The position numbers and the translations under genes were made by a program. A stretch of DNA of 64,000 nt, taken from Pseudonocardia parietis. GTDB lineage: Bacteria; Actinomycetota; Actinomycetes; Mycobacteriales; Pseudonocardiaceae. Location of the stretch: the NCBI RefSeq assembly GCF_017876315.1, contig NZ_JAGINU010000001.1, forward strand, positions 3,658,001 to 3,722,000. Reading direction: 5' to 3'. The notes under the pieces were generated by a model that made no database searches, was not told the DNA's origin, and saw nothing but the letters and a program-made list of their open reading frames with translations. Position 1 is the first letter of the stretch; each line of letters starts with the position of its first letter. Shown here one piece after another: positions 1 through 64,000 of this stretch.

Positions 1-527
1 TGGACCCGGCGGCGCTGGAGAAGGAGAAGGTGTTCGTGCAGCTGTGCGACACCTTCGGGCTGCCGCTGGTGTTCCTGCACGACGTGCCCGGCCTGATGAT
101 CGGTACCCAGGCAGAGCGGGGCGGGATCCTGCACGGCTACGAGGCGCTGGTCTCGGCGATCACCGAGGCGACCGTGCCGAAGGTGGGCGTGGTGCTGCGC
201 AAGGCCTACGGCGGTGGGCACTTCGCGATGGGCGGGCGGCCGACCAAGCCGGACTTCCTCTACGCCTGGCCCTCGGCCGAACTGGGGTTCATGGCCCCGG
301 AGACCGGGATCCGCACGATCCACCGCCGCCGGCTGGAGCGGGTGCTGGCCGAGCAGGGGCCCGAGGCCCACGCCGAGCTCGTCGCCGAGCTCACGGCCGA
401 GTGGATCAGCGAGGCGGAGCCGTGGGAGGCCGCCGCGAACCTGTCGCTCGACGACATCATCGAACCCGGGCGGACCCGGGACGTCGTGGCGGCGAGCATC
501 GACATCGCGTCGGGAGGTGCGTTGTGA
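1..527 (+). CDS. acyl-CoA carboxylase, carboxyltransferase (beta) subunit, C-terminal part
   Basis: This is the 3' end of a biotin-dependent carboxyltransferase gene; the reading frame is open from base 3, so the start lies outside the window. The visible 175 or so residues cover the C-terminal crotonase-like half. The segment LPLVFLHDVPGLMIG and the glycine-rich VVLRKAYGGGHFAMGG form the acyl-CoA and carboxybiotin oxyanion pockets in this family. The enzyme transfers CO2 from biotin to an acyl-CoA in the cytoplasm. The next gene, an enoyl-CoA hydratase, begins inside its stop codon (4-bp overlap), so both are translated together. This pairing is typical of branched-chain or terpenoid acyl-CoA degradation (methylcrotonyl-CoA or geranyl-CoA type). 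The substrate cannot be read from this fragment. Confidence 0.88.
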   Translation, partial: DPAALEKEKVFVQLCDTFGLPLVFLHDVPGLMIGTQAERGGILHGYEALVSAITEATVPKVGVVLRKAYGGGHFAMGGRPTKPDFLYAWPSAELGFMAPETGIRTIHRRRLERVLAEQGPEAHAELVAELTAEWISEAEPWEAAANLSLDDIIEPGRTRDVVAASIDIASGGAL

Positions 528-1336
528 GCAGCAGCGACCGTGGGAGCTCGGCGAGCAACCTGAGGGTCGAGAAGCACGAGGTGGACGACGGCCGGCTGAC
601 CGTCGCCGTCCTGACCATCGACGACCCGGCGCGGCTGAACGCGATGGGCCGCGCCTTCTGGCCCGAGCTGCGGGCGGCGCTGACCGCGCTGGAGACCGAC
701 GGCCGCACCCGGGCCGTGATCATCACCGGGGCGGGGACGAAGGCGTTCTCGGCCGGTGGGGACATCGCGAGCTTCGCCGAGCTGACCGACGTCACCGCCA
801 AGCGCGCGTTCCAGCAGGACTGCATGCGCAGCTTCGCCGCGGTCGAGGAGTCCCCGCTGCCGGTGATCGCCGCGGTGAACGGCTACGCGATGGGGGGCGG
901 CTGCGAGCTGGCACTGGCCTGCGACGTCGTGGTCGCGTCGGACACCGCGGTGTTCGGCATGCCGGAGAGCGCGGTCGGGCTGGTCCCCGGCTTCGGGGTG
1001 CTGCGCGCCCCCTCGGTGATCGGCCGGCACTGGACCAAGCTGCTCATGTTCTCCGGCGAGCGGGTCGACGCCGCGACCGCGATGCAGATCGGCCTGGTGC
1101 AGAAGGTGGTGCCCGCCGCCGAGCTGATGGACACCGCGCACCGGATGGCGGGCCGCATCGCCGGGATGGCACCGCTCGCGCTGGCCACGGGTAAGAACCT
1201 GGTCAACCGGGGTGTGGACCGCGGCGAGTGGGACCACTCCACGGCCGCGCTGACGACCCTGCACGGCACGGCCGACGCGGCCGAGGGCATCGCGGCGTTC
1301 GTCGGGAAGCGCGCACCGAGGTTCGAGGGGCGATAG
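524..1336 (+). CDS. enoyl-CoA hydratase/isomerase family protein
   Basis: A 270-residue crotonase-fold protein. The GTG start overlaps the upstream stop and has the ribosome site GGGAGG ten bases before it. Family features are the early oxyanion-hole stretch KAFSAGGDIASF and the second glycine-rich helix NGYAMGGGCELALACD, followed by PESAVGLVPGFG. Such enzymes hydrate or isomerise enoyl-CoA thioesters in the cytoplasm. Directly after a carboxyltransferase, it could be a glutaconyl-CoA-type hydratase acting on the carboxylated product. The exact reaction (hydratase, isomerase or dehalogenase-like) is not decided by the motifs. A GTG-started frame further upstream in the same phase is not needed and would overlap the carboxylase. 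Confidence 0.85.
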   Translation: MSSSDRGSSASNLRVEKHEVDDGRLTVAVLTIDDPARLNAMGRAFWPELRAALTALETDGRTRAVIITGAGTKAFSAGGDIASFAELTDVTAKRAFQQDCMRSFAAVEESPLPVIAAVNGYAMGGGCELALACDVVVASDTAVFGMPESAVGLVPGFGVLRAPSVIGRHWTKLLMFSGERVDAATAMQIGLVQKVVPAAELMDTAHRMAGRIAGMAPLALATGKNLVNRGVDRGEWDHSTAALTTLHGTADAAEGIAAFVGKRAPRFEGR

Positions 1337-2137
1337 ATGGATCCGTTCGTCGCGCTGATGCGCCGCTACGTCAACGACTACACGAACCGCCAGGACGTCT
1401 CGGTCTGTGCCGAGATCATGGAGCCGGACTACACGCTGCGGATGGGGCCGCACGAGGTGGCCGGCCGCGACGACCTCTACATCCCGGCGTCGCAGAAGCA
1501 GTTCGCGCAGTTCCCGGGGCTGTGCCTGACGGTGCACGAGATCGTGACCAACGGTGACCGCCTCGTGATGCGGTTCTCCGAGCACGGCCGCTCGATGCGC
1601 CACGACGGCCGCGCCGCGGCGTGGGGCGGCCTCGGTCTCTACCGGTGGAACGGGCGCCGGTTGCTGGACAACTCCGTCGAGCAGGACTACCTGGCCCGGC
1701 GCCGGCAGCTCGCCTCCGGGATACCGGCCGCGGTCGAACCGCCGGCCGTCGCGCCGTGGGACGTGGTGGCCGAGCCCCCGGACCGGGCCGCCGAGTCCGT
1801 GGTGCGGACGTGGCTCGACGCCGCGGACGCCGCCGGCCCGGTGGTGATGGACGACGGGGCGCCGGAACCGCTGCTGGTCGACGCGTCGACCGAGGTGGAC
1901 GACCTGTTCTCGGCCGGGACGAGGGTGGCCTTCCGGGTCACCCGCACCGGCACCTACACCGGCGGGCTCGGGCCCGACGCCGGGATCGACGACGCCGCGC
2001 TGGCCGGGACGACCGGCAGCCTGCACCTGGTCGGTCTCGTCACGGTGACCGGCGGCCGGGTGACCGGTGGCCGGATCATCCGGGACCGGCTCGGCCTGGC
2101 CCGGAGCCTGACCCGCCCCTGGGTCGCGAGTGCCTGA
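1337..2137 (+). CDS. tandem NTF2/SnoaL-like domain protein
   Basis: A 266-residue protein whose ATG follows the previous stop codon directly. The first 130 residues look like a SnoaL/NTF2-like cone-shaped fold: an N-terminal helix (FVALMRRYVNDYTNRQD), then alternating strands ending in a Trp/Tyr-rich LYRWNGRRLLDN. Residues 150-266 look like a weaker second copy after a proline-rich linker. Proteins of this kind act as small-molecule isomerases, hydratases or cyclases, or simply bind ligands. It lies between an enoyl-CoA hydratase and a P450 in one tight operon, so a role on the same catabolic substrate is likely. No catalytic residue can be named with confidence. Confidence 0.6.
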   Translation: MDPFVALMRRYVNDYTNRQDVSVCAEIMEPDYTLRMGPHEVAGRDDLYIPASQKQFAQFPGLCLTVHEIVTNGDRLVMRFSEHGRSMRHDGRAAAWGGLGLYRWNGRRLLDNSVEQDYLARRRQLASGIPAAVEPPAVAPWDVVAEPPDRAAESVVRTWLDAADAAGPVVMDDGAPEPLLVDASTEVDDLFSAGTRVAFRVTRTGTYTGGLGPDAGIDDAALAGTTGSLHLVGLVTVTGGRVTGGRIIRDRLGLARSLTRPWVASA

Positions 2138-2147
2138 GGAGCTGACG

Positions 2148-3404
2148 ATGACCGGAACCGGAGGCACCGCCTTCACCGACGACCTGCTGACCCCGGCGGC
2201 GAGCGGCGATCCGTACCCGCTGCTGCACGCCCTGCGCGAGACCGACCCGGTGCACTGGAGCGCCGCGCACCGGGCCTGGCTGATCACCCGCTACGACGAC
2301 AACTCCGCCTCGTTCCAGAACAAGGCGTTCTCCAGCGACCGGGTCCGGCCGCTGCTGGCGGCCCGGGCGGACCGGCCGGAGCGGGCCCGCGAGCCGTCCG
2401 CCAGCGACACCGTGCTCGGCCTGATCGCGGACTGGATGGTCGTGTCCGACCCGCCGGCACACACCCGGCTGCGCAAGCTGGCCGCCGGCGCCTTCAAGGG
2501 CCAGCGGATCGCCGCGATGACCGAGCAGATCACCGCGATCGTCGACACCCACATCGACGGCTTCCTGCAGGAGTCCGGCCCCGCCGACCTGATCGCCGGG
2601 ATCGCCTACCCGCTCCCGGCGACCGTGATCGCGACGATGCTCGGGGCGCCCCCCGAGGACCGCGACCGGTTCCGCGAGTGGTCCGACGAGCTCGCGCTCG
2701 TCGCGTTCGGCACCGGCGGCGCTGCCCGGGCGGACCGGCACGAGCGGGCGCTGCGTGGCCTGCAGGAGATGGCCGCCTACTTCCGGTCGCTGGTGGAGTA
2801 CCGGCGGCGCGAGCCCGGCGAGGACATGCTGTCCGCGCTGATGGCCAAGGAGGGCGACGACCGGCTGTCCGACGACGAGCTCGTCGCGATGTGCGCACTG
2901 CTGCTGTTCGCCGGGCACGAGACCACCACCAACTCGATCGCGAACTCGATCCTCGCCCTGCTGCGCCATCCCGAGCAGCTGGAGCGGCTCCGGGCCGAGC
3001 CCGAGCTGATCGGCACCGCGGTCGAGGAGCTGCTGCGCTTCGACGGTCCGATCAAGGTCCTCAACCGCTGGGTGGTCGCCGAGACCGAGGTGCGTGGCAC
3101 CGTCATCCGGCCCGGCGAGCGGGTGCACCTGATCCTGGCCTCGGCCAACCGCGACCCGGAGAAGTTCACCGACCCGGACGTGCTCGACATCGGGCGCAGC
3201 CCGAACCCGCACATCGCGTTCGGCAAGGGGATCCACGCCTGCATCGGCGCGCAGCTCGCCCGGACCGAGACCCGGATCGCGGTCGCCCGCATCGTCGAGC
3301 GGATGCCGGGGCTGGCACTCGCCGGTGACCCGGAGTGGAAGTCGGTACTGGCCTCGCGATCGCTGGAGGCGCTGCCGGTCACACACGGTGGAGGGCGCTC
3401 ATGA
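2148..3404 (+). CDS. cytochrome P450
   Basis: A soluble bacterial-type P450 of 418 residues. The oxygen-activation motif AGHETT is at about residues 255-260, the K-helix ExxR is in EELLRFDGP, and the haem loop FGKGIHACIG places the cysteine ligand at Cys365. It would hydroxylate a hydrophobic substrate using electrons from the ferredoxin encoded next, whose start overlaps its stop (ATGA). I chose the ATG at 2148 because GAGGAG lies seven bases upstream; an earlier in-frame GTG at 2130 overlaps the previous gene and lacks a ribosome site. CYP107/CYP125-like families have this length, but the subfamily and substrate are not clear from sequence alone. Confidence 0.95.
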   Translation: MTGTGGTAFTDDLLTPAASGDPYPLLHALRETDPVHWSAAHRAWLITRYDDNSASFQNKAFSSDRVRPLLAARADRPERAREPSASDTVLGLIADWMVVSDPPAHTRLRKLAAGAFKGQRIAAMTEQITAIVDTHIDGFLQESGPADLIAGIAYPLPATVIATMLGAPPEDRDRFREWSDELALVAFGTGGAARADRHERALRGLQEMAAYFRSLVEYRRREPGEDMLSALMAKEGDDRLSDDELVAMCALLLFAGHETTTNSIANSILALLRHPEQLERLRAEPELIGTAVEELLRFDGPIKVLNRWVVAETEVRGTVIRPGERVHLILASANRDPEKFTDPDVLDIGRSPNPHIAFGKGIHACIGAQLARTETRIAVARIVERMPGLALAGDPEWKSVLASRSLEALPVTHGGGRS

Positions 3405-3595
3405 GGGTGGGGCTGGTGCCCGGGGTGTGCGAGGGCCACGCCCAGTGCTACGTGGTCGACGCCGACCTGTTCCCGCTCGACGACGACGGCTTCTCCGCGC
3501 TCGAGGAGGACCGTGAGGTGCCGCCGGGGGAGGAGCAGGAGGCCGAGCTCGGCGTCGCCGCGTGCCCGGTACGCGCGCTGCGGGTGCTGCCGTGA
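3401..3595 (+). CDS. 3Fe-4S ferredoxin, P450 electron donor
   Basis: A 64-residue acidic ferredoxin. It has only three cluster cysteines, Cys10, Cys16 and Cys55 (the last in ACPVRAL). The C-x5-C...C-P layout marks the single 3Fe-4S ferredoxins that serve actinobacterial P450s. The ATG overlaps the P450 stop, and its own stop overlaps the GTG of the next reductase. The three genes form a translationally coupled electron chain. The downstream flavoprotein is not a classical ferredoxin reductase, so the NAD(P)H-to-ferredoxin step may be served by it or by a distant gene. Confidence 0.92.
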   Translation: MRVGLVPGVCEGHAQCYVVDADLFPLDDDGFSALEEDREVPPGEEQEAELGVAACPVRALRVLP

Positions 3596-5490
3596 ACGTG
3601 CTGTTCACCCCGGTCCGGCTGGGCCCGCTCACCCTGAAGAACCGGCTGGTCATGGCGCCGATGGGCACCTGCCTGGACAACGGCGGTTACGTCACCGAGG
3701 ACACCGTGGCCTACTACCGCCGGCGCGCCGAGGGCGGCGTCGGGGCGATCACGGTGGAGGGCTGCCTGGTCTCCGGCGACACCGTCGGGCCGGAGCCGCG
3801 GATCAGCGGGCCGGAGTTCGTCCCGGGCCTGCGCCGGATCGTCGAGGAGCTGGAGCCCTTCGACGTGGCGGTCGGCGTGCAGCTCATGCACCCCGGCCGG
3901 CAGGTCGTCGAGGGGCCGTCCGTCGCGCCGTCCCCGGTGCCGCTGAACTCGGCCGCTCCGGTGCCGCACGAGCTGACGGTCGGTGAGATCGAGCGGATCG
4001 TCGAGGACTACGCGCGGGCGGCCCGGTTCGCCCGCGAGGCCGGGTTCACCTACCTCGAGGTGCACGGGGCGCACGGCTACCTGCCGTCGAACTTCCTGTC
4101 GCCGCAGCACAACCACCGCACCGACGCCTACGGCGGCACGCTGGAGAACCGGGCGCGGTTCTCGGTGGAGATCGCGCGCGCGATCGGCGCGGCGTGCGAT
4201 CTGCCGCTGGTCTGGCGGCTGAACGGGACCGACGCGGAGCCGGGCGGGTTCGACCCGGAGTCCGCGGTCGCCGTCGCCGGGATGATCGAGCGGGCGGGTG
4301 CCGCCTCGATCTCGGTGTCCTCGGGCACCTGGCTGACCCTGCAGCAGACGCTCGCGCCGATGTCGGTCCCGCGCGGGCACATGCTGGACCTGGTGCGGGC
4401 GGTGAAGAAGGAGGTCTCCGTCCCGGTGATGGCGGTCGGCCGGCTCGACGACCCCGACCTGGCCGAGGCCGTGGTGGAGCAGGGTGACGCGGACATGGTG
4501 CTGCTCGGCCGGGGCCTGATCGCCGAGCCCGACTGGCCGCTGCTGGTCCGCGACGCCCGGCGCGACGAGCTGCGCCCGTGCATCGCCTGCAACGCCTGCG
4601 TCGACCTGGTCGGGCGCGGGGAACGGGCGCGTTGCGCGGTGAATCCCGAGGTCGGCCGGGAGCTCACGTGGGCCGTCGAGCCGGCGGCACGGCTGCGGCG
4701 GGTGATGGTCGTCGGCTCCGGACCCGCGGGTCTGGAGGCGGCGCGACTGGCCCGGCTGCGCGGGCACGAGGTGTCGGTCTGGGAACGCGACCCGGAGCTC
4801 GGCGGGAAGCTGACGGTCGCGGGACTGGCGCCGAGCAAGCACGAGGTGCTGCGGTTCCGCGATCACCAGATCGCCCGGCTGGCGGCGCTCGGCGTCGAGC
4901 TGCACACGTCGGCCCCGGTCACGGCGAGGATCGTGAAGGAGCAGGGACCGGACGTCCTGATCGTCGCGACCGGCGCCGATCCGCTCGTGCCGCCCATCCC
5001 GGGCATCGACGGCCCGACCGTCCACGATGCCCAGCGTTTCCTGCGCGGCGAGGTCGAGGTGCCGCCCGGGACCCGGCTCGTCGTCGTCGGGGGTAGCGCC
5101 ACCGGCTGCGAGACGGCGGAGCTGATGCGGGCCGGCGGGGCCGAGGTGACCGTCGTCGAGATGCGACGCGGCGTCGGCCGGGGGATCGAGGCGATCACCC
5201 GTCGTCAGATGGTGCGCCAGCTGCGCCACGACGGGGTGGAGCTCCTGGTGAACGCCACGGTCGTCGACATCGAGCCGGGCCTGGTCCGCTGGAGGGCGAC
5301 CGACGGAGCCGTCCACGAGCTCCCCGCGGACCTGGTCGCGCTGGCCATCGGCTGGCGGCCGACCGGGTCGTCCGTCCTCGAGGACCTGGAACCGGGCGAC
5401 ATCGAGGTGCGGGTGCTGGGTGACGCGGACTCGCCCGCCGACTTCGTGCGTGCCATCAACGCGGGAGCCGACGCGGCACTCGCCCTCTGA
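3592..5490 (+). CDS. FMN/4Fe-4S/FAD oxidoreductase (2,4-dienoyl-CoA reductase / TMADH family)
   Basis: A 632-residue fusion. An Old Yellow Enzyme TIM barrel (about 1-325) starts with LFTPVRLGPLTLKNRLVMAPM, and the active-site region contains GAHGYLPSNFLSP. A 4Fe-4S site follows with Cys330, Cys333, Cys336 and Cys348; the spacing (x2, x2, x11) is closer to trimethylamine dehydrogenase than to Escherichia coli FadH. Then come an FAD motif (GSGPAGLEAA) and an NAD(P) motif (GGSATGCETAE). The family reduces alpha,beta-unsaturated thioesters or ketones, or oxidises amines. Its position at the end of the hydratase-P450-ferredoxin operon suggests an enoyl or dienoyl reduction step. The GTG start at 3592 overlaps the ferredoxin stop by four bases. 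Confidence 0.9.
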   Translation: MNVLFTPVRLGPLTLKNRLVMAPMGTCLDNGGYVTEDTVAYYRRRAEGGVGAITVEGCLVSGDTVGPEPRISGPEFVPGLRRIVEELEPFDVAVGVQLMHPGRQVVEGPSVAPSPVPLNSAAPVPHELTVGEIERIVEDYARAARFAREAGFTYLEVHGAHGYLPSNFLSPQHNHRTDAYGGTLENRARFSVEIARAIGAACDLPLVWRLNGTDAEPGGFDPESAVAVAGMIERAGAASISVSSGTWLTLQQTLAPMSVPRGHMLDLVRAVKKEVSVPVMAVGRLDDPDLAEAVVEQGDADMVLLGRGLIAEPDWPLLVRDARRDELRPCIACNACVDLVGRGERARCAVNPEVGRELTWAVEPAARLRRVMVVGSGPAGLEAARLARLRGHEVSVWERDPELGGKLTVAGLAPSKHEVLRFRDHQIARLAALGVELHTSAPVTARIVKEQGPDVLIVATGADPLVPPIPGIDGPTVHDAQRFLRGEVEVPPGTRLVVVGGSATGCETAELMRAGGAEVTVVEMRRGVGRGIEAITRRQMVRQLRHDGVELLVNATVVDIEPGLVRWRATDGAVHELPADLVALAIGWRPTGSSVLEDLEPGDIEVRVLGDADSPADFVRAINAGADAALAL

Positions 5491-5515
5491 GGCCGGTGAC
5501 GGCCGCGGGACCTGG

Positions 5516-6466
5516 TCACGGCACGGATTCGGGCGGTGCCTCGGCCCGCAGCTCCCTGCGTCGCCCGCTGTGGCGCAGGGCATGCGCCAGCAGGTCGGCG
5601 GCCGGACCTGTCGGGTGCGCGGCCTGCCGCCAGACCGCCCGCAGCTCCCGGCGGAGCTCGAGATCCTCGGTGCGGATCTCGATCAGGTCGCCGGACAGGA
5701 GATCTGCGCCGACGACGAGCTCGCTCACCAGCGCGGGGCCGGCGCCGGCCAGCACGGCGCTGCGGACCGCGCTGCTCGACCCGAGTTCGAGCAGGGGCGC
5801 GACGAGCTCGACACCGTGATGCGCCGCGGCGAGCTCGGCGGTGTCGCGGGTTCCCGATCCCGGTTCGCGGTGGACCAGCCGGGTCCCGGCCAGCTCCTGC
5901 GGTCCGACCGGTCGGTGCCGCCGCCGGGCGAACCGATGCCCCGGTGCGACCACCAGGACCAGACGGTCGTGCGCGACCGTGCGCGAGTGCAGCCCGTCGA
6001 GCTCGCCCGGCGACTCGATGAACCCGAGATCGGCGGTTCCCCGGCGGACGACCTCGCACACCCGGCGCGAGTTCATCACGTCCAGACCGATGTGCAGTTC
6101 CGGCGACGTGCGCCGGAACTCGCCGAGCCAGGCCGGGAGCAGGTGCTCGGCGACCGTCAGGCTCGCGGCGACGGTGAGCTGGGCGGTCCGCTGGCGTTGC
6201 AGGGCCTGGACCCCGTCGGTGAGGACGGCGAGCTCGTCGAGTACCCGGCCCGCCCAGCCGCAGACGAGGGTCCCCTCGGCGGTCAGCACCGAGCCGCGCC
6301 GGGAGCGGTCGAGCAGCCGGAAGCCGAAACGGCGTTCGAGGGCGTTGATCCGCTTGCTCGCCGCGGGCTGCGTCATCCCGACGCCGGCTGCGGCGGCTGT
6401 CAGGCTTCCCTGCTCACCGACCAGCACGAGCAGCTGCAACGAGGCGATGTCGGGCAGCCGGGTCAT
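5516..6466 (-). CDS. LysR-family transcriptional regulator (YeiE-like)
   Basis: A 316-residue LysR protein with an N-terminal winged helix (about 1-62, including GSLTAAAAGVGMTQPAASKR) and a periplasmic-binding-like effector domain. It is divergent from the YeiH-family exporter gene 70 bp away, the arrangement of yeiE-yeiH in enterobacteria and of many CbbR/CysB-like regulators beside sulfur exporters. The regulator therefore probably controls that exporter, with a LysR box in the 6467-6535 gap. I chose ATG 6466 (MTRLPD); a start nine codons further upstream (6493) is possible but would lengthen the tail before the helix. The effector is unknown; a sulfite-like ligand is inference from the synteny. 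Confidence 0.85.
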   Translation of the reverse strand: MTRLPDIASLQLLVLVGEQGSLTAAAAGVGMTQPAASKRINALERRFGFRLLDRSRRGSVLTAEGTLVCGWAGRVLDELAVLTDGVQALQRQRTAQLTVAASLTVAEHLLPAWLGEFRRTSPELHIGLDVMNSRRVCEVVRRGTADLGFIESPGELDGLHSRTVAHDRLVLVVAPGHRFARRRHRPVGPQELAGTRLVHREPGSGTRDTAELAAAHHGVELVAPLLELGSSSAVRSAVLAGAGPALVSELVVGADLLSGDLIEIRTEDLELRRELRAVWRQAAHPTGPAADLLAHALRHSGRRRELRAEAPPESVP

Positions 6467-6535
6467 TCCCGTGGGTGATGACGTGGGTTCCAAGACGGGC
6501 TACCTCCCCTCGTTCCTGATTGCCACAGTTCGGTC

Positions 6536-7558
6536 ATGACCACCTCCGACACACCTCCCACGGAACGCGACGGTGTCGCCGTCCGGATCCGTAGGGTCGC
6601 ACCGGGCCTGGTGGTCGCGGCACTCGCGACCGCGGTGGCGCTCGGCGTCAACGCTGCCCTACCGCCGGTCAGCGCGCTCACCGTCGCGGTCGTGCTCGGT
6701 GTGCTCGCCGCGCCGCTGATCCCGGAGCGGGCGCGCGAAGGACTGCGCTGGGGGACGCGGGCCTTCCTGCGCCTCGGTGTGGTCCTGCTGGGTCTGCAGC
6801 TCGGGCTCGGTGAGGTGCTCGGCCTCGGTCCGGTCACCGTGCTGGTCGTGGTGGTGGTCGTGCTGGTGGGGTTCGCGGGGACGCTACTGCTGGGGCGGCT
6901 CCTCGGGGTGTCCCGCGGCCTCGGCCTCCTGGTGGCCACCGGGTTCTCGATCTGTGGCGCCTCGGCGATCGCCGCGATGGACAGCGTGACCGAGTCCGAC
7001 AAGGAGGACGTCGCCACGGCCGTGACCCTCGTGACGCTGTACGGCAGCCTCGCCATCGCGCTCGTGCCGCTGATCGGGTCGGAGCTGGGGATGAGCGAGC
7101 ACCGGCTGGGCGCGTGGGCGGGGCTCAGCGTCCACGAGGTGGCCCAGGTCGTCGCCGCGGCCTCCCCGGCGGGCGCGGCCGCCGTGGCCGTCGCGGTCGT
7201 GGTGAAGCTGACGCGAGTGATCCTGCTGGCCCCGATGGTCGCCGGCGTCGGCCTCATGCACCGGCGGCGCGGCACCGGCGCCGGCGGGAAACGACCCCCC
7301 GTCGTCCCCCTGTTCGTCGTGGGCTTCCTCGCCATGATCGCGGCGCGCAGCACCGGCCTCGTCCCGGGGGCGGTGCTGTCGTTCACCGGAACGCTCACCA
7401 CGCTGCTGTTCGCCGCGGCCCTGTTCGGGCTCGGCAGCGAGGTCCGGCTCGGGAAACTCCTGCAGACGGGTAAGCGGGGGCTCGTCCTCGGTGCGCTCTC
7501 GACGCTGCTGGTCGGGTCGGTGTCCCTGGTCGCCATGAGCATCGGCGGGATCGGGTGA
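6536..7558 (+). CDS. yeiH: YeiH-family membrane exporter (UPF0324, putative sulfate/sulfite exporter)
   Basis: A 340-residue integral membrane protein of the conserved hypothetical 698/YeiH family, with about ten hydrophobic helices. Diagnostic stretches are ATGFSICGASAIAAM and WAGLSVHEVAQVVAA, both strongly conserved in the family. Members are annotated as putative sulfate or sulfite exporters; direct transport data are scarce. The divergent LysR gene is the usual partner. In this window the gene is close to a phosphosulfolactate synthase that would use sulfite, so handling of surplus sulfite is a reasonable but unproven role. A 94-bp gap separates it from larC, with no obvious feature. Confidence 0.88.
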   Translation: MTTSDTPPTERDGVAVRIRRVAPGLVVAALATAVALGVNAALPPVSALTVAVVLGVLAAPLIPERAREGLRWGTRAFLRLGVVLLGLQLGLGEVLGLGPVTVLVVVVVVLVGFAGTLLLGRLLGVSRGLGLLVATGFSICGASAIAAMDSVTESDKEDVATAVTLVTLYGSLAIALVPLIGSELGMSEHRLGAWAGLSVHEVAQVVAAASPAGAAAVAVAVVVKLTRVILLAPMVAGVGLMHRRRGTGAGGKRPPVVPLFVVGFLAMIAARSTGLVPGAVLSFTGTLTTLLFAAALFGLGSEVRLGKLLQTGKRGLVLGALSTLLVGSVSLVAMSIGGIG

Positions 7559-7652
7559 GTACGGTGCCCCAGTCCCGGTGTCCGACCCGGTAGGGAGTGA
7601 GCTGCGTGCCGCCGGTCAATCGTCCTCGCCCCGCCGGGTACGGCGAACCCCG

Positions 7653-8936
7653 ATGACCAGGACCGCATGGATCGACGCGGGGAACGGCGCCGCCGGCGAC
7701 ATGCTTCTCGCGGCGTCGGTGGACGCGGGGGCGTCGCTCGAGGCCGTCCGCGCTGCGCTCGCCTCGCTCCCCCTGACCGGCGGCGACCGGATCGACCTAC
7801 GGATCCGGGAGGTGCGCCGGCACGGGCTGCGCGCCGGCTACGCGGAGGTGCGGGCGACCCCGTCGACGGTGCACCGCACGCCGGGCGACGTCCGGTCCCT
7901 GCTCGCCGGTTCGGCGGCGCCGTCCGACGCGGTTCGCTTCGCGACGTCGGTGTTCGACCGCCTGGCCCGCGCCGAGGCCGCCGTGCACGGGGTCGACGTC
8001 GAGCAGGTCCACTTCCACGAGGTCGGCGCACTGGACTCCATCGCCGACGTGCTCGGTGTCGCGGTGGCATTCGGTGAGCTCGGGCTCCTCGACGCCCGGG
8101 CGAGGGTGGTGGCGTCGCCGGTCGCTCTCGGCTCGGGCTCGGTCCGTGCGGCCCACGGCAGGCTCCCGGTGCCGGCACCCGCGGTGCTGCGGATCGTGGC
8201 CGAGGCGGGAATCCCGATCGCCTCGCACCCCGCCCGGTTCGAGCTCTGCACCCCCACCGGCGCCGCACTGATCGCGGAGATCGCCGACGAGTGGGGCCCG
8301 CTCCCCGCGTCGACGGTCTCGGCCGTCGGCGTCGGTGCCGGGACCGCGGACCCGGCCGAGCACCCGAACACACTGCGACTCGTGCTCGGGGACCGGCGCG
8401 AGGCGACGACCGGCGACCCGGCCCCGTGGCGACGGGAAGAGCTGCTCACAGTCGAGACGACGGTCGACGATCTGGATCCTCGACGGTGGCCCGACGTCCT
8501 GGAGTCGCTGCACGACACCGGAGCCCTCGATGCCTGGCTGACCCCGGTCCTCATGCGGAAGGGGCGGCCCGGTCACGTGCTCACCGTTCTCGTCGCCCCC
8601 GCCGTACTCGACGCGGTCGTGGTGCGGATCTTCGAGGTCACGTCGACGCTCGGCGTCCGGGTGCGGGGGGTCGAGCGACGGTCGCTGCACCGGGACGAGA
8701 TCCGCGTGGACCTCGGGAGCGGCGCGGTCGCGGTGAAGCGGGGGCTGCTCGCCGGCCGGGTCGTCACGGTGCAGCCGGAGTACCGGGAGATCCGGGAGCT
8801 CGCCGAGCGCACGGGACTGCCGGTGGACGAACTGCTCGACCTGGCGAGGACGACGGCACGGGCGGAGGGGACCGGCCCGCGACCGCCGGGCGAACCCGGA
8901 CCGGGCGCGGGACCGGGCCCCGGGGATCAGCCGTAG
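7653..8936 (+). CDS. larC: LarC, nickel insertion protein for the nickel-pincer cofactor
   Basis: A 427-residue LarC (DUF111). It begins with the family motif seen here as AWIDAGNGAAGDMLLAA, has VEQVHFHEVGALDSIADV near residue 115, and a C-terminal LarC2-like half starting at TVETTVDDLDPRRWPDVLE. LarC is a CTP-dependent nickel insertase that completes the pyridinium-3,5-dithiocarboxylate mononucleotide nickel cofactor used by lactate racemase-type enzymes. In Lactobacillus plantarum the two halves are joined by a frameshift; here they are one frame. larB and larE lie 0.9-3.5 kb downstream. ATG 7653 is chosen because the family homology begins there. Its 3' end overlaps the convergent amidohydrolase gene by 10 bp. 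Confidence 0.92.
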   Translation: MTRTAWIDAGNGAAGDMLLAASVDAGASLEAVRAALASLPLTGGDRIDLRIREVRRHGLRAGYAEVRATPSTVHRTPGDVRSLLAGSAAPSDAVRFATSVFDRLARAEAAVHGVDVEQVHFHEVGALDSIADVLGVAVAFGELGLLDARARVVASPVALGSGSVRAAHGRLPVPAPAVLRIVAEAGIPIASHPARFELCTPTGAALIAEIADEWGPLPASTVSAVGVGAGTADPAEHPNTLRLVLGDRREATTGDPAPWRREELLTVETTVDDLDPRRWPDVLESLHDTGALDAWLTPVLMRKGRPGHVLTVLVAPAVLDAVVVRIFEVTSTLGVRVRGVERRSLHRDEIRVDLGSGAVAVKRGLLAGRVVTVQPEYREIRELAERTGLPVDELLDLARTTARAEGTGPRPPGEPGPGAGPGPGDQP

Positions 8937-9754
8937 AGGGCCTCCGCGTTGCCGTGCAGGACGGCGCGGCCCAGCTCCCCGTCCCCGGCGGCGGCGGTCA
9001 TCCTGGCCAGCTCCCCGGCCCGGTCGCCCCACGGCTCGTCGCTGGCGAAGAGCACCCGGTCCGCACCGATCCCGCGTCGCTCGATCTCCGCCGCCATCCA
9101 GCGCGGGGCGAAGCCGATCGCCCAGCTCGTGTCGGTGTAGACCTTCTTGCCCGCCTCGATCCAGTCGAAGAACCGGCTGCCGACGAGCTTGATGTGCCCG
9201 CTCATCCCGCCGCCCATGTGCACCAGGTGCAGCCGGACGTCGTCGGCGTACCAGTCGACCAGGTTGCCGATCTCGTCGACGTCCGACGCCCCGCCCGGGG
9301 ACGTGTGGACGTGCACCGTCAGGTCGTGCTCGCGGGCGGTGCGGAAGATGTCGTCGAGGGCCGGGCGGCACTCCGGGTCGGACGCGCGGCCCCCGAGCAG
9401 GAAGCTGATCTTGATGACCTTGACGCCGGACTCACCGGCGAACTTCAGCGCCTTCGCCGTCATCTCGGCGTCCTGGGGGCGGGGTGACGCCCAGATGCCC
9501 GTGCGGATCCGCGCGTCGGTGGCGGCGGCTTCGAGGCACAGCTCGTTCAGGGCGAACGAGGCCGACGCGTCCGGTACCCCGTAGTTCGGGATCACGACGG
9601 CGAGTTCGGTGCCCTCGGCGTCGAGATCGGCCTGCAGCTGCGCGATCGTCTCGCGCGCGGAGATGTCCGGGTTGACCGGCGGGCCCCCGTAGAAGGGGTA
9701 GGCCGGCAGGACGCCGAGATGGCGGTGTGCATCGTGGACGGCCAGAGGTGTCAT
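8927..9754 (-). CDS. metal-dependent amidohydrolase (Amidohydrolase_2 type)
   Basis: A 275-residue TIM-barrel hydrolase of the amidohydrolase_2 family. Metal-site elements are HDAHRH at residues 8-13, HVHTSP near the middle, HLVHMGGG, and the final strand FASDEPWG carrying the conserved Asp. Members hydrolyse amides or lactones or decarboxylate aromatic acids. Its ATG at 9754 lies only five bases after a TACTAT box, which would give an almost leaderless transcript. The same motif is found before two other operons of this island (13.4 and 29.7 kb). It is downstream of larB on the same strand. The substrate is unknown. An open frame running further 5' to 10513 is only antisense-type read-through and covers larB. 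Confidence 0.8.
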   Translation of the reverse strand: MTPLAVHDAHRHLGVLPAYPFYGGPPVNPDISARETIAQLQADLDAEGTELAVVIPNYGVPDASASFALNELCLEAAATDARIRTGIWASPRPQDAEMTAKALKFAGESGVKVIKISFLLGGRASDPECRPALDDIFRTAREHDLTVHVHTSPGGASDVDEIGNLVDWYADDVRLHLVHMGGGMSGHIKLVGSRFFDWIEAGKKVYTDTSWAIGFAPRWMAAEIERRGIGADRVLFASDEPWGDRAGELARMTAAAGDGELGRAVLHGNAEALYG

Positions 9755-9759
9755 GTCGG

Positions 9760-9788
9760 ATAGTAGAGCACGTGTCTTATAGTAAATG
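9760..9788. promoter_or_regulatory. AT-rich promoter/operator motif, copy 1
   Basis: ATAGTAGA (9760-9767) is followed after four bases by GTGTC and then by a second related box, ATAGTAAA (9779-9786). Read on the minus strand these are TTTACTAT and TCTACTAT, about 19 bp apart and directly before the amidohydrolase ATG. The same ATAGTAGA-N3/4-GTG(T/G)C arrangement occurs at 13382 and, inverted, at 29659-29675. It may be a strong -10 box, an operator, or both. Confidence 0.55.
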
Positions 9789-9807
9789 CCAACCTGGGCG
9801 AGACCGT

Positions 9808-10497
9808 TCAGAGGTCCGGGTCGGCGGATGCGTCGGCCCGCCCGGTACGACGGGCGATGCGGGCGGCGTGCACTCCTGCGCCGTACCCGTTGTCGATGTT
9901 GACGACGACCGTGCCGGGGGCACACGACGTGAGCATGCCGAGCAGTGCGGCCAGCCCTTCGAAGGCCGCGCCGTATCCGATCGAGGTGGGCACCGCGACC
10001 GTCGGTACGCCGGTCAGCCCGCCGACGACGCTCGCCAGCGCGCCCTCCATCCCGGCCACCACGATGACGCAGTCGGCCGCGGCGAGCTCGTCGCGGATCC
10101 CGAGCACGCGATGGATGCCGGCCACGCCCATGTCCGCGATCACACGGGCGTGTGCGCCGTGGACCCCGACGGTCAGTGCGGCCTCCCCGGCGACCGGACC
10201 GTCCGCGGTGCCACCGGTCACGACGAGCACCGATCCCCGCGGTGGCGGGAGCGGGCCGAGTGTGGCGGCCCGGGCCGTGTGGTGGAGGTCCGCCGCGGGA
10301 TGTGCCCTCGCGACCGCAGCCAGCGCCGCGTCGTCGAGCCGGGTGGCGAGCACGGCGCGTTCCGGATGTGCGGCGTGCAGCCGGCCCAGCAGGTCCGCCA
10401 CCTGTCCGGGCGTCTTGCCGAGGCCGAACACCACCTCCGGGTCCCCGGTCCGCCGGAGGCGGTCGTGGTCGAGATGCGCGTAGGGCTCGGGCTCCAT
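9808..10497 (-). CDS. larB: LarB, pyridinium-3,5-dicarboxylate mononucleotide synthase
   Basis: A 229-residue LarB, homologous to AIR carboxylase (PurE) in its C-terminal half. Characteristic stretches are PEVVFGLGKTP, LVVTGGTADGPVA, VIVVAGMEGALASVVGGL and VPTSIGYGAAFEGLAALLGM. LarB carboxylates nicotinic acid adenine dinucleotide and releases AMP, the first step of nickel-pincer cofactor synthesis. A good ribosome site (GGAGGG) precedes ATG 10497. The gene is divergent from larE with a 131-bp shared promoter region. The protein is close to the usual length for the family. No lactate racemase LarA is encoded in the window. Confidence 0.93.
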   Translation of the reverse strand: MEPEPYAHLDHDRLRRTGDPEVVFGLGKTPGQVADLLGRLHAAHPERAVLATRLDDAALAAVARAHPAADLHHTARAATLGPLPPPRGSVLVVTGGTADGPVAGEAALTVGVHGAHARVIADMGVAGIHRVLGIRDELAAADCVIVVAGMEGALASVVGGLTGVPTVAVPTSIGYGAAFEGLAALLGMLTSCAPGTVVVNIDNGYGAGVHAARIARRTGRADASADPDL

Positions 10498-10628
10498 CAG
10501 GGCCTCCCTCCACAGGGCGAGCGGGCGGGGCGACGAGTCGTCACGACAGGGGTCGCAGGATGATCGCCGCTGTCCCCGCCCGCTATCGTGGACGATCCGT
10601 GTCCTGTCCCGACGCAGGGGAGGCGTGC

Positions 10629-11471
10629 ATGCCGGAGAATGCGACCGCGCTCGCGGTGCAGGAGAGGCTCGCCACCATGCGGCACCGGGTCGTCGCCTGC
10701 AGCGGCGGCGTGGACAGCCTGCTCCTGGCCGATCTCGCCTGTGCCGACTCGCGCGCGGGCACGCTCGTCGTCCACTCCGTGACCCCGGCGGTACCGGAAG
10801 CGGCCACCGTGCGTGTCGTGACGACCGCCCACCTGCTCGGTTGGCGGCTGCGGCTCGTCCGTTCCGGCGAGTTCGGCGACGAGCGCTACCTGCGCAACCC
10901 GACGGATCGCTGCTACCACTGCAAGACCCACCTCTACGACGAGCTCGAGCGGGTGTCCGCGGTCTCCGACCTGCCGGACGCGACGATCCTCAGTGGTGCC
11001 AACACCGACGACCTGGGGGAGTACCGGCCGGGGCTGCGTGCGGCCGCCGAGCGGAGTGTGCGGCATCCGTTCGTCGAGGCGGGGGTGGGCAAGCGGGAGA
11101 TCCGGCTGCTCGCCGCCGCCCGTGGCCGCGCCTGGCACGACCTGCCCGCCGCGCCGTGTCTGGCCAGCCGGCTCTACAGTGGGACCCCGGTCTCGCCGGA
11201 CGTGCTGCTGGCCGTCGAGCGCGGTGAGCAGGTGCTGCGGGAGGTCTCCGGCGCGCGGGTCGTGCGGTGCCGGGTCCGCGGCCGCGCGGTGCGGGTCGAG
11301 GTCGGTGCCGACGAGCGCTACCGCGTGAGCGATGCGGTCCTCGGCGCGGTCACCCGGGCGATGCAGGCGGTCGCGGCCGAGCTGGAGCCCGCCGAGCTCG
11401 ACGACGAGCCCTACGCGCCCGGGCGTGCGTTCGTGTCGCTCTCCCCGCCGCGCCCCGCAGCGTCGTCGTGA
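10629..11471 (+). CDS. larE: LarE, ATP-dependent sacrificial sulfur transferase
   Basis: A 280-residue PP-loop protein. The ATP loop is SGGVDSLLLADL (about residues 22-33), followed by NPTDRCYHCKTHLYDEL (Cys95, Cys98) and APCLASRLYSG with Cys177. Cys177 matches the position of Cys176, the residue that donates its sulfur and becomes dehydroalanine in the Lactobacillus plantarum enzyme. LarE adenylates the LarB product and converts its carboxylates to thiocarboxylates. GGGGAGG stands six bases before ATG 10629. The 3' end overlaps the convergent OsmC gene by 61 bp. A single-turnover sulfur-sacrificing mechanism is expected from Cys177, but was not tested. Confidence 0.93.
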   Translation: MPENATALAVQERLATMRHRVVACSGGVDSLLLADLACADSRAGTLVVHSVTPAVPEAATVRVVTTAHLLGWRLRLVRSGEFGDERYLRNPTDRCYHCKTHLYDELERVSAVSDLPDATILSGANTDDLGEYRPGLRAAAERSVRHPFVEAGVGKREIRLLAAARGRAWHDLPAAPCLASRLYSGTPVSPDVLLAVERGEQVLREVSGARVVRCRVRGRAVRVEVGADERYRVSDAVLGAVTRAMQAVAAELEPAELDDEPYAPGRAFVSLSPPRPAASS

Positions 11472-11899
11472 CTCCGGTCCTCGCCCCCGGCCGGGGTCGA
11501 GTCGTCGGCCGGTGTCGAACGGACCACGACGGTCGGTGAGCCCCGCAGGGTGTTGGTGACGTAGCAGACCCGTTCGGCCGCGGCGCTCACCGTGGCGAGC
11601 TCCTCCGGTGTCAGCCCCCCGACGGAGGCCGAGATCGTGATGGAGCTGAACTTCGGGCCGTCGTAGGTGCCGGCGACCTCCACCCGCACCGGCTCCGGGG
11701 TGAGCCCGCGTTTCGCGGCGCAGTAGGAGATCGCGATCGTGAAGCAGGACGCGATCGCGCCGAGCAGGAGGTCGGTGGGCTGCGGCCCCTGGTCGGTCCC
11801 CCCGACCGATGCGGGTTCGTCCACGACGAACTCGTGGTCTCCGGCGCGCACGCGGCACCGCAGGCCGTCCTCCCTGGCCGCCACCACTACTCGTTCCAT
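11411..11899 (-). CDS. OsmC-family protein
   Basis: A 162-residue OsmC/Ohr-fold protein. The two family cysteines are visible in AIASCFTIAI and AERVCYVTNTL, and the substrate loop appears as GTDQGPQPTDLLLGA. Many OsmC proteins are thiol peroxidases that reduce organic hydroperoxides; others with this looser loop have no assigned reaction. ATG 11899 is preceded by AAGGAG, which decides the start; longer in-frame starts upstream lack a ribosome site. It overlaps the end of larE tail-to-tail. The C-terminal 30 residues are Asp/Gly-rich and probably disordered. Its place among sulfur-cofactor genes fits thiol chemistry, which is inference. Confidence 0.85.
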   Translation of the reverse strand: MERVVVAAREDGLRCRVRAGDHEFVVDEPASVGGTDQGPQPTDLLLGAIASCFTIAISYCAAKRGLTPEPVRVEVAGTYDGPKFSSITISASVGGLTPEELATVSAAAERVCYVTNTLRGSPTVVVRSTPADDSTPAGGEDRSHDDAAGRGGESDTNARPGA

Positions 11900-11993
11900 C
11901 CGGCGTCTCCTTCTCCGCACGCGCAACAGCGGTGCAACATCGTCGGCCATGGTGGGCTTCGTCACGTCGTCGAGTGTTCGTGGAGGTGCCGTC

Positions 11994-12356
11994 ATGACGC
12001 TGCAGCAGGTCTGGATGGAGTCCCTGCTCTCCGAGCCGGTGCGGCCCGTGCGGGCTGCGGAGCGGAGCACGTCGTGTGGCTGCGACGACAACGGCCGGCC
12101 GGACCATCACGACCGGTTGCTCCGTGTCGAGTCGGACATCGGCGAGCTGGTCGAGCTGCTGGAGATGGCCGTCACCTGGGGCGAGCTCGACTGGTCCCGC
12201 TCCGAGGTCGTTCCTCCACACCGGTGGGTCGACTTCGCGTTGTGTCACTCCTGGAAGGACCCCGCCACGATGGAGCGGATCTTCTCCCTGGCGACCGACG
12301 TCGCCGCCCGCTCGGCAGCCGGCACCGGGCGCGGCGTCGACGCCATCGGGGTGTGA
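11994..12356 (+). CDS. uncharacterised 120-residue protein
   Basis: I do not recognise this protein. It has 120 residues, starts at ATG 11994 after the ribosome site TGGAGG, and has high-GC codon use like its neighbours. A Cys-Gly-Cys-Asp motif (SCGCDDNGRPDHHDR, about residues 28-42) could bind a metal. A short helical segment (IGELVELLEMAVTWGELDW) and a Trp/Cys-containing ALCHSWKDP follow. It is divergent from the OsmC gene (94-bp gap) and convergent with the Sll0787-type gene. It may be an accessory protein of this island. It has no membrane segment. Confidence 0.5.
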   Translation: MTLQQVWMESLLSEPVRPVRAAERSTSCGCDDNGRPDHHDRLLRVESDIGELVELLEMAVTWGELDWSRSEVVPPHRWVDFALCHSWKDPATMERIFSLATDVAARSAAGTGRGVDAIGV

Positions 12357-12387
12357 CGACGCGCCCGGAGTACCGGGAACGCCGGGG

Positions 12388-13374
12388 TCAGGCACGCGAC
12401 AGGCGGGTCACGGGCTCGGCGCGCAGGTCCACGACCTGCGCGCGGTCACCGTCACGGCGGAACGCGAGAACCCCCGAGTCGTCCAGTGCCCCGACGACCG
12501 CCGCGGCCAGTCCGCGCTCGTGGAAGGCCGCCAGCACCTCCGCCGTCCGTCCCGGTGCCGCGGCGAGCAGGAAGCCGAAGCTGGGGAAGCACGTCAGCCA
12601 CGCCGTGAGGTCCACGCCCGCCGGGCGGGGCACGGCGTCCAGGTCGACCTCGACCCCGAACGGCCCCCACTCCAGCATCATGGCGAGCGACCCGGCCAGG
12701 CCGGCCATGCTGATGTCCTTCGCCGCGACCGCGGCCCCCGACTCGGCGAGCGTCGCCAGCACGGCGATGTCGCCGGCGCAGCGATCGCCCCGTTGCTCGA
12801 AGGCGGGGAAGAACGGGAAGTCGGGGCGCATGCGGCCGTCCACCGCGGCGGCCACGACCAGGTCCTGGCCCGGTGCGCAGCGCGTCACGGACAGTGGATG
12901 CCCGCCGAGGTCCCCGATCGCGAACGCGGACACCGACGGCGGCCCGTCGTGCGGGGTCAGGTGCCCGCCCAGCAACGGGATCCCGAACAGCTCGCAGCCC
13001 TGGCGCAGACCCTCGAGGATCGCCCGCGCGGCCTGTTCCCCGGCGACCACCGTGTCGACGAGCCCCAGCGGCCTGCCGCCCATCGCCGCGACGTCGTTGA
13101 CGTTGGTCAGGACGGCTGCGAAGCCCGCCGCCCGCGGGTCCCGTTCCACGAACGGCGGCCACATCGCCTCGCCGCACGCCACGACCCGGCCGTGTGAGGT
13201 GGGCACCACCGCGCCGTCGTCGCCGGGCCCCAGCTCCCAGTCGCTCGGGCCGAGGACCTCGGACACCAGTCCGATCGCCGACTTCGCCGTCCATCCCGGG
13301 TGCGAACGCACGGCGTGCGCGAGCGCGGCGACATCGGATCCGGTCGTTGTGGGGGGCGGTGTGGTACTCGGCAT
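12388..13374 (-). CDS. nitF: Sll0787-family AIR synthase-like protein (NitF of Nit1C clusters)
   Basis: A 328-residue PurM/ThiL-superfamily protein. The N-terminal nucleotide/Mg loop is LGPGDDGAVV, followed by NVNDVAAMGGRPLGLVD; AAKDISMAGLAGSLAMMLEW is in the C-terminal half. It matches the Sll0787-type AIR-synthase-like family, which co-occurs with Sll0783, nitrilase, radical SAM and acetyltransferase genes in nitrogen-starvation (Nit1C) clusters needed for cyanide use in some bacteria. Its reaction is unknown; a phosphorylated or ATP-activated substrate is likely from the fold. It is divergent from comA across only 39 bp, so the two share a promoter region. ATG 13374 would be nearly leaderless; ATG 13383 is the alternative. 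Confidence 0.8.
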   Translation of the reverse strand: MPSTTPPPTTTGSDVAALAHAVRSHPGWTAKSAIGLVSEVLGPSDWELGPGDDGAVVPTSHGRVVACGEAMWPPFVERDPRAAGFAAVLTNVNDVAAMGGRPLGLVDTVVAGEQAARAILEGLRQGCELFGIPLLGGHLTPHDGPPSVSAFAIGDLGGHPLSVTRCAPGQDLVVAAAVDGRMRPDFPFFPAFEQRGDRCAGDIAVLATLAESGAAVAAKDISMAGLAGSLAMMLEWGPFGVEVDLDAVPRPAGVDLTAWLTCFPSFGFLLAAAPGRTAEVLAAFHERGLAAAVVGALDDSGVLAFRRDGDRAQVVDLRAEPVTRLSRA

Positions 13375-13381
13375 GTGCACC

Positions 13382-13410
13382 ATAGTAGATGAGTGTCCAG
13401 TATATGAACT
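13382..13410. promoter_or_regulatory. AT-rich shared promoter/operator motif, copy 2
   Basis: The 39-bp space between nitF and comA holds ATAGTAGA (13382-13389), then GTGTC after three bases, then GTATATGAACT. The minus strand reads TCTACTAT seven bases before the nitF ATG. The plus strand gives TATATG nine bases before the comA ATG. Both genes thus appear to have leaderless or very short leaders from overlapping promoters. The motif matches copies at 9760 and 29659. Confidence 0.55.
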
Positions 13411-13413
13411 AGG

Positions 13414-14199
13414 ATGGGATCTGTGATCGTTCCCGATTTCCTCTCCGTCCCCGAGCGTCCGGCGAGGCCGCGGCAGTACGGGATCACGCACGTGATCGAC
13501 ACCGGTGTCACTCCGGCCGGGGCCGGCGACGTGCTGCAGGCGGCGGGCGACTCGGTCGACATCTGGAAGACCGGGTGGGGGACGGCCTACATCGACCGCG
13601 GGCTGGAGCAGAAGCTCGCCCTCCTGCGCGACGCCGGTGTCGCGAGCTGCCTCGGCGGGACGATGCTCGAGATCGCGTGGTGCCAGGGTGTCGCGGAAGC
13701 CTGTCTGGACTGGGCCGCGGCGGTCGGGTTCACCCACGTCGAGGTCTCCCGGGGCACGGTGCCCATGAGCCAGGACGACAAGCGGGCGCTGATCCGCCGG
13801 GCGGCCGGCCGGTTCGTCGTGCTCGCGGAGGTCGGCACCAAGGACCCGGCCGACACCCCGGTGCCCGCGGCGTGGCGTGCGGAAGCGCTCGGCGACCTCG
13901 GCGCGGGGGCGGCACTCGTCGTCGCGGAGGGCAGGCAGAGCGGGACGGTGGGCATCTACGACGACGCCGGATCCCCCCGCGCGGGCGTCGTCGAGGAGCT
14001 CGTCGACGCCGTGGGGACCGACCGCATCGTCTTCGAGGCACCGCGGGCAGCTCAGCAGGCCTGGTTCATCCGGCGTTTCGGACCGCACGTGAACCTCGGC
14101 AACGTCGGGCTGGGCGAGGTGCTCTCGGTGGAGACGCTGCGACTCGGCCTCCGGGCCGACACCGCCGACCTCCACACGGTCGTCGGGCCGGTTACGTGA
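13414..14199 (+). CDS. comA: phosphosulfolactate synthase (ComA family)
   Basis: A 261-residue TIM-barrel protein of the ComA family (PF02679). The start of the barrel (HVIDTGVTPAGAGDVLQAA) and the motif SVDIWKTGWGTAYI correspond to the conserved KLGWGTS-type core. The later FTHVEVSRGTVPM and EVGTKDP also fit. ComA adds sulfite to phosphoenolpyruvate to give phosphosulfolactate, the first step of coenzyme M synthesis in methanogens and in Xanthobacter (XcbB1). It opens a run of eight tightly linked genes (13414-21267). The ATG has no Shine-Dalgarno site and sits just after an AT-rich box. A related reaction on another acceptor is possible. Confidence 0.88.
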   Translation: MGSVIVPDFLSVPERPARPRQYGITHVIDTGVTPAGAGDVLQAAGDSVDIWKTGWGTAYIDRGLEQKLALLRDAGVASCLGGTMLEIAWCQGVAEACLDWAAAVGFTHVEVSRGTVPMSQDDKRALIRRAAGRFVVLAEVGTKDPADTPVPAAWRAEALGDLGAGAALVVAEGRQSGTVGIYDDAGSPRAGVVEELVDAVGTDRIVFEAPRAAQQAWFIRRFGPHVNLGNVGLGEVLSVETLRLGLRADTADLHTVVGPVT

Positions 14200-15128
14200 G
14201 CACGGGCCGGGCGCACACCGGCGGCACCAACACAGTCCCCGGCCGGTACCGCGGTGTCGCCGTCGCGAGCGTGGAGGTGGCGCTGGACCTCGACTCCCTG
14301 CGGTCGCACCTGCTCGGCCGGGAGGCCTACTGGAAGACGCGGTTCGTCGTGGCGCACCGGGGCCCGACGGGCCTCGGGCCGGGGCCGGTCGCGATCGTCG
14401 CGGTGACCCGTGACGACCCGGACGCACTGTTCGCCCCGATCACCGGGGTGCGCGGGCTGGCGGGCCCGGACGAGTGCGTTCTGCTGGAACGGCCCGACTG
14501 TGACACCGCGATCCCGTCCGCACTCGCCGCCGCCGCGGTCGAGGGAGCCCCCGGCTGCCGCGCCGTCGTCGTGCTCGGCCGGTACGGCCATGTCAACTTC
14601 GTGCTCGACCCGCAGCCGCTGCCGGTCACCGTGCGCGAGGTCGTGCCTCCGCATCCGGCGAAGCTGCTCGACCAGGCGGCCCGCGTACTGGCGGTCACGG
14701 AGACGGTCCGTCCGTTGCGACTGTGCCCGGAGGTCGTCGAGCTCCGGGAGCTGGCCGTGTCCCGCCCGGCCGAGCACTACCTGCTGCCCTGCCGCGGCGG
14801 CGGCGCCGAGATCCCGGGCGCGCAGCTCTCCTACCTGGATGAACGTCCGCCGCGCGCCGACTGGACGCTGGTCGGTTGTGCGCGCTCCCGGCAGATCCAC
14901 CACTGGTTCTACGGCGACGACGCCCCCACCGTCGACATCTGCCCGCTCGCCGAACCACCGACCGGGCCGTTGCTCACGAAGTGCTGCCTGCAGCAGGAGG
15001 AGATCCGCAGCGGCACCGTCGACGGGCATCCGTGGGTGTCCGTGCCGTGGGGAGCCTCCCTGGACGCCGTCCGGGAAGCGCTCGAGTCGTTCAACGCCGC
15101 AGGGGAGCAACCGTGGTCACCCGCCTGA
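14196..15128 (+). CDS. unknown Cys-rich protein of the coenzyme M operon
   Basis: I do not recognise a characterised family for this 310-residue protein. Its GTG start overlaps the comA stop by four bases, and the next gene begins 16 bases before its stop, so it is part of one coupled operon. Seven or more cysteines are spread over the second half: RLCPEV, LLPCRGGG, VGCARSR, DICPLAE and a KCCLQQEE pair near residue 270. Together with IHHWFYGDD, they suggest a metal or Fe-S site or sulfur carrier. The N-terminal half is an ordinary alpha/beta region with a VVVLGRYGHVNFV stretch. A role in the thiol-forming step of the pathway is a guess from position only. Confidence 0.55.
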   Translation: MSTGRAHTGGTNTVPGRYRGVAVASVEVALDLDSLRSHLLGREAYWKTRFVVAHRGPTGLGPGPVAIVAVTRDDPDALFAPITGVRGLAGPDECVLLERPDCDTAIPSALAAAAVEGAPGCRAVVVLGRYGHVNFVLDPQPLPVTVREVVPPHPAKLLDQAARVLAVTETVRPLRLCPEVVELRELAVSRPAEHYLLPCRGGGAEIPGAQLSYLDERPPRADWTLVGCARSRQIHHWFYGDDAPTVDICPLAEPPTGPLLTKCCLQQEEIRSGTVDGHPWVSVPWGASLDAVREALESFNAAGEQPWSPA

Positions 15129-16492
15129 CCGACTCGCCGGTCTACGCCCACCTCTGGGCGACCCCGGAGCTGGAGGAGCTGCTCGGTGAGCAGGCCCGCT
15201 GGCAGCGCTGGCTCGACGTCCTCGTGGTGCTGGCCCGGGTCCAGGCCCGCGCCGGTGTGGTCCCGGAGGCGTCCGCCCGGGTGATCGCCGAGGCGGCGCG
15301 GGTGGAGCGCATCGACTGGGAGCTCGTCGCCGAGCAGACCCGCCGGACCTCGCATTCCACGCTCGGGCTCATCCGTGGTCTGCGCGCCGTGCTGCCGGCC
15401 GAGGTCCGCGAGCACGTCTACGTCGGCGCCACCGTGCAGGACCTCACCGACACCTGGTTCGGGCTGCTGATGCGCGACGTCGGCGACCTGGTCCGGCGCG
15501 ACCTGCGGGCCGTCGAGGCCGCCGTGCTCCGGCTGGCCCGGACCCACCGTGACACCCCGATGGCCGGGCGCACCCACGGCCAGCCCGGGGCGCCGGTCAC
15601 CTTCGGGCTCAAGGCGGCATCATGGGCCGACGAGCTGCGACGGCACCTCGACCGGGTACGGGAGGGTCGGTCCCGCTGGGCGGTCGGCCAGCTCGGCGGC
15701 GCCGTCGGAGCGCTGGCCTTCCACGATGCGTCCGGGGTGGACCCGGTCGCGCTGCGCCGCGACTTCTGCGCCGAGCTGGGGCTGGCCGATCCCGGCATCT
15801 CCTGGCTGACCAGCCGGGACCGGATCGCCGAGTTCGGCTGGGTGCTGGCGGCCGTGTGCGGAACCCTCGCCCGGATCGGTGGTGAGGTCGTGGAACTGCA
15901 GCGACCGGAGATCGGCGAGCTCACCGAGCCGGCCCGGCCGGAGGCCGTCGGCAGCATCACCATGCCGCACAAGCGCAACCCCGAGGTCGGCGAGCATCTG
16001 GACACGCTCGCCCGGCTCGGCCGGTCCTCGGCGGGGGTCCTGCTCGAGGGGATGGTCGCCCTGCACGAGCGGGACGGGCGCGGCTGGAAGGCCGAGTGGG
16101 TCGCCCTGCCCGAGGTCTGCCTGCTCACCGGAACGTCGCTGCAGCTCGCCGGCGAGCTGGTGGCGGGCCTGGAGGTGCATCCGGAGGCGATGCGCGCCAA
16201 CCTGGACCGCTTCGGTGACCGGCTCGCTTCCGAGCGCGTACTGGGCGCGCTGAGCGTCCGGATCGGCAAGCACGCGGCCCAGGAGCTGTTGCACGAGCTG
16301 CTCGCACCCACCTCGTCGGCGGCCGGTGCCACCGGTGACCTGGCGCAGCGGCTGGAGGAACGCGGGATCGCCACGGCCGCCGAGGTGCGCGAGTGGGCCG
16401 CCCGATCGCCGGTGCGGTCGGCGACCGCCATGGTCGACGAGGTCCTGGATCGCGCGGCGTCCGCCCGCGCGGCCGAGGAGGCGGCGCCGTGA
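15113..16492 (+). CDS. fumarase/aspartase-superfamily lyase (XcbC/XcbD-like, first copy)
   Basis: A 459-residue member of the fumarase/aspartase superfamily, nearest in look to adenylosuccinate lyase and 3-carboxymuconate cycloisomerase. The superfamily signature is GSITMPHKRNPE at residues 280-291; conserved region 1 is near TSHSTLGLI and region 2 is MAGRTHGQPGAPVTFG. In Xanthobacter autotrophicus Py2, two members of this superfamily (XcbC1, XcbD1) act after the ComA homologue; XcbC1 eliminates phosphate from phosphosulfolactate to give sulfoacrylate. This gene and the lyase at 17484 are the matching pair here; which one does which step is not clear. The GTG start is set by GGGGAG six bases upstream. 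Confidence 0.82.
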   Translation: MVTRLTDSPVYAHLWATPELEELLGEQARWQRWLDVLVVLARVQARAGVVPEASARVIAEAARVERIDWELVAEQTRRTSHSTLGLIRGLRAVLPAEVREHVYVGATVQDLTDTWFGLLMRDVGDLVRRDLRAVEAAVLRLARTHRDTPMAGRTHGQPGAPVTFGLKAASWADELRRHLDRVREGRSRWAVGQLGGAVGALAFHDASGVDPVALRRDFCAELGLADPGISWLTSRDRIAEFGWVLAAVCGTLARIGGEVVELQRPEIGELTEPARPEAVGSITMPHKRNPEVGEHLDTLARLGRSSAGVLLEGMVALHERDGRGWKAEWVALPEVCLLTGTSLQLAGELVAGLEVHPEAMRANLDRFGDRLASERVLGALSVRIGKHAAQELLHELLAPTSSAAGATGDLAQRLEERGIATAAEVREWAARSPVRSATAMVDEVLDRAASARAAEEAAP

Positions 16493-17487
16493 GCGACCGC
16501 GTCCGGCTCGCGGTGCTGCCGACGCCGGTGCTGTCCGCCGAGCGGCTGCACGCCGTGCTGGGCGGTGACCCGATCTGGGTCAAACGGGACGACCTGACCG
16601 GATTCGGTGTGGCGGGCAACAAGGCCCGGCCACTCGAGTTCCTGCTCGGCGACGCGGTGCGGCGTTCCCGGGACCTGCTCGTCACCGGAGGTGGGCCGGA
16701 CTCGAACTTCGTGGCGGCCGCGGCGCTGGCCGCCCGGGTCACCGGGCTCGGCTGCGACGTGGTGACGACCGTCGCCGACGGCACCCCGGACGGCGCGAAC
16801 CTGCAGCTCGCACGGGCCGCGGGGGCACGGCTGCACCGGGTGGCCGAGCGCCGCGAGCAGATCGACAGCGTGGTGGCGGAGCTGGCCGCGGACCGGACCG
16901 CGCAGGGATACCGACCGGTGGCCGTCCCCCGTGGCGGGTCCACCCCGATCGGTGCGGTCGGGTTCGCCCGGGCGGCGCACGAGCTCGCCGACCAGGTCGC
17001 GGGCGGTCTGCTCCCGGAGCCCGCCGTGATCGCGATCGCCGTCGGGTCGGGTGGGAGCGCGGCGGGGCTGCTGGCCGGGCTGGCCGCCACCGGGTTGCGC
17101 AGCAGGCTGCTCGGACTCTCGGTCAGCCGGCCGCCCGCGGAGGCGGACGCGGTCGTCCGGCGGCTCGCCACGGGATGTGCCGCCGTGCTCGGGGCGCCTG
17201 CGCCCGACCCGGACCGGTGGGAGATCCGCGACGCCCGCGGGCCCGGGTTCGGCGTCGCCGGTCCCACCGACCGGGCCGCCGCGGTCCTGGCCCTGCGCAC
17301 CGAAGGCCTGCTGCTCGACGACACCTACGGCGCGAAGGCGTTCGCCGGGACCGTGCGCCGAGCACGGACCGGCGGTACCGGTCCCGTCCTGTACTGGCAC
17401 ACCGGCGGGCTCCCGTCCGCGGTCGCTCACCTCGGTGACACCGCGGACGCGGCCGATCCGCCAGATCTCGGAGGAGACCTGCCGTGA
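16489..17487 (+). CDS. PLP-dependent D-cysteine desulfhydrase/ACC deaminase-family enzyme (XcbE-like)
   Basis: A 332-residue fold-type II PLP enzyme. The cofactor lysine is Lys45 in GVAGNKARPLEFLL, the phosphate loop is VGSGGSAAGLLAG, and the C-terminal WHTGGLPS is typical of D-cysteine desulfhydrase and ACC deaminase. In bacterial coenzyme M synthesis a PLP enzyme of this family (XcbE1) works with ComA and the two lyases. Here it lies between both lyase genes, with GTGA overlaps on both sides, so the set is ordered comA, unknown, lyase, PLP enzyme, lyase. It would handle an amino-sulfonate intermediate or deliver sulfur; the exact chemistry is not readable from the sequence. Confidence 0.83.
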   Translation: MSDRVRLAVLPTPVLSAERLHAVLGGDPIWVKRDDLTGFGVAGNKARPLEFLLGDAVRRSRDLLVTGGGPDSNFVAAAALAARVTGLGCDVVTTVADGTPDGANLQLARAAGARLHRVAERREQIDSVVAELAADRTAQGYRPVAVPRGGSTPIGAVGFARAAHELADQVAGGLLPEPAVIAIAVGSGGSAAGLLAGLAATGLRSRLLGLSVSRPPAEADAVVRRLATGCAAVLGAPAPDPDRWEIRDARGPGFGVAGPTDRAAAVLALRTEGLLLDDTYGAKAFAGTVRRARTGGTGPVLYWHTGGLPSAVAHLGDTADAADPPDLGGDLP

Positions 17488-19025
17488 CCGAACTGCTCCC
17501 CGGCGGAGGACCCGCCCCGCGTGGTGGCGCCGCCCCCGAACTCGTCGAGTCCGGGTTCCACCTGGAGAACGCGGACGCCCCGTTCCTGCACCACGGCCTC
17601 AACCTGGCCGACATCGCGCACGTGCTCGACCTGCGCCGCCGGGGCCTGGTCCCGGCCGGGATGGACCGGACGTTGCTCGACCTGCTCCTGGACACCGTGT
17701 CCGTACCCGCCGAGGAGTTCCCCTACGACCCCGCGTACGGCGAGCCGTACAACTCGCGGGAGGCCTACTTCGTCGCCCGGGTCGGTGACGTCGCCGGCTG
17801 GTTGCACGCCGGCCGGCCCCGGCGGGAGGCGGTCCGGATCGCGTTGCGGATCCATGTCCGGCGCCAGATCGCCGAACTGGCCGCCGAGGCGACGCGGTTC
17901 ACCACCGTGACGGCCGCACGGTCGACCGAACACCTGCGGACCGTGATGCCCGACCAGACCTACCTCCAGCAGGCCCAGCCCTCGACGTTCGGGCACTACC
18001 TGCTCTCGTTCGCCTACCCGGCACTGCGCGACGCCCGGCGGCTGCTCGTCGAGCTCGACGAGGTCGACTGCAGCCCGGGTGGTGCCGGCTGCGTCAACGG
18101 CACCCGGCTGCTCGACGACCGTGCCGTGGTCGCCGACCTGCTGGGCTTCTCCGGGGTCATCGAGCACACCCGGGACGCGATGTGGCAGGTCGACGGGTTC
18201 GTGCACGTCCTGGCGACGGCGGCGAGCCTGGTGTCGACGCTGAGCAAGCTCGCCGAGGATCTCGAGATCTGGGCGTCGGCCGAGTTCGACTTCGTCGATC
18301 TGGCCGACGGTTTCACCCGGGCGAGCGTGCTCATGCCGCAGAAGCGCAACCCCTACTCGCTGGCCATCATCCGCGGGGCCTGCGGGGTCCTGATCGGACG
18401 GATCAGCGGGTTCCTCGCGGTGGCCAAGAGCCCGTCCGCGCGCAGTGACAACCTGATCTACGCCTACGGCGAGGTGCCGCGGGCGCTCGACCTCGCGTTG
18501 CGGATCACCCGGCTGGCCACCGGCGTCGTCAGCACCCTGCGGGTGAACGCGGACCGGATGGCGCAGGAGGTCCACCGGGGGTACAGCCAGGCGACCGACC
18601 TGGCGGAGCACCTCGTGCAGACCTGCGACATCGACTACCGCTCCGCCTACCTCGTCGTCGGGCGGGCGGTGCGCGCCGCCGCCCGCGACGGCGTCCCCGG
18701 GGTCGCGATCACCGGTGAGCGTGTCGACGAGGCGGCCCGTGAGCACCTGGGACGCTCGCTCGGGCTCACCGGGACCGACCTGTCCGACGTCCTCGATCCG
18801 TGGCGGATCGTGCTGTCCCGCTCGTCCGTGGGCGGGGCCGCCCCGGACGAGGTGAGCCGGATGGCCACCGATGTGCGGGAGCGGGCGGCCGAGTCGGGCG
18901 CGATCGCCGATCGCCGGCTCGACGACTTCGCCCGCAGCGAACGGACCCTGCTGGCGACCGCCCGGGCCGTCGTCGACGAGGCGGCGGGCGATGACGCCCC
19001 CGCCCTCCGGAAGGAGCCCTCATGA
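17484..19025 (+). CDS. fumarase/aspartase-superfamily lyase (XcbC/XcbD-like, argininosuccinate lyase type)
   Basis: A 513-residue lyase closest to argininosuccinate lyase in its visible motifs: LVSTLSKLAEDLEIWASAEF and the signature MPQKRNP at residues 284-290, followed by YSLAIIRG. The N-terminal half has RSTEHLRTVMPDQTYLQQAQPSTF-like text, the argininosuccinate-lyase substrate region in altered form (key pieces MPDQTYLQQAQP and TFGHYLLSF). An arginine-pathway role is unlikely because no other arg gene is near and the gene is locked between the PLP enzyme and allG by 4-bp overlaps. It is the second superfamily lyase expected for a bacterial coenzyme M pathway. The C-terminal region is longer than in argininosuccinate lyase. 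Confidence 0.82.
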   Translation: MTELLPGGGPAPRGGAAPELVESGFHLENADAPFLHHGLNLADIAHVLDLRRRGLVPAGMDRTLLDLLLDTVSVPAEEFPYDPAYGEPYNSREAYFVARVGDVAGWLHAGRPRREAVRIALRIHVRRQIAELAAEATRFTTVTAARSTEHLRTVMPDQTYLQQAQPSTFGHYLLSFAYPALRDARRLLVELDEVDCSPGGAGCVNGTRLLDDRAVVADLLGFSGVIEHTRDAMWQVDGFVHVLATAASLVSTLSKLAEDLEIWASAEFDFVDLADGFTRASVLMPQKRNPYSLAIIRGACGVLIGRISGFLAVAKSPSARSDNLIYAYGEVPRALDLALRITRLATGVVSTLRVNADRMAQEVHRGYSQATDLAEHLVQTCDIDYRSAYLVVGRAVRAAARDGVPGVAITGERVDEAAREHLGRSLGLTGTDLSDVLDPWRIVLSRSSVGGAAPDEVSRMATDVRERAAESGAIADRRLDDFARSERTLLATARAVVDEAAGDDAPALRKEPS

Positions 19026-20458
19026 CCGGCACGAACTCGAACGTCGTCCGCCTCCCCGAGCGGATCGAGGTGCTCAACATCGGCCTGCCGATGTTCGCCG
19101 ACGCCGTGCGTGCGCAGGACGGACAGGCGCTCCACATCGACTGGCGCCCACCGGCCGACGGCGACCGGGACCTGGTCCGCGCGCTGGAGGCGCTCTACGC
19201 CGACCCGGCGGTCGACCGCGCCAACGCCGAGGTGGTCCGCCGGCTCGACGTCGGCGTCCCGTCGCTGGTGACCGTCGCACCGGCGGCCGAGGTGGTGCCC
19301 GGGCTGCCGGACCGGACGCTGCTGCACTGCGGGCCGGCCATCGGCTGGGACCGGGTGTGCGACCCGCTGCGCAGGTCGATGCGGGCCGCGACCGTCGCCG
19401 AGGGCTGGGCGACCGACGTCGCCGGGGCCGACCGGCTGCTCGCCCGCGGCGACGTCGCACTACAGCCCGCCAACGAGTACGACAGCGTGGTGCCGATGGC
19501 CACCGCGATCGGTCCCTCGACACCGATGCTGGTGGTGGACAACCCCGGTGACGGCGACGGGACGCCGCACCGCGCGTTCGCACCGCTGAACCAGGGGCCG
19601 GGGGAGACGGCGTGGTTCGGCCGGGACACCGACGCGGCCGTCGAGCGGCTCCGGCTGCTGCGTGACACCTGCGGCCCTGCCGTGGCGTCGATCCTCGAGG
19701 AGGCCGGCCCGCTGGACGTGCTCGCGCTCGCCGCCCAGGGCGTCGCGATGGGCGACGACCTGCACATGCGCACCCAGGCCGCGACCAACCTGCTGACCCG
19801 CACCTGGCTGCCGCACATCGCAGGCCTGCCGGACGGCCGGCGCGAGCCGTTCGCCCGCTACCTGGGCGGCAACCACCTCTTCTACCTGACGCTCGCGATG
19901 GCGGCCGCCAAGGCCCTCACCCTGTGGGCCGCCCAGGTCCCCGGCTCGACGATCGTGACGTCGATGGCCCGCAACGGGACCACCTTCGGGATCCGGACCT
20001 CCGGCTCGGAGACCTGGTACGTCACCGACGCTCCGCCGGTCGGGGACGCGCTGTACTACGCGGGCTACGGGCCCGACGACGCCGCGCCCGACATCGGTGA
20101 CAGTGCCGTGCTGGAGCTGGTCGGGCTGGGCGGCCCGGCGGCCGGCAACTCGCCGTCGGTGGCGGCGTTCCTGGGTGGGTCGATGGCCGACGCGGCCGCG
20201 GCCACCGAGGGGTTCCGCCGGATCTGCGCCGGCACCAGCAGCCGATTCACGCTGCCCGCGATGGGATTCTCGGGCTCACCGATCGGGGTGGACCTGCGGT
20301 TGGTGGTGGAGACCGGCATCACCCCGAAGGTGACGACCGGGATCCTGCACGCCCACTCGGGGGAGGGCCAGGTCGGTGCGGGGGTGGCGACGGCACCGCA
20401 GGCCTGCTTCACCGAGGCGCTGCGCGCCGTCGCAGCCGGCCGTTCCGGGAGGCGGTGA
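19022..20458 (+). CDS. allG: AllG/YlbE-family transcarbamoylase subunit (DUF1116)
   Basis: A 478-residue DUF1116 protein, the family of Escherichia coli YlbE (AllG). Typical stretches are IEVLNIGLPMFADAVRAQ, DDLHMRTQAATNLLTR, FLTLAMAAAKA-like YLTLAMAAAKAL and VTSMARNGTTFGIR. AllF (FdrA), AllG and AllH together form the oxamate transcarbamoylase that phosphorolyses oxalurate to carbamoyl phosphate and oxamate. The gene overlaps the upstream coenzyme-M-type lyase (ATGA) and the downstream allH (GTGA), so the transcarbamoylase subunits are co-translated with the sulfonate pathway. The partner subunit FdrA is encoded 6.6 kb away on the other strand. The true carbamoyl substrate here is unknown. 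Confidence 0.85.
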   Translation: MTGTNSNVVRLPERIEVLNIGLPMFADAVRAQDGQALHIDWRPPADGDRDLVRALEALYADPAVDRANAEVVRRLDVGVPSLVTVAPAAEVVPGLPDRTLLHCGPAIGWDRVCDPLRRSMRAATVAEGWATDVAGADRLLARGDVALQPANEYDSVVPMATAIGPSTPMLVVDNPGDGDGTPHRAFAPLNQGPGETAWFGRDTDAAVERLRLLRDTCGPAVASILEEAGPLDVLALAAQGVAMGDDLHMRTQAATNLLTRTWLPHIAGLPDGRREPFARYLGGNHLFYLTLAMAAAKALTLWAAQVPGSTIVTSMARNGTTFGIRTSGSETWYVTDAPPVGDALYYAGYGPDDAAPDIGDSAVLELVGLGGPAAGNSPSVAAFLGGSMADAAAATEGFRRICAGTSSRFTLPAMGFSGSPIGVDLRLVVETGITPKVTTGILHAHSGEGQVGAGVATAPQACFTEALRAVAAGRSGRR

Positions 20459-21267
20459 GCACGGACTGCGACCGCGGGGCGGCATTCGCCGAGCTGACCG
20501 GGGCCGCCCGGCGGACCGGCGCGCTGCGGGGGCGGGTCGTGTCGGTCCATCGCCGGGCGGTCTACCTGCGGTTCGACGACGTGCTGGTCGCGCTGGCAGG
20601 GCCCGGGGTCGAGGCCGGCCCGCTGCACCTGCGTGGCCCGGCGCTCCCGCCCGCCGGTACCGGTGAGGCGGTCCGCTTCGACGGCTCCCGGGTCGCGGCC
20701 CGGCGCTGGGCGGTGCGCTGCGACGTCCCCGAGCGGATCGGAGCCCTGCCCGGCCCGGCGGAGCTGGCTCGTGCCCGCCGGGCCGACCCGGCGGCCGGAC
20801 TCCGGTTTCCGGACGAGCCCGATGTCGCTGTCGACGCGGTGGTGGCGGCGGTCCGGAACGGGGACGTCCCCGGTGCGGCGGCGCTGCTGGGGGGACGCGG
20901 GCCGGGTCTGACCCCGGCCGGCGACGACGTGCTCGCGGGCCTGCTGCTGGTCGCCCGGGCGATGTGGGGCCCGGCGGCCGAGCCGTGGCTGGCCGGCACG
21001 GTGGACCGGGTGCGCACCACCGAGCACGCACGGGCGTTCCTGTACTGGGCCGCCCGCGGCCAGGGGCTCGCACCCGTCCACGACTGGCTCGCCGCCGTGG
21101 TCTCCGGCTCCCGCGACGACCGGCATCGGCTGGAGCGCCGCATCGCCCGGATCGGGGCCAGCTCGGGCCGGAGCATGGTCGCCGGCCTGCGGCTCGGGCT
21201 CGGTCAGCTGCCGGAGTCGCCGGTGGAGACCCAGGTCAGCACCGCGACCGCCGGGCCGGGATTGTGA
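20455..21267 (+). CDS. allH: AllH/YlbF-family transcarbamoylase subunit (DUF2877)
   Basis: A 270-residue DUF2877 protein, the family of E. coli YlbF (AllH). It shows VSVHRRAVYLRFDDVLVAL near the N-terminus, the family motif LLGGRGPGLTPAGDDVLAGLLL, and the C-terminal IARIGASSGRSMVAGLRLG. The glycine/threonine motif resembles an anion or phosphate loop. It completes, with allG and fdrA, a three-subunit AllFGH-type enzyme. The GTG start overlaps the allG stop. The last 64 bp overlap the end of the convergent XRE regulator gene, and this appears to be the end of the comA operon. Confidence 0.85.
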   Translation: MSTDCDRGAAFAELTGAARRTGALRGRVVSVHRRAVYLRFDDVLVALAGPGVEAGPLHLRGPALPPAGTGEAVRFDGSRVAARRWAVRCDVPERIGALPGPAELARARRADPAAGLRFPDEPDVAVDAVVAAVRNGDVPGAAALLGGRGPGLTPAGDDVLAGLLLVARAMWGPAAEPWLAGTVDRVRTTEHARAFLYWAARGQGLAPVHDWLAAVVSGSRDDRHRLERRIARIGASSGRSMVAGLRLGLGQLPESPVETQVSTATAGPGL

Positions 21268-21836
21268 CAGTGGACCCGGTGACCGCCCGGGACGTGCAGT
21301 GAGTCGTCGTGGTCGAGTGCGTACCACTCGCCGGCGATCGTCACCTCGACGGTCCCGGCCAGCACCAGGAGCAGGTCCTCGGCGAGCCGGGCGCGTACCT
21401 CGAGCGCCGCGCCCGGTGCGATCTCGACGACCGCTCCCTGCAGCGCGAACCGGTCGGGTGGACCGGTGAGCCCGGCCCGCGTCGTCCCGGGTAGCGACGG
21501 CAGGGGCGGCCGGTCCGCACCACGTACCAGGTGGGCCACGGGTACCGGATCGCCGTCGCCGTCGACGAAGTACCCGATCGGGCGGTCGAGCGCCGCGGCC
21601 AGCTTCAGCAGCGTCGTGACCGTCGGGATCATGTCGCCCTTCTCCAGCTTGTGGATCGCGGCGGACGACACGTCGGCGCGGCGCGCCAGCTGCTGCAGGG
21701 ACAGGCCGCCCTGCTGGCGGAGCCGATAGAGCTTCGGGCCGATCGAGCGCACGATCGCCTCGCGGTCGGCCTCGCCGGTGCCGGGATCGTTCGCCGTGGC
21801 CGGGTGGTCGTCGGCATCGGTTGCGGATCCGCTCAT
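21204..21836 (-). CDS. XRE-family regulator with C-terminal cupin
   Basis: A 210-residue regulator. A helix-turn-helix of the XRE type lies at about residues 32-88 (LRQQGGLSLQQLARRADVSS, IHKLEKGDMIPTVTTLLKLA), and a cupin domain at about 125-205 ends with LHVPGGHRVHCHNPGPAVAV. This pair is common in regulators of amino acid, polyamine or aromatic catabolism, where the cupin binds a small effector. AAGGAG precedes ATG 21836. It is divergent from the flavoprotein gene at 21968 and is the only dedicated regulator inside the island, so it is the best candidate to control the divergent promoter (see repeats at 21856) and perhaps the wider set. Confidence 0.88.
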   Translation of the reverse strand: MSGSATDADDHPATANDPGTGEADREAIVRSIGPKLYRLRQQGGLSLQQLARRADVSSAAIHKLEKGDMIPTVTTLLKLAAALDRPIGYFVDGDGDPVPVAHLVRGADRPPLPSLPGTTRAGLTGPPDRFALQGAVVEIAPGAALEVRARLAEDLLLVLAGTVEVTIAGEWYALDHDDSLHVPGGHRVHCHNPGPAVAVLTWVSTGDSGS

Positions 21837-21855
21837 CGAGTCTCCTTGACAGGGC

Positions 21856-21872
21856 AGTATCGATTAGTATCG
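21856..21872. promoter_or_regulatory. direct-repeat AGTATCG pair before the XRE gene
   Basis: Two copies of AGTATCG start at 21856 and 21866, one helical turn apart, followed by CGTAAACG. They lie between the XRE-cupin gene and the divergent flavoprotein gene, 20 bp before the regulator's start codon. This is a likely autoregulatory operator, and the minus strand also gives a plausible -10 box (GATACT). The link to the regulator is inferred from position. Confidence 0.5.
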
Positions 21873-21967
21873 TAAACGAACATCAACCATGGTGAACAGC
21901 TCGCCGACGGGCGAGCGGATCCGGCGTTCACGACCGGTCCATCGTAGTCAGCGACGAAGGGGGCCTC

Positions 21968-23314
21968 GTGCCGCACAAGACCGTGATCGTGGGAGGCGGT
22001 GCCGGTGGCCTGGGTGCCGCCGGTGGGGTGAAGGCGGCTCGGCCCGACGCCGAGGTGGTCGTCTACACCGAGTACGAGGACGTCGCCTACAGCCCGTGCG
22101 GGATCCCCTACGTCCACGGCGGGGAGATCCCGGACTTCGAGCGATTGTTCCTGGCCACCAAGGACGCCTACGTCGAGGCGGGGATCGACGTCCACTACGA
22201 GACACGGGTCAGTGCGATCGACACCCGGGCCAAGACCGTGACCGTCGACGGCGCGGAGCCGGTCGGCTACGACACGCTCGTGCTCGCGACCGGTTTCGAC
22301 TACGCCGATCCGGGTGTCCCCGGGGGTGACCTGGAGGGCCTCTACTACGTCAAGAACATCCGCGCCGCGATGGAGTGGGACAAGTTCCTCGACACGGTGA
22401 AGCGGGCGGTGGTGATCGAGGCGAGCCCGCTGGGCGTCGAGATGACGACCTCGCTGGCCCATCGCGGTATCGAGACACACCTCGTGGACCCCCACCCCTG
22501 GCCGCTGGCGGAGATGGCCGACCCCGACATCATGGCGCCGGTCGAGGAGTCCTGGCGCGAGCTCGGGGTGCACACGCACTTCAACACCACCCTCAAGGGG
22601 TTCATCGGCCAGGGCTCGGTGTCCGCTGTGGACACCTCCGACGGCGAGATCCCCTGCGACCTGGTGGTGGTCGCGACCCACAAGCAGCCCAACGCCCGGC
22701 TCGCCGCGGCGGCGGGCATCACGATCGGTACGACCGGCGGCATCGTCGTCGACGAGCGGATGGCGACGTCCGCGCCGGGGGTGTACGCGGTCGGCGACTG
22801 CACCGAGATCCCGCACGGGCTGACCGGGGTGCCGCTGCAGGGTCTGACCGGCAGCCACGCCTACGCCCAGGGCAAGACGGGCGGGACCAACGCCGGCGGC
22901 GGATCGAGGAACTACCGGGCCGTGTACGTCCCCTGGGGAACGCCTGCGGGCAAGTGGGTGATCGGGGGCGCGTCGTTCGGCGAGACCACGGCCACCGCGC
23001 TCGGGATCCCGTACGTGCTCGGGCAGGCCCAGGGCATCTCCCGGGCCCGCTACTACCCGGGGGTCAAGCCGGTGAAGGTGAAGCTGCTGGCCGAGCCCGG
23101 CTCGCTGCGGCTCATCGGCGCCCAGATGGTCGGGCAGGAGGGGATCAAGGAACGTGCCGACTTCCTCGCGACCGCGGTCCGCTTCGGACTCACCCTGCAC
23201 GATCTCGCGACGATGGAGAACGTCTACTCCCCGGCGATCGGCGCGCTCAACGAACCGATCGTGATGGCCGCCAACAACGGTCTGGACGAGCTGCGCAAGG
23301 CCGGGAGGTCGTAG
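21968..23314 (+). CDS. FAD-dependent pyridine-nucleotide-disulfide oxidoreductase (CoA-disulfide reductase-like)
   Basis: A 448-residue flavoprotein. The FAD motif is VGGGAGGLGAAGGVKAA, and a single redox cysteine, Cys44 in AYSPCGIPY, is placed as in CoA-disulfide reductase and NADH oxidase. The second FAD motif is GVYAVGDCTEIPHG, and a dimerisation domain follows. Unusually, the second Rossmann loop, normally GxGxxG/A, reads EASPLG at residues 151-156, so binding of NAD(P)H may be changed. With a coenzyme-M-type pathway next to it, reduction of a low-molecular-weight disulfide is attractive. It lacks the paired cysteines of 2-ketopropyl-CoM carboxylase. AAGGGGG precedes the GTG start. Confidence 0.85.
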   Translation: MPHKTVIVGGGAGGLGAAGGVKAARPDAEVVVYTEYEDVAYSPCGIPYVHGGEIPDFERLFLATKDAYVEAGIDVHYETRVSAIDTRAKTVTVDGAEPVGYDTLVLATGFDYADPGVPGGDLEGLYYVKNIRAAMEWDKFLDTVKRAVVIEASPLGVEMTTSLAHRGIETHLVDPHPWPLAEMADPDIMAPVEESWRELGVHTHFNTTLKGFIGQGSVSAVDTSDGEIPCDLVVVATHKQPNARLAAAAGITIGTTGGIVVDERMATSAPGVYAVGDCTEIPHGLTGVPLQGLTGSHAYAQGKTGGTNAGGGSRNYRAVYVPWGTPAGKWVIGGASFGETTATALGIPYVLGQAQGISRARYYPGVKPVKVKLLAEPGSLRLIGAQMVGQEGIKERADFLATAVRFGLTLHDLATMENVYSPAIGALNEPIVMAANNGLDELRKAGRS

Positions 23315-23316
23315 CC

Positions 23317-23577
23317 ATGGGATTCACCAGGTGGCTCCGGGAGAACTCCGAGCACTACCTGATGGTGGGCGCGCACGAGCAGCTCGCCCGCCGCTACCCC
23401 GGGACCCGGCGACCGCGACCCCCGCACGGACCGGTCGAGCTGCTCTGGCTGCGGGTGTTCGCACCGGTCTACCGGACGCTCCCGTGGCCGCTGCGCCACC
23501 GCATCCTGCGGGCGATGCCGGGCAGCCACCGGCGCAGCTGGACGGAACCGCCACGACCGTCAGGTCCGGCGGTCTGA
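23317..23577 (+). CDS. small basic uncharacterised protein
   Basis: An 86-residue protein that starts two bases after the flavoprotein stop. I do not recognise it. It is rich in Arg, Pro and Trp, with an amphipathic stretch VELLWLRVFAPVYRTLPWPL that could lie on a membrane, and a disordered basic tail. Its only support is tight spacing within an apparent flavoprotein-to-DsrE-like operon and codon use like its neighbours. A small partner protein of the flavoprotein is possible. Confidence 0.5.
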   Translation: MGFTRWLRENSEHYLMVGAHEQLARRYPGTRRPRPPHGPVELLWLRVFAPVYRTLPWPLRHRILRAMPGSHRRSWTEPPRPSGPAV

Positions 23578-23630
23578 CGACAACGGTGGGCGTCCGCCCA
23601 CCGCGTAACACGACGCAAAGGAGTAGCCCC

Positions 23631-24116
23631 GTGGCTCAGATCGTTGGTGAGCGGGTCCAGAAGGGCGACGCGATCGTCGACTACGAGGACAAGGTCTTCG
23701 AGGACATCCAGGCCGAACCCGGCGAGAAGGCCTACATCTTCATGCACACCGTCCCGTTCGAGGGATCGGTGGGACTGGTCAACATGCTCACCGCGACCCG
23801 GATCCGCCGGAAGGGTTTCGACGCGAGCATCGTCATGTTCGGCCCGGCGTCGCTGATGGTCTCCGCGTCCCGCGGATATCCGAAGGTCGGCGACGAGGCG
23901 TTCCCGGGCGCGCTCGGCTACAACAAGCAGCTGCAGACCTTCATGGACGAGGGCGGCAAGATCTACGCCTGCCGGTTCTCCGCCGCGGCGCTGTACGGCA
24001 TGCGCGAGGTGGACATGATGGAGGGCGTCAAGCCGATCAACCCGCTGGACGTTCTCGACGCCCAGCTCACCGCCCGGCGCGAGGGCGCGCTGGTCATGCA
24101 GACCTGGACGGTCTGA
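23631..24116 (+). CDS. nitB: MSMEG_0572/Sll0783-family protein (NitB, DsrE-like)
   Basis: A 161-residue protein of the MSMEG_0572/Sll0783 nitrogen-starvation family, with a DsrE/DsrF-like alpha/beta fold. Recognisable parts are EDIQAEPGEKAYIFMHTVPF, EGSVGLVNMLTATRIRRKGF, VGDEAFPGALGYNKQLQTFM and PINPLDVLDAQL. In other bacteria the gene opens Nit1C clusters, usually next to a nitrilase that supports cyanide use; here a nitrile hydratase follows instead. It has a conserved-looking Cys in KIYACRFS. AAAGGAG lies eight bases before the GTG start. Its molecular function is unknown. Confidence 0.83.
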   Translation: MAQIVGERVQKGDAIVDYEDKVFEDIQAEPGEKAYIFMHTVPFEGSVGLVNMLTATRIRRKGFDASIVMFGPASLMVSASRGYPKVGDEAFPGALGYNKQLQTFMDEGGKIYACRFSAAALYGMREVDMMEGVKPINPLDVLDAQLTARREGALVMQTWTV

Positions 24117-24130
24117 CCGGCCCGATCCGG

Positions 24131-24163
24131 AGCCGGGCGGGCGCATCCGGCGCCCGCCCGGCT
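24131..24163. terminator. hairpin after nitB
   Basis: A perfect 14-bp stem (AGCCGGGCGGGCGC at 24131-24144 pairing with 24150-24163) with a five-base loop. It starts 15 bases after the nitB stop and ends 40 bases before the nitrile hydratase beta start. No T-run follows, so it may act as a terminator, an attenuator or an mRNA stabiliser between the two transcripts. Confidence 0.6.
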
Positions 24164-24203
24164 GCTGGTCGTGGCGCCGCAGCCAGGAGAGGAGCGAACT
24201 GCG

Positions 24204-24872
24204 GTGGACTCGATCGCCGACATGGGCGGTATGCAGGGTTTCGGGCCGGTTCCGGTCCCGGTGGCCGACGAGCCACCCTTCGCCGAGACGTGGGAGGGGC
24301 GCGCCTTCGCCCTGACCGTGCTGACGATGGGCCGGATCTCGGGGCAGAACCTGGACGCGTTCCGCCACGCGCTGGGTCGCCAGCATCCCCTGGACTACCT
24401 GAGCGACGGCTACTACGGCCGTTGGCTCAACGCCGCCGAGCTGATGCTCACCGACAGCCGGATCCTCGCTCCCGGTGCGGTCGACGCCCGAGTGCGGCGC
24501 AATCTGGGGGAGGACGTGACCGAACCGGCTCTCCCCGAACCCCGGCGCCCGGACTACGCCCCGACGGCGGCCGGCTCGTTGCGTGAGGTGGACGACCCGC
24601 CGCGGTTCGCCGTCGGCGACACCGTGGGCACGCGGGACATGCATCCGACGGGCCCGACGAAGCTTCCCCGGTACCTGCGGCGCCGGACCGGGACCGTCAC
24701 CGCGATCCGGCCCGCGCACGTCCTTCCCGACACCCATGCGGTGTTCGAGGGGGAGAACGCCCAGCACGTCTACACCGTGAGTTTCCGTTCCCGGGATCTG
24801 TGGGGCCCGGACGCCGAGGACTTCACCCTGCACGCCGAACTCTTCGAGAGCTACCTGGAGCCCGACTCATGA
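24204..24872 (+). CDS. nthB: nitrile hydratase, beta subunit
   Basis: A 222-residue beta subunit. It opens with [15 protein letters not shown], the standard beat of this family (IHDLGGMDGFG in others). It includes [24 protein letters not shown], and a C-terminal SH3-like barrel ([32 protein letters not shown]). The alpha/beta enzyme hydrates nitriles to amides in the cytoplasm. GTG 24204 follows GGAGAGGA. The gene order beta, alpha, activator, with ATGA/GTGA overlaps, is that of cobalt-type nitrile hydratases. Confidence 0.93.
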
Positions 24873-25459
24873 GCGGTCCGACAGACCGGATCCCGCCGGC
24901 ACTGCGCACCGAGGCGCTGGAGCAGCTGCTCGTCGAACGCGAGCTCGTCGACCCGGCGGTGATGGACAAGTTCATCGCCACCTACGAGCGCGACGTCGGC
25001 CCGCTGAACGGTGCGAAGGTCGTCGCGCGGGCGTGGACCGATCCCGGGTACCGCGAGCGGCTGCTCGCGGACGGTACGGCGGCGATCAAGGAGATGGGCT
25101 TCGGCGGGCCCCAGGGCGAGCACATCGTGGTCCTGGAGCAGGCCGCGGACGTCCACCACGTGGTGGTGTGCACCCTGTGCTCCTGCTACCCGTGGCCGGT
25201 GCTCGGGCTGCCGCCCAGCTGGTACAAGGATCCGGCGTACCGCTCGCGGGTGGTGCGGGAGCCACGTGCGGTGCTGTCGGAGATGGGCCTGGACGTGCCT
25301 TCCGACCGCCGGATCGAGGTCTGGGACTCGAGCGCGGAGGTGCGGTACCTGATCCTGCCCCGCCGCCCGGCCGGCACCGAGGACTGGGATGCCGAGCAGC
25401 TGACGGGCCTGGTCACCCGGGACGCGATGGTCGGGGTCGCCGAGGTGAGCGGCCCGTGA
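24869..25459 (+). CDS. nthA: nitrile hydratase, alpha subunit (cobalt type)
   Basis: A 196-residue alpha subunit carrying the metal claw CTLCSC at residues 101-106 ([19 protein letters not shown]). Thr at the second position (rather than Ser) is typical of the non-corrin cobalt enzymes. The middle and last cysteines are normally oxidised to sulfinate and sulfenate. [19 protein letters not shown] is the second family marker. The ATG overlaps the beta stop codon. The native substrate could be an aliphatic nitrile or a cyanide-derived compound. Thiocyanate hydrolase is an alternative, but that enzyme has a separate, split beta-like subunit. Confidence 0.94.
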
Positions 25460-25845
25460 CCGGCACGTGCGGGACGCCGACGCCGGTGCTCGACGTCGAG
25501 GGGGCCGCGGCCCCGCCCCGGGACAACGGTGAGCTGGTCTTCGCCGCGCCCTGGGAGAGCCGGGCCTTCGGCATGGCGGTCTCGCTCTCGGAGCAGGGCG
25601 TGTTCGCCTGGGACACGTTCCGGGACCGGCTGGTGGCGCGGATCGCGGACCGGGAGGCCGGAGCGGGACCGGATGCGCCGGACTTCCACTACTACACCTG
25701 CTGGCTCGCCGCGCTGGAGGACGTGCTGGTCGGGTCGGGCCTGATCGCGACGGACGACGTCGTCGCCCACTCGGCGGCCCTCGCCGCCCGGCCGCCCGGA
25801 CACGACCACGACGACGGTGAGCACGGCCACGGCCACGGGCACTGA
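25456..25845 (+). CDS. nitrile hydratase activator (beta-like metallochaperone) with His-rich tail
   Basis: A 129-residue protein resembling the N-terminal part of the beta subunit ([37 protein letters not shown]), as in the P14K/NhlE-type activators that load cobalt by swapping alpha subunits. The tail carries at least eight His among its last 16 residues ([14 protein letters not shown]), likely a cobalt or nickel reservoir. It overlaps the alpha stop by four bases. No separate cobalt transporter is visible in the window. A perfect terminator hairpin follows 17 bases later. Confidence 0.87.
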
Positions 25846-25862
25846 GCAGCGGACCGACCGCG

Positions 25863-25912
25863 AGACGACGGCGGGCTCCCCGGAACCGGATCCGGGGAGC
25901 CCGCCGTCGTCT
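25863..25912. terminator. bidirectional terminator between convergent operons
   Basis: A perfect 22-bp inverted repeat (arms 25863-25884 and 25891-25912, loop ACCGGA) lies between the nitrile hydratase activator stop and the glycosyltransferase stop. Its position between convergent genes and its symmetry point to a two-way transcription terminator. Confidence 0.85.
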
Positions 25913-25925
25913 GTCCGGGCCGGGG

Positions 25926-27095
25926 TCAGCGCCCCGCAGGCACCGACCGCACCTCCTCGTAGACCGCCGTGTGCGCCGCCGCGCTGCGGGGCCAGGTGAA
26001 CGCCGGGAGCACCTCCCGGCCGCCGGCCCGGAGCCGGTCCCGCAGGGCGTGGTCCGTCGCCAGGTCGTGCATGGCGCCGGCGATGGCGACCGGGTCCCCG
26101 ACCGCGGGCATCAGGGCGTTCCGCCCGTCCTGCAGGTACTCGTGGAACACCGGGAGGTCGGACGCGACGACCGGCAGGTCCGCCGCCATCGCCTCCAGGA
26201 CCGCCAGCCCCCAGCCCTCCTTGACCGAGGGGAACAGCAGTGCGTCCGCGCTGCGGTACCACTCGGCGAGCGTGCGGTCGTCGAGCGTGCCGAGCAGCAC
26301 GACGTCCCGTCCGAGCTCCAGGCCCATCCCGGGCAGGGCCGCCAGCGCCTCCTCGCGGTAGGCGGCGTAGTCCTGGAAGGAGTGGCCACCCACGATCGCC
26401 AGGACCGGGGGAGGAGTGGGGGAACCGGACCGGTGCAGCCGGGCGAGGGCCTCGAACGAGTAGCGGGTGCCCTTGCGCGGCTCGACCCCGCCGACCCCGA
26501 GGAACACGAACCGGTCGGCCCCGGCCCCGAGCGAGCGCCGGAGGCGGGCCCGCCGGTCCGGCTCGACCGGCGGGAACCGCGCCGGGTCGACACCGTTGGG
26601 CACGACGGTCGCGGTGACGCCGTAGTCGTCGCGCAGGATCCGTTCCCACTGCCGGCTCACCACGAGTACCCGGTCCGGTTCGGTGATCGCGGCCTTCTGG
26701 CACTCGATCAGCGCCGGGGTGGTGAAGTCGTCGACGTGGTGCACGGTCCGCACGACCGACACCGGCGCCCCGGCGTCGCGGACCCGGGCCGCCGCGCGGG
26801 CGGCGATGCAGTCCTGGGCGTGCAGGATGTCGAAACGACCGGCCAGGTCACCGAGCGCCACGCTCAACGCGTCGATGGAGGCGTGCACGCGGTCGGTGAG
26901 CGTGCCGGAGCGCTCCGGTGCCGGCAGGACCGTGTACGGCACGGTCGTCGGGCGGAACAGGCCGGCCGCCGGGTCGCCCTGGGTGACCAGGTGTACCCGG
27001 TGCCCGGCGGCGTGCAGCGCCTCGGCGAGCTGGAGCGTGTGCACCATGCCTCCGCGCGGCGACGTGGAGTGGGTGACCAGCGCCAGCCCGGTCAC
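25926..27095 (-). CDS. MSMEG_0565-family glycosyltransferase (GT4)
   Basis: A 389-residue GT-B glycosyltransferase of group 1. The N-terminal SPRGGMVHTLQLAEAL, the mid-protein PNGVDPARFPPVEP and the C-terminal nucleotide-sugar site SVKEGWGLAVLEAMAADLP are clear. A glycosyltransferase of this kind (MSMEG_0565 family) is a regular neighbour of the Sll0783-Sll0787 genes in actinobacteria. It suggests that the pathway attaches or removes a sugar on a small molecule, but no acceptor is known. Its GTG start overlaps the stop of fdrA, so it is the last gene of the carbamate kinase-fdrA-glycosyltransferase operon. Confidence 0.85.
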   Translation of the reverse strand: MTGLALVTHSTSPRGGMVHTLQLAEALHAAGHRVHLVTQGDPAAGLFRPTTVPYTVLPAPERSGTLTDRVHASIDALSVALGDLAGRFDILHAQDCIAARAAARVRDAGAPVSVVRTVHHVDDFTTPALIECQKAAITEPDRVLVVSRQWERILRDDYGVTATVVPNGVDPARFPPVEPDRRARLRRSLGAGADRFVFLGVGGVEPRKGTRYSFEALARLHRSGSPTPPPVLAIVGGHSFQDYAAYREEALAALPGMGLELGRDVVLLGTLDDRTLAEWYRSADALLFPSVKEGWGLAVLEAMAADLPVVASDLPVFHEYLQDGRNALMPAVGDPVAIAGAMHDLATDHALRDRLRAGGREVLPAFTWPRSAAAHTAVYEEVRSVPAGR

Positions 27096-28648
27096 AGCGG
27101 ACGCTCCACGATCTTCGGGTCACGGACGGCGATCGCCGCGGCGGCGAGCGCGGCGCGCGCCGCCGTCCACGTGACGATGCAGCCCGCCTCGGCGAACGCC
27201 GCACGCTGGCGCTCGAACCCCTGCGGGTCCTGGTCGGTACCGAGGACGTAGACCACGATCCGCGGACCGCCCCGGCCGATGATCTCCGCGCAGAGCGGGG
27301 CGAGCTCGGAGGCGGGATTGGGGTGCGAGCCGTGCCCGAGCACGACATCGAGCAGGACGACACCCACGTCGCGGTCCTCGCCGGTCGCCCGCAGGTGCTC
27401 GATCCGGGCCTCCGGATCGATCATCGGGTGCGGCCGGCCCTTCGTGAACTCCTCCTCGCCCAGGTCGAGGCAGACGTGGGCCCCGGCCGGGGCGGGAAGG
27501 CCGTAGCGCTCGTCCAGCGGCGTGTTGGAGTGAACCGGTCCCAGCTCCCGCTCGAGCAGCACGAGCGCCTCGTAGCAGAGGGTCCCGCCGGAGAACAGGC
27601 CGCGGACCAGCCGCCGCTGCTCGGGCAGGTCGCGCACGGCTGCCGTGACCTGGTCGCGCAGGCCGGCCGTGGTGTTCGGCGCGGGGTGGCCCATCCGGCG
27701 CAGCATGGCCAGCACGCCGCCCTCGAGGGTGGAGGACCGGGTCACCGTGGGGGGATCGTCGTCGTCGGATCCGTCGAGCCCGATCAGTGCCGCGACCAGC
27801 GGGGTGTCACCTGCTTCGGCCAGCACACCGCGGGCGACCTCGGGGTCCGGTGGCTTCGACACCAGGAGGATCGCGTCGGTCTCCGGATCGGCGGCCAGCG
27901 ATCGGACGGCGAGCCGGCCCATCGGCCCGCCGACGGCCGCGGTGAGGTCCCGCCCGCCGAGCCCGATGACGTGCCGCACCCCGACCCCGGCCCGGTCCAG
28001 CAGACTCGCGGCCTCCTGCGCGCCGGTCCCCGCCGCCGCGACCACGGCGACCGAGCCGGTGCGGGTGGCGGGATCACCGACCACGTTGGCGAAGCCGAGG
28101 CAGGTCCGGTCCAGCATCGCGGTCCCGGCGCCGGGCCCCATCACGAGCAGGCCCTGCTCGACGGCCCGCTGCTTGAGCGCGACCTCGTCCTCGACGGAGA
28201 CGTTGTCGCTGAACAGCAGGACGTGCAACCCGCCGGCGAGTGCCTTGGTCGTCTCCAGCGGGGCGTAGTCGCCCGGCACCGAGATCACGGCGACCGTGCT
28301 CCCGGGCTGCCGGTCGAGGGCTTCGGCGAGCGTGCGCGGATCGCTCTCCTCGCGCGTGCCGGGGCCGTCGCCCCGGGCGGAGAACATCGCCGCACGCCCG
28401 GCGTCCTCGGCGGCGGCCGCGACCTGCTCGTCGTCGGCCCGCACGGCCAGGACGAGGTCGCCGGCCCCGGCGCCGTCCCAGCCCGCCGGATCGAACCCGT
28501 TCTCGGTGAGGGTGGCGAGATTGGCCTCGGTGGCCATCGCGGCGGTCGCCCACTCGACGCCCTCGACCGCGCGCATGGCACGGGTCCCGGAGAGCTGGAC
28601 GACCGAGTCCAGGTAGGTGTCGCGCAGCACCGTCACGACGGTGGTCAT
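27092..28648 (-). CDS. fdrA: FdrA/AllF, acyl-CoA synthetase-like transcarbamoylase subunit
   Basis: A 518-residue FdrA-family protein. It has the succinyl-CoA-synthetase-like layout: an N-terminal DTYLDSVVQLSGTRAM domain, a CoA-binding-like fold (GPGAGTAMLDRTCLGFANVV, AAAGTGAQEAASLLDRAG), and a ligase-like C-terminal part with SGGTLCYEALVLLE and DVVLGHGSHPNPA. In E. coli this protein (AllF) is one of three subunits of oxamate transcarbamoylase; AllG and AllH are encoded at 19022-21267 here. It overlaps the carbamate kinase stop by four bases. The split of one enzyme over two operons of opposite strand suggests shared control of the island. Confidence 0.88.
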   Translation of the reverse strand: MTTVVTVLRDTYLDSVVQLSGTRAMRAVEGVEWATAAMATEANLATLTENGFDPAGWDGAGAGDLVLAVRADDEQVAAAAEDAGRAAMFSARGDGPGTREESDPRTLAEALDRQPGSTVAVISVPGDYAPLETTKALAGGLHVLLFSDNVSVEDEVALKQRAVEQGLLVMGPGAGTAMLDRTCLGFANVVGDPATRTGSVAVVAAAGTGAQEAASLLDRAGVGVRHVIGLGGRDLTAAVGGPMGRLAVRSLAADPETDAILLVSKPPDPEVARGVLAEAGDTPLVAALIGLDGSDDDDPPTVTRSSTLEGGVLAMLRRMGHPAPNTTAGLRDQVTAAVRDLPEQRRLVRGLFSGGTLCYEALVLLERELGPVHSNTPLDERYGLPAPAGAHVCLDLGEEEFTKGRPHPMIDPEARIEHLRATGEDRDVGVVLLDVVLGHGSHPNPASELAPLCAEIIGRGGPRIVVYVLGTDQDPQGFERQRAAFAEAGCIVTWTAARAALAAAAIAVRDPKIVERPL

Positions 28649-29607
28649 CCTCGGGCCCCCACGATCCGGGTGCCGACGGTGTCGTCGGCACGGTCCTCAC
28701 CGCTGTCCAGCGACGGCCCGGCACGTTCCGCGGTGGTGATCACCGCGGTGGTCCCGCCCTCGCGCAGGAACCGGACCGCGGCGCGCACCTTCGGCCCCAT
28801 CGAGCCCTCGGGGAACTGGCCGTCCTCGAGATGCTTGACCGCCTCGTCGACGGTCATCTCGGTGACCGGTCGCTGCTCCGGCCTGCCGAAGTCCAGGTGC
28901 ACCTTCTCGGTGTCGGTGACCAGGACCAGCGCCTCGGCGTTGACCGAGCTGGCGACCCGCTGCGCGGTGAGGTCCTTGTCGATGACGGCGTCGATCCCCT
29001 CCAGGCCCGGGTCGCCGGCGATCACCGGGATACCGCCGCCACCCCCGGCGACCACGATCATGTGCTGGTCGATCAGGGCGCGGATCGCGTCGATCTCGAC
29101 GATGCCGACCGGTCGCGGCGACGGTACGACCCGGCGGTGGCCGCGGTCGCCGTCACGGGCGACCACCCAGCCGCGCCTGCCGGCGAGCTCCTGGGCCTGT
29201 GCCTCGGTGAAGAACGGCCCGACCGGCTTGGTGGGCGTGCCGAACGCCGGGTCGTCCGGATCGACGAGCACGTGGGTCACGACGGAGACCACGCCGGCCA
29301 GCCGGCCCCGCCCCTCGGTCAGCAGCGCGAGGGTGAGCAGGCTCCCGAGCTGGCCCTGGGACATGGCGCTCGTGGAGTACAACGGCTGGGCCGGGACGAT
29401 GCCCGCGGCCTCCTCCTGCTGGATCGCGAGGTTCCCCACCTGCGGCCCGTTCCCGTGTACCAGTACGACGTTCCATCCGGCGTCGCGGAGCGCGCAGACC
29501 GCACGGGCCATCCGCTGCGCGTTCGCCGCCTGCTCGGCGTGTGTGCCCGACTCCCCGCTCCGTGTGATGGCGTTCCCGCCGAGTGCCACGACTGCAGTCT
29601 TGGGCAT
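28645..29607 (-). CDS. carbamate kinase
   Basis: A 320-residue amino-acid-kinase-fold enzyme with the carbamate kinase pattern: VVALGGNAITRSGESGT at the N-terminus, NVVLVHGNGPQVGNLAIQQEE, and the nucleotide loop MIVVAGGGGGIPVI. It makes ATP from ADP and carbamoyl phosphate, releasing carbamate (ammonia and CO2). Directly upstream of fdrA, it is the expected last step of an AllFGH pathway (AllK role), so the operon can conserve energy from a ureido compound. I chose ATG 29607 (MPKTAVVALGG); a GTG 15 bases upstream is the alternative. Confidence 0.92.
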   Translation of the reverse strand: MPKTAVVALGGNAITRSGESGTHAEQAANAQRMARAVCALRDAGWNVVLVHGNGPQVGNLAIQQEEAAGIVPAQPLYSTSAMSQGQLGSLLTLALLTEGRGRLAGVVSVVTHVLVDPDDPAFGTPTKPVGPFFTEAQAQELAGRRGWVVARDGDRGHRRVVPSPRPVGIVEIDAIRALIDQHMIVVAGGGGGIPVIAGDPGLEGIDAVIDKDLTAQRVASSVNAEALVLVTDTEKVHLDFGRPEQRPVTEMTVDEAVKHLEDGQFPEGSMGPKVRAAVRFLREGGTTAVITTAERAGPSLDSGEDRADDTVGTRIVGARG

Positions 29608-29658
29608 CAGTGCCCACCCCACCTTCCCGCCGGCCCGATCGATTGACGTCTACGATCC

Positions 29659-29683
29659 GCCACGGTGTCTACTATAGTGTACG
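29659..29683. promoter_or_regulatory. AT-rich promoter/operator motif, copy 3, in a divergent promoter
   Basis: TCTACTATAGTGTAC at 29668-29682 contains the palindrome ACTATAGT and, read on the minus strand, ATAGTAGA-N4-GTGGC, the same layout as copies at 9760 and 13382. It lies in the 118-bp space between the carbamate kinase operon and the divergent radical SAM operon. TATAGT also fits a plus-strand -10 box. Confidence 0.55.
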
Positions 29684-29725
29684 AGTCGGGTATGCGGACA
29701 TCCGCGACGTGATCGGAAGGCGTTC

Positions 29726-30091
29726 ATGGAGGACACGACGACGTTCCCACCGGCCTCGCCGGTCCAGCCGATCGGCGATCCCGGGCTCGCCGCCGCCCGC
29801 CGTCGCTGGCGTGCGGCCGGTGACCGGCTCTGGCCGATCGTGCTGGCCGACGGCGAGGCCTACCAGCAGGCCGCCGCCGCGGTCGGACGGCTGCTGGAAC
29901 GGCTGCGGGAGGAGATCCACTCGCTCGAGGAGCTGGTGCTCCTCGAGCGCGAGCCGGGCAACCGGATGACAGATGTCGCGCACCCTGCGGTGTCCGGACC
30001 CGACGTGCTCGCCGCGGCCTGCGCGCTGCGGGCCGACGAGATCGACGCCGAGGCCGCGGTGGCAGGACACGACCAGAAGGAGGGCTCATGA
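29726..30091 (+). CDS. uncharacterised helical protein preceding the radical SAM gene
   Basis: A 121-residue, mostly helical protein that I do not recognise. Residues 20-95 are predicted by eye to form long amphipathic helices (GRLLERLREEIHSLEELVLLERE). It contains no Cys. GGAAGG precedes ATG 29726, and its end overlaps the radical SAM start (ATGA). In Nit1C clusters a small unknown protein often sits near the radical SAM gene, but the sequence here does not clearly match a named family. It may be a partner of the radical SAM enzyme. Confidence 0.6.
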   Translation: MEDTTTFPPASPVQPIGDPGLAAARRRWRAAGDRLWPIVLADGEAYQQAAAAVGRLLERLREEIHSLEELVLLEREPGNRMTDVAHPAVSGPDVLAAACALRADEIDAEAAVAGHDQKEGS

Positions 30092-31269
30092 CGGCAGCAC
30101 CCGGGACCCGCGACGAGCACGACACCGCGCGCGAACCCGCCGGCGGGACCGGCGATCTCGGTGAGCTGATCGCGGCGTTGCAGAGCCACGGCGTGCGGGT
30201 GGAGACCACGGTCGAGTCGCGGACCGGGGGCGCCGGGCCCACCGACTCCGGGATGATCTGGCTCGAGGGCAGGCCGGTCACCGTCCCGATCGTGGCCGCC
30301 CCGGACGCGTCCACCCCGTACGTGCTGCGTCCCGAGGACGGCGGCGGCAACGGGATCTACCGGGACGGCCGTCGGCTCGCCGGCGTGTCGCGGTCGCTCC
30401 GGCCGCGGTTCTACGATCTCACCACCGCCGACGGTGTGCCGTACGAGAAGATCGCGTTGCTGCACCTGGACTCGCTGGCCAGCACGGTCGTCCAGGCGTG
30501 CAACTACTGGAACACGTCCGATCAGTGCGGATTCTGCGGGATCGGGGTCTCGCTCGACTCCGGTGCGACCATCGCCCGCAAGACGCCCGAGCAGCTCGCC
30601 GAGGTGGCGGTCGCCGCCCGCGATCTCGACGGCGTCGTCGACGTCACCCTGACCACCGGCAGCTCGAACGCACCCGATCGCGGCGCGCGCTACGTCGCCC
30701 GGTGCGGCCGTGCGGTGAAGGAGGCCAGCGGGCTGCCGGTGGAGATCCAGTTCGAGCCGCCGCGCGACCTGGCGATCCTCGACGAGGTGTACGCGATGGG
30801 CGGCGCCGACGCCGTCGGCATCCACATCGAGACCTTCGACCCGGACGTGCTGGCACGGGTCGCGCCGGGCAAGTTCCGGACCGGGATCGAGACCTACTTC
30901 GAGACCTGGGAGCGGGCGGTCGAGCTCTGGGGCCGGGGCCGGGTCTCGACCTACGTCATCCTGGGGATGGGGGAGGACCCGGAGCTGATCGTCGAGGGCT
31001 GCCGGCGGGCCGTCGATCTCGGGGTCTATCCGTTCGTGGTGCCGCTGAGGCCGGTCGCGGGGAGCCTGATGCAGGACGCCCGGCCTCCGTCGAGTGCCTA
31101 CAGCTCCGAGGTCTACCGGCAGGTGGCCGACCACATGACCGAGCGGGGGATGAGCGCCGACGACGCCGTCGCCGGATGCGCCCGCTGCCAGGCCTGCTCG
31201 GCGATCGACGCGGTGCAGCGTCAGCCGCCGATGCTGCAGATCGGCCCTCGACCGGCGAGCCTGTCGTGA
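30088..31269 (+). CDS. nitD: MSMEG_0568-family radical SAM protein (NitD)
   Basis: A 393-residue radical SAM protein of the Nit1C set. The cluster cysteines appear as ACNYWNTSDQCGFCGIG: Cys138, Cys147 and Cys150, an unusual C-x8-C-x2-C spacing instead of C-x3-C-x2-C. Typical barrel elements follow: DVTLTTGSSNAP (glycine-rich SAM site), VEIQFEPP, and GIHIETFDPDVLARVAPGK. A C-terminal CARCQACSAID could bind a further Fe-S cluster. The reaction is unknown. It overlaps its neighbours on both sides, so the unknown helical protein, this enzyme and the acetyltransferase form one operon. Confidence 0.85.
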   Translation: MTAAPGTRDEHDTAREPAGGTGDLGELIAALQSHGVRVETTVESRTGGAGPTDSGMIWLEGRPVTVPIVAAPDASTPYVLRPEDGGGNGIYRDGRRLAGVSRSLRPRFYDLTTADGVPYEKIALLHLDSLASTVVQACNYWNTSDQCGFCGIGVSLDSGATIARKTPEQLAEVAVAARDLDGVVDVTLTTGSSNAPDRGARYVARCGRAVKEASGLPVEIQFEPPRDLAILDEVYAMGGADAVGIHIETFDPDVLARVAPGKFRTGIETYFETWERAVELWGRGRVSTYVILGMGEDPELIVEGCRRAVDLGVYPFVVPLRPVAGSLMQDARPPSSAYSSEVYRQVADHMTERGMSADDAVAGCARCQACSAIDAVQRQPPMLQIGPRPASLS

Positions 31270-31763
31270 CCCGCGCGGAGCCCTCGAGGGCCGGCACGGC
31301 GACCGGCGTCGACTGCAGGATCGTCACCGGTGCCGACGTCGTCGAGCACCACCGGGTCCGGCACGCCGTCTTCGTCATCGAACAGGGCGTGTTCGCCGAG
31401 AGCGACGTCGACGCGCACGACGCCCGCGAGGACGTGGTGCACGTGCTCGCGACGATCGGCGAGCACGCGGTCGGGACGGTGCGTCTGTATCCCGTCGACG
31501 CCGCGGGCCTGTGGCGCGGCGACCGTCTCGCGGTCCTGCCCGATTACCGGACGGCCGGAGCGGGGGCGCCATTGGTGCGACTGGCGGTGGCGACCGCCGC
31601 GTCCCGCGGTGGAGTGCGGATGGTGGCACACGTCCAGCCACCGAACCGCCGCTTCTTCGAGCATCTGGGATGGACGGCGGGTGCTGTCGAGACCTACGCG
31701 GGCTTCCCCCACGTCGCGATGACGATCCCGCTGAGCGGTGGGAGCCGGCCGGACCGGGAGTGA
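31266..31763 (+). CDS. nitE: MSMEG_0567/Sll0786-family N-acetyltransferase (NitE)
   Basis: A 165-residue GNAT acetyltransferase. VRHAVFVIEQGVFAESDVDAHD is typical of the Sll0786 family, followed by the acetyl-CoA loop region RLAVLPDYRTAGAGAPLVRLAV and a C-terminal PNRRFFEHLGW. It is the fourth Nit1C-type family found in this island (with nitB, nitD and nitF). It would acetylate a small amine produced by the radical SAM/AIR-synthase-like enzymes, a guess from genome context. The GTG overlaps the nitD stop, and its own stop abuts that of the convergent regulator with no gap. Confidence 0.82.
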   Translation: MTRAEPSRAGTATGVDCRIVTGADVVEHHRVRHAVFVIEQGVFAESDVDAHDAREDVVHVLATIGEHAVGTVRLYPVDAAGLWRGDRLAVLPDYRTAGAGAPLVRLAVATAASRGGVRMVAHVQPPNRRFFEHLGWTAGAVETYAGFPHVAMTIPLSGGSRPDRE

Positions 31764-34700
31764 TCAGTGGAGCACCGGGCGGGGCAGGAGGAGCCGGCCC
31801 CGCCGGGTGAAGTCGTCGCGCAGCTCGGGTGGCAGCCCGGCCCGGATCCGCTCCAGAGCGGAGTCGCGCTCCGGACCCGGGCACACGGACGCGATGACCA
31901 GGGCGGAGGACGTGCGCCGCGCCGCGGCGGAGGCCTCGGCCGCGCGGCCGAGATGGGCGAGCGCGAGCGCCTCGTACTTGGCCGACCGGAACCGGCGCGC
32001 GTGCTCGAGGAGCTGCTCGGAGAGCTCCGGCCGCCACCGCGCCTGCATCTCGAGCAACCGCATCTCTGCCCGCTGGCGGAACGGCAGGGACAGCTCGAGC
32101 AGGGTCGCGGCCTCCTCGACCCTGCTGCCTGCGTCGTCGTCGCGGCCCTCGAGCAGCTCGCAGTCGGCCAGGGCGAGCAGCGCGTGCAGCGCCTGCTCGA
32201 GCTCGAGCGCGCCCCCGCCACGGCGGGCGAGATCGACCGCGAGCTCGGCGTGCTCGCGGGCCAGGTCGACCCTGCCCAGCTCCTGCCACAGCCATGACGT
32301 CGTCGTCTCGATCCCGGCCCGGTAGTAGTTCACGCCGGCCTCGTCGATCAGCCGGCGGGCCCGGTCCAGCGAACGCAGCGCACCCGCGAAGTCTCCGCTG
32401 TCACCGCGGGCCAGCGCGCAGAAGAACAGGCTCTGCAGCAGCGTCCGGAACTCGCCGGTCCGGGTGCAGAGCCGGACCGCCCGCAGCAGCGCGACCCTCG
32501 CCTCGTCGAACCGGTCGGTGTGCTGCAGCAACGCACCCCGGTAGGCCGTCGCCGTGGCGGCCAGTACGTCGTCGGCGTCGGAGGCGAGCACCTCGTCGTA
32601 GGCGGCCGCGGCACCGGAGTAGTCACCGTCCCAGTGCCGCACCCGGCCGAGCAGCAGCACCGAGCTGCGCCGGGCACCGGGAGCGGCGGCCGCCGACTCG
32701 GCGAGGTAGCCGGCCTGCTCGGCGAGGTCCACGGTGGCCAACGCGTCGCGGGCGTGCAGGGCGGTCCAGCCGAGCGCCTCGAGGGCAGCCGTCTCGAGCT
32801 CCTCGTCGCCGTGGTCGCGGGCGGTTCCGAGTGCGCGCTCGTGGTCGTCGCGGGCGTCGTCGTAGCGGGCGAGATCGCAGCGGACGGAACCGCGCCGGAG
32901 CATGGCCTGCGCCGCGAGGATCGGGTCGCCTGCCGGTCCGGCCTGCTCGACCGCGCGGGTGAGCATCCGCTCGCTCTCGGCGTGGGCGAACACGAGATGG
33001 GCGGCGTCCGCGGCCTGCAACCAGGCCCGGGCCGACTCCCGATGGTCCCCGGCAGCGGCGAGATGGCCGGCCGCGGCCTCGGGACGGTCGGCGAGCAGCG
33101 CTGCGGCCCGGCGGTGGCGACTGATCCGGACCGGTCGCGGGGACTCGTCGTACACGATCCGCCGGAGGATCTCGCTGGCGAAGCGGAACTCGTCCCCGTG
33201 GGCGCCGACCAGTCCCGACCGCTGAGCGCGTTCGCAGCGCTGCGCGCAGACCTCGACCGGTTGCGCGGTGAGCGCGGCGAGATCGTCGAGACCGAACGAG
33301 CGGCCGAGGACCGATGCCTGGGCGAGCACGTCGCGGACGTCGTCGGTGGTGGCGGCCAGGCGCCGGATCAGGGCGTCGTGCAGGGTCGCCGGGATGTCCG
33401 GGCCGTCCCGCTCGGGGTGTTCCGGCGCCGGATGGCGCAGCAGCTCGCTGACGAGCAACGGCGATCCTCCGGTCCAGGCGAAGAACCGGTCGAGGTCGTG
33501 CCGGGACCCGGCGTCGTCGAGCAGCGTTCCGACGGCAGCGCGGTCCAGCGGGCCGACGTCGAGGACGACGGCCACGTCCTCCAGACCCACCGTCTGGTGC
33601 GGGTACTCGCCGGCGTTCTCGGTCGCGACGGTCAGCACGGCGTTCTCGGCGAGCCGGTCGGTCAGGTAGTGGAGCGCGTCGATGCTCGACTGCCCGGCGT
33701 TCTCGATGTCCTCGATCCCCACCAGCAGCGGCTGCTGTTCGGCGACCCGGCCCAGGAAGTGGGCGAGGGCGTCGACGGTGCGCCGGTGCTGCATCTCGGA
33801 GATGTCGGGCGCGGACGCCCACTCGTCGAGCTCCGGGACGAGCACCGTCAGCGCCCGGCGGTCCGCATCGCCCAGAAGATCCGCCGCACCCGGCAGGTGG
33901 TGTGCGAGCAGCCCACGCACGATGTCGGCGAGCGGCTGCAGGTAGAGCGATCGTTCCGCCTCGGCACAGCGCACCACGACCGCCACGCCGCCTGCCTGCT
34001 CGGCGCGCCGTGCGGCTGCCGCACAGAGGGTGGACTTCCCGATTCCCCGCTCGCCGCGCAACAGCGCGATCCGGCCGTGACCGCGGACCGCGTCGTCCCA
34101 CAGCCGGGCCAGGGTCGCGATCTCGTGGTCGCGCCCCACGGGACCGGCGGTCCCCGGGATGTTCCGGTGCGTACCGGCGTCGTGCTCCGGAGCCGGCGTT
34201 CCCCGCAGGATCTCCAGGTGCACCTGGTGCGACGACGCCGACGGGTCGAGTCCGAGCTGGGTCGCCAGCGCCGCGCGCAGGCGTTCGTAGACGGCGATCG
34301 CATCGGCCGGAGACCCGCGGGAGACGTGGGCCCGCATCGCCGCACGCGCCGCCTCCTCGTCGAGCGGGTTCGCCGCGAGCGTCCGCCCCGTCTCCTCCAG
34401 CGCGATCTCGAGATCACCGGCCTGCAGCGCGGCAGCCCAGCGGCAACGCCGCGCTCGGTCGAGCAGGGCCTCGGCGGCGTCCCGGACCCCGTCGCTCCAG
34501 TCGCTGTCCGGTTCGTCGGCCAGCGCCGGTCCGCCGTCGAGCAGCCGGACGGCGTGGCCGGTGTTGCGCAGCGCGGGGCCGGAGTGCCCGTGCGCGAGCT
34601 CCCGCTCGGCCAGCGTCGTGAGGTTCGCGGCCTCCACCAGGTCGACCGTCGTCCGCCGGTCCTGGACGAGCCGGTAGGCACGGGGACCGCCGTCGATGCG

Positions 34701-34940
34701 CTCCCGGCCCAGCGATCTGCGCAGCCGGCTCACCAGGGACGCGACGTTGCGCAGCGGGTCGCTCGGCGTCTGGTGCGGCCAGAGGTGGTCGGCGAGCGTG
34801 GTGGTCTGGACGAACTCGCCCTGACGGTCGGCGAGTATCGCGAGCAGCCGGCTCGCGCGGCCGCTCGGCACCGGGGAGGCGAGGTCACCGGTCACCGCGA
34901 GGGAACCGATGAGCCTCACCTGGACGACGCCGTCCTGCAT
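31764..34940 (-). CDS. SARP-like regulator with BTAD, AAA ATPase and TPR domains
   Basis: A protein of about 1058 residues. An OmpR-type winged helix comes first (about 1-95: RLIGSLAVTGD, SRASRLLAILADRQGE-like text, LWPHQTPSDPLRNVASLVSR), then the BTAD helical domain (about 100-245, ending LRAALATQLGLDPSA), then an ATPase with Walker A GERGIGKSTLC near residue 310. A long TPR-like C-terminal half follows. No C-terminal LuxR helix-turn-helix is seen. Such proteins switch on nearby biosynthetic or catabolic clusters. The stop abuts nitE, so it may control the island. Start is ATG 34940 without a ribosome site, or GTG 34949. Confidence 0.85.
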   Translation of the reverse strand: MQDGVVQVRLIGSLAVTGDLASPVPSGRASRLLAILADRQGEFVQTTTLADHLWPHQTPSDPLRNVASLVSRLRRSLGRERIDGGPRAYRLVQDRRTTVDLVEAANLTTLAERELAHGHSGPALRNTGHAVRLLDGGPALADEPDSDWSDGVRDAAEALLDRARRCRWAAALQAGDLEIALEETGRTLAANPLDEEAARAAMRAHVSRGSPADAIAVYERLRAALATQLGLDPSASSHQVHLEILRGTPAPEHDAGTHRNIPGTAGPVGRDHEIATLARLWDDAVRGHGRIALLRGERGIGKSTLCAAAARRAEQAGGVAVVVRCAEAERSLYLQPLADIVRGLLAHHLPGAADLLGDADRRALTVLVPELDEWASAPDISEMQHRRTVDALAHFLGRVAEQQPLLVGIEDIENAGQSSIDALHYLTDRLAENAVLTVATENAGEYPHQTVGLEDVAVVLDVGPLDRAAVGTLLDDAGSRHDLDRFFAWTGGSPLLVSELLRHPAPEHPERDGPDIPATLHDALIRRLAATTDDVRDVLAQASVLGRSFGLDDLAALTAQPVEVCAQRCERAQRSGLVGAHGDEFRFASEILRRIVYDESPRPVRISRHRRAAALLADRPEAAAGHLAAAGDHRESARAWLQAADAAHLVFAHAESERMLTRAVEQAGPAGDPILAAQAMLRRGSVRCDLARYDDARDDHERALGTARDHGDEELETAALEALGWTALHARDALATVDLAEQAGYLAESAAAAPGARRSSVLLLGRVRHWDGDYSGAAAAYDEVLASDADDVLAATATAYRGALLQHTDRFDEARVALLRAVRLCTRTGEFRTLLQSLFFCALARGDSGDFAGALRSLDRARRLIDEAGVNYYRAGIETTTSWLWQELGRVDLAREHAELAVDLARRGGGALELEQALHALLALADCELLEGRDDDAGSRVEEAATLLELSLPFRQRAEMRLLEMQARWRPELSEQLLEHARRFRSAKYEALALAHLGRAAEASAAARRTSSALVIASVCPGPERDSALERIRAGLPPELRDDFTRRGRLLLPRPVLH

Positions 34941-35000
34941 GGTCGACACTCTATCCGTGCGACCACCCCGGGATCCTCCGTCCCTGGTGAGCGGCCCGGT

Positions 35001-36647
35001 TCAGCCGAGCTTCGCCTCGACGGCGTCGAACCCGCCGTCGGTGTAGAGGGAGCGCACGACCTTCTTGTCGTACTTGCCGACGCCGGTCTTCGGGACCTCT
35101 TTCACGAACAGGAACCGGTCCGGGATCGACCACTTCGCGAAGTCCACCGCCAGGTGGGTGCGCAGATCGTCCTCGGTGAGCGAGTCGTCGGTCGGGACGA
35201 CGCAGGCCAGCGGCCGCTCGAGCCACTTCTCGTCCGGGATGTTGACCACGGTCGCCTCGCGGACCTTGGGGTGCGCCATGAGCGCGTTCTCCAGGTCGAT
35301 GGAGGAGATCCACTCGCCGCCGGACTTGATGAGGTCCTTGGAGCGGTCCTTGAGGATCACGTAGCCGTCCGGGTCGATGGCGCCGACGTCGCCGGTGCGG
35401 AACCAGCCGTCGACCATGTTCTCCGCGGTGCGCTCGTCGTCGTAGTACGCGCTCGCGGTGAACGGCGAGCGGACCCAGAAGTCGCCGACGCTCTCCCCGT
35501 CCCAGGGCAGCTCCTCGCCCTCCGCCCCGAGGATCTTGATCTGGACCAGCGGGATCGGCTGGCCCTGCTTCTGCCGCAGCGCCAGCAGCTCGTCGTCCCC
35601 GGCGTTCTCGCGCAGCGTGCTCTTGATCGCGGAGAAGCAGATCTGCGGGGTGTTCTCCGTCATCCCCCAGCCCTGGGTGACGTAGGTGCCGTACTGCTCG
35701 GCCCACCAGTTCATGATCGCCTTCGACGGCGCCTGGCCACCGAGCCACATCGTCTGCAGGCTGCCGAGGTCCCAGTCCCTGCCGGAGGAGTGCACCGCGT
35801 CGCGCATCAGGGTCCCGATCGTGACCGCGGCGTTCATCCCGGTCACCTTCAGGTCCGACACCATCCGGACGTAGTCGATCGGCTGCGGGTGCACGCCCGG
35901 CAGCACCAGGGTGCTGCCCTGCAGCAGCGCGGTGTGCGGGATGTTCCAGCCGTTGCAGTGGAACATCGGGGCGACCTCGAGCCAGACCTGGTCCTCGCTC
36001 ATGCCGAGCTTGTCGTGCATCGCCAGGCACATCGCCTGCAGGACCATCCCGCGGTGGCTGTAGACGACGCCCTTCGGGTCGCCGGTGGTGGCCGAGGTGA
36101 AGCAGATGGCGGCGGCGTCGCGCTCGTCGAACTCGGGGAACTCGAACTCGTCGGTCTCCGCGGCGAGGAGGTCCTCGTAGGCGTGGACGTTCTGCAGACG
36201 CGTCTCGGGCACCGTGTCGCCGAAGACCACGAACGCCTTGACCGTCGGGATCCCCAGGTCGACGAGCTCCTCGACCAGTGCGAGCTGGTCCGGGTCGAAG
36301 AACAGGACCTCGTCGGCGACCTTGTTGATCGTGAAGCGCTGCTGGTCCGGGAACAGCCGCAGGTTCACCGTGTGCAGGACCGCCCCGAACCCGGGGACGC
36401 CGAAGTAGGTCTCCAGGTGGCGGTAGTGGTTCCAGCCGAGCGTGCCGACCCGGTCGCCGTGCTCGACGCCCAGCCGGCCCAGCGCGTTGGCCAGCTTGCG
36501 GACCCGCCGGCCGTACTCGCGGTAGGTGTACTCGTGGTACTGCCCGTCGCCGATCCTGGTGATGATCTTCTTGTCGTGGAAGAGCCGCTCGGTGCGCCAC
36601 AACAGGGAGCTGAGCAGCAGCTGGCGGTCCATCATCAAGCTCTCCAT
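35001..36647 (-). CDS. acyl-CoA ligase (AMP-binding, medium/long-chain)
   Basis: A 548-residue ANL-superfamily ligase. The AMP/phosphate loop reads [10 protein letters not shown] at 184-193 (usually TSGTTGxPKG, here Gly to Ala). The adenine motif is GWGMTENTP, the hinge region is [20 protein letters not shown] with [15 protein letters not shown], and the C-terminal catalytic lysine is in TGVGKYDKK. The protein would activate a fatty or aryl acid to its CoA ester. Its promoter (-35 TTGACA, -10 GATAGT on the minus strand) contains the GntR palindrome at 36690 in the spacer. GGAGGG precedes ATG 36647. It lies divergent from the metallo-beta-lactamase-fold gene. Confidence 0.92.
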
Positions 36648-36689
36648 CGAGCAACCCTCCTGAGGTGTGACCTAGACCGCGTGGGACTA

Positions 36690-36701
36690 TCTCTATAGAA
36701 T
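36690..36701. promoter_or_regulatory. GntR-type operator, site 1
   Basis: TCTCTATAGAAT, one arm matching the perfect palindrome ATTCTATAGAAT. It sits between the -35 (TTGACA, minus strand) and -10 (GATAGT) of the ligase promoter, where a bound repressor would block RNA polymerase. Identical over 14 bases (ATCTCTATAGAATC) to site 3. Confidence 0.75.
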
Positions 36702-36890
36702 CGTGTGTTGTCAAGACATCGGCATGTCGCGATACGGTGGTGCGCACCCACTGTGCTCGGGTCTGCCCGCCGGTGTCGCCCGACCGGGGCAAACCTCCAG
36801 GACATACCGGGCAGAACGTGGACGATCGCCGCGGATCCGGCGGGCCTGCTCATGCGGACGCGCGAGGAAACCGATCGTCGTGTTGACATG

Positions 36891-36902
36891 ATTCTATGGA
36901 AT
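36891..36902. promoter_or_regulatory. GntR-type operator, site 2
   Basis: ATTCTATGGAAT differs from the perfect palindrome at one base. It starts two bases after a TTGACA -35 box, so it lies in the spacer of the promoter for the hydrolase at 37030. Confidence 0.7.
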
Positions 36903-37029
36903 ATGGAACATTCTGCTTCTATGGCCCAGGTCACTGCCGGGTCGGGCGCGCCCGCGCGCCGGCCGGCGGGCCGCACACCGGAGTGCGACGGGCCGCAGTA
37001 CCTACCGCAACGAGGAGGAGGTTCTGCCA

Positions 37030-37845
37030 GTGGCAGACGACAAGATCAAGGTGACGATCCTGCCGACCGGCACGATGCACGCCGACCTGACGTGGCTGCT
37101 GATCGACCCGTCGCGGATGGCGTCCGCCTCGAACCCGGACAAGCAGCGTGACTGGGTCGAGGTTCCGACGCACGCCGTCTACATCGAACACCCGGACGGC
37201 AAGAAGCTGCTGTGGGACACGGGTGTGCCGCGGAACTGGGTGGAGCGCTGGGGCCCGACCGGTCTCGACCAGTTCTTCCCGGTCGACGCCACGACCGAGG
37301 ACATGTGGCTCGACTCGCGGCTCAAGCAGCTCGGCGTCGAGGCCGGTGAGATCGACTACCTGCTGCTGTCGCACCTGCACCTCGACCATGCCGCGAACGC
37401 CCAGTTCTGGAACGGCACCGACACCACGATCCTGGTGGACGAGGCCGAGAAGGACGGGGCGTTCAGCTTCGACGGCTACAACAAGGGCGCCCACATCAAG
37501 TCCGACTACGACGGGCTGGAGCTCAGCACGATCAGCGAGGACACCGAGCTCCTGCCCGGCATCACGCTGCTGCGCACCCCGGGCCACACCTGGGGAACCC
37601 TGTCGCTGCAGGTGGACCTGGCCGACTCCGGCACGATGATCTTCGCGTCGGACTCGTTGTACCGCAGCGAGAGCTACGGGCCGCCGGCGATCGCGGCCGG
37701 CATCGTCTACGACACCGTGGCGTGGTTCGAGTCGGTGGAGAAGATCCGCTCGATCCAGCAGAAGGCCGACGCCACCATCGTGTTCGGTCACGACCCGGTG
37801 CAGTTCACCGAGCTCAAGCTCGGTCCGGGCAACAGCTACACCTGA
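37030..37845 (+). CDS. metallo-beta-lactamase-fold hydrolase (N-acyl-homoserine-lactonase-like)
   Basis: A 271-residue metallo-beta-lactamase-fold protein. The zinc motif HLHLDH is at residues 115-120 (LLLSHLHLDHAANAQFW), the next ligand is in RTPGHTWGTLSLQV, the bridging Asp in IFASDSLY, and the last His in IVFGHDPVQF. The pattern and length resemble AHL lactonases and related lactone hydrolases. Within a ligase/aldehyde dehydrogenase/alcohol dehydrogenase set it is more likely a catabolic lactonase or thioesterase than a quorum quencher. GAGGAGG is nine bases before the GTG start. A strong terminator follows. Confidence 0.87.
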   Translation: MADDKIKVTILPTGTMHADLTWLLIDPSRMASASNPDKQRDWVEVPTHAVYIEHPDGKKLLWDTGVPRNWVERWGPTGLDQFFPVDATTEDMWLDSRLKQLGVEAGEIDYLLLSHLHLDHAANAQFWNGTDTTILVDEAEKDGAFSFDGYNKGAHIKSDYDGLELSTISEDTELLPGITLLRTPGHTWGTLSLQVDLADSGTMIFASDSLYRSESYGPPAIAAGIVYDTVAWFESVEKIRSIQQKADATIVFGHDPVQFTELKLGPGNSYT

Positions 37846-37850
37846 TCCGC

Positions 37851-37888
37851 CGCGTCCGGGCCGGCGGAGACCCGCCGGCCCGGACGCG
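37851..37888 (+). terminator. rho-independent terminator after the hydrolase gene
   Basis: A perfect 17-bp GC-rich stem (arms 37851-37867 and 37872-37888) with a four-base loop AGAC, followed by TGTTTGT. It begins six bases after the hydrolase stop. Confidence 0.88.
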
Positions 37889-37908
37889 TGTTTGTCCCTC
37901 CACTGCAA

Positions 37909-37920
37909 TCTCTATAGAAT
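37909..37920. promoter_or_regulatory. GntR-type operator, site 3
   Basis: TCTCTATAGAAT. A -35-like TTGTCC (37892-37897) and a -10 TAGAAT (37915-37920), 17 bp apart, form the aldehyde dehydrogenase promoter; the -10 is inside the palindrome. Confidence 0.75.
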
Positions 37921-37998
37921 CCTGGTCGCAGTGTTCGTGCGGCCCGAGTGCCTCCCGGGTCGCCCCCCGTTGCCGCCACGCGGCCGAAGGAGTGATCG

Positions 37999-39420
37999 AT
38001 GAGCACGCCGACCGAGCAGCTGTACCTCGACGGGAAGTGGGTGGACAGCACCGGCAGCGGCACCGTCGCGGTGATCGACCCGGCCACCGAGGACGTCATC
38101 GGGGCAGTGCCGGAGGGCACCGTGGAGGACGTGGCGCGGGCCGTGCGGGCCGCGCGTGACGCGTTCCCCGGCTGGGCCGCCACGCCGCGCTCCGAGCGGG
38201 CCGACTGCCTGCAGCGCCTGCACGACGGCCTCGCCGCCCGCGCCGACCAGATCGCCGAGACGATCGCGCGTGACGTCGGGACGCCGATGCGGATCGCGAG
38301 CCGGATCCAGGCCGCGCTGCCGCAGACCGACGTGTCGACCTACGTCGAGATCCTGAAGAACGAGGAGCCGGAGGAGAAGGTCGGCAACTCGCTGGTCGTC
38401 CGGGAGCCGGTGGGTGTGGTCGCCGCGATCACGCCGTGGAACTACCCGCTGCACCAGATCACCGCGAAGATCGCGCCCGCGCTCGCGGCGGGCTGCACGG
38501 TCGTGGTCAAGCCCAGCGAGGTCGCGCCGCTGGTCGTGCGGCAGCTGTTCGAGGCGATCGACGAGGCGGGCATCCCGCCCGGTGTGATCAACCTGGTGCA
38601 CGGCCTCGGCCCGACGATCGGGGAGGCGCTGGCCACCCACGAGGACGTCGACATGGTCTCGTTCACCGGCTCGGTCCGGGCCGGTTCCCGGGTGGCCGAG
38701 CTCGCCGCCCGCACCGTGAAGAAGGTGACCCTGGAGCTCGGCGGCAAGTCCGCGAACGTGCTGCTCGACGACGCCGACCTCACCGCCGCGGTGAAGGTGG
38801 GCGTCGCGAACGCGTTCCTCAACGGCGGCCAGACCTGCACCGCGTGGACCCGGCTCGTCGTCCCGGCCGACCGCCAGGAGGAGGTGCTCGAGCTCGCCAG
38901 GGCTGCCGCCGAGGGATTCGCCCCCGGCGACCCCATGGACCCGAAGACCAAGCTCGGCCCCATGGTGTCCGAGGCGCAGCGCGACCGGGTCCGCGGCTAC
39001 ATCACCCGCGGCGTCGAGGAGGGTGCTCGCCTGGTCGCCGGCGGGGCCGAGGCCCCCGCGGGACGGGAGAAGGGCTTCTACGTCGCCCCGACGGTCTTCG
39101 GTGACGTCGACCCGGACTCGACGATCGCCCAGGAGGAGATCTTCGGGCCGGTCCTGTCCGTCATCCCCTACCGGGACGAGGACGAGGCGCTGGCCATCGC
39201 CAACAACTCCGAGTACGGGCTGCACGGCGCGGTCTGGTCGGCCGACCAGGACCGGGCGCTGGCGTTCGCGCGCAGGGTCCGCACCGGCCAGATCGACGTC
39301 AACGGCGGCGCCTACAACCCGTACGCGCCGTTCGGCGGCTACAAGCGCTCCGGGGTCGGCCGGGAGATGGGCCGTCCGGGCCTGGAGGAGTACCAGGAGA
39401 TCAAGTCGATCCAGCTCTGA
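37999..39420 (+). CDS. NAD(P)-dependent aldehyde dehydrogenase
   Basis: A 473-residue ALDH-superfamily enzyme. The catalytic cysteine is Cys280 in NGGQTCTAWTR, the general base Glu246 in VTLELGGKSANV, the cofactor motif is FTGSVRAGSRVAE, and ITPWNYPLHQ is near residue 145. It oxidises an aldehyde to the acid, matching the alcohol dehydrogenase and acyl-CoA ligase encoded nearby: alcohol, aldehyde, acid, acyl-CoA. AAGGAG precedes ATG 37999. Its promoter contains a GntR palindrome. The substrate class (aliphatic or aryl) is not clear. Confidence 0.94.
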   Translation: MSTPTEQLYLDGKWVDSTGSGTVAVIDPATEDVIGAVPEGTVEDVARAVRAARDAFPGWAATPRSERADCLQRLHDGLAARADQIAETIARDVGTPMRIASRIQAALPQTDVSTYVEILKNEEPEEKVGNSLVVREPVGVVAAITPWNYPLHQITAKIAPALAAGCTVVVKPSEVAPLVVRQLFEAIDEAGIPPGVINLVHGLGPTIGEALATHEDVDMVSFTGSVRAGSRVAELAARTVKKVTLELGGKSANVLLDDADLTAAVKVGVANAFLNGGQTCTAWTRLVVPADRQEEVLELARAAAEGFAPGDPMDPKTKLGPMVSEAQRDRVRGYITRGVEEGARLVAGGAEAPAGREKGFYVAPTVFGDVDPDSTIAQEEIFGPVLSVIPYRDEDEALAIANNSEYGLHGAVWSADQDRALAFARRVRTGQIDVNGGAYNPYAPFGGYKRSGVGREMGRPGLEEYQEIKSIQL

Positions 39421-39434
39421 CCGCACGGACAGAT

Positions 39435-39465
39435 GGCGCCCGGACCCACGATGGGTCCGGGCGCC
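39435..39465. terminator. bidirectional terminator between aldehyde and alcohol dehydrogenase genes
   Basis: A perfect 14-bp inverted repeat (GGCGCCCGGACCCA and its complement) with a three-base loop, between two convergent stop codons. Confidence 0.85.
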
Positions 39466-39486
39466 GTCGTCGTGCCGGGGTGAGCG

Positions 39487-40599
39487 TCAGTGCTCGTGCA
39501 CGATGAGCCCGCGCAGGTTGCGACCGGCGATCATGTCGTCGTAGCCCTCGTTGACCTGCTCCAGGGAGTAGGTCCGGCTCACGAGCCCGTCCAGCTGCAG
39601 ATCCCCGGTGCGGTAGAGCCCGAGGAGCCGCGGGATGTCGGTCGTGGGGTTGCAGTCACCGAACAGGCTGCCGCGGATCGTCTTCTTCCACAGCGTCGCG
39701 ATGGTCCCGGAGACCTCGATCGTGCGCGTGTCGAAGTCGCCGAGCGCCACGAGGACGACGACCCCGGCCTTGCCGATCGCGTCGAACGCGTCCGAGACCA
39801 CCTGCGAGGTCATGATCCCGACCGTGATGATCGCCTTGGCCGCCCCGACCCCGTGGGTCAGCGAGAACGACAGCTCGCGTGCCTCGTCCGCGGTGCCGAC
39901 CGCGTGGGTGGCGCCGAACTGCAGGGCGGCCTCCCGCTTGCCCGCGACCGGGTCCACCGCGATCACGTACTGCGCGCCCGCGTGCCGCGCGCCCTGCACC
40001 GCGTTGATGCCGATCCCGCCGGTGCCGTAGACGAGCACGGTCTCGCCCGGGCGGACGTCCGCGGCCTTGGTGGCCGCGCCCCACCCGGTCGGCACCCCGC
40101 AGCCGACGAGTGCGGCCTTGTCCAGCGGGAGGTCGTCGTCGATCTTGACCGCGGAGGTCTGGTGGATGACGCCGTACTGGCTGAACGTGCCGAGCATGCA
40201 CATCGCGCCGTAGCGCCCGGCCGGCCCGGACAGCGGCCAGCTCTCGCCGGGCAGGAAGCCGCGCATGATGTTCGCGCCCATGTCGCAGATCGCCTGCTGG
40301 CCGGTCGAGCACCAGTGGCAGTGCCCGCAGCTCGGGATGAAGGAGCACACGATGTGGTCGCCCGGCGCGACCCGGGTGACGCCCGGGCCGACGTCCTCGA
40401 CGACGCCGGAGCCCTCGTGCCCGAGCACGAGCGGCAGCCAGCCCTTCATGTCGCCCTGCATGACGTGCAGGTCCGAGTGGCAGAGCCCGGCGTGGGTGTA
40501 GCGGACCAGGACCTCGCCCTCGCCGGGCGCGGCGACGTCGAGCTCGACCAGCTCGAGGGGCTTTCCGGCCTCGTGGATCACAGCCGCGGTGGTCTTCAT
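39487..40599 (-). CDS. zinc-dependent alcohol dehydrogenase (NDMA-dependent type)
   Basis: A 370-residue MDR-family dehydrogenase. The catalytic zinc site has Cys in THAGLCHSDLHV and His in LVLGHEGSGVVEDVG; the structural zinc has the Cys set SCGHCHWCSTGQQAIC. The NAD motif is VYGTGGIGINAVQGA. The length and the RGFLPGESWPLSGP insert resemble the actinobacterial NDMA-dependent (nicotinoprotein-like) alcohol dehydrogenases. It would oxidise a primary alcohol for the convergent aldehyde dehydrogenase. GAGGAA precedes ATG 40599. No GntR palindrome was found directly before it; it may be transcribed from the zinc-ribbon gene promoter upstream on the same strand. Confidence 0.9.
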   Translation of the reverse strand: MKTTAAVIHEAGKPLELVELDVAAPGEGEVLVRYTHAGLCHSDLHVMQGDMKGWLPLVLGHEGSGVVEDVGPGVTRVAPGDHIVCSFIPSCGHCHWCSTGQQAICDMGANIMRGFLPGESWPLSGPAGRYGAMCMLGTFSQYGVIHQTSAVKIDDDLPLDKAALVGCGVPTGWGAATKAADVRPGETVLVYGTGGIGINAVQGARHAGAQYVIAVDPVAGKREAALQFGATHAVGTADEARELSFSLTHGVGAAKAIITVGIMTSQVVSDAFDAIGKAGVVVLVALGDFDTRTIEVSGTIATLWKKTIRGSLFGDCNPTTDIPRLLGLYRTGDLQLDGLVSRTYSLEQVNEGYDDMIAGRNLRGLIVHEH

Positions 40600-40661
40600 G
40601 TTCCTCGTTTCGCTCGTCGCCCCGCCGGGGCGCGAGAGGTTCGGTCGGTGCCGGTGACCGT

Positions 40662-41111
40662 TCAGTCGCCGGCGTCGGCGGTGGCCGTGTTCGGGGTCCG
40701 CCGGTCCCGGCTCGCCTCCGCCGCCGCGGTCGCGGCGTCCTTCGACGTCGAGGCGCGGGTGGCGAGCTCCTTGTAGGTGAGCGGGCGGCGTTCGAAGCTG
40801 CCCTCGTGGGCGGCGATCGCGTCGCGGTGCTCGCGGTGCTCCGGGTGACGGGCCTCGAACTCCTGGCGGGCGTCCATCCGGCGCCGCCATCCGGTGATGG
40901 CATCGCGGTCGCCGTTGTGCAGCCCCTCCCACGACCGCGGCGCCGTGGACATAGCCGGGGGAGGGGCCGCGCGGCCGTGCATCGCCGGTGCGGGTGGGCG
41001 GCGACTCGTGATCTCACCGCAGGAGGGGCAGCCCGGAGCGGGCGAGCTCCAGGACCGGACCATCGTTTCGAAGCGCACCCCGCACGAGCACGCGTAGTCG
41101 TAGACCGGCAC
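40662..41111 (-). CDS. FmdB-type zinc-ribbon protein
   Basis: A 149-residue protein starting with MPVYDYACSCGVRFETMVRSW, and with a second CPSCGEI knuckle: the FmdB/zinc-ribbon pattern CxCG...CxxC within the first 33 residues. The rest is polar and rich in Arg and Ala, and likely disordered or helical. FmdB-family ribbons are often regulators or partners of catabolic enzymes, but a function has rarely been shown. The GntR palindrome at 41154 overlaps a minus-strand -10 box (TAGAAT) for this gene. It is upstream of, and co-directional with, the alcohol dehydrogenase. Confidence 0.82.
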   Translation of the reverse strand: MPVYDYACSCGVRFETMVRSWSSPAPGCPSCGEITSRRPPAPAMHGRAAPPPAMSTAPRSWEGLHNGDRDAITGWRRRMDARQEFEARHPEHREHRDAIAAHEGSFERRPLTYKELATRASTSKDAATAAAEASRDRRTPNTATADAGD

Positions 41112-41153
41112 AGCCGACTCCTTCGTCAGTTTGCTCGCTCATCTGTCGCGTTG

Positions 41154-41165
41154 ATTCTATAGAGT
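41154..41165. promoter_or_regulatory. GntR-type operator, site 4
   Basis: ATTCTATAGAGT, one base from the perfect palindrome, in the divergent space between the zinc-ribbon gene and the GntR regulator. On the minus strand it holds TAGAAT, 16 bp after TTGCCC. It could also give autoregulation. Confidence 0.75.
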
Positions 41166-41272
41166 TCTGGAGGAGGGGCAAGCGGTGAACGCGCGGACGG
41201 CGTGATGGTGTTTCGTGGGACACCGGGTTTCATGGTGCGGCGGGTGAGGCGGAAGGTCGAGCGGGTGGAGCG

Positions 41273-42031
41273 ATGGTGAGCGAGCGCGTGGACGACTCCG
41301 GCGGTGACTCCGTGGACGACACCGGGGGCGACGAGGGCGCGCCCATCGACCCCACGCAGCGGCTCAGCCCGCAGGTCGCCCGCCGGGTCCGCGAGATGAT
41401 CGTCAGCGGCGAGGTGCGGGGTGGCGACGCGTTGCGGACCGAGCATCTCGCGGCGCAGTTCGGGGTCAGCGCGACCCCGGTCCGTGAGGCCCTGATGTCG
41501 CTGTCCGGCGAGGGCCTGGCCGAGCTGCGGCCGGGGCGCGGGTTCCGGGTCGTGCAGATGAGCCGCCAGGACTTCGTCGACATCTATGACGCGCAGGCCT
41601 ACTTCGCCGGGGAGCTCGCGGCCCGCGCCGCCACGCACCTCACGGACGCGGAGCTGGCCAGGCTGTACGCGTTGCAGGACCAGCTCGTCGCGGCCTGCGC
41701 GCAGGGCGATGCCGCCTCGGAGCGGATCGAGTGGGAGCTGCACGCGCTGATCAACCGGATCGCGCGCGCCGACCGGCTGAGCTGGCTGCTGCGGCTCACC
41801 GTCCGCCATGCGCCGTTCCGCGCCTGGTCGACGGTCCAGGGTTGGTCCTCCGCCGCCCCCGAGGACCACCTGCCGTTGCTGCGTGGGCTGAGCCGGCGCA
41901 ACCCGCGCATCGCCCGGGACGCCATGACCGCGCACATCCGGGGCGTGGGGGAGCTGCTGGCCGACCAGCTGACCGAGCGCGGGATCCTCGTCGACGACCA
42001 CGATCAGTGGCCTGGGTCACAACCGGGTTGA
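41273..42031 (+). CDS. GntR-family regulator (FadR/FCD subfamily)
   Basis: A 252-residue GntR protein. The winged helix (about residues 30-98) includes LSPQVARRVREMIVSGEVRG, LRTEHLAAQFGVSATPVREA and LMSLSGEGLAELRPGRGFRV. The all-helical FCD effector domain (about 105-235) has the metal-site histidines typical of this class in LHALI and HIRGVGELL. FCD regulators usually repress catabolic genes and are released by a carboxylic acid or acyl-CoA. Four ATTCTATAGAAT-like palindromes in the nearest promoters are the expected targets. GGTGGAG precedes ATG 41273. The first 25 residues are acidic and probably disordered. Confidence 0.9.
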   Translation: MVSERVDDSGGDSVDDTGGDEGAPIDPTQRLSPQVARRVREMIVSGEVRGGDALRTEHLAAQFGVSATPVREALMSLSGEGLAELRPGRGFRVVQMSRQDFVDIYDAQAYFAGELAARAATHLTDAELARLYALQDQLVAACAQGDAASERIEWELHALINRIARADRLSWLLRLTVRHAPFRAWSTVQGWSSAAPEDHLPLLRGLSRRNPRIARDAMTAHIRGVGELLADQLTERGILVDDHDQWPGSQPG

Positions 42032-42093
42032 GTGTGCCGTGGCGGCACGGCTTCTCCTGGGATCACACCAGAACACGACCCGGGAGGACGGAA

Positions 42094-42888
42094 ATGACCA
42101 TGACGGAGCCGCACCACAGCCGGGCCCACCGGGCCGACGAGACCCCGACCGCGCCGGTGCCTGTCACCGGAGCACCGATCGCCGGAGCGCGGGCCACCGG
42201 ACCGCGGTCCACCGGAGCACCGGCCGCTGGAGCGCCGACCGCCGACGCACCGACTGCCGATGCACCGGCCACCGGGGCGAAGCCGACGTTGCTCGACCAG
42301 GTCGGCGGGCCGATGGGGTTCGTGTACTCGACCCTGCCGGTCGTGGTGTTCGTCGCGGCCAACGCGTTCCTGTCGCTGACGATGACGATCGGCGTCTCGG
42401 TCGCGGTCGGGCTGGCGCTCACCGGGTTCCGGCTGCTGCGCGGCGAGGCGTTCACCTCGGCGATCGGCGGTCTGCTCGCGGTCGGTGCCGCGGTCGGTCT
42501 CGTGGCCTGGACCGGGTCCGCGAAGGACTTCTTCGTGATCGGGATCTGGGCGGCGCTCGCGGGATTCGTGGTCACGTTCGGGTCGGTGCTGCTCCGGCGG
42601 CCGCTGACCGGGGTGATCTGGAACGCGGTGCACGGCGGTGCGCACGCCTGGCGCGACGACCGCCCGTCGATGCGGGCGCACGACGTGGCGACGCTGGTGG
42701 CCGCGGCGGTGTTCGGGGCGCGGTTCGTGGTCAAGGAGTGGCTGTACCTGACCGATGCCACCGGCGCGCTGGCGTTTGCGAAGATCGCGATGGGGACGCC
42801 GTTGACGGTGCTGGGCGCACTGGTCGTGGTGTGGGCGTTCCGCCGGACCAGCAAGCGGCTGATCGAGCCGGCGCCCGCCCGCGCCTGA
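42094..42888 (+). CDS. DUF3159 membrane protein with a low-complexity N-terminus
   Basis: A 264-residue protein of the DUF3159 family. Residues 20-62 are an Ala/Gly/Thr/Pro-rich repeat (units like GAPIAGARATGP, GAPTADAPTADAP) encoded by near-tandem 12-15-bp units. About six hydrophobic helices follow, from residue 75 to the end (FVYSTLPVVVFVAANAFLSL, FVIGIWAALAGFVVTFGSVL). The family is confined to actinobacteria and has no known function; a loose likeness to intracellular septation protein A has been noted. GGGAGGA lies before ATG 42094. It is not clearly tied to its neighbours. Confidence 0.82.
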   Translation: MTMTEPHHSRAHRADETPTAPVPVTGAPIAGARATGPRSTGAPAAGAPTADAPTADAPATGAKPTLLDQVGGPMGFVYSTLPVVVFVAANAFLSLTMTIGVSVAVGLALTGFRLLRGEAFTSAIGGLLAVGAAVGLVAWTGSAKDFFVIGIWAALAGFVVTFGSVLLRRPLTGVIWNAVHGGAHAWRDDRPSMRAHDVATLVAAAVFGARFVVKEWLYLTDATGALAFAKIAMGTPLTVLGALVVVWAFRRTSKRLIEPAPARA

Positions 42889-42937
42889 CGGAGTCGGTCG
42901 GCAACCACGAGACCACCGCACCGATGGAGGATCACGA

Positions 42938-44131
42938 GTGACCGCCGCATCGCGACCGATCACCACCCCGGCCACCCCGGAACTGTTCCGCGGGGCGCTC
43001 GAGTTCGAGCACACGCCGATCGGCGTGCGTCCGCACCGATTGCCGGCATGGGCACTCGACCAGGCCCGGGACGCGCAGCTCGCGATGGCGCAGGCGCAGC
43101 CGTCGGGCGTCCGGATCAGTGTCGACACCGCCGCGACGAGCATCGAGGTGACCGCGCTCGCGACGCGGTACGGCTACCGCGGTGTTCCGGCGCGGGCGCC
43201 CGGCGTCTTCGATCTCGTGGTCGACGGCCGGCTCCACGGCCGGGCGAGCCTCGACACCGCCACCGTGGTGACCCTCGATCCCGCGACCGGGGTGGCTGAC
43301 CGCGCGGACGGGGTACCGGGCCCCGTCACCTTCGACCGGCTGCCCGCCGGCGGCAAGCGCGTGGAGATCTGGCTGCCGCACACCGAGTCCGTCGAGATCG
43401 TCGAGCTGCGCAGCGACGAGCCCCTGCGCCCGTCGGTCGAGCGACGCCCGACCTGGCTGCACCACGGCAGCTCGATCAGCCACGGCTCGAACGCGGACCG
43501 TCCGACCGGGACCTGGCCCGCCGTGGCGGCCGCCCTCGCGGGCCTCGAGCTGACCAACCTCGGCCTCGGCGGCAGTGCCATGCTCGACCCGTTCACCGCG
43601 CGCGTCATCCGGGACACCCCGGCCGACCTGATCAGTTGCAAGCTCGGGATCAACCTGGTGAACGCCGATGTGATGCGGCTGCGCGCGTTCGGGCCTGCGG
43701 TGCACGGCTTCCTCGACACCATCCGGGACGGCCACCCGGACACACCGCTGTTCGTGATCTCGCCCGTGTACTGCCCGATCCACGAGCACACCCCCGGCCC
43801 CGCGGACTTCGACCACGCCGCACTCGCCGCGGGCGAGATGCGCTTCACCGCCTCCGGGGACCCGGCGGAGGTGGCCGCGGGGAAGCTCACGCTGACCGTC
43901 GTGCGGGAACACCTCGCCCGGATCGTGCGGGAACGCAGCGCGACCGACCCGAACCTGCACCACGTCGACGGCCTCGATCTCTACGGCCCGGCCGACGAGC
44001 AGACGCACCCGCTCCCGGACCGCCTGCACCCGGACACCGCGACCCACCGCCTGATCGGCGAGCGGTTCGCCGCCCGGCTGGGGCGAGACGCTGCCCTATC
44101 CACGGATCGTGGCGCGCACCGAGCCGGGTGA
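42938..44131 (+). CDS. SGNH/GDSL hydrolase family protein
   Basis: A 397-residue protein with an N-terminal beta-rich domain (about 1-175) and a C-terminal SGNH hydrolase domain. The blocks visible are HHGSSISHG (block I, nucleophile Ser), NLGLGGSAML (block II Gly), ISCKLGINLVN (block III Asn) and LPDRLHPDTATHRLIGERF (block V Asp-x-x-His). It would cleave an ester, possibly from a carbohydrate or lipid. No signal peptide is visible, so it is likely cytoplasmic. ATGGAGG precedes the GTG start. The end overlaps the next gene by 23 bp. Confidence 0.85.
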   Translation: MTAASRPITTPATPELFRGALEFEHTPIGVRPHRLPAWALDQARDAQLAMAQAQPSGVRISVDTAATSIEVTALATRYGYRGVPARAPGVFDLVVDGRLHGRASLDTATVVTLDPATGVADRADGVPGPVTFDRLPAGGKRVEIWLPHTESVEIVELRSDEPLRPSVERRPTWLHHGSSISHGSNADRPTGTWPAVAAALAGLELTNLGLGGSAMLDPFTARVIRDTPADLISCKLGINLVNADVMRLRAFGPAVHGFLDTIRDGHPDTPLFVISPVYCPIHEHTPGPADFDHAALAAGEMRFTASGDPAEVAAGKLTLTVVREHLARIVRERSATDPNLHHVDGLDLYGPADEQTHPLPDRLHPDTATHRLIGERFAARLGRDAALSTDRGAHRAG

Positions 44132-44678
44132 TCCGGATCTGACCATGACCGAGCTGCGGACGGTGGCGCGCTTCGCGGTGGAGAGCGCTGACGAGGTCCT
44201 CCCGGTCTTCGAGGAGGTCCGCCCGGACGATCGGCGGCCGCGCGTCGCGATCGGGGCGGCGTGGACGTTCATCGACGGTGCCGATCGGTCGAAGCTGCAG
44301 CGGACCGCATCGCTGGACGCGCACCGAGCGGCCAAGGACGCCGCCGATGGTCTCGCGCAGCACGCGGCGCACGCCGCCGGTGACGCAGCGTCGGCCGCAT
44401 ACCTGCACCCGCCGGGTCAGGTGCGGAGCTGGACCTCGGAGCTCGCCAGGTCCACACAGGTCGGGCACATTCTCCGAGCCGCCGCGCACGCGGCCCGGGT
44501 GGCGGAGCTGCGAGCCGGTGACGACCCCGGCGTGGGCGAGCTGCACATCGAACGGACGCGACGACGCGCCTCACCGGCGATCATCGACATCGTGCGGCGG
44601 TATCCGCCCGTCGCGACCGGCAGGAACCGTGTCGCAGTGCTGATGAAAGCCCTGGATACGGCTCTACGGTCGCGATGA
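44109..44678 (+). CDS. Imm5-like putative immunity protein
   Basis: A 189-residue helical, Ala-rich protein. LRTVARFAVESADEVLPVFEE, the stretch RPRVAIGAAWTFIDG and AAHAAGDAASAAYLHP resemble the Imm5 family of putative immunity proteins of polymorphic toxin systems. No matching toxin gene is next to it, so it may be an orphan. The start is uncertain: GTG 44109 overlaps the hydrolase gene, and ATG 44145 is equally possible; neither has a strong ribosome site. The last 30 residues (IIDIVRRYPPVATGRNRVA) are basic. Confidence 0.6.
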   Translation: MARTEPGDPDLTMTELRTVARFAVESADEVLPVFEEVRPDDRRPRVAIGAAWTFIDGADRSKLQRTASLDAHRAAKDAADGLAQHAAHAAGDAASAAYLHPPGQVRSWTSELARSTQVGHILRAAAHAARVAELRAGDDPGVGELHIERTRRRASPAIIDIVRRYPPVATGRNRVAVLMKALDTALRSR

Positions 44679-44719
44679 CCGGTAGCGGAGGAGCCGTCAT
44701 GAACCATCCCGCTCCTGGT

Positions 44720-45109
44720 TCAGGACAGCACCCGGAGCTGGAAGGGGTAGTCGTAGGTCTGGTTGTTCGACGCCCGTACCGCTCCCTTGATGTGGCACCA
44801 CGCGGAGACCACGAACAGGACGAGCATGAGCGGAACCGCGACGATGATCCCGACCACGGTGATGATCAGCAACCAGCTGAGCAGGAAGAGCGCCCAGAAC
44901 AACAGGTTGAAGTTGAACGCCCCGGCGGCGGCCCTGCGCGCGAACGGGTCGTCCTTCTTGACCAGCCAGACGAGCAGCGGGCCGAGCAGGCTCAGCAGTC
45001 CGGCACTCAGCACCGCGGCGATCGGCGCCGAAAGGTGGGCGAGGATGGCTGCGATCCGGCTGCTCTCGGGTGGCCTGGACGCAGAATGGCTGGGGTACGG
45101 CTGCGACAT
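44720..45109 (-). CDS. DUF4870 membrane protein
   Basis: A 129-residue protein with a short Ser/Pro-rich cytoplasmic start, then three membrane helices (RIAAILAHLSAPIAAVLSAG, LLFWALFLLSWLLIITVVGI, VPLMLVLFVVSAWCHIKGAV). The DUF4870/Tic20-like pattern FARRAAAGAFNFNLLFW is clear. The function is unknown. AGGAAAGG before ATG 45109 supports the start. The 255-bp gap that follows upstream (45110-45364) shows no gene that I can support. Confidence 0.82.
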   Translation of the reverse strand: MSQPYPSHSASRPPESSRIAAILAHLSAPIAAVLSAGLLSLLGPLLVWLVKKDDPFARRAAAGAFNFNLLFWALFLLSWLLIITVVGIIVAVPLMLVLFVVSAWCHIKGAVRASNNQTYDYPFQLRVLS

Positions 45110-45364
45110 CGAAAACCTTTCCTCCGGTCCGCGAGCCCGGTCGGCCGTGCGTCGGCACAGCTGAACGAGGGGCCGCCGGTATGGACCGACCACCCTGCCA
45201 GTCACCGGCCCGGATGCGGGAACCAGTCGACCCGGACTCCGGCGTGCCGCGCTCCCTCCGTGCCCCTGGCGATCGCCTCCACCGAGCTCGACGAGGCGGC
45301 GGGGCGGTGGCTCGCACCCCCGGGATCGGCGGAGCGACGCGGTCGGGGAGCGGTGTCGAATCGG

Positions 45365-45871
45365 TCATGCCGGGCCTCTCCGATCGGTGCGGTCGGTGCC
45401 GGGCGGACTGCCCCGGATGAGTACGACACCCACCCCGATCTCCAGCGTGGTCCAGGCGGTGTCGGCGGTGACCGCCGGCCCGCCCAGGCGGGCGGCCAGG
45501 GCCAGGCAGCACCGGTCGCCCAGTGACAGTCCGGCGGCGCGGGTGGCCGGCCACAGCTTCGCCGCGGTGATCGCATCGGGGGTGTCGAGAGGCGCGATCC
45601 GGACCCCGAGGGTGCGGAGCTGGCGGGTGGCGCGGTCGGCGTCGACGCCGTGCTGGGCGAGCTTCTGGTGGACCTCGGCGAGGTTCACCGCGGAGAGCAC
45701 CGCGGTGTCGAGGTAGCGGTCGACGACGTCGCCGCCGGGTTCGTCGCGCAGCCAGGCGAGTACGGCGGAGGCGTCGAGTACCGCTGGGCTGGGAGTGGGT
45801 GGGGTCGCGGTGGCTTCCGCCGCGCCGGCCGAACGGGACGGCGCGGGTGAGCCGGCGTCGAGTGCGGTCAC
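45365..45871 (-). CDS. PIN-domain toxin (VapC-like)
   Basis: A 168-residue PIN-domain ribonuclease after a disordered N-terminal 28 residues. The acidic active-site residues are visible in AVLDASAVLAWLRDEPGG, SAVNLAEVHQKL, LSLGDRCCLALAARLGG and AVTADTAWTTL. VapC toxins cut tRNA or rRNA and are held in check by a co-transcribed antitoxin. The GTG start overlaps the AbrB-type antitoxin stop by four bases, the classic order antitoxin then toxin. Confidence 0.88.
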   Translation of the reverse strand: MTALDAGSPAPSRSAGAAEATATPPTPSPAVLDASAVLAWLRDEPGGDVVDRYLDTAVLSAVNLAEVHQKLAQHGVDADRATRQLRTLGVRIAPLDTPDAITAAKLWPATRAAGLSLGDRCCLALAARLGGPAVTADTAWTTLEIGVGVVLIRGSPPGTDRTDRRGPA

Positions 45872-46182
45872 GAGTCCGGGTCCTCCGCGGCCGCTTCGGC
45901 ACGGCGGTCGGCGAGCAGCTCCTCGACGACGGAGGTCTGCGGGTCGCCCTGCCAGGACTCGGCGATCTCCCGCCGCATCCGCGCAACGAGCTGTTCGCGG
46001 GACTCCATCACCACACGCCCGTCCTCCACCGACAACAACAGCGTCGACCCGGCGTGCAGTCCCAGATCACGACGCACCTGCGCCGGGATCAGGATCCGAC
46101 CGTCCCGATTGACGACCACCTCGGATGATCCGCCACTCTCCACACGATCCGACACGGTCGGCAGCATACTACGAAGATCCAT
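45868..46182 (-). CDS. AbrB/MazE-type antitoxin
   Basis: A 104-residue antitoxin with a swapped-hairpin AbrB DNA-binding domain at about 20-65 (SEVVVNRDGRILIPAQVRRD, LGLHAGSTLLLSVEDGRVVM) and an acidic C-terminal tail that would neutralise the PIN toxin. A perfect TATCTG-T-CAGATA inverted repeat stands directly before ATG 46182, a likely autoregulatory operator. A shorter start, ATG 46167 (MLPTV), is possible. Confidence 0.86.
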   Translation of the reverse strand: MDLRSMLPTVSDRVESGGSSEVVVNRDGRILIPAQVRRDLGLHAGSTLLLSVEDGRVVMESREQLVARMRREIAESWQGDPQTSVVEELLADRRAEAAAEDPDS

Positions 46183-46185
46183 CCT

Positions 46186-46198
46186 TATCTGTCAGATA
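46186..46198. promoter_or_regulatory. palindrome before the toxin-antitoxin operon
   Basis: TATCTG-T-CAGATA is a perfect 6-bp inverted repeat four bases before the antitoxin start. A second wider pair, GTCAGA (46191-46196) and TCTGAC (46208-46213), overlaps it. AbrB-type antitoxins bind such palindromes in their own promoters. Confidence 0.65.
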
Positions 46199-46360
46199 GT
46201 CACACTCTCTGACGTGGACGGGCAACCTCGCGCTACTGGGCGACGTCGTCCTCACCGCCGGCCGTGCCCAGCTCGCCGGCGCCGACCTCGCCCGGAGTGC
46301 GTTGCAGGTCCACCGAGCCCAGGGCGCGCTCGACGCCGCCCGCTCGCGTCTCCGCCGTGC

Positions 46361-47068
46361 TCAGTGCGCCGGCGCGTCCTGCGTCTGCTCGGCGAGCGGG
46401 CGCCACTGCTGCCCGTGCCGCGCGCCCCGGTCCCGGACGACGACGCCCCGGTCCTGGAGCCGCTCCCGCAGGTCGGATGCGGTGTCGGGGTCGGTGGCAC
46501 GGAGGGCGCGACCGCGCCGGCGCAGCAGCTCGTGCACCTCGCCGGGCAGCTCCGGGGCGCCGTCCACCCAGGGGTGGAAACGGTCCTCGGCCGGGTCGCT
46601 GTGCCCCGTCCAGGGGTAGCCGTCGGCGCGGAACGCCTCGGCGAGCCGCCGCGCGCCGATCTCGCACTCCCGCCGCAGCAGCTCCCGGCCGTCGGCGTCG
46701 CGGAGCACGAGATCGTCCGGGTCGGTGAACACGGCGGCGATCCGTTCCCGCCCGACGAAGCATCGGGAGTCGCCGCGCTCGACCGTCACGCCGTCCGCGG
46801 CGATCCGCACCACGGTCGTCTCCTCGCTGATCTTCGCGACGAGCAGGGCCGCGGCGACGAGGCCGACCACGGCGCCGCCGCCGACCAGCCACGGCACGGG
46901 CGCCAGTTCCAGCAACCGCAGCGGTCCGGGTGCGCCACCGAGCACGTCGATCGACCAGCGGGTGAGGGGCCCGACCAGGTGTCCCGCACCGGCGCCGAGC
47001 ACCGGCCCGACCAGCACGATCAGACCGAGCAGTGTCCGGGAGATGCGCAGGGTGCGGTGCGGTGGCAT
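46361..47068 (-). CDS. YqeB-like membrane protein
   Basis: A 235-residue protein with two N-terminal membrane helices (LLGLIVLVGPVLGAGAGHLV, WLVGGGAVVGLVAAALLVAK), then a soluble PH-like domain from about residue 80 (TVVRIAADGVTVERGD, FVGRERIAAVFTDPDDLVL), as in the actinobacterial YqeB family. The function is unknown. It is divergent from a TetR gene only 40 bp away, so that regulator probably controls it. I chose ATG 47068; GTG 47074 is an alternative. Confidence 0.72.
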   Translation of the reverse strand: MPPHRTLRISRTLLGLIVLVGPVLGAGAGHLVGPLTRWSIDVLGGAPGPLRLLELAPVPWLVGGGAVVGLVAAALLVAKISEETTVVRIAADGVTVERGDSRCFVGRERIAAVFTDPDDLVLRDADGRELLRRECEIGARRLAEAFRADGYPWTGHSDPAEDRFHPWVDGAPELPGEVHELLRRRGRALRATDPDTASDLRERLQDRGVVVRDRGARHGQQWRPLAEQTQDAPAH

Positions 47069-47084
47069 GGACACCAAGTTAGCA

Positions 47085-47096
47085 GAGTGCTCACTC
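47085..47096. promoter_or_regulatory. inverted repeat between YqeB-like and TetR genes
   Basis: GAGTG-CT-CACTC lies in the 39-bp divergent promoter region, a plausible half of a TetR operator that would control both genes. Confidence 0.5.
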
Positions 47097-47107
47097 CATT
47101 AACTAGG

Positions 47108-47719
47108 ATGGCGGCCATGCCACGACCCGTCGATCCCGCGCTCCGGCGCGCCCGCCGCCTGCAGCTCATCGATGCCGGGCTCACCGCGTTCGCCCGGCAC
47201 GGCGCCGGAGCCACCACCGCGCAGATCTGCCGGATCGCCGGGATCGGCTCGGGCACGTTCTTCCATCACTTCCCGACGAAGGACGCGCTCCTGGTCGCCA
47301 TCCTGGAGCTGGGCACCGAGGAGACCCGCGAGTTCTTCGCCTCGCGGGACCCGGACGCGACGCCCCGGCAGGTGCTTCTCGAGTACGTCCGCCACGCCGT
47401 CGCCGACCTGGCCGATCCGCGCGCGGCCGGGTTCATCACGGTCGTCGGCACCTTCGGCGCGCGCCCGGAGATCGCGGCCGCGCTGCAGGCCGAGGAGGAC
47501 ACCACCCGTACCGCGTTGCGGGAGCTCGCGGCGGCGGCCCAGCGGGGCGGGCGGGCACGGGCCGGGATCCAGGCCGACCGGCTCGCCGTCTGGATCATGC
47601 TGCTGATCGACGGCTTCGCCTCCCGGGTGGCCGGTGGCGGCTTCGACGCCGACGCCGAGACGCCCCTGCTCGTCGAACAGGTCGGGTCGTTGCTCGACGG
47701 CCCGGCACCCGGGCGGTAG
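47108..47719 (+). CDS. TetR-family regulator
   Basis: A 203-residue TetR protein. The helix-turn-helix is at about 15-60 (LQLIDAGLTAFARHGAGATT, ICRIAGIGSGTFFHHFPTKD), and an effector-binding helical domain follows. ATG 47108 comes right after TTAACTAGG with no ribosome site, suggesting a leaderless mRNA; ATG 47117 is the alternative. It is divergent from the YqeB-like gene. The effector is unknown. A long frame that continues upstream in the same phase to 46109 is not coding in that part. Confidence 0.88.
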   Translation: MAAMPRPVDPALRRARRLQLIDAGLTAFARHGAGATTAQICRIAGIGSGTFFHHFPTKDALLVAILELGTEETREFFASRDPDATPRQVLLEYVRHAVADLADPRAAGFITVVGTFGARPEIAAALQAEEDTTRTALRELAAAAQRGGRARAGIQADRLAVWIMLLIDGFASRVAGGGFDADAETPLLVEQVGSLLDGPAPGR

Positions 47720-47736
47720 CGAGGGACCGGGCCGGG

Positions 47737-49479
47737 TCAGTCCGGGGTGCCGGCCCTCTCGCGCAAGCGGTCCCGAGCGGTGAGGATGCGCGCCCGTTGC
47801 GGACCGGTCAGGTAGCGGGCGGAACCGAGATCCTTGCCGCCCACGTCGTGCGGGTCGGCCCCGACGGCCCGCAGCAGTGCCTCGCTGCGTTGGGACACGC
47901 TGCCGGTGCTCACCCCGAAGTGCGCGGTCAGGTGCTTGACCGCGAGGTGTGGCCCGGTGCCGGCCTCCCGGTCGAACAGCGGGTTGGCCTTGCCGACGAG
48001 CCAGCAGAGCGCGGCCGCGGCGGTGGTCGCCTTGCCCCGGCGCCGGAAGACGGCGGGATCGCCGGTGGCGATGTCGCACAGCAACCGGCGGCACGCGGTC
48101 CGGTACTCGGTGTCGAGGAGCTCGGCGCAGCAGCGGTCGACCAGCTCCAGGACCTCGCCGACCCGGCCGTGCACGTCGGCCGGCACCGTCTCCCACGCGA
48201 ACGGTTCGTCGGGCAGGGGATCGGCGTCGAGCTCGTTCAGCGCGGCCTCGCCGCCGACCGCGTGGGCCAGGTCCTCGAGCATGATCTCGGCGAGATCGAC
48301 GTCGCTGATCACCCCCATCGCTTCGAGGATCCCGGCCGGGTCCTGGGCCCGGTCCGACCGGATGAGCTGCTGGTATGCGGCCTCGTACTCGTCGACCGCG
48401 GCGAGCGTCTCCTCGGTCAGGCCCGCCCGGACTCCCCGCTCGTGGTGGCAGAAGCGGATGAACGCGCGCAGCAGATCCGGCAACTGAGCCAGGAAAACGA
48501 CGTCGGCGACGACCGTGCGCGGTACCCAGTCGGCCAGCAGGATCTCCACGGCCACCGGGCTCCAGCGCATCGGGTCACCCAGGCTCTGTTCGGTACCGAA
48601 CGACATCAGCAGCGCGAGGAGGCCGCCGGTCCCGTCGGTGCCCTCGGCGAACCGCGAGGCCCGGAACCGCTCGGTCAGGTCGTCGAGGTCCTCGTCGCTC
48701 CACTCCGGAACCTCGTAGCCGGTGCCGCCGGGCGGCAGCAGCCCGGTCATCCACTCCACCAACGCCCGGGAGGACGGCCAGGTGTCGGTCTCGATCGGCG
48801 GGTAGGTCATCGCTGTCAGCTCGGCGGCCTCGCCGATCCGGGCGCGGGCGTCGGCCGGGTCGAGCGGCCGGGCCGTCATGTCGGGATCGGCAACGGCAGC
48901 GGCCTCGAGCTGCCCGACGACGTCCTCGAGGGACCCGGACAGCGCGAAGGCGTCCTTGACCATGGTCCCCATGTTGTGGTCGATGTAGACGACCGCGGTG
49001 AGCTGGTGCCCGCCCGGCAGGGTGACCGAGATGAGGACGTTGTCGCCGTCGCGCAGCGTGTGCGTCACCTCGAACGCCCGCGGTTCGGCTGTTGCACGCG
49101 CGAGCCCGCTCAGCCAGTCCGGCAGCGGGTGCCCGCGCCGCGCGATCTCCCGGTGCACGCGACGGCGCAGCACGTCGTCCCCGGACAGGCAGGCGAGCGC
49201 GGCCAGCACCGCCGAGATCTCCGGCAGCGGGGCGGCCAGGAAGGACTCGACGAGCTCGTCGCGGTCGGGGCCGGGCGCGGCGTCGGCGAACTGCTCGTGG
49301 TCCCGCGGATCCGTGATGGCGAGCAGAGTGCTCGCCGTCGCGAGGAGCGACAGCGGATCGTCGTCCTCGAGCGCGCCGGCGATCCGGTCGAGGAGGTCGG
49401 TCTCGGGAGGCGGCTGTGCATCCCGGGTCGTGCGGGCAGGGGAGTCCGGGTGCCGGGGCGTGCGCTTCCGCGTCGACAT
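47737..49479 (-). CDS. uncharacterised large helical protein with a DUF6398-like C-terminal region
   Basis: A 580-residue protein, mostly helical and acidic, with no membrane segment. The C-terminal 150 residues (CRRLLCDIATGDPAVFRRRG, AAALCWLVGKANPLFDREAG, HLTAHFGVSTGSVSQRSEAL) look like the DUF6398 domain, in which a helix-turn-helix-like STGSVSQRSEALLRAVG occurs. The N-terminal half (RAFEVTHTLRDGDNVLISVT, AVVYIDHNMGTMVKDAF) resembles proteins linked to SEC-C/UPF0149-type families. No function is known. I chose ATG 49479 (MSTRKRTPRH); a longer form to 49545 is possible. It is convergent with TetR, 17 bp apart. Confidence 0.65.
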   Translation of the reverse strand: MSTRKRTPRHPDSPARTTRDAQPPPETDLLDRIAGALEDDDPLSLLATASTLLAITDPRDHEQFADAAPGPDRDELVESFLAAPLPEISAVLAALACLSGDDVLRRRVHREIARRGHPLPDWLSGLARATAEPRAFEVTHTLRDGDNVLISVTLPGGHQLTAVVYIDHNMGTMVKDAFALSGSLEDVVGQLEAAAVADPDMTARPLDPADARARIGEAAELTAMTYPPIETDTWPSSRALVEWMTGLLPPGGTGYEVPEWSDEDLDDLTERFRASRFAEGTDGTGGLLALLMSFGTEQSLGDPMRWSPVAVEILLADWVPRTVVADVVFLAQLPDLLRAFIRFCHHERGVRAGLTEETLAAVDEYEAAYQQLIRSDRAQDPAGILEAMGVISDVDLAEIMLEDLAHAVGGEAALNELDADPLPDEPFAWETVPADVHGRVGEVLELVDRCCAELLDTEYRTACRRLLCDIATGDPAVFRRRGKATTAAAALCWLVGKANPLFDREAGTGPHLAVKHLTAHFGVSTGSVSQRSEALLRAVGADPHDVGGKDLGSARYLTGPQRARILTARDRLRERAGTPD

Positions 49480-49541
49480 GCGGAGACCGTAGACCCGGCT
49501 CCGCCGGCGGTGCAGCGGGCCCGCATCCGGCAGGCGCCGCG

Positions 49542-50144
49542 TCACCCCCGGTCGTCGTCGATGCCCGCCATCCGCAGGTACAACGCGACCAGCTCCCCGC
49601 CCAGCCGGTCGGCCTGCTCCGGGTGGTCGACGGCGAGCTCGGCGGCGCGGGCGACCATGCCGGTGACCGCGCGGGAGACGTCCGCCGGCGGCACGGCGGG
49701 AGCGGCGCGGCCGTCGGCGACCAGGCGTTCCAGGAAACGGGCGTTGCGCCGCTCGGGCCGGGCGACGATCTCGTCGCGCAGCTCGCGCATCGCCGGGTCG
49801 ACCAGTGCCTGGTGCGCGATCACCACGAGCATGCCGTGGTGGCGGGTGTAGGCGGCGAAGAAGGCGCGCACCGCCTCGTCCGCGGTCCGCGCCGGTGACG
49901 AGGTGTCCACACGCTCCTGCAACCGCAGGAACTCGTCGCGCACCCGGTCGGCGAGTGCCCGGAACACGTCCTCCTTGGACGGGAAGTAGGCGTAGACGGT
50001 CGGGCGTGACACCCCCGCCGCGGCGGCGAGCTCGGCGATCGTCGTCCGGGAGTGCCCGAGCCGGCAGAACACCGCCTCCGCGACGTCGAGCAGCCGTTCC
50101 CGCTTCTCCTCCGCCCCGACCGAACGCGACCCGATGCTTGACAT
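49542..50144 (-). CDS. TetR-family regulator of the ligase-carboxylase operon
   Basis: A 200-residue TetR protein with the helix-turn-helix at about 14-60 (KRERLLDVAEAVFCRLGHSR, ELAAAAGVSRPTVYAYFPSK). It is divergent from the acyl-CoA ligase/single-chain carboxylase operon, with 45 bp between start codons containing the inverted repeat ACAT-CT-ATGT. It most likely represses that operon and itself, and would be released by an acyl-CoA. ATG 50144 overlaps the inverted repeat, so the mRNA may be leaderless. Confidence 0.9.
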   Translation of the reverse strand: MSSIGSRSVGAEEKRERLLDVAEAVFCRLGHSRTTIAELAAAAGVSRPTVYAYFPSKEDVFRALADRVRDEFLRLQERVDTSSPARTADEAVRAFFAAYTRHHGMLVVIAHQALVDPAMRELRDEIVARPERRNARFLERLVADGRAAPAVPPADVSRAVTGMVARAAELAVDHPEQADRLGGELVALYLRMAGIDDDRG

Positions 50145-50150
50145 CTATGT
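50138..50150. promoter_or_regulatory. divergent promoter with TetR-type inverted repeat
   Basis: TTGACA (50138-50143) overlaps ACATCTATGT (50141-50150), an inverted repeat with a two-base centre. It lies between the TetR gene and the ligase-carboxylase operon and covers the TetR start codon. Confidence 0.5.
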
Positions 50151-50189
50151 AAAGTAGCGCAGGTCGTCAGGGGTGACGAGGAGGATTCG

Positions 50190-51791
50190 ATGACAGGTCT
50201 GCCACCGGTCGGGGACCGGACGTTGCGCGGTGCCTACGACCGCGCGCTTGCCGAGATGCCGGACGCGACGGCCCAGATCGGACCCGGCGGGCGGTACACG
50301 TTCGCCGAGAGCCACGAGCGTTCGCTGCGCGTCGCCGGCGGGCTCACCGCGCTCGGCGTCGCCCGGCAGGACCCGGTCGCGCTGCTGATGGACAACTCGC
50401 TCGACGCCGTGCACGCCTGGACCGGCACGAGCCTCGGCGGGATGGTCGAGGTGCCGGTCAACTCTGCGTACAAGGGCAGCTTCCTCACCCACGTGCTCAA
50501 CGACTCCGGGGCCGCAGTGCTCGTCTGCGACGACACCTACGCGGAGCGGATCGCGCAGGTCGCCGGCGATCTGACCGCACTGCGCACCCTCGTCGTGCGC
50601 GGCGACACCGCGGCCGCCGACAATCTGCGCGACCGGTTCCGGGTGGTCGGGCTGGACGAGGTCACCACCGCGGAACCCGCTGCGCCGCAGGCGATCGACG
50701 CCGCGGACCTGATGGCGTACATGTACACCTCCGGCACGACGGGGCTGTCGAAGGGCGTGCTGATCCCGCACGCGCACGCCTACACCTACGCCTCCCGGGA
50801 GGACCAGGCGCGCCCCGTCGCGGGCGACCGGATCCTGGTCACGCTGCCGCTGTTCCACCTCGCGGGCCAGTGGTACGGCGTCTACCAGTCCCTGATCCAC
50901 CGTGCGGTGTGCGTGCTGGAACCCGGGTTCTCGGTGAGCCGGTTCTGGCCGACGGTGCGCGAGCACGGCATCACCGTCACCGTGATGCTCGGCGCGATGG
51001 CCGAGCTGCTCCAGCAGGCCGAACCCCGGCCCGACGACGCCGACAACTCCCTGGAGCTGGCCGTGATGGCCCCGCTCGCCAGCGACGTCGACGGCTTCCG
51101 CGCCCGCTTCGGCGTCGACCTCGCGGCCGTCTACGGGATGAGCGAGATCGGCGCCGTCCTCAACGGGCCCCCGGAGACCGTGGTCGGTGGCGAGTGCGGT
51201 TTCGCCCGCGACGGGTTCGAGCTGCGCCTGGTCGACGACGGCGGACGCGATGTCGAGCCGGGACAGGTCGGCGAGCTGTGGGTACGGCCGGAGGATCCGC
51301 GCCTCGTGATGGGCGGCTACCACAACCTGCCGGAGAAGACCGCCGAGACGCTCGTCGACGGCTGGGTGCGCACCGGCGACGCGTTCCGTACCGACGCGCA
51401 GGGGCGCTACTTCTTCTCCGACCGGATGAAGGACGCGCTGCGTCGGCGCGGCGAGAACGTCTCCAGCTTCGAGGTCGAGCGCGTGGTCAACGAACACCCC
51501 GACGTCTACGAGAGCGCCGTGGTCGCGGTGCCGTCCGAGCTCACCGAGGACGAGATCAAGGCGGTCGTCGTGCCCCGCGACGGACGCGACGTCGACCCGG
51601 AGGAACTGACCCGCTTCCTCGTCGACCGGCTGCCGTACTTCATGGTGCCCCGCTACGTCGAGTTCGCCACCGAGCTCCCGAAGACACCCACCCAGAAGAT
51701 CCACAAGCACGTGCTGCGACAGTCCGGTGTGGACTCGGGTGTGTGGGACCGGGAGGCGGCCGGGATCGTGCTGCGCCGGAGCAGCCGATGA
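50190..51791 (+). CDS. acyl-CoA ligase (AMP-binding)
   Basis: A 533-residue ANL ligase. The phosphate loop is TSGTTGLSKG at 180-189, the adenine motif is YGMSEIGAV, the hinge is DGWVRTGDAFRTDAQGRYFF with SDRMKDALRRRGENVS, and the C-terminal lysine is in LPKTPTQKIHKH. Its stop overlaps the carboxylase start by four bases, so the two enzymes act in sequence: acid to acyl-CoA, then carboxylation. GAGGAGG precedes ATG 50190. The substrate is likely a short or medium-chain acid. Confidence 0.93.
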   Translation: MTGLPPVGDRTLRGAYDRALAEMPDATAQIGPGGRYTFAESHERSLRVAGGLTALGVARQDPVALLMDNSLDAVHAWTGTSLGGMVEVPVNSAYKGSFLTHVLNDSGAAVLVCDDTYAERIAQVAGDLTALRTLVVRGDTAAADNLRDRFRVVGLDEVTTAEPAAPQAIDAADLMAYMYTSGTTGLSKGVLIPHAHAYTYASREDQARPVAGDRILVTLPLFHLAGQWYGVYQSLIHRAVCVLEPGFSVSRFWPTVREHGITVTVMLGAMAELLQQAEPRPDDADNSLELAVMAPLASDVDGFRARFGVDLAAVYGMSEIGAVLNGPPETVVGGECGFARDGFELRLVDDGGRDVEPGQVGELWVRPEDPRLVMGGYHNLPEKTAETLVDGWVRTGDAFRTDAQGRYFFSDRMKDALRRRGENVSSFEVERVVNEHPDVYESAVVAVPSELTEDEIKAVVVPRDGRDVDPEELTRFLVDRLPYFMVPRYVEFATELPKTPTQKIHKHVLRQSGVDSGVWDREAAGIVLRRSSR

Positions 51792-54700
51792 GGATCCTGG
51801 TGGCCAACCGCGCCGAGATCGCGGTCCGGATCATGGACACGGCGGCGGCCCTGGGGATCGGCACCGTCGCCGTCCACCCCGACGACGACGCCGCCTGCGC
51901 GCACGTCACGCACGCCGACGAGGCCGTCCGGCTGCCCGGCACCGGGGCTGCCGCCTACCTCGACGTCGAGGAGATCGTCGCGGCCGCTCTGCGCACCGGC
52001 TGCGACACACTGCACCCCGGCTACGGGTTCCTCGCCGAGAACCCCGCACTGGCCCGCGCCTGCGCGGAGCGCGGCATCACCTTCGTCGGGCCCGGCCCCG
52101 GGTCGCTGGAGCTCTACGGCGACAAGACCCGGGCCAGGGCACACGCGGAGCAGGCCGCGGTGCCGGTGCTCACCGGCACCGCGGGGCCCACCGATCTCGC
52201 GGCGGCGCGCGCGTTCCTCGACGGTCCCGGGCCGGACGGCGCGGTGATGGTCAAGGCGCTGGCCGGCGGCGGCGGTCGCGGCATGCGCCCGGTCACCCGG
52301 GCCGACGACCTCGCCGAGGCGATGCGCCGGTGCTCGGCCGAGGCGCAGGCCGCCTTCGGCGACTCCGGGGTGTACGTCGAGCGCCTGCTGCCGCGCGCCC
52401 GGCACGTCGAGGTGCAGATCCTGGGCGACGGCGAGGACACCTGCGTGCTCGGCGACCGGGACTGCTCGGCGCAGCGCCGCCGGCAGAAGCTCGTCGAGAT
52501 CGCGCCCGCCCCCGCACTGCCGGACGACGTCCGGGCCGGCCTGCACGACGCGGCCCGCCGGATCACGACCGGCTGCTCCGGGCTCGCGACCGTCGAGTTC
52601 CTGGTGTCCGGCACCGAGTTCGTCTTCCTCGAGGTCAACCCGCGCATCCAGGTCGAGCACACGGTGACCGAGGAGGTCACCGGCCTCGACCTGGTCGAGC
52701 TGGGGCTGCGGGTCGCCGGCGGGGCCCGGCTCGCGGATCTCGGGCTCACCGGGACTCCCGAGGCGCGGGGCGCGGCGGTGCAGGCCCGGGTCAACACCGA
52801 GTCGGTGACGGCCGACGGCACGGTGCTCCCCGGATCCGGGACGCTGACCCGGTTCCAGCCGCCGACCGGGCGCGGGCTGCGCGTCGACACCCACGGCTAC
52901 GCCGGCTACCCGGTCGGCCCGCGCTACGACGCGCTGCTGGCGAAGGTGATCGCGACCGGGCCCGACACCCCGGCCGCCACGGCGCGGGCCGGTCGCGCGC
53001 TCGCCGGGTTCGACGTCGCCGGTGTCCCGACCAACCTCGCGCTGCTGCAGGCACTGCTGGAGCGGCCCGAGTTCACCAACGGCACTCTGCACACCGGCTT
53101 CGTGGACGCCCACCTCGGCGAGCTGGCCGATCGGCCGCGGGCCGTCACGCTGCCCGACGCCGCCGGCTCCGCCACGGGCGCGGCCGGCTCCGCCGCCGGC
53201 ACGCATGAGACCGCGGACGCCACGGACACCGCCGGCACCACGGCACCCGCCTGCAGCACCACCGGCACGACCGGCACCGCGAGCCCCGCCAGTACCACCG
53301 ACACCACTGGCCCCACAGAGACCACCGGCCCCACGGACACCATTGGCCCAACGGAGACCGCGGGCCCCGCCGGAGCCGCGGTTCTGAGTGCGCCCGAGGG
53401 AACCGAGCCGGTGCCGAGTCCGCAACAGGGTGTCGTGGTGGCCATCGAGGTCACCGAGGGCGACACCGTCGCCGCGGGCGCGGAGCTCGTCGTCGTCGAG
53501 GCGATGAAGATGCAGCACGCCGTGCGCGCCGAACGGGCCGGCGTCGTCGACACCCTCACGGTGAAGGTCGGCGACACCGTCACGGCCGGGATGCCGGTCG
53601 TGTTCCTCGCCGCCACCGGCGACGACGACACCGCCGCGCAGACACAGGCGAACACGGACCCCGACCACATCCGGCCCGACCTCGCCGAGCTGCTCGACCG
53701 GCGCGCCGGGGTGCTCGACGCCGGCCGTCCCGAGGCGATCGCCCGCCGGCACGCCACGGGCCGGCGCAGCGTCCGGGAGAACCTCGACGACCTGCTCGAT
53801 CCCGGAAGCTTCGTGGAGTACGGCGCGCTGACGATCGCCGCCCAGCGCGCCCGGCGCGGCTTCGACGATCTCGTCGCCCGCACCCCGGCCGACGGCCTGC
53901 TCACCGGCACCGGCACCGTCGACGGCGTCGCGGTGGCGCTGCTGGCCTACGACTACACCGTGCTGGCCGGGACCCAGGGGCTGCACAATCACCGCAAGAC
54001 CGACCGGCTGCTGCGTCTCGCCGCCCGCGACCGGCTCCCGGTCGTGATCTTCGCGGAGGGCGGGGGCGGGCGCCCGGGCGACACCGACACCTCCGCGGTC
54101 GCCCAGCTCGACGTGCCCACCTTCCGGCTGCTCGCCGAGCTGCGCGGGCAGGTCCCGACCCTCGCCGTCGTCGCCGGGTACTGCTTCGCGGGCAACGCCG
54201 CACTCGCCGGCGCCTGCGACACGATCATCGCCACCGAGGGCAGCAGCCTCGGCATGGGCGGACCGGCCATGATCGAGGGCGGCGGGCTGGGCCGGGTCGC
54301 CGCCGCCGACGTCGGGCCGATGGACGTGCAGTGGGCCAACGGCGTCGTCGACCGGCTGGTGCCCGACGACGCCGCCGCCGTCGCCGACGCCCGCCGCTGG
54401 CTGTCCTACTTCGGCGCCGCCCCGGCCGGGGGAGACGCTGCCGACCAGCGGACGCTGCGGCACCTGGTGCCGGAGAACCGGGTGCGCGCCTACCGGCTGC
54501 GGCCGGTGCTCGACACGCTGTTCGACACCGGCTCCGTGCTGGAGCTGCGCGGCGGCTTCGGGACCGGGGTGCTGACCGCGCTCGCCCGGCTCGACGGGCG
54601 CGCGGTCGGGGTGCTGGCCAACAACCCCGAGCACCTCGGCGGAGCGATCGACGCCGACGCCTCGGACAAGGCCGCGGCGTTCCTCGAGCTGTGCGAGGCG

Positions 54701-55159
54701 CACCGGCTCCCGGTCGTGTCGCTGTGCGACACCCCCGGTTTCATGGTCGGCCCGGACGCCGAGCGCACCGCCACCGTCCGCCGGTTCGGCGCGATGTTCG
54801 TGGCCGGTGCCCGGCTCACCGTGCCGCTGTGCACGGTGGTGCTGCGCAAGGCCTACGGCCTCGGGGCGATGGCGATGGCCGGGGGCGACCTGCACGCGCC
54901 CGCGATCACCGTCGGCTGGCCGACGGCGGAGTTCGGTGGGATGGGGCTCGAGGGCGCCGTGCGGCTGGGCTACCGGGCCGAGCTCGAGGCCATCGAGGAC
55001 CCGGACGCCCGCCGCGCCCGCTTCGACGAGCTGCTCGCCGACTACTACGAGCGCGGGAAGGCCCTGCACGTCGCGACCGTGTTCGAGATCGACGACGTGA
55101 TCGACCCCGCCGACACCCGCGACGTCCTGGTCCGGGTGTTCGCCCAGCGAGACCGGTGA
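51788..55159 (+). CDS. single-chain acyl-CoA carboxylase (biotin carboxylase-BCCP-carboxyltransferase)
   Basis: A 1123-residue fusion of all catalytic parts. Biotin carboxylase spans about 1-450 (RILVANRAEIAVRIM, KALAGGGGRGMRPV, FLEVNPRIQVEHTVTEEVTG). A Thr/Pro/Gly/Ala-rich linker (about 460-540) comes next, then a biotin carrier with EAMKMQH, biotinyl-Lys574. Both carboxyltransferase halves follow (about 610-1123), including SLCDTPGFMVGPDAE and VVLRKAYGLGAMAMAGGD. This domain order is that of the long single-chain acyl-CoA carboxylases (LCC) of Mycobacterium avium and Rhodopseudomonas, which accept acyl-CoAs of several lengths. Linker length is unusual. It overlaps the ligase by four bases. 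Confidence 0.93.
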   Translation: MRILVANRAEIAVRIMDTAAALGIGTVAVHPDDDAACAHVTHADEAVRLPGTGAAAYLDVEEIVAAALRTGCDTLHPGYGFLAENPALARACAERGITFVGPGPGSLELYGDKTRARAHAEQAAVPVLTGTAGPTDLAAARAFLDGPGPDGAVMVKALAGGGGRGMRPVTRADDLAEAMRRCSAEAQAAFGDSGVYVERLLPRARHVEVQILGDGEDTCVLGDRDCSAQRRRQKLVEIAPAPALPDDVRAGLHDAARRITTGCSGLATVEFLVSGTEFVFLEVNPRIQVEHTVTEEVTGLDLVELGLRVAGGARLADLGLTGTPEARGAAVQARVNTESVTADGTVLPGSGTLTRFQPPTGRGLRVDTHGYAGYPVGPRYDALLAKVIATGPDTPAATARAGRALAGFDVAGVPTNLALLQALLERPEFTNGTLHTGFVDAHLGELADRPRAVTLPDAAGSATGAAGSAAGTHETADATDTAGTTAPACSTTGTTGTASPASTTDTTGPTETTGPTDTIGPTETAGPAGAAVLSAPEGTEPVPSPQQGVVVAIEVTEGDTVAAGAELVVVEAMKMQHAVRAERAGVVDTLTVKVGDTVTAGMPVVFLAATGDDDTAAQTQANTDPDHIRPDLAELLDRRAGVLDAGRPEAIARRHATGRRSVRENLDDLLDPGSFVEYGALTIAAQRARRGFDDLVARTPADGLLTGTGTVDGVAVALLAYDYTVLAGTQGLHNHRKTDRLLRLAARDRLPVVIFAEGGGGRPGDTDTSAVAQLDVPTFRLLAELRGQVPTLAVVAGYCFAGNAALAGACDTIIATEGSSLGMGGPAMIEGGGLGRVAAADVGPMDVQWANGVVDRLVPDDAAAVADARRWLSYFGAAPAGGDAADQRTLRHLVPENRVRAYRLRPVLDTLFDTGSVLELRGGFGTGVLTALARLDGRAVGVLANNPEHLGGAIDADASDKAAAFLELCEAHRLPVVSLCDTPGFMVGPDAERTATVRRFGAMFVAGARLTVPLCTVVLRKAYGLGAMAMAGGDLHAPAITVGWPTAEFGGMGLEGAVRLGYRAELEAIEDPDARRARFDELLADYYERGKALHVATVFEIDDVIDPADTRDVLVRVFAQRDR

Positions 55160-55206
55160 GACCTCCCGGCCCGGGAACTCCGCTCCGAGCACAGTGATCG
55201 GGTGGG

Positions 55207-55271
55207 CTGATCACGGATCCGGAAGCGACCCGGCCATCCGTGGCCGGATCCGTTCCGAATCGGTGATCACC
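55207..55271. repeat. palindromic repeat, copy A
   Basis: Starts CTGATCACGGATCCGGAAGC and ends with GAATCGGTGATCACC, with CGGCCATCCGTGGCCGG in the centre. It shares about 29 bases of its left end and flank (starting at GGGTGGGCTGATCAC) with copy C. Confidence 0.8.
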
Positions 55272-55369
55272 CGCGGCCGTCCGGCTGGTCCGGCTGGTCC
55301 GGCCGAGGAGGGGACGCGAAGCGTGACGAAGGCGGCCGACCGCCCCGGCGGCGCACGACCGCGCCCACG

Positions 55370-55433
55370 GTGATCACGGATCGGGAACCAGAACGGCCAC
55401 GGATGGCCGGACCGCTTCCCGATCCGTGATCAC
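55370..55433. repeat. palindromic repeat, copy B
   Basis: The most regular copy: 18-bp perfect arms GTGATCACGGATCGGGAA (55370-55387) and its complement (55416-55433), and an inner hairpin CGGCCA-CGGA-TGGCCG. It ends 69 bp before the DUF559 gene start. Confidence 0.85.
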
Positions 55434-55501
55434 CGTTCGCGGGTGCGTACGGCCGTGCCGGTTCGGGCGTGGGGCGGGAGGCGCCCGTGCAGGGTCCGGG
55501 G

Positions 55502-56407
55502 ATGGAACTCGACCGGGGCGCTCCCGCGCAGGGGCCGGGGATGGAACTGGACCGGGTGCTGCGGGAACAGGACGGGGTCGTGACCGTCGCGCAGGCGGTG
55601 GCCTGCGGAGTCTCGGCCCGGACGGTGCGCCGGTGGGTCGCGGCAGGTCGGTGGTCGGCGCCGTTCCCCGGGGTGCTCCTGGCCGGCGGGCACCGGTACG
55701 GGTTCGCCGCGAGGTGCCGCGCGAGCTGGTTGTGGGCGGGGCCGTCGTCGCTGGTGTCCGGTCCCGCGGCGGCGTGGTGGCACCGGATGCTCGACACCCC
55801 GCCGTCGGCGGTCGGGATCACGGTCCCGCGGGCGGTGGTGCGACGCCCGCGGCCGGGTGTCCGGGTGCGGCGCCGCGACGTCGCGCTCGTCGATCGCTCG
55901 GCGGCGCGCGGGATCGCGCTCACCGCGCGGCCGCTGACCGCGCTGGAGACGGCGATCGCGATCGAGGACGGGTCGGCGTTCCTCGACCGTGCCCTGCAGC
56001 GGTGGATCACGTTCGAGGAGCTGCACGCCGCCTGGTGCCGGATGAGCGGTGCGACCGGAGCCACCGCCGCTCGGACCCTGCTCGTCGCGGCCGGGGACCG
56101 GGCGGCGTCGCAGGCCGAACGGCGACTCTGCCGGCTGCTGCGCGACGCCGGCATCACCGGCTGGGTGCGTGGCTACGAGCTCGGCCCGTACGAGCTCGAC
56201 ATCGCGTTCCCCGAGCAGCGGGTCGCCATCGAGTTCGACGGCTGGGCGTGGCACAGCGACGCCGAGCGCTTCCGCCGGGACCGTCGCAAGGGCAACGATC
56301 TCGTGACCGCGGGATGGACGCTGCTGCGCGTGACCTGGCACGAGCTGGACACCGCACCGGCCCGCGTCGTCGCGCAGGTCCGGCACGCCCTGCTTCGGGT
56401 GGGCTGA
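55502..56407 (+). CDS. DUF559 nuclease-fold protein (AbiEi-like N-terminus)
   Basis: A 301-residue protein. An N-terminal winged-helix-like domain (EQDGVVTVAQAVACGVSART, VRRWVAAGRWSAPFPGVLLA) resembles the AbiEi antitoxin family. The C-terminal DUF559 domain resembles Vsr/PD-(D/E)xK endonucleases: Glu in QAERRLCRLLRDAGI, Asp in YELDIAFPEQRVAIEFDGW, then a His/Asp/Arg-rich tail. Such genes are abundant and multi-copy in actinobacteria, of unknown function. The start is uncertain because a 39-bp in-frame direct repeat (codons for GPGMELDR) duplicates the ATG: 55502 or 55541. The stop codon lies in repeat copy C. Confidence 0.75.
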   Translation: MELDRGAPAQGPGMELDRVLREQDGVVTVAQAVACGVSARTVRRWVAAGRWSAPFPGVLLAGGHRYGFAARCRASWLWAGPSSLVSGPAAAWWHRMLDTPPSAVGITVPRAVVRRPRPGVRVRRRDVALVDRSAARGIALTARPLTALETAIAIEDGSAFLDRALQRWITFEELHAAWCRMSGATGATAARTLLVAAGDRAASQAERRLCRLLRDAGITGWVRGYELGPYELDIAFPEQRVAIEFDGWAWHSDAERFRRDRRKGNDLVTAGWTLLRVTWHELDTAPARVVAQVRHALLRVG

Positions 56408-56468
56408 TCACAGATCCGGAAGCGATCCTGCCGTCCGTGGCCGTCCTGGCTCCCGATTCGCGATCACC
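56404..56468. repeat. palindromic repeat, copy C
   Basis: Begins CTGATCACAGATCCGGAAGC, with an internal CCGTCCGTGGCCG, and ends GATTCGCGATCACC; less symmetrical than copy B. Its left end includes the stop codon of the DUF559 gene. Copy A has the same bases (GGGTGGGCTGATCAC) at a place where no gene ends. Confidence 0.75.
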
Positions 56469-56569
56469 GGGCGGTGGCCCTGTAGGTCTCGTGCCGGGCA
56501 CGATGTCGGGCACGGGGCTTACGGTGCCGGGCACCTCGGCGTCGGACGGGTCGTGAGGAGTGAACCGGT

Positions 56570-59476
56570 ATGCGCTACCTGCTGCTCGGCCCGCTCGAGG
56601 TCCGGGAGGGCGAGCGGCGGCTGGCCGTGCCCTCGGGAAAGGTCGCGGACCTGCTGGCGGTGCTGCTGGTGCGTGCCGGTCAGGTCGTCCCGCGGGACCG
56701 GCTGGTCGACCTGCTGTGGGACGAGAACCCGCCGAGGACCGCCGGGGCCCAGTTGCACAGCCTGGTCTCCCAGCTGCGCCGCGCGCTCGACACCGGTGCG
56801 CCGGTGCTGGTCACCCGGCCGTCCGGGTACCTGCTCGACGTCGACCCGGCGGACATCGACGTCGAGGTCTTCACCCGGCTGTCCCGGGAGGGGCGGGCGC
56901 AGCTCGCCGCGGGGGCGTCCGCCGCGGCCGCCGACACGCTGCGGGCGGCCCTGGCCCTGTGGCGCGGGGAGCCACTGGTCGGCATCGGCGCCGCCGAGCT
57001 GGTCCGGACGGTCGTGCCGGGCTGGGAGGAGGCGCGACTGGCCGTACTGGAGGACCGGGTCGACGCCGATCTCTCGTCGGGCCGGCACGGCGGCCTCGTC
57101 GCCGAGCTCGACGCCGAGGTGGCCGCGCACCCACACCGGGAGCGGCTGCGCGGCCAGCTGATGCTCGCGCTGCACCGGTCCGGCAGGCGGGCCGACGCGC
57201 TGGCCCTCTACCAGAGCGGACGCCGGGTACTGGCCGACGAGCTGGGCCTGGATCCCGGCCCGGCGCTGCAGGAGCTGCACCGGGCGATGCTCACCGACGA
57301 CCCCGACCTGGCGGCCCCGCCTGCACCCGCCGTCGTCCCGGCGCGGCTCCCGGCCGTCCCCGCGCAGCTGCCCGCGGACATCGCCGACTTCACCGGCCGG
57401 GCCAAGCAGGTGGACCGGATCCGCGACCTGATCGTCGACCGGCTGGACGGCTCACCCGCGGTCGTGGTCTCGGCGATCGCCGGCAAGGCGGGGGTGGGCA
57501 AGACGACCCTGGCCGTGCACGTGGCCCACCAGCTCCGGAGCCGGTTCCCGGACGGGCAGCTCTATGTCGACCTGCGTGGCGCCGAGGCCGACCCACGCGA
57601 CCCCGCGGACGTGCTCGCCCAGTTCGTCCGCGCGTTGAGCGCCGAGGGGGCGACCGTCCCGGACCGGCTCGACGAGCGGGCCGCGCTCTACCGCAGCCTG
57701 CTGGCCGGGCGGCGATTGCTGGTGGTGCTGGACAACGCCGCCGCCGAGTCCCAGGTCCGTCCGCTGCTCCCCGGCGACGCCGGCAGCGCCGTGCTGGTGA
57801 CCAGCCGTACGCCGCTCAGCGGGCTGGCCGGCGCGGTCCGCGTCGACCTCGACGTGCTCGAGCCCGACCAGTCGCTGCAGCTGCTGTCCCGGCTCGTCAC
57901 CCCGGAACGCGTCGCCGGCGAGCCGGAGGCGGCCGAACAGATCGTGCGCTGGTGCGGCCACCTTCCGCTGGCGATCCGGGTGGCCGGGGCCCGCCTGGCG
58001 GCACGGCCGCACTGGACGCTGTCCCGGATGGCCGAGCTGCTCTCCGACGAGCGCCGCCGGCTCGACGAGCTGGCGGTGGGCGACCTGGAGGTGCGGGCCG
58101 GCCTCGCGCTGAGCTGTGCCGGGCTGGACCCGGACGCGCGGCGCGCGTTCCGCAGGCTGGGCCTGCTGGCCGTGCCGGACTTCGCGGCGTGGGTGGTCGC
58201 CGCCCTGCTGGACGTCTCGCGGCAGCGGGCGGAGGACCTGGTCGAGAAGCTGTTCGACGCGCAGCTGCTCGAGCTCGCCGGACCGGGCGGGGAGCCGGCG
58301 CGGTACCGCTTCCACGACCTGGTCCGCGTCTACGCCGGGGAGCTGGCCGCCGCCGAGGAACCGGAGCACGACCGCACCGACGCGGTGACGAGGGCCGTCG
58401 GGGGGTGGCTCACCCTGGCCGAGCAGGCCGGCCGCCGCCTGCCGTCACCCGAGCTCGGGGCAGGCGTCGTGGAGACACCGGCCTGGCAACCGGACCCCGG
58501 CACGCTGCAGGCGGCGCTCGACGACCCGCAGGCGTGGTTCGAGGCCGAGATCGAGACGCTGATCGCGGTCGCGGAGCAGGCCTGCACCTCCGGCCCGGCC
58601 GCACTCGGCTGTCGCTTCGACACCGCGCTGGCCCCGATCAGCGTGCTGCGCGCCTACTACGACGACTGGCGCCGGGTCTCCGGGTTCGCCGTCTCCGCGG
58701 CACGCCGGGCCGGTGACCGGTGGGCGGAGGCGCACGCCCTGCGCGGGCTCGGCGAGCTGGCCCGGATCCAGGACCGGGGATCGGAGGCGCTGGCCGTCCT
58801 CGAGCAGGCCCGGAACACGTTCGATGCCGCCGGTGACCGGCACGGCCGGGCGCTCGCCACGTCCGGGATCGCGGCCGTGTACCGCGACACCGGCCGCCTC
58901 GACGAGGCCGCGGCCCTGCTGGAGGAGGCACTGCTCGTGCTGCGCGCGGTCGGTGACCGCCGGAGCGAGGTGTGGACGTTGCGCCGGCTGGCCGGGGTGT
59001 ACCGGCTGCACGGACGGTTCGACGCGGCGCGGCGGTGCCTGCGGGATGCCCTGGTCGCGGCCGGTGAGCTCGGGGACCCGCTCGCCGAGGCCGCCGTCCG
59101 GGAAGGCCTCGGCGTCGGCTACACCCGGGTCGGCCTCGGCGAGCCGGCCCGGGCGGAGCTGGAGGCGGCGCTGGAGCTGTTCCGCCGCCACCGGTACCAC
59201 TACGGCGAGGCTCGTGCCCTGGGCAGCCTCGGGGAGTTGCACCGCGTCGAGGGCAGGCTGGACGCGGCGGCCCAGTGCCAGCACCAGGCCCTGCGGTTGT
59301 GGAGCGAGCTGCGCCTGCCCTGGTGGCGCGCCCGGACCCGGCGCCGGCTCGGCGACGTGCACGCGGCGGCCGGTGACGACCACGGCGCCCGCGCCCAGTG
59401 GCGGGCGGCGTGGCAGCTGTTCCACGACATCGGTGCGCGGGACGCCGCGGAGCTGCGCGCCCTGCTGGATCGATAG
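56570..59476 (+). CDS. SARP-type regulator with BTAD, NB-ARC and TPR domains (AfsR-like)
   Basis: A 968-residue AfsR-like protein. An OmpR-type DNA-binding domain (about 1-90: RYLLLGPLEVREGERRLAVP, VPRDRLVDLLWDENPPRTAG) and a BTAD domain (about 95-245, ending LALYQSGRRVLADELGLDPG) come first. An NB-ARC ATPase (about 270-560) has Walker A in GKAGVGKTTLAVHVA and LLVVLDNAAAESQVRPLLPG. TPRs (about 690-960) follow. Such regulators activate secondary metabolism in actinobacteria, often after Ser/Thr phosphorylation. GAGGAG lies before ATG 56570. No biosynthetic cluster is adjacent in the window; WhiB7 follows. Confidence 0.92.
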   Translation: MRYLLLGPLEVREGERRLAVPSGKVADLLAVLLVRAGQVVPRDRLVDLLWDENPPRTAGAQLHSLVSQLRRALDTGAPVLVTRPSGYLLDVDPADIDVEVFTRLSREGRAQLAAGASAAAADTLRAALALWRGEPLVGIGAAELVRTVVPGWEEARLAVLEDRVDADLSSGRHGGLVAELDAEVAAHPHRERLRGQLMLALHRSGRRADALALYQSGRRVLADELGLDPGPALQELHRAMLTDDPDLAAPPAPAVVPARLPAVPAQLPADIADFTGRAKQVDRIRDLIVDRLDGSPAVVVSAIAGKAGVGKTTLAVHVAHQLRSRFPDGQLYVDLRGAEADPRDPADVLAQFVRALSAEGATVPDRLDERAALYRSLLAGRRLLVVLDNAAAESQVRPLLPGDAGSAVLVTSRTPLSGLAGAVRVDLDVLEPDQSLQLLSRLVTPERVAGEPEAAEQIVRWCGHLPLAIRVAGARLAARPHWTLSRMAELLSDERRRLDELAVGDLEVRAGLALSCAGLDPDARRAFRRLGLLAVPDFAAWVVAALLDVSRQRAEDLVEKLFDAQLLELAGPGGEPARYRFHDLVRVYAGELAAAEEPEHDRTDAVTRAVGGWLTLAEQAGRRLPSPELGAGVVETPAWQPDPGTLQAALDDPQAWFEAEIETLIAVAEQACTSGPAALGCRFDTALAPISVLRAYYDDWRRVSGFAVSAARRAGDRWAEAHALRGLGELARIQDRGSEALAVLEQARNTFDAAGDRHGRALATSGIAAVYRDTGRLDEAAALLEEALLVLRAVGDRRSEVWTLRRLAGVYRLHGRFDAARRCLRDALVAAGELGDPLAEAAVREGLGVGYTRVGLGEPARAELEAALELFRRHRYHYGEARALGSLGELHRVEGRLDAAAQCQHQALRLWSELRLPWWRARTRRRLGDVHAAAGDDHGARAQWRAAWQLFHDIGARDAAELRALLDR

Positions 59477-59580
59477 CGGTTGCCACGGAGCGCGGACATA
59501 GCCGTCCCGTAGCCGGTCGATAGCCGGTGGCGGGAACGTGTGCGGTACGAGAATCCAAGGCCCCGGGGGGGGAGCCGACG

Positions 59581-59919
59581 ATGAGCCTGTGGGCCGAACC
59601 GATCCGGACTGCGAGAACCCCGCACGACGACAGGGTGCTGCCGTGCCGATCGACCGACGACGATCTGTGGTTCGCCGAGTCACCGGACGACGCCGAACGT
59701 GCCAAGGCCCTGTGCCGGACGTGTCCGGTCCGCGGCGCGTGCCTCGCGACGGCGTTGCGTCGCGGCGAACCGTGGGGCGTGTGGGGAGGCGAGATCTTCG
59801 ACCGCGGCTCGGTCGTGAGCCGCAAGCGACCGCGGGGACGCCCGCGCAAGGTCGATGCCGAACGCGGGCTCGATCGGACACCGGCCGGCGTGGCGTGTCC
59901 GCCGGCCGGTGTCGCCTGA
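59581..59919 (+). CDS. whiB7: WhiB7, redox-sensing resistance regulator
   Basis: A 112-residue WhiB-family protein. Cluster cysteines are Cys22, Cys45, Cys48 and Cys54 (LPC...LCRTCPVRGACL). The turn GEPWGVWGGEIFDRGSVVS and the AT-hook KRPRGRPRK are diagnostic of WhiB7, which binds the housekeeping sigma factor and turns on intrinsic antibiotic resistance genes. It is about 20 residues longer than the mycobacterial protein, due to a C-terminal tail. GGGGGAG precedes ATG 59581. The leader is short (104 bp after the upstream stop), and I cannot show the uORF/attenuator known from mycobacteria. Confidence 0.93.
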   Translation: MSLWAEPIRTARTPHDDRVLPCRSTDDDLWFAESPDDAERAKALCRTCPVRGACLATALRRGEPWGVWGGEIFDRGSVVSRKRPRGRPRKVDAERGLDRTPAGVACPPAGVA

Positions 59920-59951
59920 TAGACCGGCGGGGGCGAGTCCGCACCAGAACG

Positions 59952-61148
59952 TCAGGCTGACGTGCGGCCCCGCTCCAGGGCGGTCTCGTACCAGGACAGG
60001 AACCCGTCCACCGACGCCTCGACGACGGGCGAGAGCGGCCCGGGCCGGTATCCGCGCGAGGCGATCCCGGCGTAGTTGTTCTCGCACAGCGCCCAGTCCT
60101 GCTCCGAGGTCGCCCGCCAGACCGCGGTGAGCGCGTCCTCGTCGATCTCACCGGCGTCGGCACGGACCAGGAAACAGACCTCGACGTCGGTGGTCCCCGC
60201 GTCGACCGGGGAGAGCCGGGTCGTCACGGCGTAGTCGCAGTTGGCGTGCGCCCACATGTCGGGCAGGCAGACCACGCGCAGGCTCCCGGCGTCGGCCTCG
60301 GTGAGCTCGCCCAGGAACGGGGCCACCGGGCGTCCGTCCAGGGACTCGGTGACGAAGCCGTCGCGCAGCGGGAGCCGGGCGATCCGGTACCAGGCGCCGC
60401 CGGGGAAGCTGACCTCGTCGCCGGGCAGCCCGCGCCGCGCCCAGCGCGACCGGGCCTCGGCCACCGCGGCGGCGTAGCGGGGGTCGGTCCGTACGTCGCC
60501 GTGCACGCCGAGATCGAAGTTCGACAGCGTGAACTCGGGGTGGCTGCCCCGGCAGTGGTAGCACTCGCGGTTGTTCTCCACGAGCGTCTTCCAGTTGGCC
60601 GCGACCCGGTAGTGCAGGCGGGAGGCCACCCGGGTGTCGGCGAGGTGGTGCGGGGCGAGCTGCGGCGCCAGTGCCGCGGCGAACCCGTCGATGTCCGGCG
60701 GCTCGTGGGCCAGGCAGACGAACACCAGGCCCTCGATCTCCCGGACGGCGACCGGTGCCAGCCGGTACGCGCCGACCGGGAAGTCCGTCCCCATCAGCCG
60801 GGCCGAGCGCAGAGCACCGTCGGTTCCGTAGACCCACTGGTGGTAGGGGCAGACGAAGGCGCGGACGTTGCCGCGGTCGGCGCTGGTCAGCCGGGAACCG
60901 CGGTGCGCGCACACGTCGTGGTGGGCGTGCAGGGCGCCGTCCTCGCCGCGGACCACCAGCACCCGGTCCCGGCCGACCTCGCGTGCCAGGTAGTCCCCGG
61001 GACGGGTCAGCTCGCACGTGTGGCCTGCGAACAGCCAGCCCGCGGCCCACACGTGCTCCAGGTCGGCGGCGAACACGGCCGGGTCGGTGTACGCGGCCTG
61101 CGGCAGCGACCGGCCGGGCAGGCGTGACAGGACGGCGGCGTCAGCCAT
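59952..61148 (-). CDS. Rieske non-haem iron oxygenase, alpha subunit (GbcA/CMO-like)
   Basis: A 398-residue oxygenase. The Rieske 2Fe-2S site is C80-x-H82 and C100-x2-H103 (DVCAHRGS, FVCPYHQW). The mononuclear iron motif is ENNRECYHCRGSHPEF with His198 and His203, the bridging residue Glu195 and the last ligand in EQDWALCENN. The single-subunit layout resembles choline/glycine betaine/carnitine monooxygenases, which also have NWKTLVENNRECYHC. No reductase gene is adjacent. It is divergent from a LysR gene. GAGGT precedes ATG 61148. The substrate, a betaine or aromatic acid, is not decided. Confidence 0.9.
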   Translation of the reverse strand: MADAAVLSRLPGRSLPQAAYTDPAVFAADLEHVWAAGWLFAGHTCELTRPGDYLAREVGRDRVLVVRGEDGALHAHHDVCAHRGSRLTSADRGNVRAFVCPYHQWVYGTDGALRSARLMGTDFPVGAYRLAPVAVREIEGLVFVCLAHEPPDIDGFAAALAPQLAPHHLADTRVASRLHYRVAANWKTLVENNRECYHCRGSHPEFTLSNFDLGVHGDVRTDPRYAAAVAEARSRWARRGLPGDEVSFPGGAWYRIARLPLRDGFVTESLDGRPVAPFLGELTEADAGSLRVVCLPDMWAHANCDYAVTTRLSPVDAGTTDVEVCFLVRADAGEIDEDALTAVWRATSEQDWALCENNYAGIASRGYRPGPLSPVVEASVDGFLSWYETALERGRTSA

Positions 61149-61265
61149 GGAGGACCTCGGGAGGCTCGGGTGGGCGGCGGAGACGCCGTCCACCCTGACC
61201 GGCCCGGCGCCGTCGTGGTGCCGTTCCGTGATCGTCGGTCACGATGTTGCGATAGGCCGAACCTT

Positions 61266-62171
61266 ATGGTGGACGATGTGGACATCGAGCTGCGCCAGTT
61301 GCGGGTGTTCCTCACCGTCGCCTCGGAGCTGCACTTCAGCCGCGCCGCGGTCCGGCTGCACGTCAGCCAGCCGGCTCTGAGCCAGCAGATCCGCACGCTG
61401 GAGAAGGCACTCGGCACGCCGTTGTTCGACCGCACCAGCCGATCCACGGTGCTGACCCCGGCCGGACGGGTGCTGCTCGACGCCGCGCCCCGGGTGCTGT
61501 TCGAGGCCGAGCGGGCCATGGCCCGGGTCGGCCAGGCGGCGGAGGGCGCGGACGGGCTGCTCGTCGTCGGCTCGGTCGGGACGGCACTGGCCTCGATCGC
61601 GCCGCGGATCCTGCGCACGGTGCGGGCGCGCTTCCCGGAGCTGCAGATGGAGGTGTCCCAGCACGACACGTCCGCGCAGATCGTGGCGCTGACCGACGAG
61701 CGTCTCGACGTCGGGCTGGTCCGCGCGGCGGCCCCGACGACCGCGGTCACCGTCGAGGAACTGGTCGCCGAGCCCCTGCTGGTCGTGCTGCCCGACGACC
61801 ACCCGCTGGCCCGCCGGGACACCGTCGACGCCGCCGACCTCGCGGGGGAGCCGTTCGTGTTGTGGCCGCGCCCGCTCGGACCGGAGTTCTTCGACATCAT
61901 CACCGGCTACTGCCGCGACCACGGGTTCAGCCCCCGGATCGTCGCCGAGGGCCCCGACATCGAGACCCAGCTCAGCCTGGTCGCCGCCGGGATCGGGGTG
62001 TCGCTGCAGCCGTCGTACTACGCCAACCTGCGCCCGCCGGGAGTGGAGTTCCGGCCGTTGTCCGGCGACGTGCCGACGGTGGCGCTGCAGGTCGCGTGGC
62101 GGCGCCGGGACCGCTCGCCCGCCGTCGGGCACTTCGTCGAGGCGGCCCGCGCCTGCGCCGCCGCGGGCTGA
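61266..62171 (+). CDS. LysR-family regulator, divergent from the Rieske gene
   Basis: A 301-residue LysR protein: winged helix at 5-65 (LRQLRVFLTVASELHFSRAA, LHVSQPALSQQIRTLE), then an effector domain with GVSLQPSYYANL. It is divergent from the Rieske oxygenase gene, so it is the likely activator of that gene. Start ATG 61266, with GTG 61278 as the alternative; no clear ribosome site. A BenM/CatR-like effector preference (aromatic acid) is only suggested by general likeness. Confidence 0.9.
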   Translation: MVDDVDIELRQLRVFLTVASELHFSRAAVRLHVSQPALSQQIRTLEKALGTPLFDRTSRSTVLTPAGRVLLDAAPRVLFEAERAMARVGQAAEGADGLLVVGSVGTALASIAPRILRTVRARFPELQMEVSQHDTSAQIVALTDERLDVGLVRAAAPTTAVTVEELVAEPLLVVLPDDHPLARRDTVDAADLAGEPFVLWPRPLGPEFFDIITGYCRDHGFSPRIVAEGPDIETQLSLVAAGIGVSLQPSYYANLRPPGVEFRPLSGDVPTVALQVAWRRRDRSPAVGHFVEAARACAAAG

Positions 62172-62215
62172 GGCTGAGGAGGCGCCGGGGGCTGGGGAGG
62201 CGGCGCGGACCCGCG

Positions 62216-63208
62216 CTATCCGGCGTCGGCCACCCCGTGCCCGGAGCCGGCGACCTGCGGGCGGCCGACGACGAGCGGATCGGGGGTGCCGACGGCGTCG
62301 GCGTCCTTGGCGGTGTAGTCCAGTCCGGACAGCACCAGGCGCATCGCCTCGATCCGGCCGCGCCGCTTGTCGTTGGAGTCGACGACCGTCCACGGCGCGT
62401 GCCCGGTGTCGGTACCGGCGAACATCGCCTCCTTGGCCGCGGTGTAGTCGTCCCACCGCTCCAGGCTCGCCAGGTCGACCGGGCTGAGCTTCCACTGGCG
62501 CAGCGGATCGAGCACCCGGATCATGAACCGGGTCCGCTGCTCGAGCCGGGACACCGAGAACCACAGCTTGACCAGGTGGATGCCGTCGTCCACCAGCGAA
62601 CGCTCCAGTCCCGGCACCTCGCGCATGAACCGCTCGTACTCGTCGTCGGTGCAGAACCCCATGACCTGCTCGACGACGGCGCGGCTGTACCAGGAGCGGT
62701 CGAACAGCACGATCTCCCCGGCCGTCGGCAGCTGCTGGAGGTAGCGCTGGAAGTACCACTGCCCCTGCTCCGCCCCGGTCGGCTTGTCCAGCGCCACCAC
62801 CCGGGCGCCGCGCGGGTTGAGGTGCTCGGTGAACCGCTGGATCGTGCCGCCCTTCCCGGCGGCGTCGCGTCCCTCGAACAGGATCACGATCCGCCGGCCG
62901 GTGTCCTTCACCCAGGACTGCAGTTTCAGCAGCTCGATCTGCAGGGCGCGCTTGGCGTCCTCATACTCGGGGCGGGCCATCAGCTCCGGGTAGGGGTGCT
63001 CCTCACGCCAGGTGCCCACCTCGTGGCCGTCCGGCCCCACCAGCTGCGCATCGCCGTCGGTGCCCTCCAGCACCTGCCAGCTGTTCGGGTCGTCGAGCAG
63101 GTCGACCTTGCGCAGTGCCGCCTGCAGCTCCTCCCGGGTGCGCTCGGAACGTCCGGCCACGTCCGGGGTCCCGCGGAAGCCGCGGACCGCCTGTCCGATC
63201 GATGTCAT
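62216..63208 (-). CDS. ppk2: polyphosphate kinase 2
   Basis: A 330-residue PPK2 enzyme. Walker A is EGRDAAGKGGTIQRF, Walker B is VLFDRSWYSRAVVEQVMGF, and the lid/third motif is KRRGRIEAMRLVLS. PPK2 moves phosphate between polyphosphate and nucleoside diphosphates (or monophosphates). The length fits class I/III enzymes with a single domain. An N-terminal extension of about 85 residues contains the common LRKVDLLDDPNSWQVLEG. It ends 45 bp from the LysR gene in a convergent pair. GAGGAA precedes ATG 63208. Confidence 0.94.
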   Translation of the reverse strand: MTSIGQAVRGFRGTPDVAGRSERTREELQAALRKVDLLDDPNSWQVLEGTDGDAQLVGPDGHEVGTWREEHPYPELMARPEYEDAKRALQIELLKLQSWVKDTGRRIVILFEGRDAAGKGGTIQRFTEHLNPRGARVVALDKPTGAEQGQWYFQRYLQQLPTAGEIVLFDRSWYSRAVVEQVMGFCTDDEYERFMREVPGLERSLVDDGIHLVKLWFSVSRLEQRTRFMIRVLDPLRQWKLSPVDLASLERWDDYTAAKEAMFAGTDTGHAPWTVVDSNDKRRGRIEAMRLVLSGLDYTAKDADAVGTPDPLVVGRPQVAGSGHGVADAG

Positions 63209-63224
63209 CGGGGTTCCTCGCCGG

Positions 63225-63509
63225 TCAGGACCGCCCCGCGGCCCGGCCCCGGCGCAGTCGCTGCCGCGTCCGGATCCCCCAGGCGACACAGCCCAGGGTG
63301 ACCGCACCGAGGACGACGGTCCCGACGAGCGAGCCGAGCACGACCGCGAACAGCACCGTGACGAAGGCGGACAGGATCCCGGCGACCAGGCAGATCTTCG
63401 CGTGCAGCCGCAGCGCCGCCTGCCCCTCGGCGCCGGTGTCGGTCGACCCGGGCCCGCCGATACCCGGCACGTGTCGGTCCTCCGGCCGGTCACCGCTCCG
63501 CTCCCGCAT
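63225..63509 (-). CDS. small two-helix membrane protein
   Basis: A 94-residue protein with two membrane helices (AKICLVAGILSAFVTVLFAV, VGTVVLGAVTLGCVAWGIRT) and basic, disordered ends. Function unknown. It lies 16 bp upstream of ppk2 on the same strand, so it is probably transcribed with it. I chose ATG 63509; longer starts reach to 63692, but their N-terminal part is low-complexity Arg/Gly text antisense to the next gene. Confidence 0.6.
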   Translation of the reverse strand: MRERSGDRPEDRHVPGIGGPGSTDTGAEGQAALRLHAKICLVAGILSAFVTVLFAVVLGSLVGTVVLGAVTLGCVAWGIRTRQRLRRGRAAGRS

Positions 63510-63622
63510 GCGGTCGGGGTTCCCGGCGAGCACCGGTCTACACCACCGACGCCCCGAATGCCGTGAACCCCGGGTGGCGGACGCGGCGATTGAACCCGGA
63601 CCGCGCGGGAACGCTGCACCCC

Positions 63623-64000
63623 ATGGACCACGAACTGTCGCTACGGGTCGACGGGACCGACCACCGCCTGACGGTCGACACCCGCACCTCACTGCTCGAC
63701 GCCCTCCGTCAGCGTCTCGGCAACACCAGCCCGAAGAAGGGGTGCGACCACGGCCAGTGCGGTTCGTGCACCGTCCTGGTCGACGGCGTGCGGGTGCTGT
63801 CGTGCCTGACCCTCGCCGTGACCCGCGACGGCGCCGACGTCGTCACCGCCGACGGCCTGTCCGGGGCCGACGGTGACCATCCCGTGCACCGGGCCTTCGT
63901 CGACGAGGACGCCTTCCAGTGCGGCTACTGCACGCCCGGGCAGGTGTGCTCGACGGTCGGCATGCTCGACGAGTTCGACCGCGGCCGCCCGAGCGTCGTC
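63623..64000 (+). CDS. CoxS/XdhC-type 2Fe-2S subunit of a molybdenum hydroxylase (partial)
   Basis: The first 126 residues of a small iron-sulfur subunit; it runs off the window. The plant-type cluster is CDHGQCGSCTVLVDG...C, and the second helical cluster begins FQCGYCTPGQV. This is the layout of xanthine dehydrogenase, aldehyde oxidase and CO dehydrogenase small subunits, which are partnered with an FAD and a molybdopterin subunit, expected downstream. ATG 63623 is chosen because the homology starts there (ELSLRVDGTDHRLTVD). It is divergent from the small membrane protein. Confidence 0.92.
   Translation, partial: MDHELSLRVDGTDHRLTVDTRTSLLDALRQRLGNTSPKKGCDHGQCGSCTVLVDGVRVLSCLTLAVTRDGADVVTADGLSGADGDHPVHRAFVDEDAFQCGYCTPGQVCSTVGMLDEFDRGRPSVV

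Follow-up and report, generated by a model that had tools for sequence, protein, structure and literature searches.

A coenzyme M- and nitrile-associated flavoprotein of Pseudonocardia parietis that appears to have lost its NAD(P)H site

Introduction

In the genome of Pseudonocardia parietis, the gene for a flavoprotein resembling coenzyme A (CoA)-disulphide reductase (CoADR), here called P0001, lies beside genes for coenzyme M (CoM) synthesis, and the loop of its second Rossmann domain, where relatives carry the NAD(P)H motif GxGxxG, is replaced by another sequence. What might such an enzyme do, and why does it stand among CoM genes? In bacteria, CoM is known for alkene and epoxide metabolism. 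A sequence-only reading of the locus had pointed to the altered loop, to an intact redox cysteine and FAD motifs and to the neighbouring CoM genes, and had suggested that the enzyme may have lost NAD(P)H use, take electrons from another donor, or work as a carboxylase-like or oxidase enzyme, possibly on a CoM- or cyanide-related substrate. All coordinates given here count from the first letter of the window, i.e. the whole stretch of 64,000 nt that was analysed (contig NZ_JAGINU010000001.1, positions 3,658,001-3,722,000).

Results

The flavoprotein and its altered loop

P0001 belongs to the flavoprotein disulphide reductase superfamily by its domains (Pyr_redox_2 and the dimerization domain score 167 and 33.6 bits, above the Pfam cut-offs), its two FAD motifs and its fold, which aligns with 6ruz over 437 residues (Z 46.2, rmsd 2.2) and is thus that of the CoA-disulphide and persulphide reductases. 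It has the single redox cysteine of a CoA-disulphide reductase, but reaches only 252.1 bits against the 578.8-bit cut-off of the family model TIGR03385 and lacks the GxGxxG loop. The observations of the sequence-only reading were borne out: the open reading frame carries EASPLG at residues 151-156, Cys44 and both FAD motifs (VGGGAGGLG, and VGD at residues 275-277) are unaltered, and the CoM genes are indeed adjacent (Table 1). The dN/dS values of the gene against three relatives (0.11, 0.15 and 0.20) indicate purifying selection. A conserved AAACG...CATCAACCATGGTG element stands after its sigma70-like promoter; control by GlnR was rejected, since GlnR-type boxes were no more frequent than in shuffled sequences upstream of the 80 genes compared (that of the window and those of 79 loci).

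Table 1. Features of the P0001 locus, in window coordinates.
Feature	Position	Strand	Remarks
OsmC-like peroxidase family protein	11411..12091	-	in 45/80 loci
sll0787 family AIR-synthase-like protein	12388..13425	-	true start inside this stretch
Phosphosulfolactate synthase ComA/XcbB	13414..14199	+	
XcbA family protein	14226..15128	+	start approximate
XcbD homologue	15113..16492	+	start approximate
XcbE homologue	16489..17487	+	start approximate
XcbC homologue	17484..19025	+	
AllG, oxamate carbamoyltransferase subunit	19022..20458	+	
AllH, oxamate carbamoyltransferase subunit	20455..21267	+	
Divergent HTH-cupin regulator	21204..21836	-	in 69/80 loci
Sigma70-like promoter TTGACA-16-TATCGT	21846..21873	+	5' of P0001
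Flavoprotein P0001, CoA-disulphide-reductase-like	21968..23314	+	448 aa, GTG start
First FAD-binding motif GGGAGG, residues 9-14 (within VGGGAGGLG, 8-16)	21992..22009	+	intact
Codon of redox Cys44 (context YSPCGIPY)	22097..22099	+	81/81 in subfamily
Altered second-Rossmann loop EASPLG, residues 151-156	22418..22435	+	GxGxxG in relatives
Second altered motif T237-H238-K239	22676..22684	+	L-G-V in paralogues; Lys239 81/81
Small conserved protein, 86 aa	23317..23577	+	in 79/80 loci
MSMEG_0572/Sll0783 family protein, DsrE/TusBCD fold, invariant Cys111	23640..24116	+	start codon uncertain
Nitrile hydratase beta subunit	24171..24872	+	
Nitrile hydratase alpha subunit	24869..25459	+	CTLCSC (Co-type) motif
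Nitrile hydratase accessory protein	25456..25845	+	
MSMEG_0565 family glycosyltransferase	25926..27095	-	
AllF (FdrA) homologue, oxamate carbamoyltransferase subunit	27092..28648	-	
Carbamate kinase	28645..29622	-	
MSMEG_0568 family radical SAM protein	30088..31269	+	
MSMEG_0567/Sll0786 family N-acetyltransferase	31266..31763	+	

The loop was compared in a subfamily set of 81 proteins, namely P0001 and those of 80 homologous loci (the best 80 of 178 relatives). None has the full GxGxxG; position 151 is other than glycine in 80 and glutamate in 72, and Pro154 is invariant. A second motif near the loop is changed as well, the xGLGVxPN of paralogues reading THKxPN. GxGYIG is kept in all 12 paralogues examined from the same bacterial family (12 of 22 listed, 33-39% identity), and six paralogues of the P. 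parietis genome itself, of 14 listed, carry GxGxxG. Judging from these alignments, the EASPLG-type loop is a trait of the subfamily, beyond chance. The subfamily was seen in Actinomycetota, a single Methylocystis species and two metagenome-assembled genomes labelled Acidobacteria and Dormiibacterota; the five plasmid relatives considered are five of the seven non-Methylocystis matches.

In L176, a divergent member (53% identity), the loop reads GAGPVG, which counts against our preferred reading, set out below, of an enzyme without NAD(P)H use. In the tree it pairs with L175 (EAGPLG), so that the loop was either lost more than once or regained in L176; the idea of a basal member in which it was never lost was dropped because the tree nests L176.

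On the thiol side, Cys44 is invariant, Tyr420 is present in 78 of the 81 proteins, and Tyr362 is invariant among the 47 sequences of a second alignment (the window protein and 46 of the 80 loci). We take both tyrosines to be thiol-site residues from their counterparts in S. aureus CoADR (Tyr361 and Tyr419). The thiol-side residues rank among the most conserved of the subfamily, which, together with the invariance of Cys44 and the low dN/dS, makes it highly improbable that P0001 is a flavoprotein that has given up catalysis and serves the cluster as a sensor or structural component, even though two second copies from Pseudonocardia genomes, L039 and L042, are without both the loop and Cys44.

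The NAD(P)H site of P0001 thus appears to be lost, given the near-universal loss of GxGxxG and the second altered motif, although an absent GxGxxG is no proof that NAD(P)H binding is lost. 2-Ketopropyl-CoM oxidoreductase/carboxylase (2-KPCC), which belongs to the same superfamily and acts with CoM, uses NADPH with the loop GGSKTA (Xaut_5048); a strict GxGxxG is therefore not needed for NADPH use in the superfamily, which counts against the preferred reading. P0001 might accordingly be an ordinary CoM-disulphide or CoM-persulphide reductase whose unusual loop still accommodates NAD(P)H, Rossmann folds being tolerant of some loop changes. Gly156 (79/81), Glu158 (81/81) and the acidic Asp174 after the second strand (80/81) do remain, and the loop of L176 would fit. 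However, the first glycine, which 2-KPCC keeps, is replaced in most members by a glutamate that would lie near the pyrophosphate; with the full motif absent throughout and the second nicotinamide-side motif also altered, we consider such a reductase rather unlikely.

The gene cluster around P0001

P0001 sits in a conserved, mostly actinobacterial cluster that combines CoM synthesis, Nit1C-type genes, nitrile hydratase, AllFGH and carbamate kinase. In the counts over the 80 loci, many loci are short contigs, where a gene absent from the locus may exist elsewhere in the genome, and some genomes contribute two loci. The MSMEG_0572 homologue is found near P0001 in 74 of the 80 loci (invariance of its Cys111 refers to 71 of these 74 and the window). 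Pfam and NCBIfam searches gave no match for the 86-aa protein. A plus-strand open reading frame at 11834-13423 was rejected as a gene, being the antisense of the sll0787-family gene. LarB, LarC and LarE genes are nearby, while the N-terminal domain of LarA found no match in the P. parietis genome; as Lar genes were found in only 8 of the 80 loci, the model does not include them.

The neighbourhood also bears on the possibility that P0001 recycles CoM-SH as a CoM-disulphide or CoM-persulphide reductase fed by another donor. That donor might be a partner protein in its reduced form, e.g. the DsrE-like MSMEG_0572 homologue, or a small reductant bound where the nicotinamide pocket has been remodelled. 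The closest solved relatives are disulphide and persulphide reductases, the thiol side is intact, and the DsrE-fold protein with its invariant cysteine is a nearly constant neighbour. Nevertheless, we regard this role as unlikely: no ferredoxin or flavodoxin was among the genes queried across the 80 loci (other recurrent neighbours were viewed in six loci only), an NADH-dependent CoADR could easily reduce CoM disulphide, and GGGYIG is retained in the CoADR-like genes that adjoin ethene/CoM clusters. For this last reason those genes were also rejected as close kin of P0001.

Coenzyme M genes and their co-occurrence with P0001

All five CoM genes are present, in the order of Nocardioides JS614 (ComA-XcbA-XcbD-XcbE-XcbC) and with 43-53% identity to its genes. 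The XcbA family model scores above its cut-off (293 against 150 bits); ComA (221/280), XcbC (428/575), XcbD (574/600) and XcbE (225/450) are best matches below their NCBIfam cut-offs, so that the thiol made may instead be an analogue of CoM, a point against the preferred reading.

Within the bacterial family, XcbC was found in all 38 genomes with the flavoprotein (of 39 with a close one; G320, 72% complete, was excluded), versus 2 of 28 genomes hand-picked from the 351 others without it. Both of these two carry an epoxyalkane:CoM transferase of 75-76% identity, which at that level is present in only 1 of the 38. In a phylum-wide sample, XcbC of at least 48% identity occurred in 11 of 15 genomes with the flavoprotein (the P. 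parietis genome included) versus 1 of 381 without. The transferase (E <= 1e-40) was present in this single non-carrier and in none of the 14 carriers tested; all three genomes with a close XcbC but no such flavoprotein thus have it. Only XcbC matches of at least 48% were counted because those of 39-43% mostly lack CoM neighbours (4 of 5 loci inspected; G485 had ComA) and were rejected as CoM genes.

Taken together, these data point to a second use of CoM in bacteria, in organisms ranging from Pseudonocardia to Nanopelagicales, and link it to a flavoenzyme that appears to have lost its usual reductant. Two observations count against the preferred reading. At the thresholds applied, XcbD, a close XcbC and nitrile hydratase are all missing from four of the 15 carriers in the phylum sample (G466, G531, G710 and G777), and G491 is without an XcbD match; the flavoprotein is thus not always accompanied by CoM genes and nitrile hydratase. 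In addition, many cluster genomes encode methionine-synthase-like proteins distantly related to the transferase (matching in pieces of 25-49% identity, two of which in several genomes together span most of the query), among which there may be another CoM transferase.

The scarcity of the close transferase also weighs on the idea that P0001, like 2-KPCC, cleaves or carboxylates a CoM thioether, here the CoM adduct of a nitrile carbon. 2-KPCC sets the precedent of a CoM-using enzyme in the superfamily; P0001, however, is only about 25% identical to Xaut_5048 over part of its length and lacks the redox-active cysteine pair, and we find a role of this kind very doubtful.

Nitrile and carbamoyl-transfer genes

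The nitrile hydratase alpha subunit is encoded in 48 of the 80 loci and an unrelated amidohydrolase in 15, never both in one locus (Fisher 8.5e-8, a value that ignores shared ancestry); one or the other is present in 63 loci, and a nitrilase homologue in one. Nitrile hydratase of this type was found in only 5 of the 14 phylum-sample carriers, against the preferred reading. Hydrolysis of free thiocyanate was considered and rejected, since the alpha subunit matches nitrile hydratase (296 bits, above cut-off) and scores 184 against 291 bits for thiocyanate hydrolase.

The Nit1C-type models for MSMEG_0572 (220 bits, cut-off 109.9), radical SAM (392.3/303.7), N-acetyltransferase (98.2/68.5) and glycosyltransferase (357.9/259.9) are exceeded; the sll0787 family is the best match of its gene, under the cut-off (267.4/321.3). 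No NitC/Nit6803-type nitrilase was found in the window, and a search of the P. parietis genome with the Methylocystis nitrilase, which is of the Nit6803 type, gave a single distant match (E 2.1e-7, 29%) beyond the window. Methylocystis has this nitrilase yet retains AllF and AllG homologues, which the scheme proposed below does not explain.

AllG (208 bits, cut-off 27) and AllH (67/25) score above their cut-offs, as does carbamate kinase with its subfamily model (280/266; the arcC model gives 334/358). AllF has the FdrA model as best match (354 against 433 bits) and matches the FdrA structure 3dmy at E 1.2e-61. PMC11326118 gives the E. coli AllFGH reaction as the interconversion of oxalurate with carbamoyl phosphate and oxamate.

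Discussion

How can the CoM genes, the C≡N enzymes and a flavoprotein altered on its nicotinamide side be brought together? The reading we prefer, tentatively and with somewhat less than even confidence, is that P0001 is a CoADR-fold flavoprotein that does without NAD(P)H and oxidizes CoM-SH in a nitrogen-scavenging pathway via CoM-S-CN. It builds on what the sequences show: the loop is altered and the thiol side intact, the cluster is conserved, CoM synthesis genes occur where the usual CoM user is mostly missing, and the C≡N enzymes exclude each other; the chemistry of all the steps is what we infer from them. Cys44 and CoM would form a mixed disulphide, the electrons passing through FAD to O2 or another acceptor, and cyanide would attack this disulphide, or free CoM disulphide made by the enzyme, to give the organic thiocyanate CoM-S-CN. 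Nitrile hydratase, or the amidohydrolase in other genomes, would convert this to the thiocarbamate CoM-S-C(O)NH2, which the AllFGH transcarbamylase would phosphorolyse to carbamoyl phosphate, regenerating CoM-SH; carbamate kinase would then yield ATP, ammonia and CO2. Disulphides are cleaved by cyanide, and the product from cystine, beta-thiocyanoalanine, cyclizes by intramolecular attack (PMC9291117); CoM having no amine, the same cyclization should not occur with CoM thiocyanate.

Of the alternatives in the sequence-only reading, the oxidase is favoured because the thiol side (Cys44, Tyr362 and Tyr420) survives and the loss is confined to the nicotinamide side, while the carboxylase-like role is weakened by the missing cysteine pair and the low, partial identity to 2-KPCC. 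The suggested loss of NAD(P)H use gained subfamily-wide support, which concerns sequence and not binding. As to the substrate, gene context gives good support to a connection with CoM and C≡N compounds, but does not reach as far as P0001's own substrate. Cyanide is suggested by homology to Nit1C, and another small nitrile would be possible. The mycobacterial operon MSMEG_0565-0572 was reported in PMC6039565 to confer resistance to peroxide and to raise the NADPH/NADP ratio, which would allow a redox role with no need for cyanide and counts against the preferred reading.

More broadly, the cluster may encode an unrecognized pathway of Actinomycetota, shared by at least one alphaproteobacterium. 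CoM would be its recycled carrier: cyanide would be trapped oxidatively, as CoM-thiocyanate, on a flavoenzyme independent of NAD(P)H, and the carbon-nitrogen unit would go as thiocarbamate to a transcarbamylase, with carbamoyl phosphate, ATP and ammonia as products. We put this proposal forward with more doubt than conviction. If true, CoM would have a second role in bacteria, and the route would conserve energy while assimilating cyanide. Nit1C is linked to growth on and assimilation of cyanide in Pseudomonas, with several proteins lacking an assigned step, as we read PMC11049912; to these the present cluster adds candidates for a thiol carrier, for oxidative capture, hydration and carbamoyl transfer, and for ATP formation, which make the cyanide-assimilation problem directly testable. 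In literature searches covering few subscription papers and no preprints, none of the papers listed describes a link between CoM and cyanide assimilation in its title or abstract opening.

Comparison with known systems

With the CoA-disulphide and NAD-dependent persulphide reductases (TIGR03385; 6ruz, 6pfz, 8a56), P0001 shares fold, FAD motifs, single redox cysteine and thiol-site tyrosines, but its identity to them is only about 30-33% and its NAD(P)H loop and nicotinamide-side motif are altered. 2-KPCC, unlike P0001, has a cysteine pair, as well as epoxide-pathway neighbours. The five CoM genes correspond to those of the alkene oxidizers Xanthobacter Py2 and Nocardioides JS614; unlike these, 37 of the 38 cluster genomes have no close epoxyalkane:CoM transferase.

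Oxidases of the GliT/HlmI type have two active-site cysteines in a CxxC motif, whereas P0001 has one, followed by GIPY. They are, with DepH and DnoP, thioredoxin-reductase-like, and P0001 is CoADR-like. The likeness would be a functional analogy, that of reductase relatives running as thiol oxidases: in PMC11317636, all four are FAD-dependent dithiol oxidases related to disulphide reductases.

The Nit1C cluster (NitA-H) and the mycobacterial gpr cluster (MSMEG_0565-0572) share the MSMEG_0572, radical SAM, N-acetyltransferase, AIR-synthase-like and glycosyltransferase genes with the present one, in which, unlike in those clusters, CoM synthesis, AllFGH and carbamate kinase are joined in. Finally, all three AllFGH subunits and the carbamate kinase of E. 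coli have homologues here; in contrast to E. coli, AllF is encoded apart from AllGH, and the annotated neighbours are nitrile and CoM genes instead of allantoin genes.

Results

The flavoprotein P0001 belongs to the pyridine-nucleotide disulfide oxidoreductases (Pfam, NCBIfam); its nearest NCBIfam family is CoA-disulfide reductase, with a score far under the cut-off (252 vs 578.8 bits). The best structural matches of its AlphaFold model (mean pLDDT 89.4; below 50 at residues 419-425, including Tyr420) were CoA-disulfide and persulfide reductases, with 6ruz at Z 46.2 and 5l1n, 6pfz and LbNOX within 1 Z unit of it; Foldseek was concordant, and 6ruz was also the top solved relative by sequence (E 3.7e-62).

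The sequence-only reading, that EASPLG at residues 151-156 replaces the GxGxxG loop of the second Rossmann domain, was borne out. Among 81 proteins (P0001 plus the top 80 out of 178 genome loci), position 151 is Glu in 72, Asp in 4, His in 2, and Gln, Lys and Gly in one each; Pro154 is invariant, Cys44 is kept in 81/81, and full GxGxxG occurs in none. A second motif, (M/I/L)GLGVxPN in paralogues, is mostly THKxPN in the subfamily, with Lys239 in all 81; in this protein family the stretch presumably faces the nicotinamide. GxGYIG is kept in 12/12 control paralogues (12 of 22 listed; window's bacterial family, 33-38% identity) and in the flavoproteins adjoining the ethene/CoM clusters of Nocardioides JS614 and Xanthobacter Py2, and GxGxxG in all five plasmid-borne relatives fetched. 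FastTree separated the subfamily from 22 outgroup sequences with support 1.000. The closest named relative among the best 80 of the 178 loci is from Pseudonocardia ammonioxydans (L051, 96%), and a dN/dS of 0.11-0.20 argues against decay of the P0001 gene. At the sequence level, where claims are much firmer than those on chemistry, the loop change is genuine, is conserved, and characterizes a subfamily of flavoproteins whose genes lie in a nitrogen cluster linked to CoM and C≡N.

A divergent member, at locus L176, reads GAGPVG at the loop and already carries the HK change. In the FastTree phylogeny it pairs with L175 (EAGPLG; support 0.996) and is nested rather than basal, so that the loop was either lost more than once or regained. 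Second flavoprotein copies in Pseudonocardia genomes (L039, L042), adjoining all five CoM genes, have lost both Cys44 and the loop.

Features of the window and of homologous loci (L-numbers)
Feature	Position	Strand	Remarks
P0001 flavoprotein, 448 aa	21968-23314	+	ORF
Conserved AAACG...CATCAACCATGGTG element	21870-21900		just 3' of P0001 promoter
86-aa conserved protein	23317-23577		between flavoprotein and MSMEG_0572 genes; 79/80 loci
LarC, LarB, LarE	7578-11471		nickel-pincer cofactor synthesis; adjoining cluster
121-aa ORF	29726-30091		5' of radical SAM gene; weakly conserved, 8/80 loci
SARP-type regulator, large, 1061 aa	31764-34949	-	adjoins cluster in 23/80 loci
PF04909 amidohydrolase examples	L125:12119-12955, L078:12301-13164, L075:8172-9008		where nitrile hydratase is missing
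Divergent flavoprotein	L176:9420-10691		loop GAGPVG
Second flavoprotein copies	L039:8944-10275, L042:2505-3836

The window's cluster spans 11.4 to 31.8 kb. Its genes and their frequencies were counted by tblastn with the window proteins in the 80 loci, many of them on short contigs and all labelled Actinomycetota except L106 and L113. Besides P0001 they are the 86-aa protein, the MSMEG_0572 protein (74/80) and an HTH-cupin regulator (69); nitrile hydratase alpha (48), beta and accessory protein; the CoM genes ComA (48), XcbC (47), XcbD (47), XcbA (45) and XcbE (43); the MSMEG_0565 glycosyltransferase (46) and an OsmC-like protein (45); AllG (43), AllF (43), AllH (32) and carbamate kinase (40); and the MSMEG_0567 acetyltransferase (40), an sll0787-family protein (36) and the MSMEG_0568 radical SAM protein (30). 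Neither the 86-aa protein nor the 121-aa ORF matched Pfam or NCBIfam. On a plasmid of Methylocystis iwaonis, a 60%-identical flavoprotein is accompanied by the five CoM genes, MSMEG_0572, genes resembling AllG and AllF, and Nit1C genes, among them a nitrilase.

A promoter (TTGACA-16-TATCGT) lies upstream of P0001. The adjacent conserved element, visible in several of 15 upstream regions (Pseudonocardia, Actinomycetospora, Nocardioides), is possibly the operator of the divergent HTH-cupin regulator. Lar genes lie beside the cluster in 8/80 loci; the LarA N-terminal domain had no match in the window's genome.

Of 390 genomes of the window's family, 39 have a close flavoprotein, and 38 of these were tested further. 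XcbC was found in 38/38, vs 2/28 hand-picked genomes without the flavoprotein, both of which have epoxyalkane:CoM transferase at 75-76% identity. Among the 38, the transferase reached that level in one, on another contig than the flavoprotein; 35 gave only distant methionine-synthase-like matches (25-49% identity over pieces, best E 6.8e-24; in several, two pieces together cover most of the query), and two no match at all. A sample of 396 genomes from the phylum, counting that of the window, contained 15 flavoprotein carriers (E<=1e-100). XcbC at >=48% identity occurred in 11 of these 15 vs 1 of the 381 others, this one having the transferase, which at E<=1e-40 was absent from all 14 carriers tested. 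These gene distributions point to two alternative users of CoM, the flavoprotein cluster or the transferase. Four carriers (G466, G531, G710, G777) lack nitrile hydratase and close XcbC as well as XcbD, which is also missing from G491; the G466 and G777 loci retain AllF, glycosyltransferase, OsmC and the small protein. CoM would thus be the partner in most cases but not in all, or another thiol serves there.

Nitrile hydratase alpha (48/80 loci) and a PF04909 amidohydrolase (15/80) never occur together; the 17 loci with neither are mostly contig ends. Of the 50 loci with flanks of >=8 kb on the downstream side and >=2 kb on the upstream side, 34 have nitrile hydratase alpha, 12 the amidohydrolase, none both and 4 neither. 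A nitrilase is present in Methylocystis and a weak match (32%) in L087; in the window genome the one nitrilase relative is distant (E 2.1e-7) and lies well away from the cluster. That unrelated enzymes replace each other speaks for a requirement for one C≡N step. The window's nitrile hydratase is of the Co-type (CTLCSC), standard by sequence. From its replacement of this enzyme, the amidohydrolase would act on C≡N, and it may represent a novel kind of hydratase for nitriles or thiocyanates; it had no PDB sequence match at E<=0.001.

Discussion

The likeliest reading, which we advance tentatively, is that P0001 acts as a CoM oxidase that does not depend on NAD(P)H and yields CoM-S-CN. P0001 would oxidize CoM, cyanide being captured as CoM-S-CN, and the product of its hydration by nitrile hydratase would feed AllFGH, homologous to the E. 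coli oxalurate/carbamoyl phosphate transcarbamylase (PMC11326118), and then carbamate kinase. Because carbamoyl phosphate is obtainable from a carbamoyl on N, O or S, nitrile hydratase feeding these enzymes would need an X-CN substrate, and the fact that the cluster makes a thiol suggests that X is sulfur. Cyanide cleaves disulfides, and the product from cystine, beta-thiocyanoalanine, cyclizes (PMC9291117). As CoM lacks an amine, its thiocyanate CoM-S-CN should instead persist until hydrated. A literature search covering few subscription papers and no preprints found no paper joining CoM and cyanide assimilation.

For the MSMEG_0572 homologues, structure prediction gives a DsrE/TusBCD fold (Z 15.9 to 3mc3; rmsd 2.3 over 120 residues), and their Cys111 is invariant; the two features are consistent with a sulfur or thiol relay. 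In M. smegmatis, nitrogen starvation is described as inducing the MSMEG_0565-0572 operon >500-fold, as measured via MSMEG_0572, and the operon is tied to peroxide resistance and a raised NADPH/NADP ratio (PMC6039565); this latter role is not needed by the CoM-S-CN scheme.

Among known systems, 2-KPCC likewise has no strict GxGxxG, but its loop, GGSKTA, retains the first Gly, in contrast to EASPLG in P0001. Disulfide-reductase relatives running as thiol oxidases, as proposed here for P0001, are described in GliT, HlmI, DepH and DnoP (PMC11317636).
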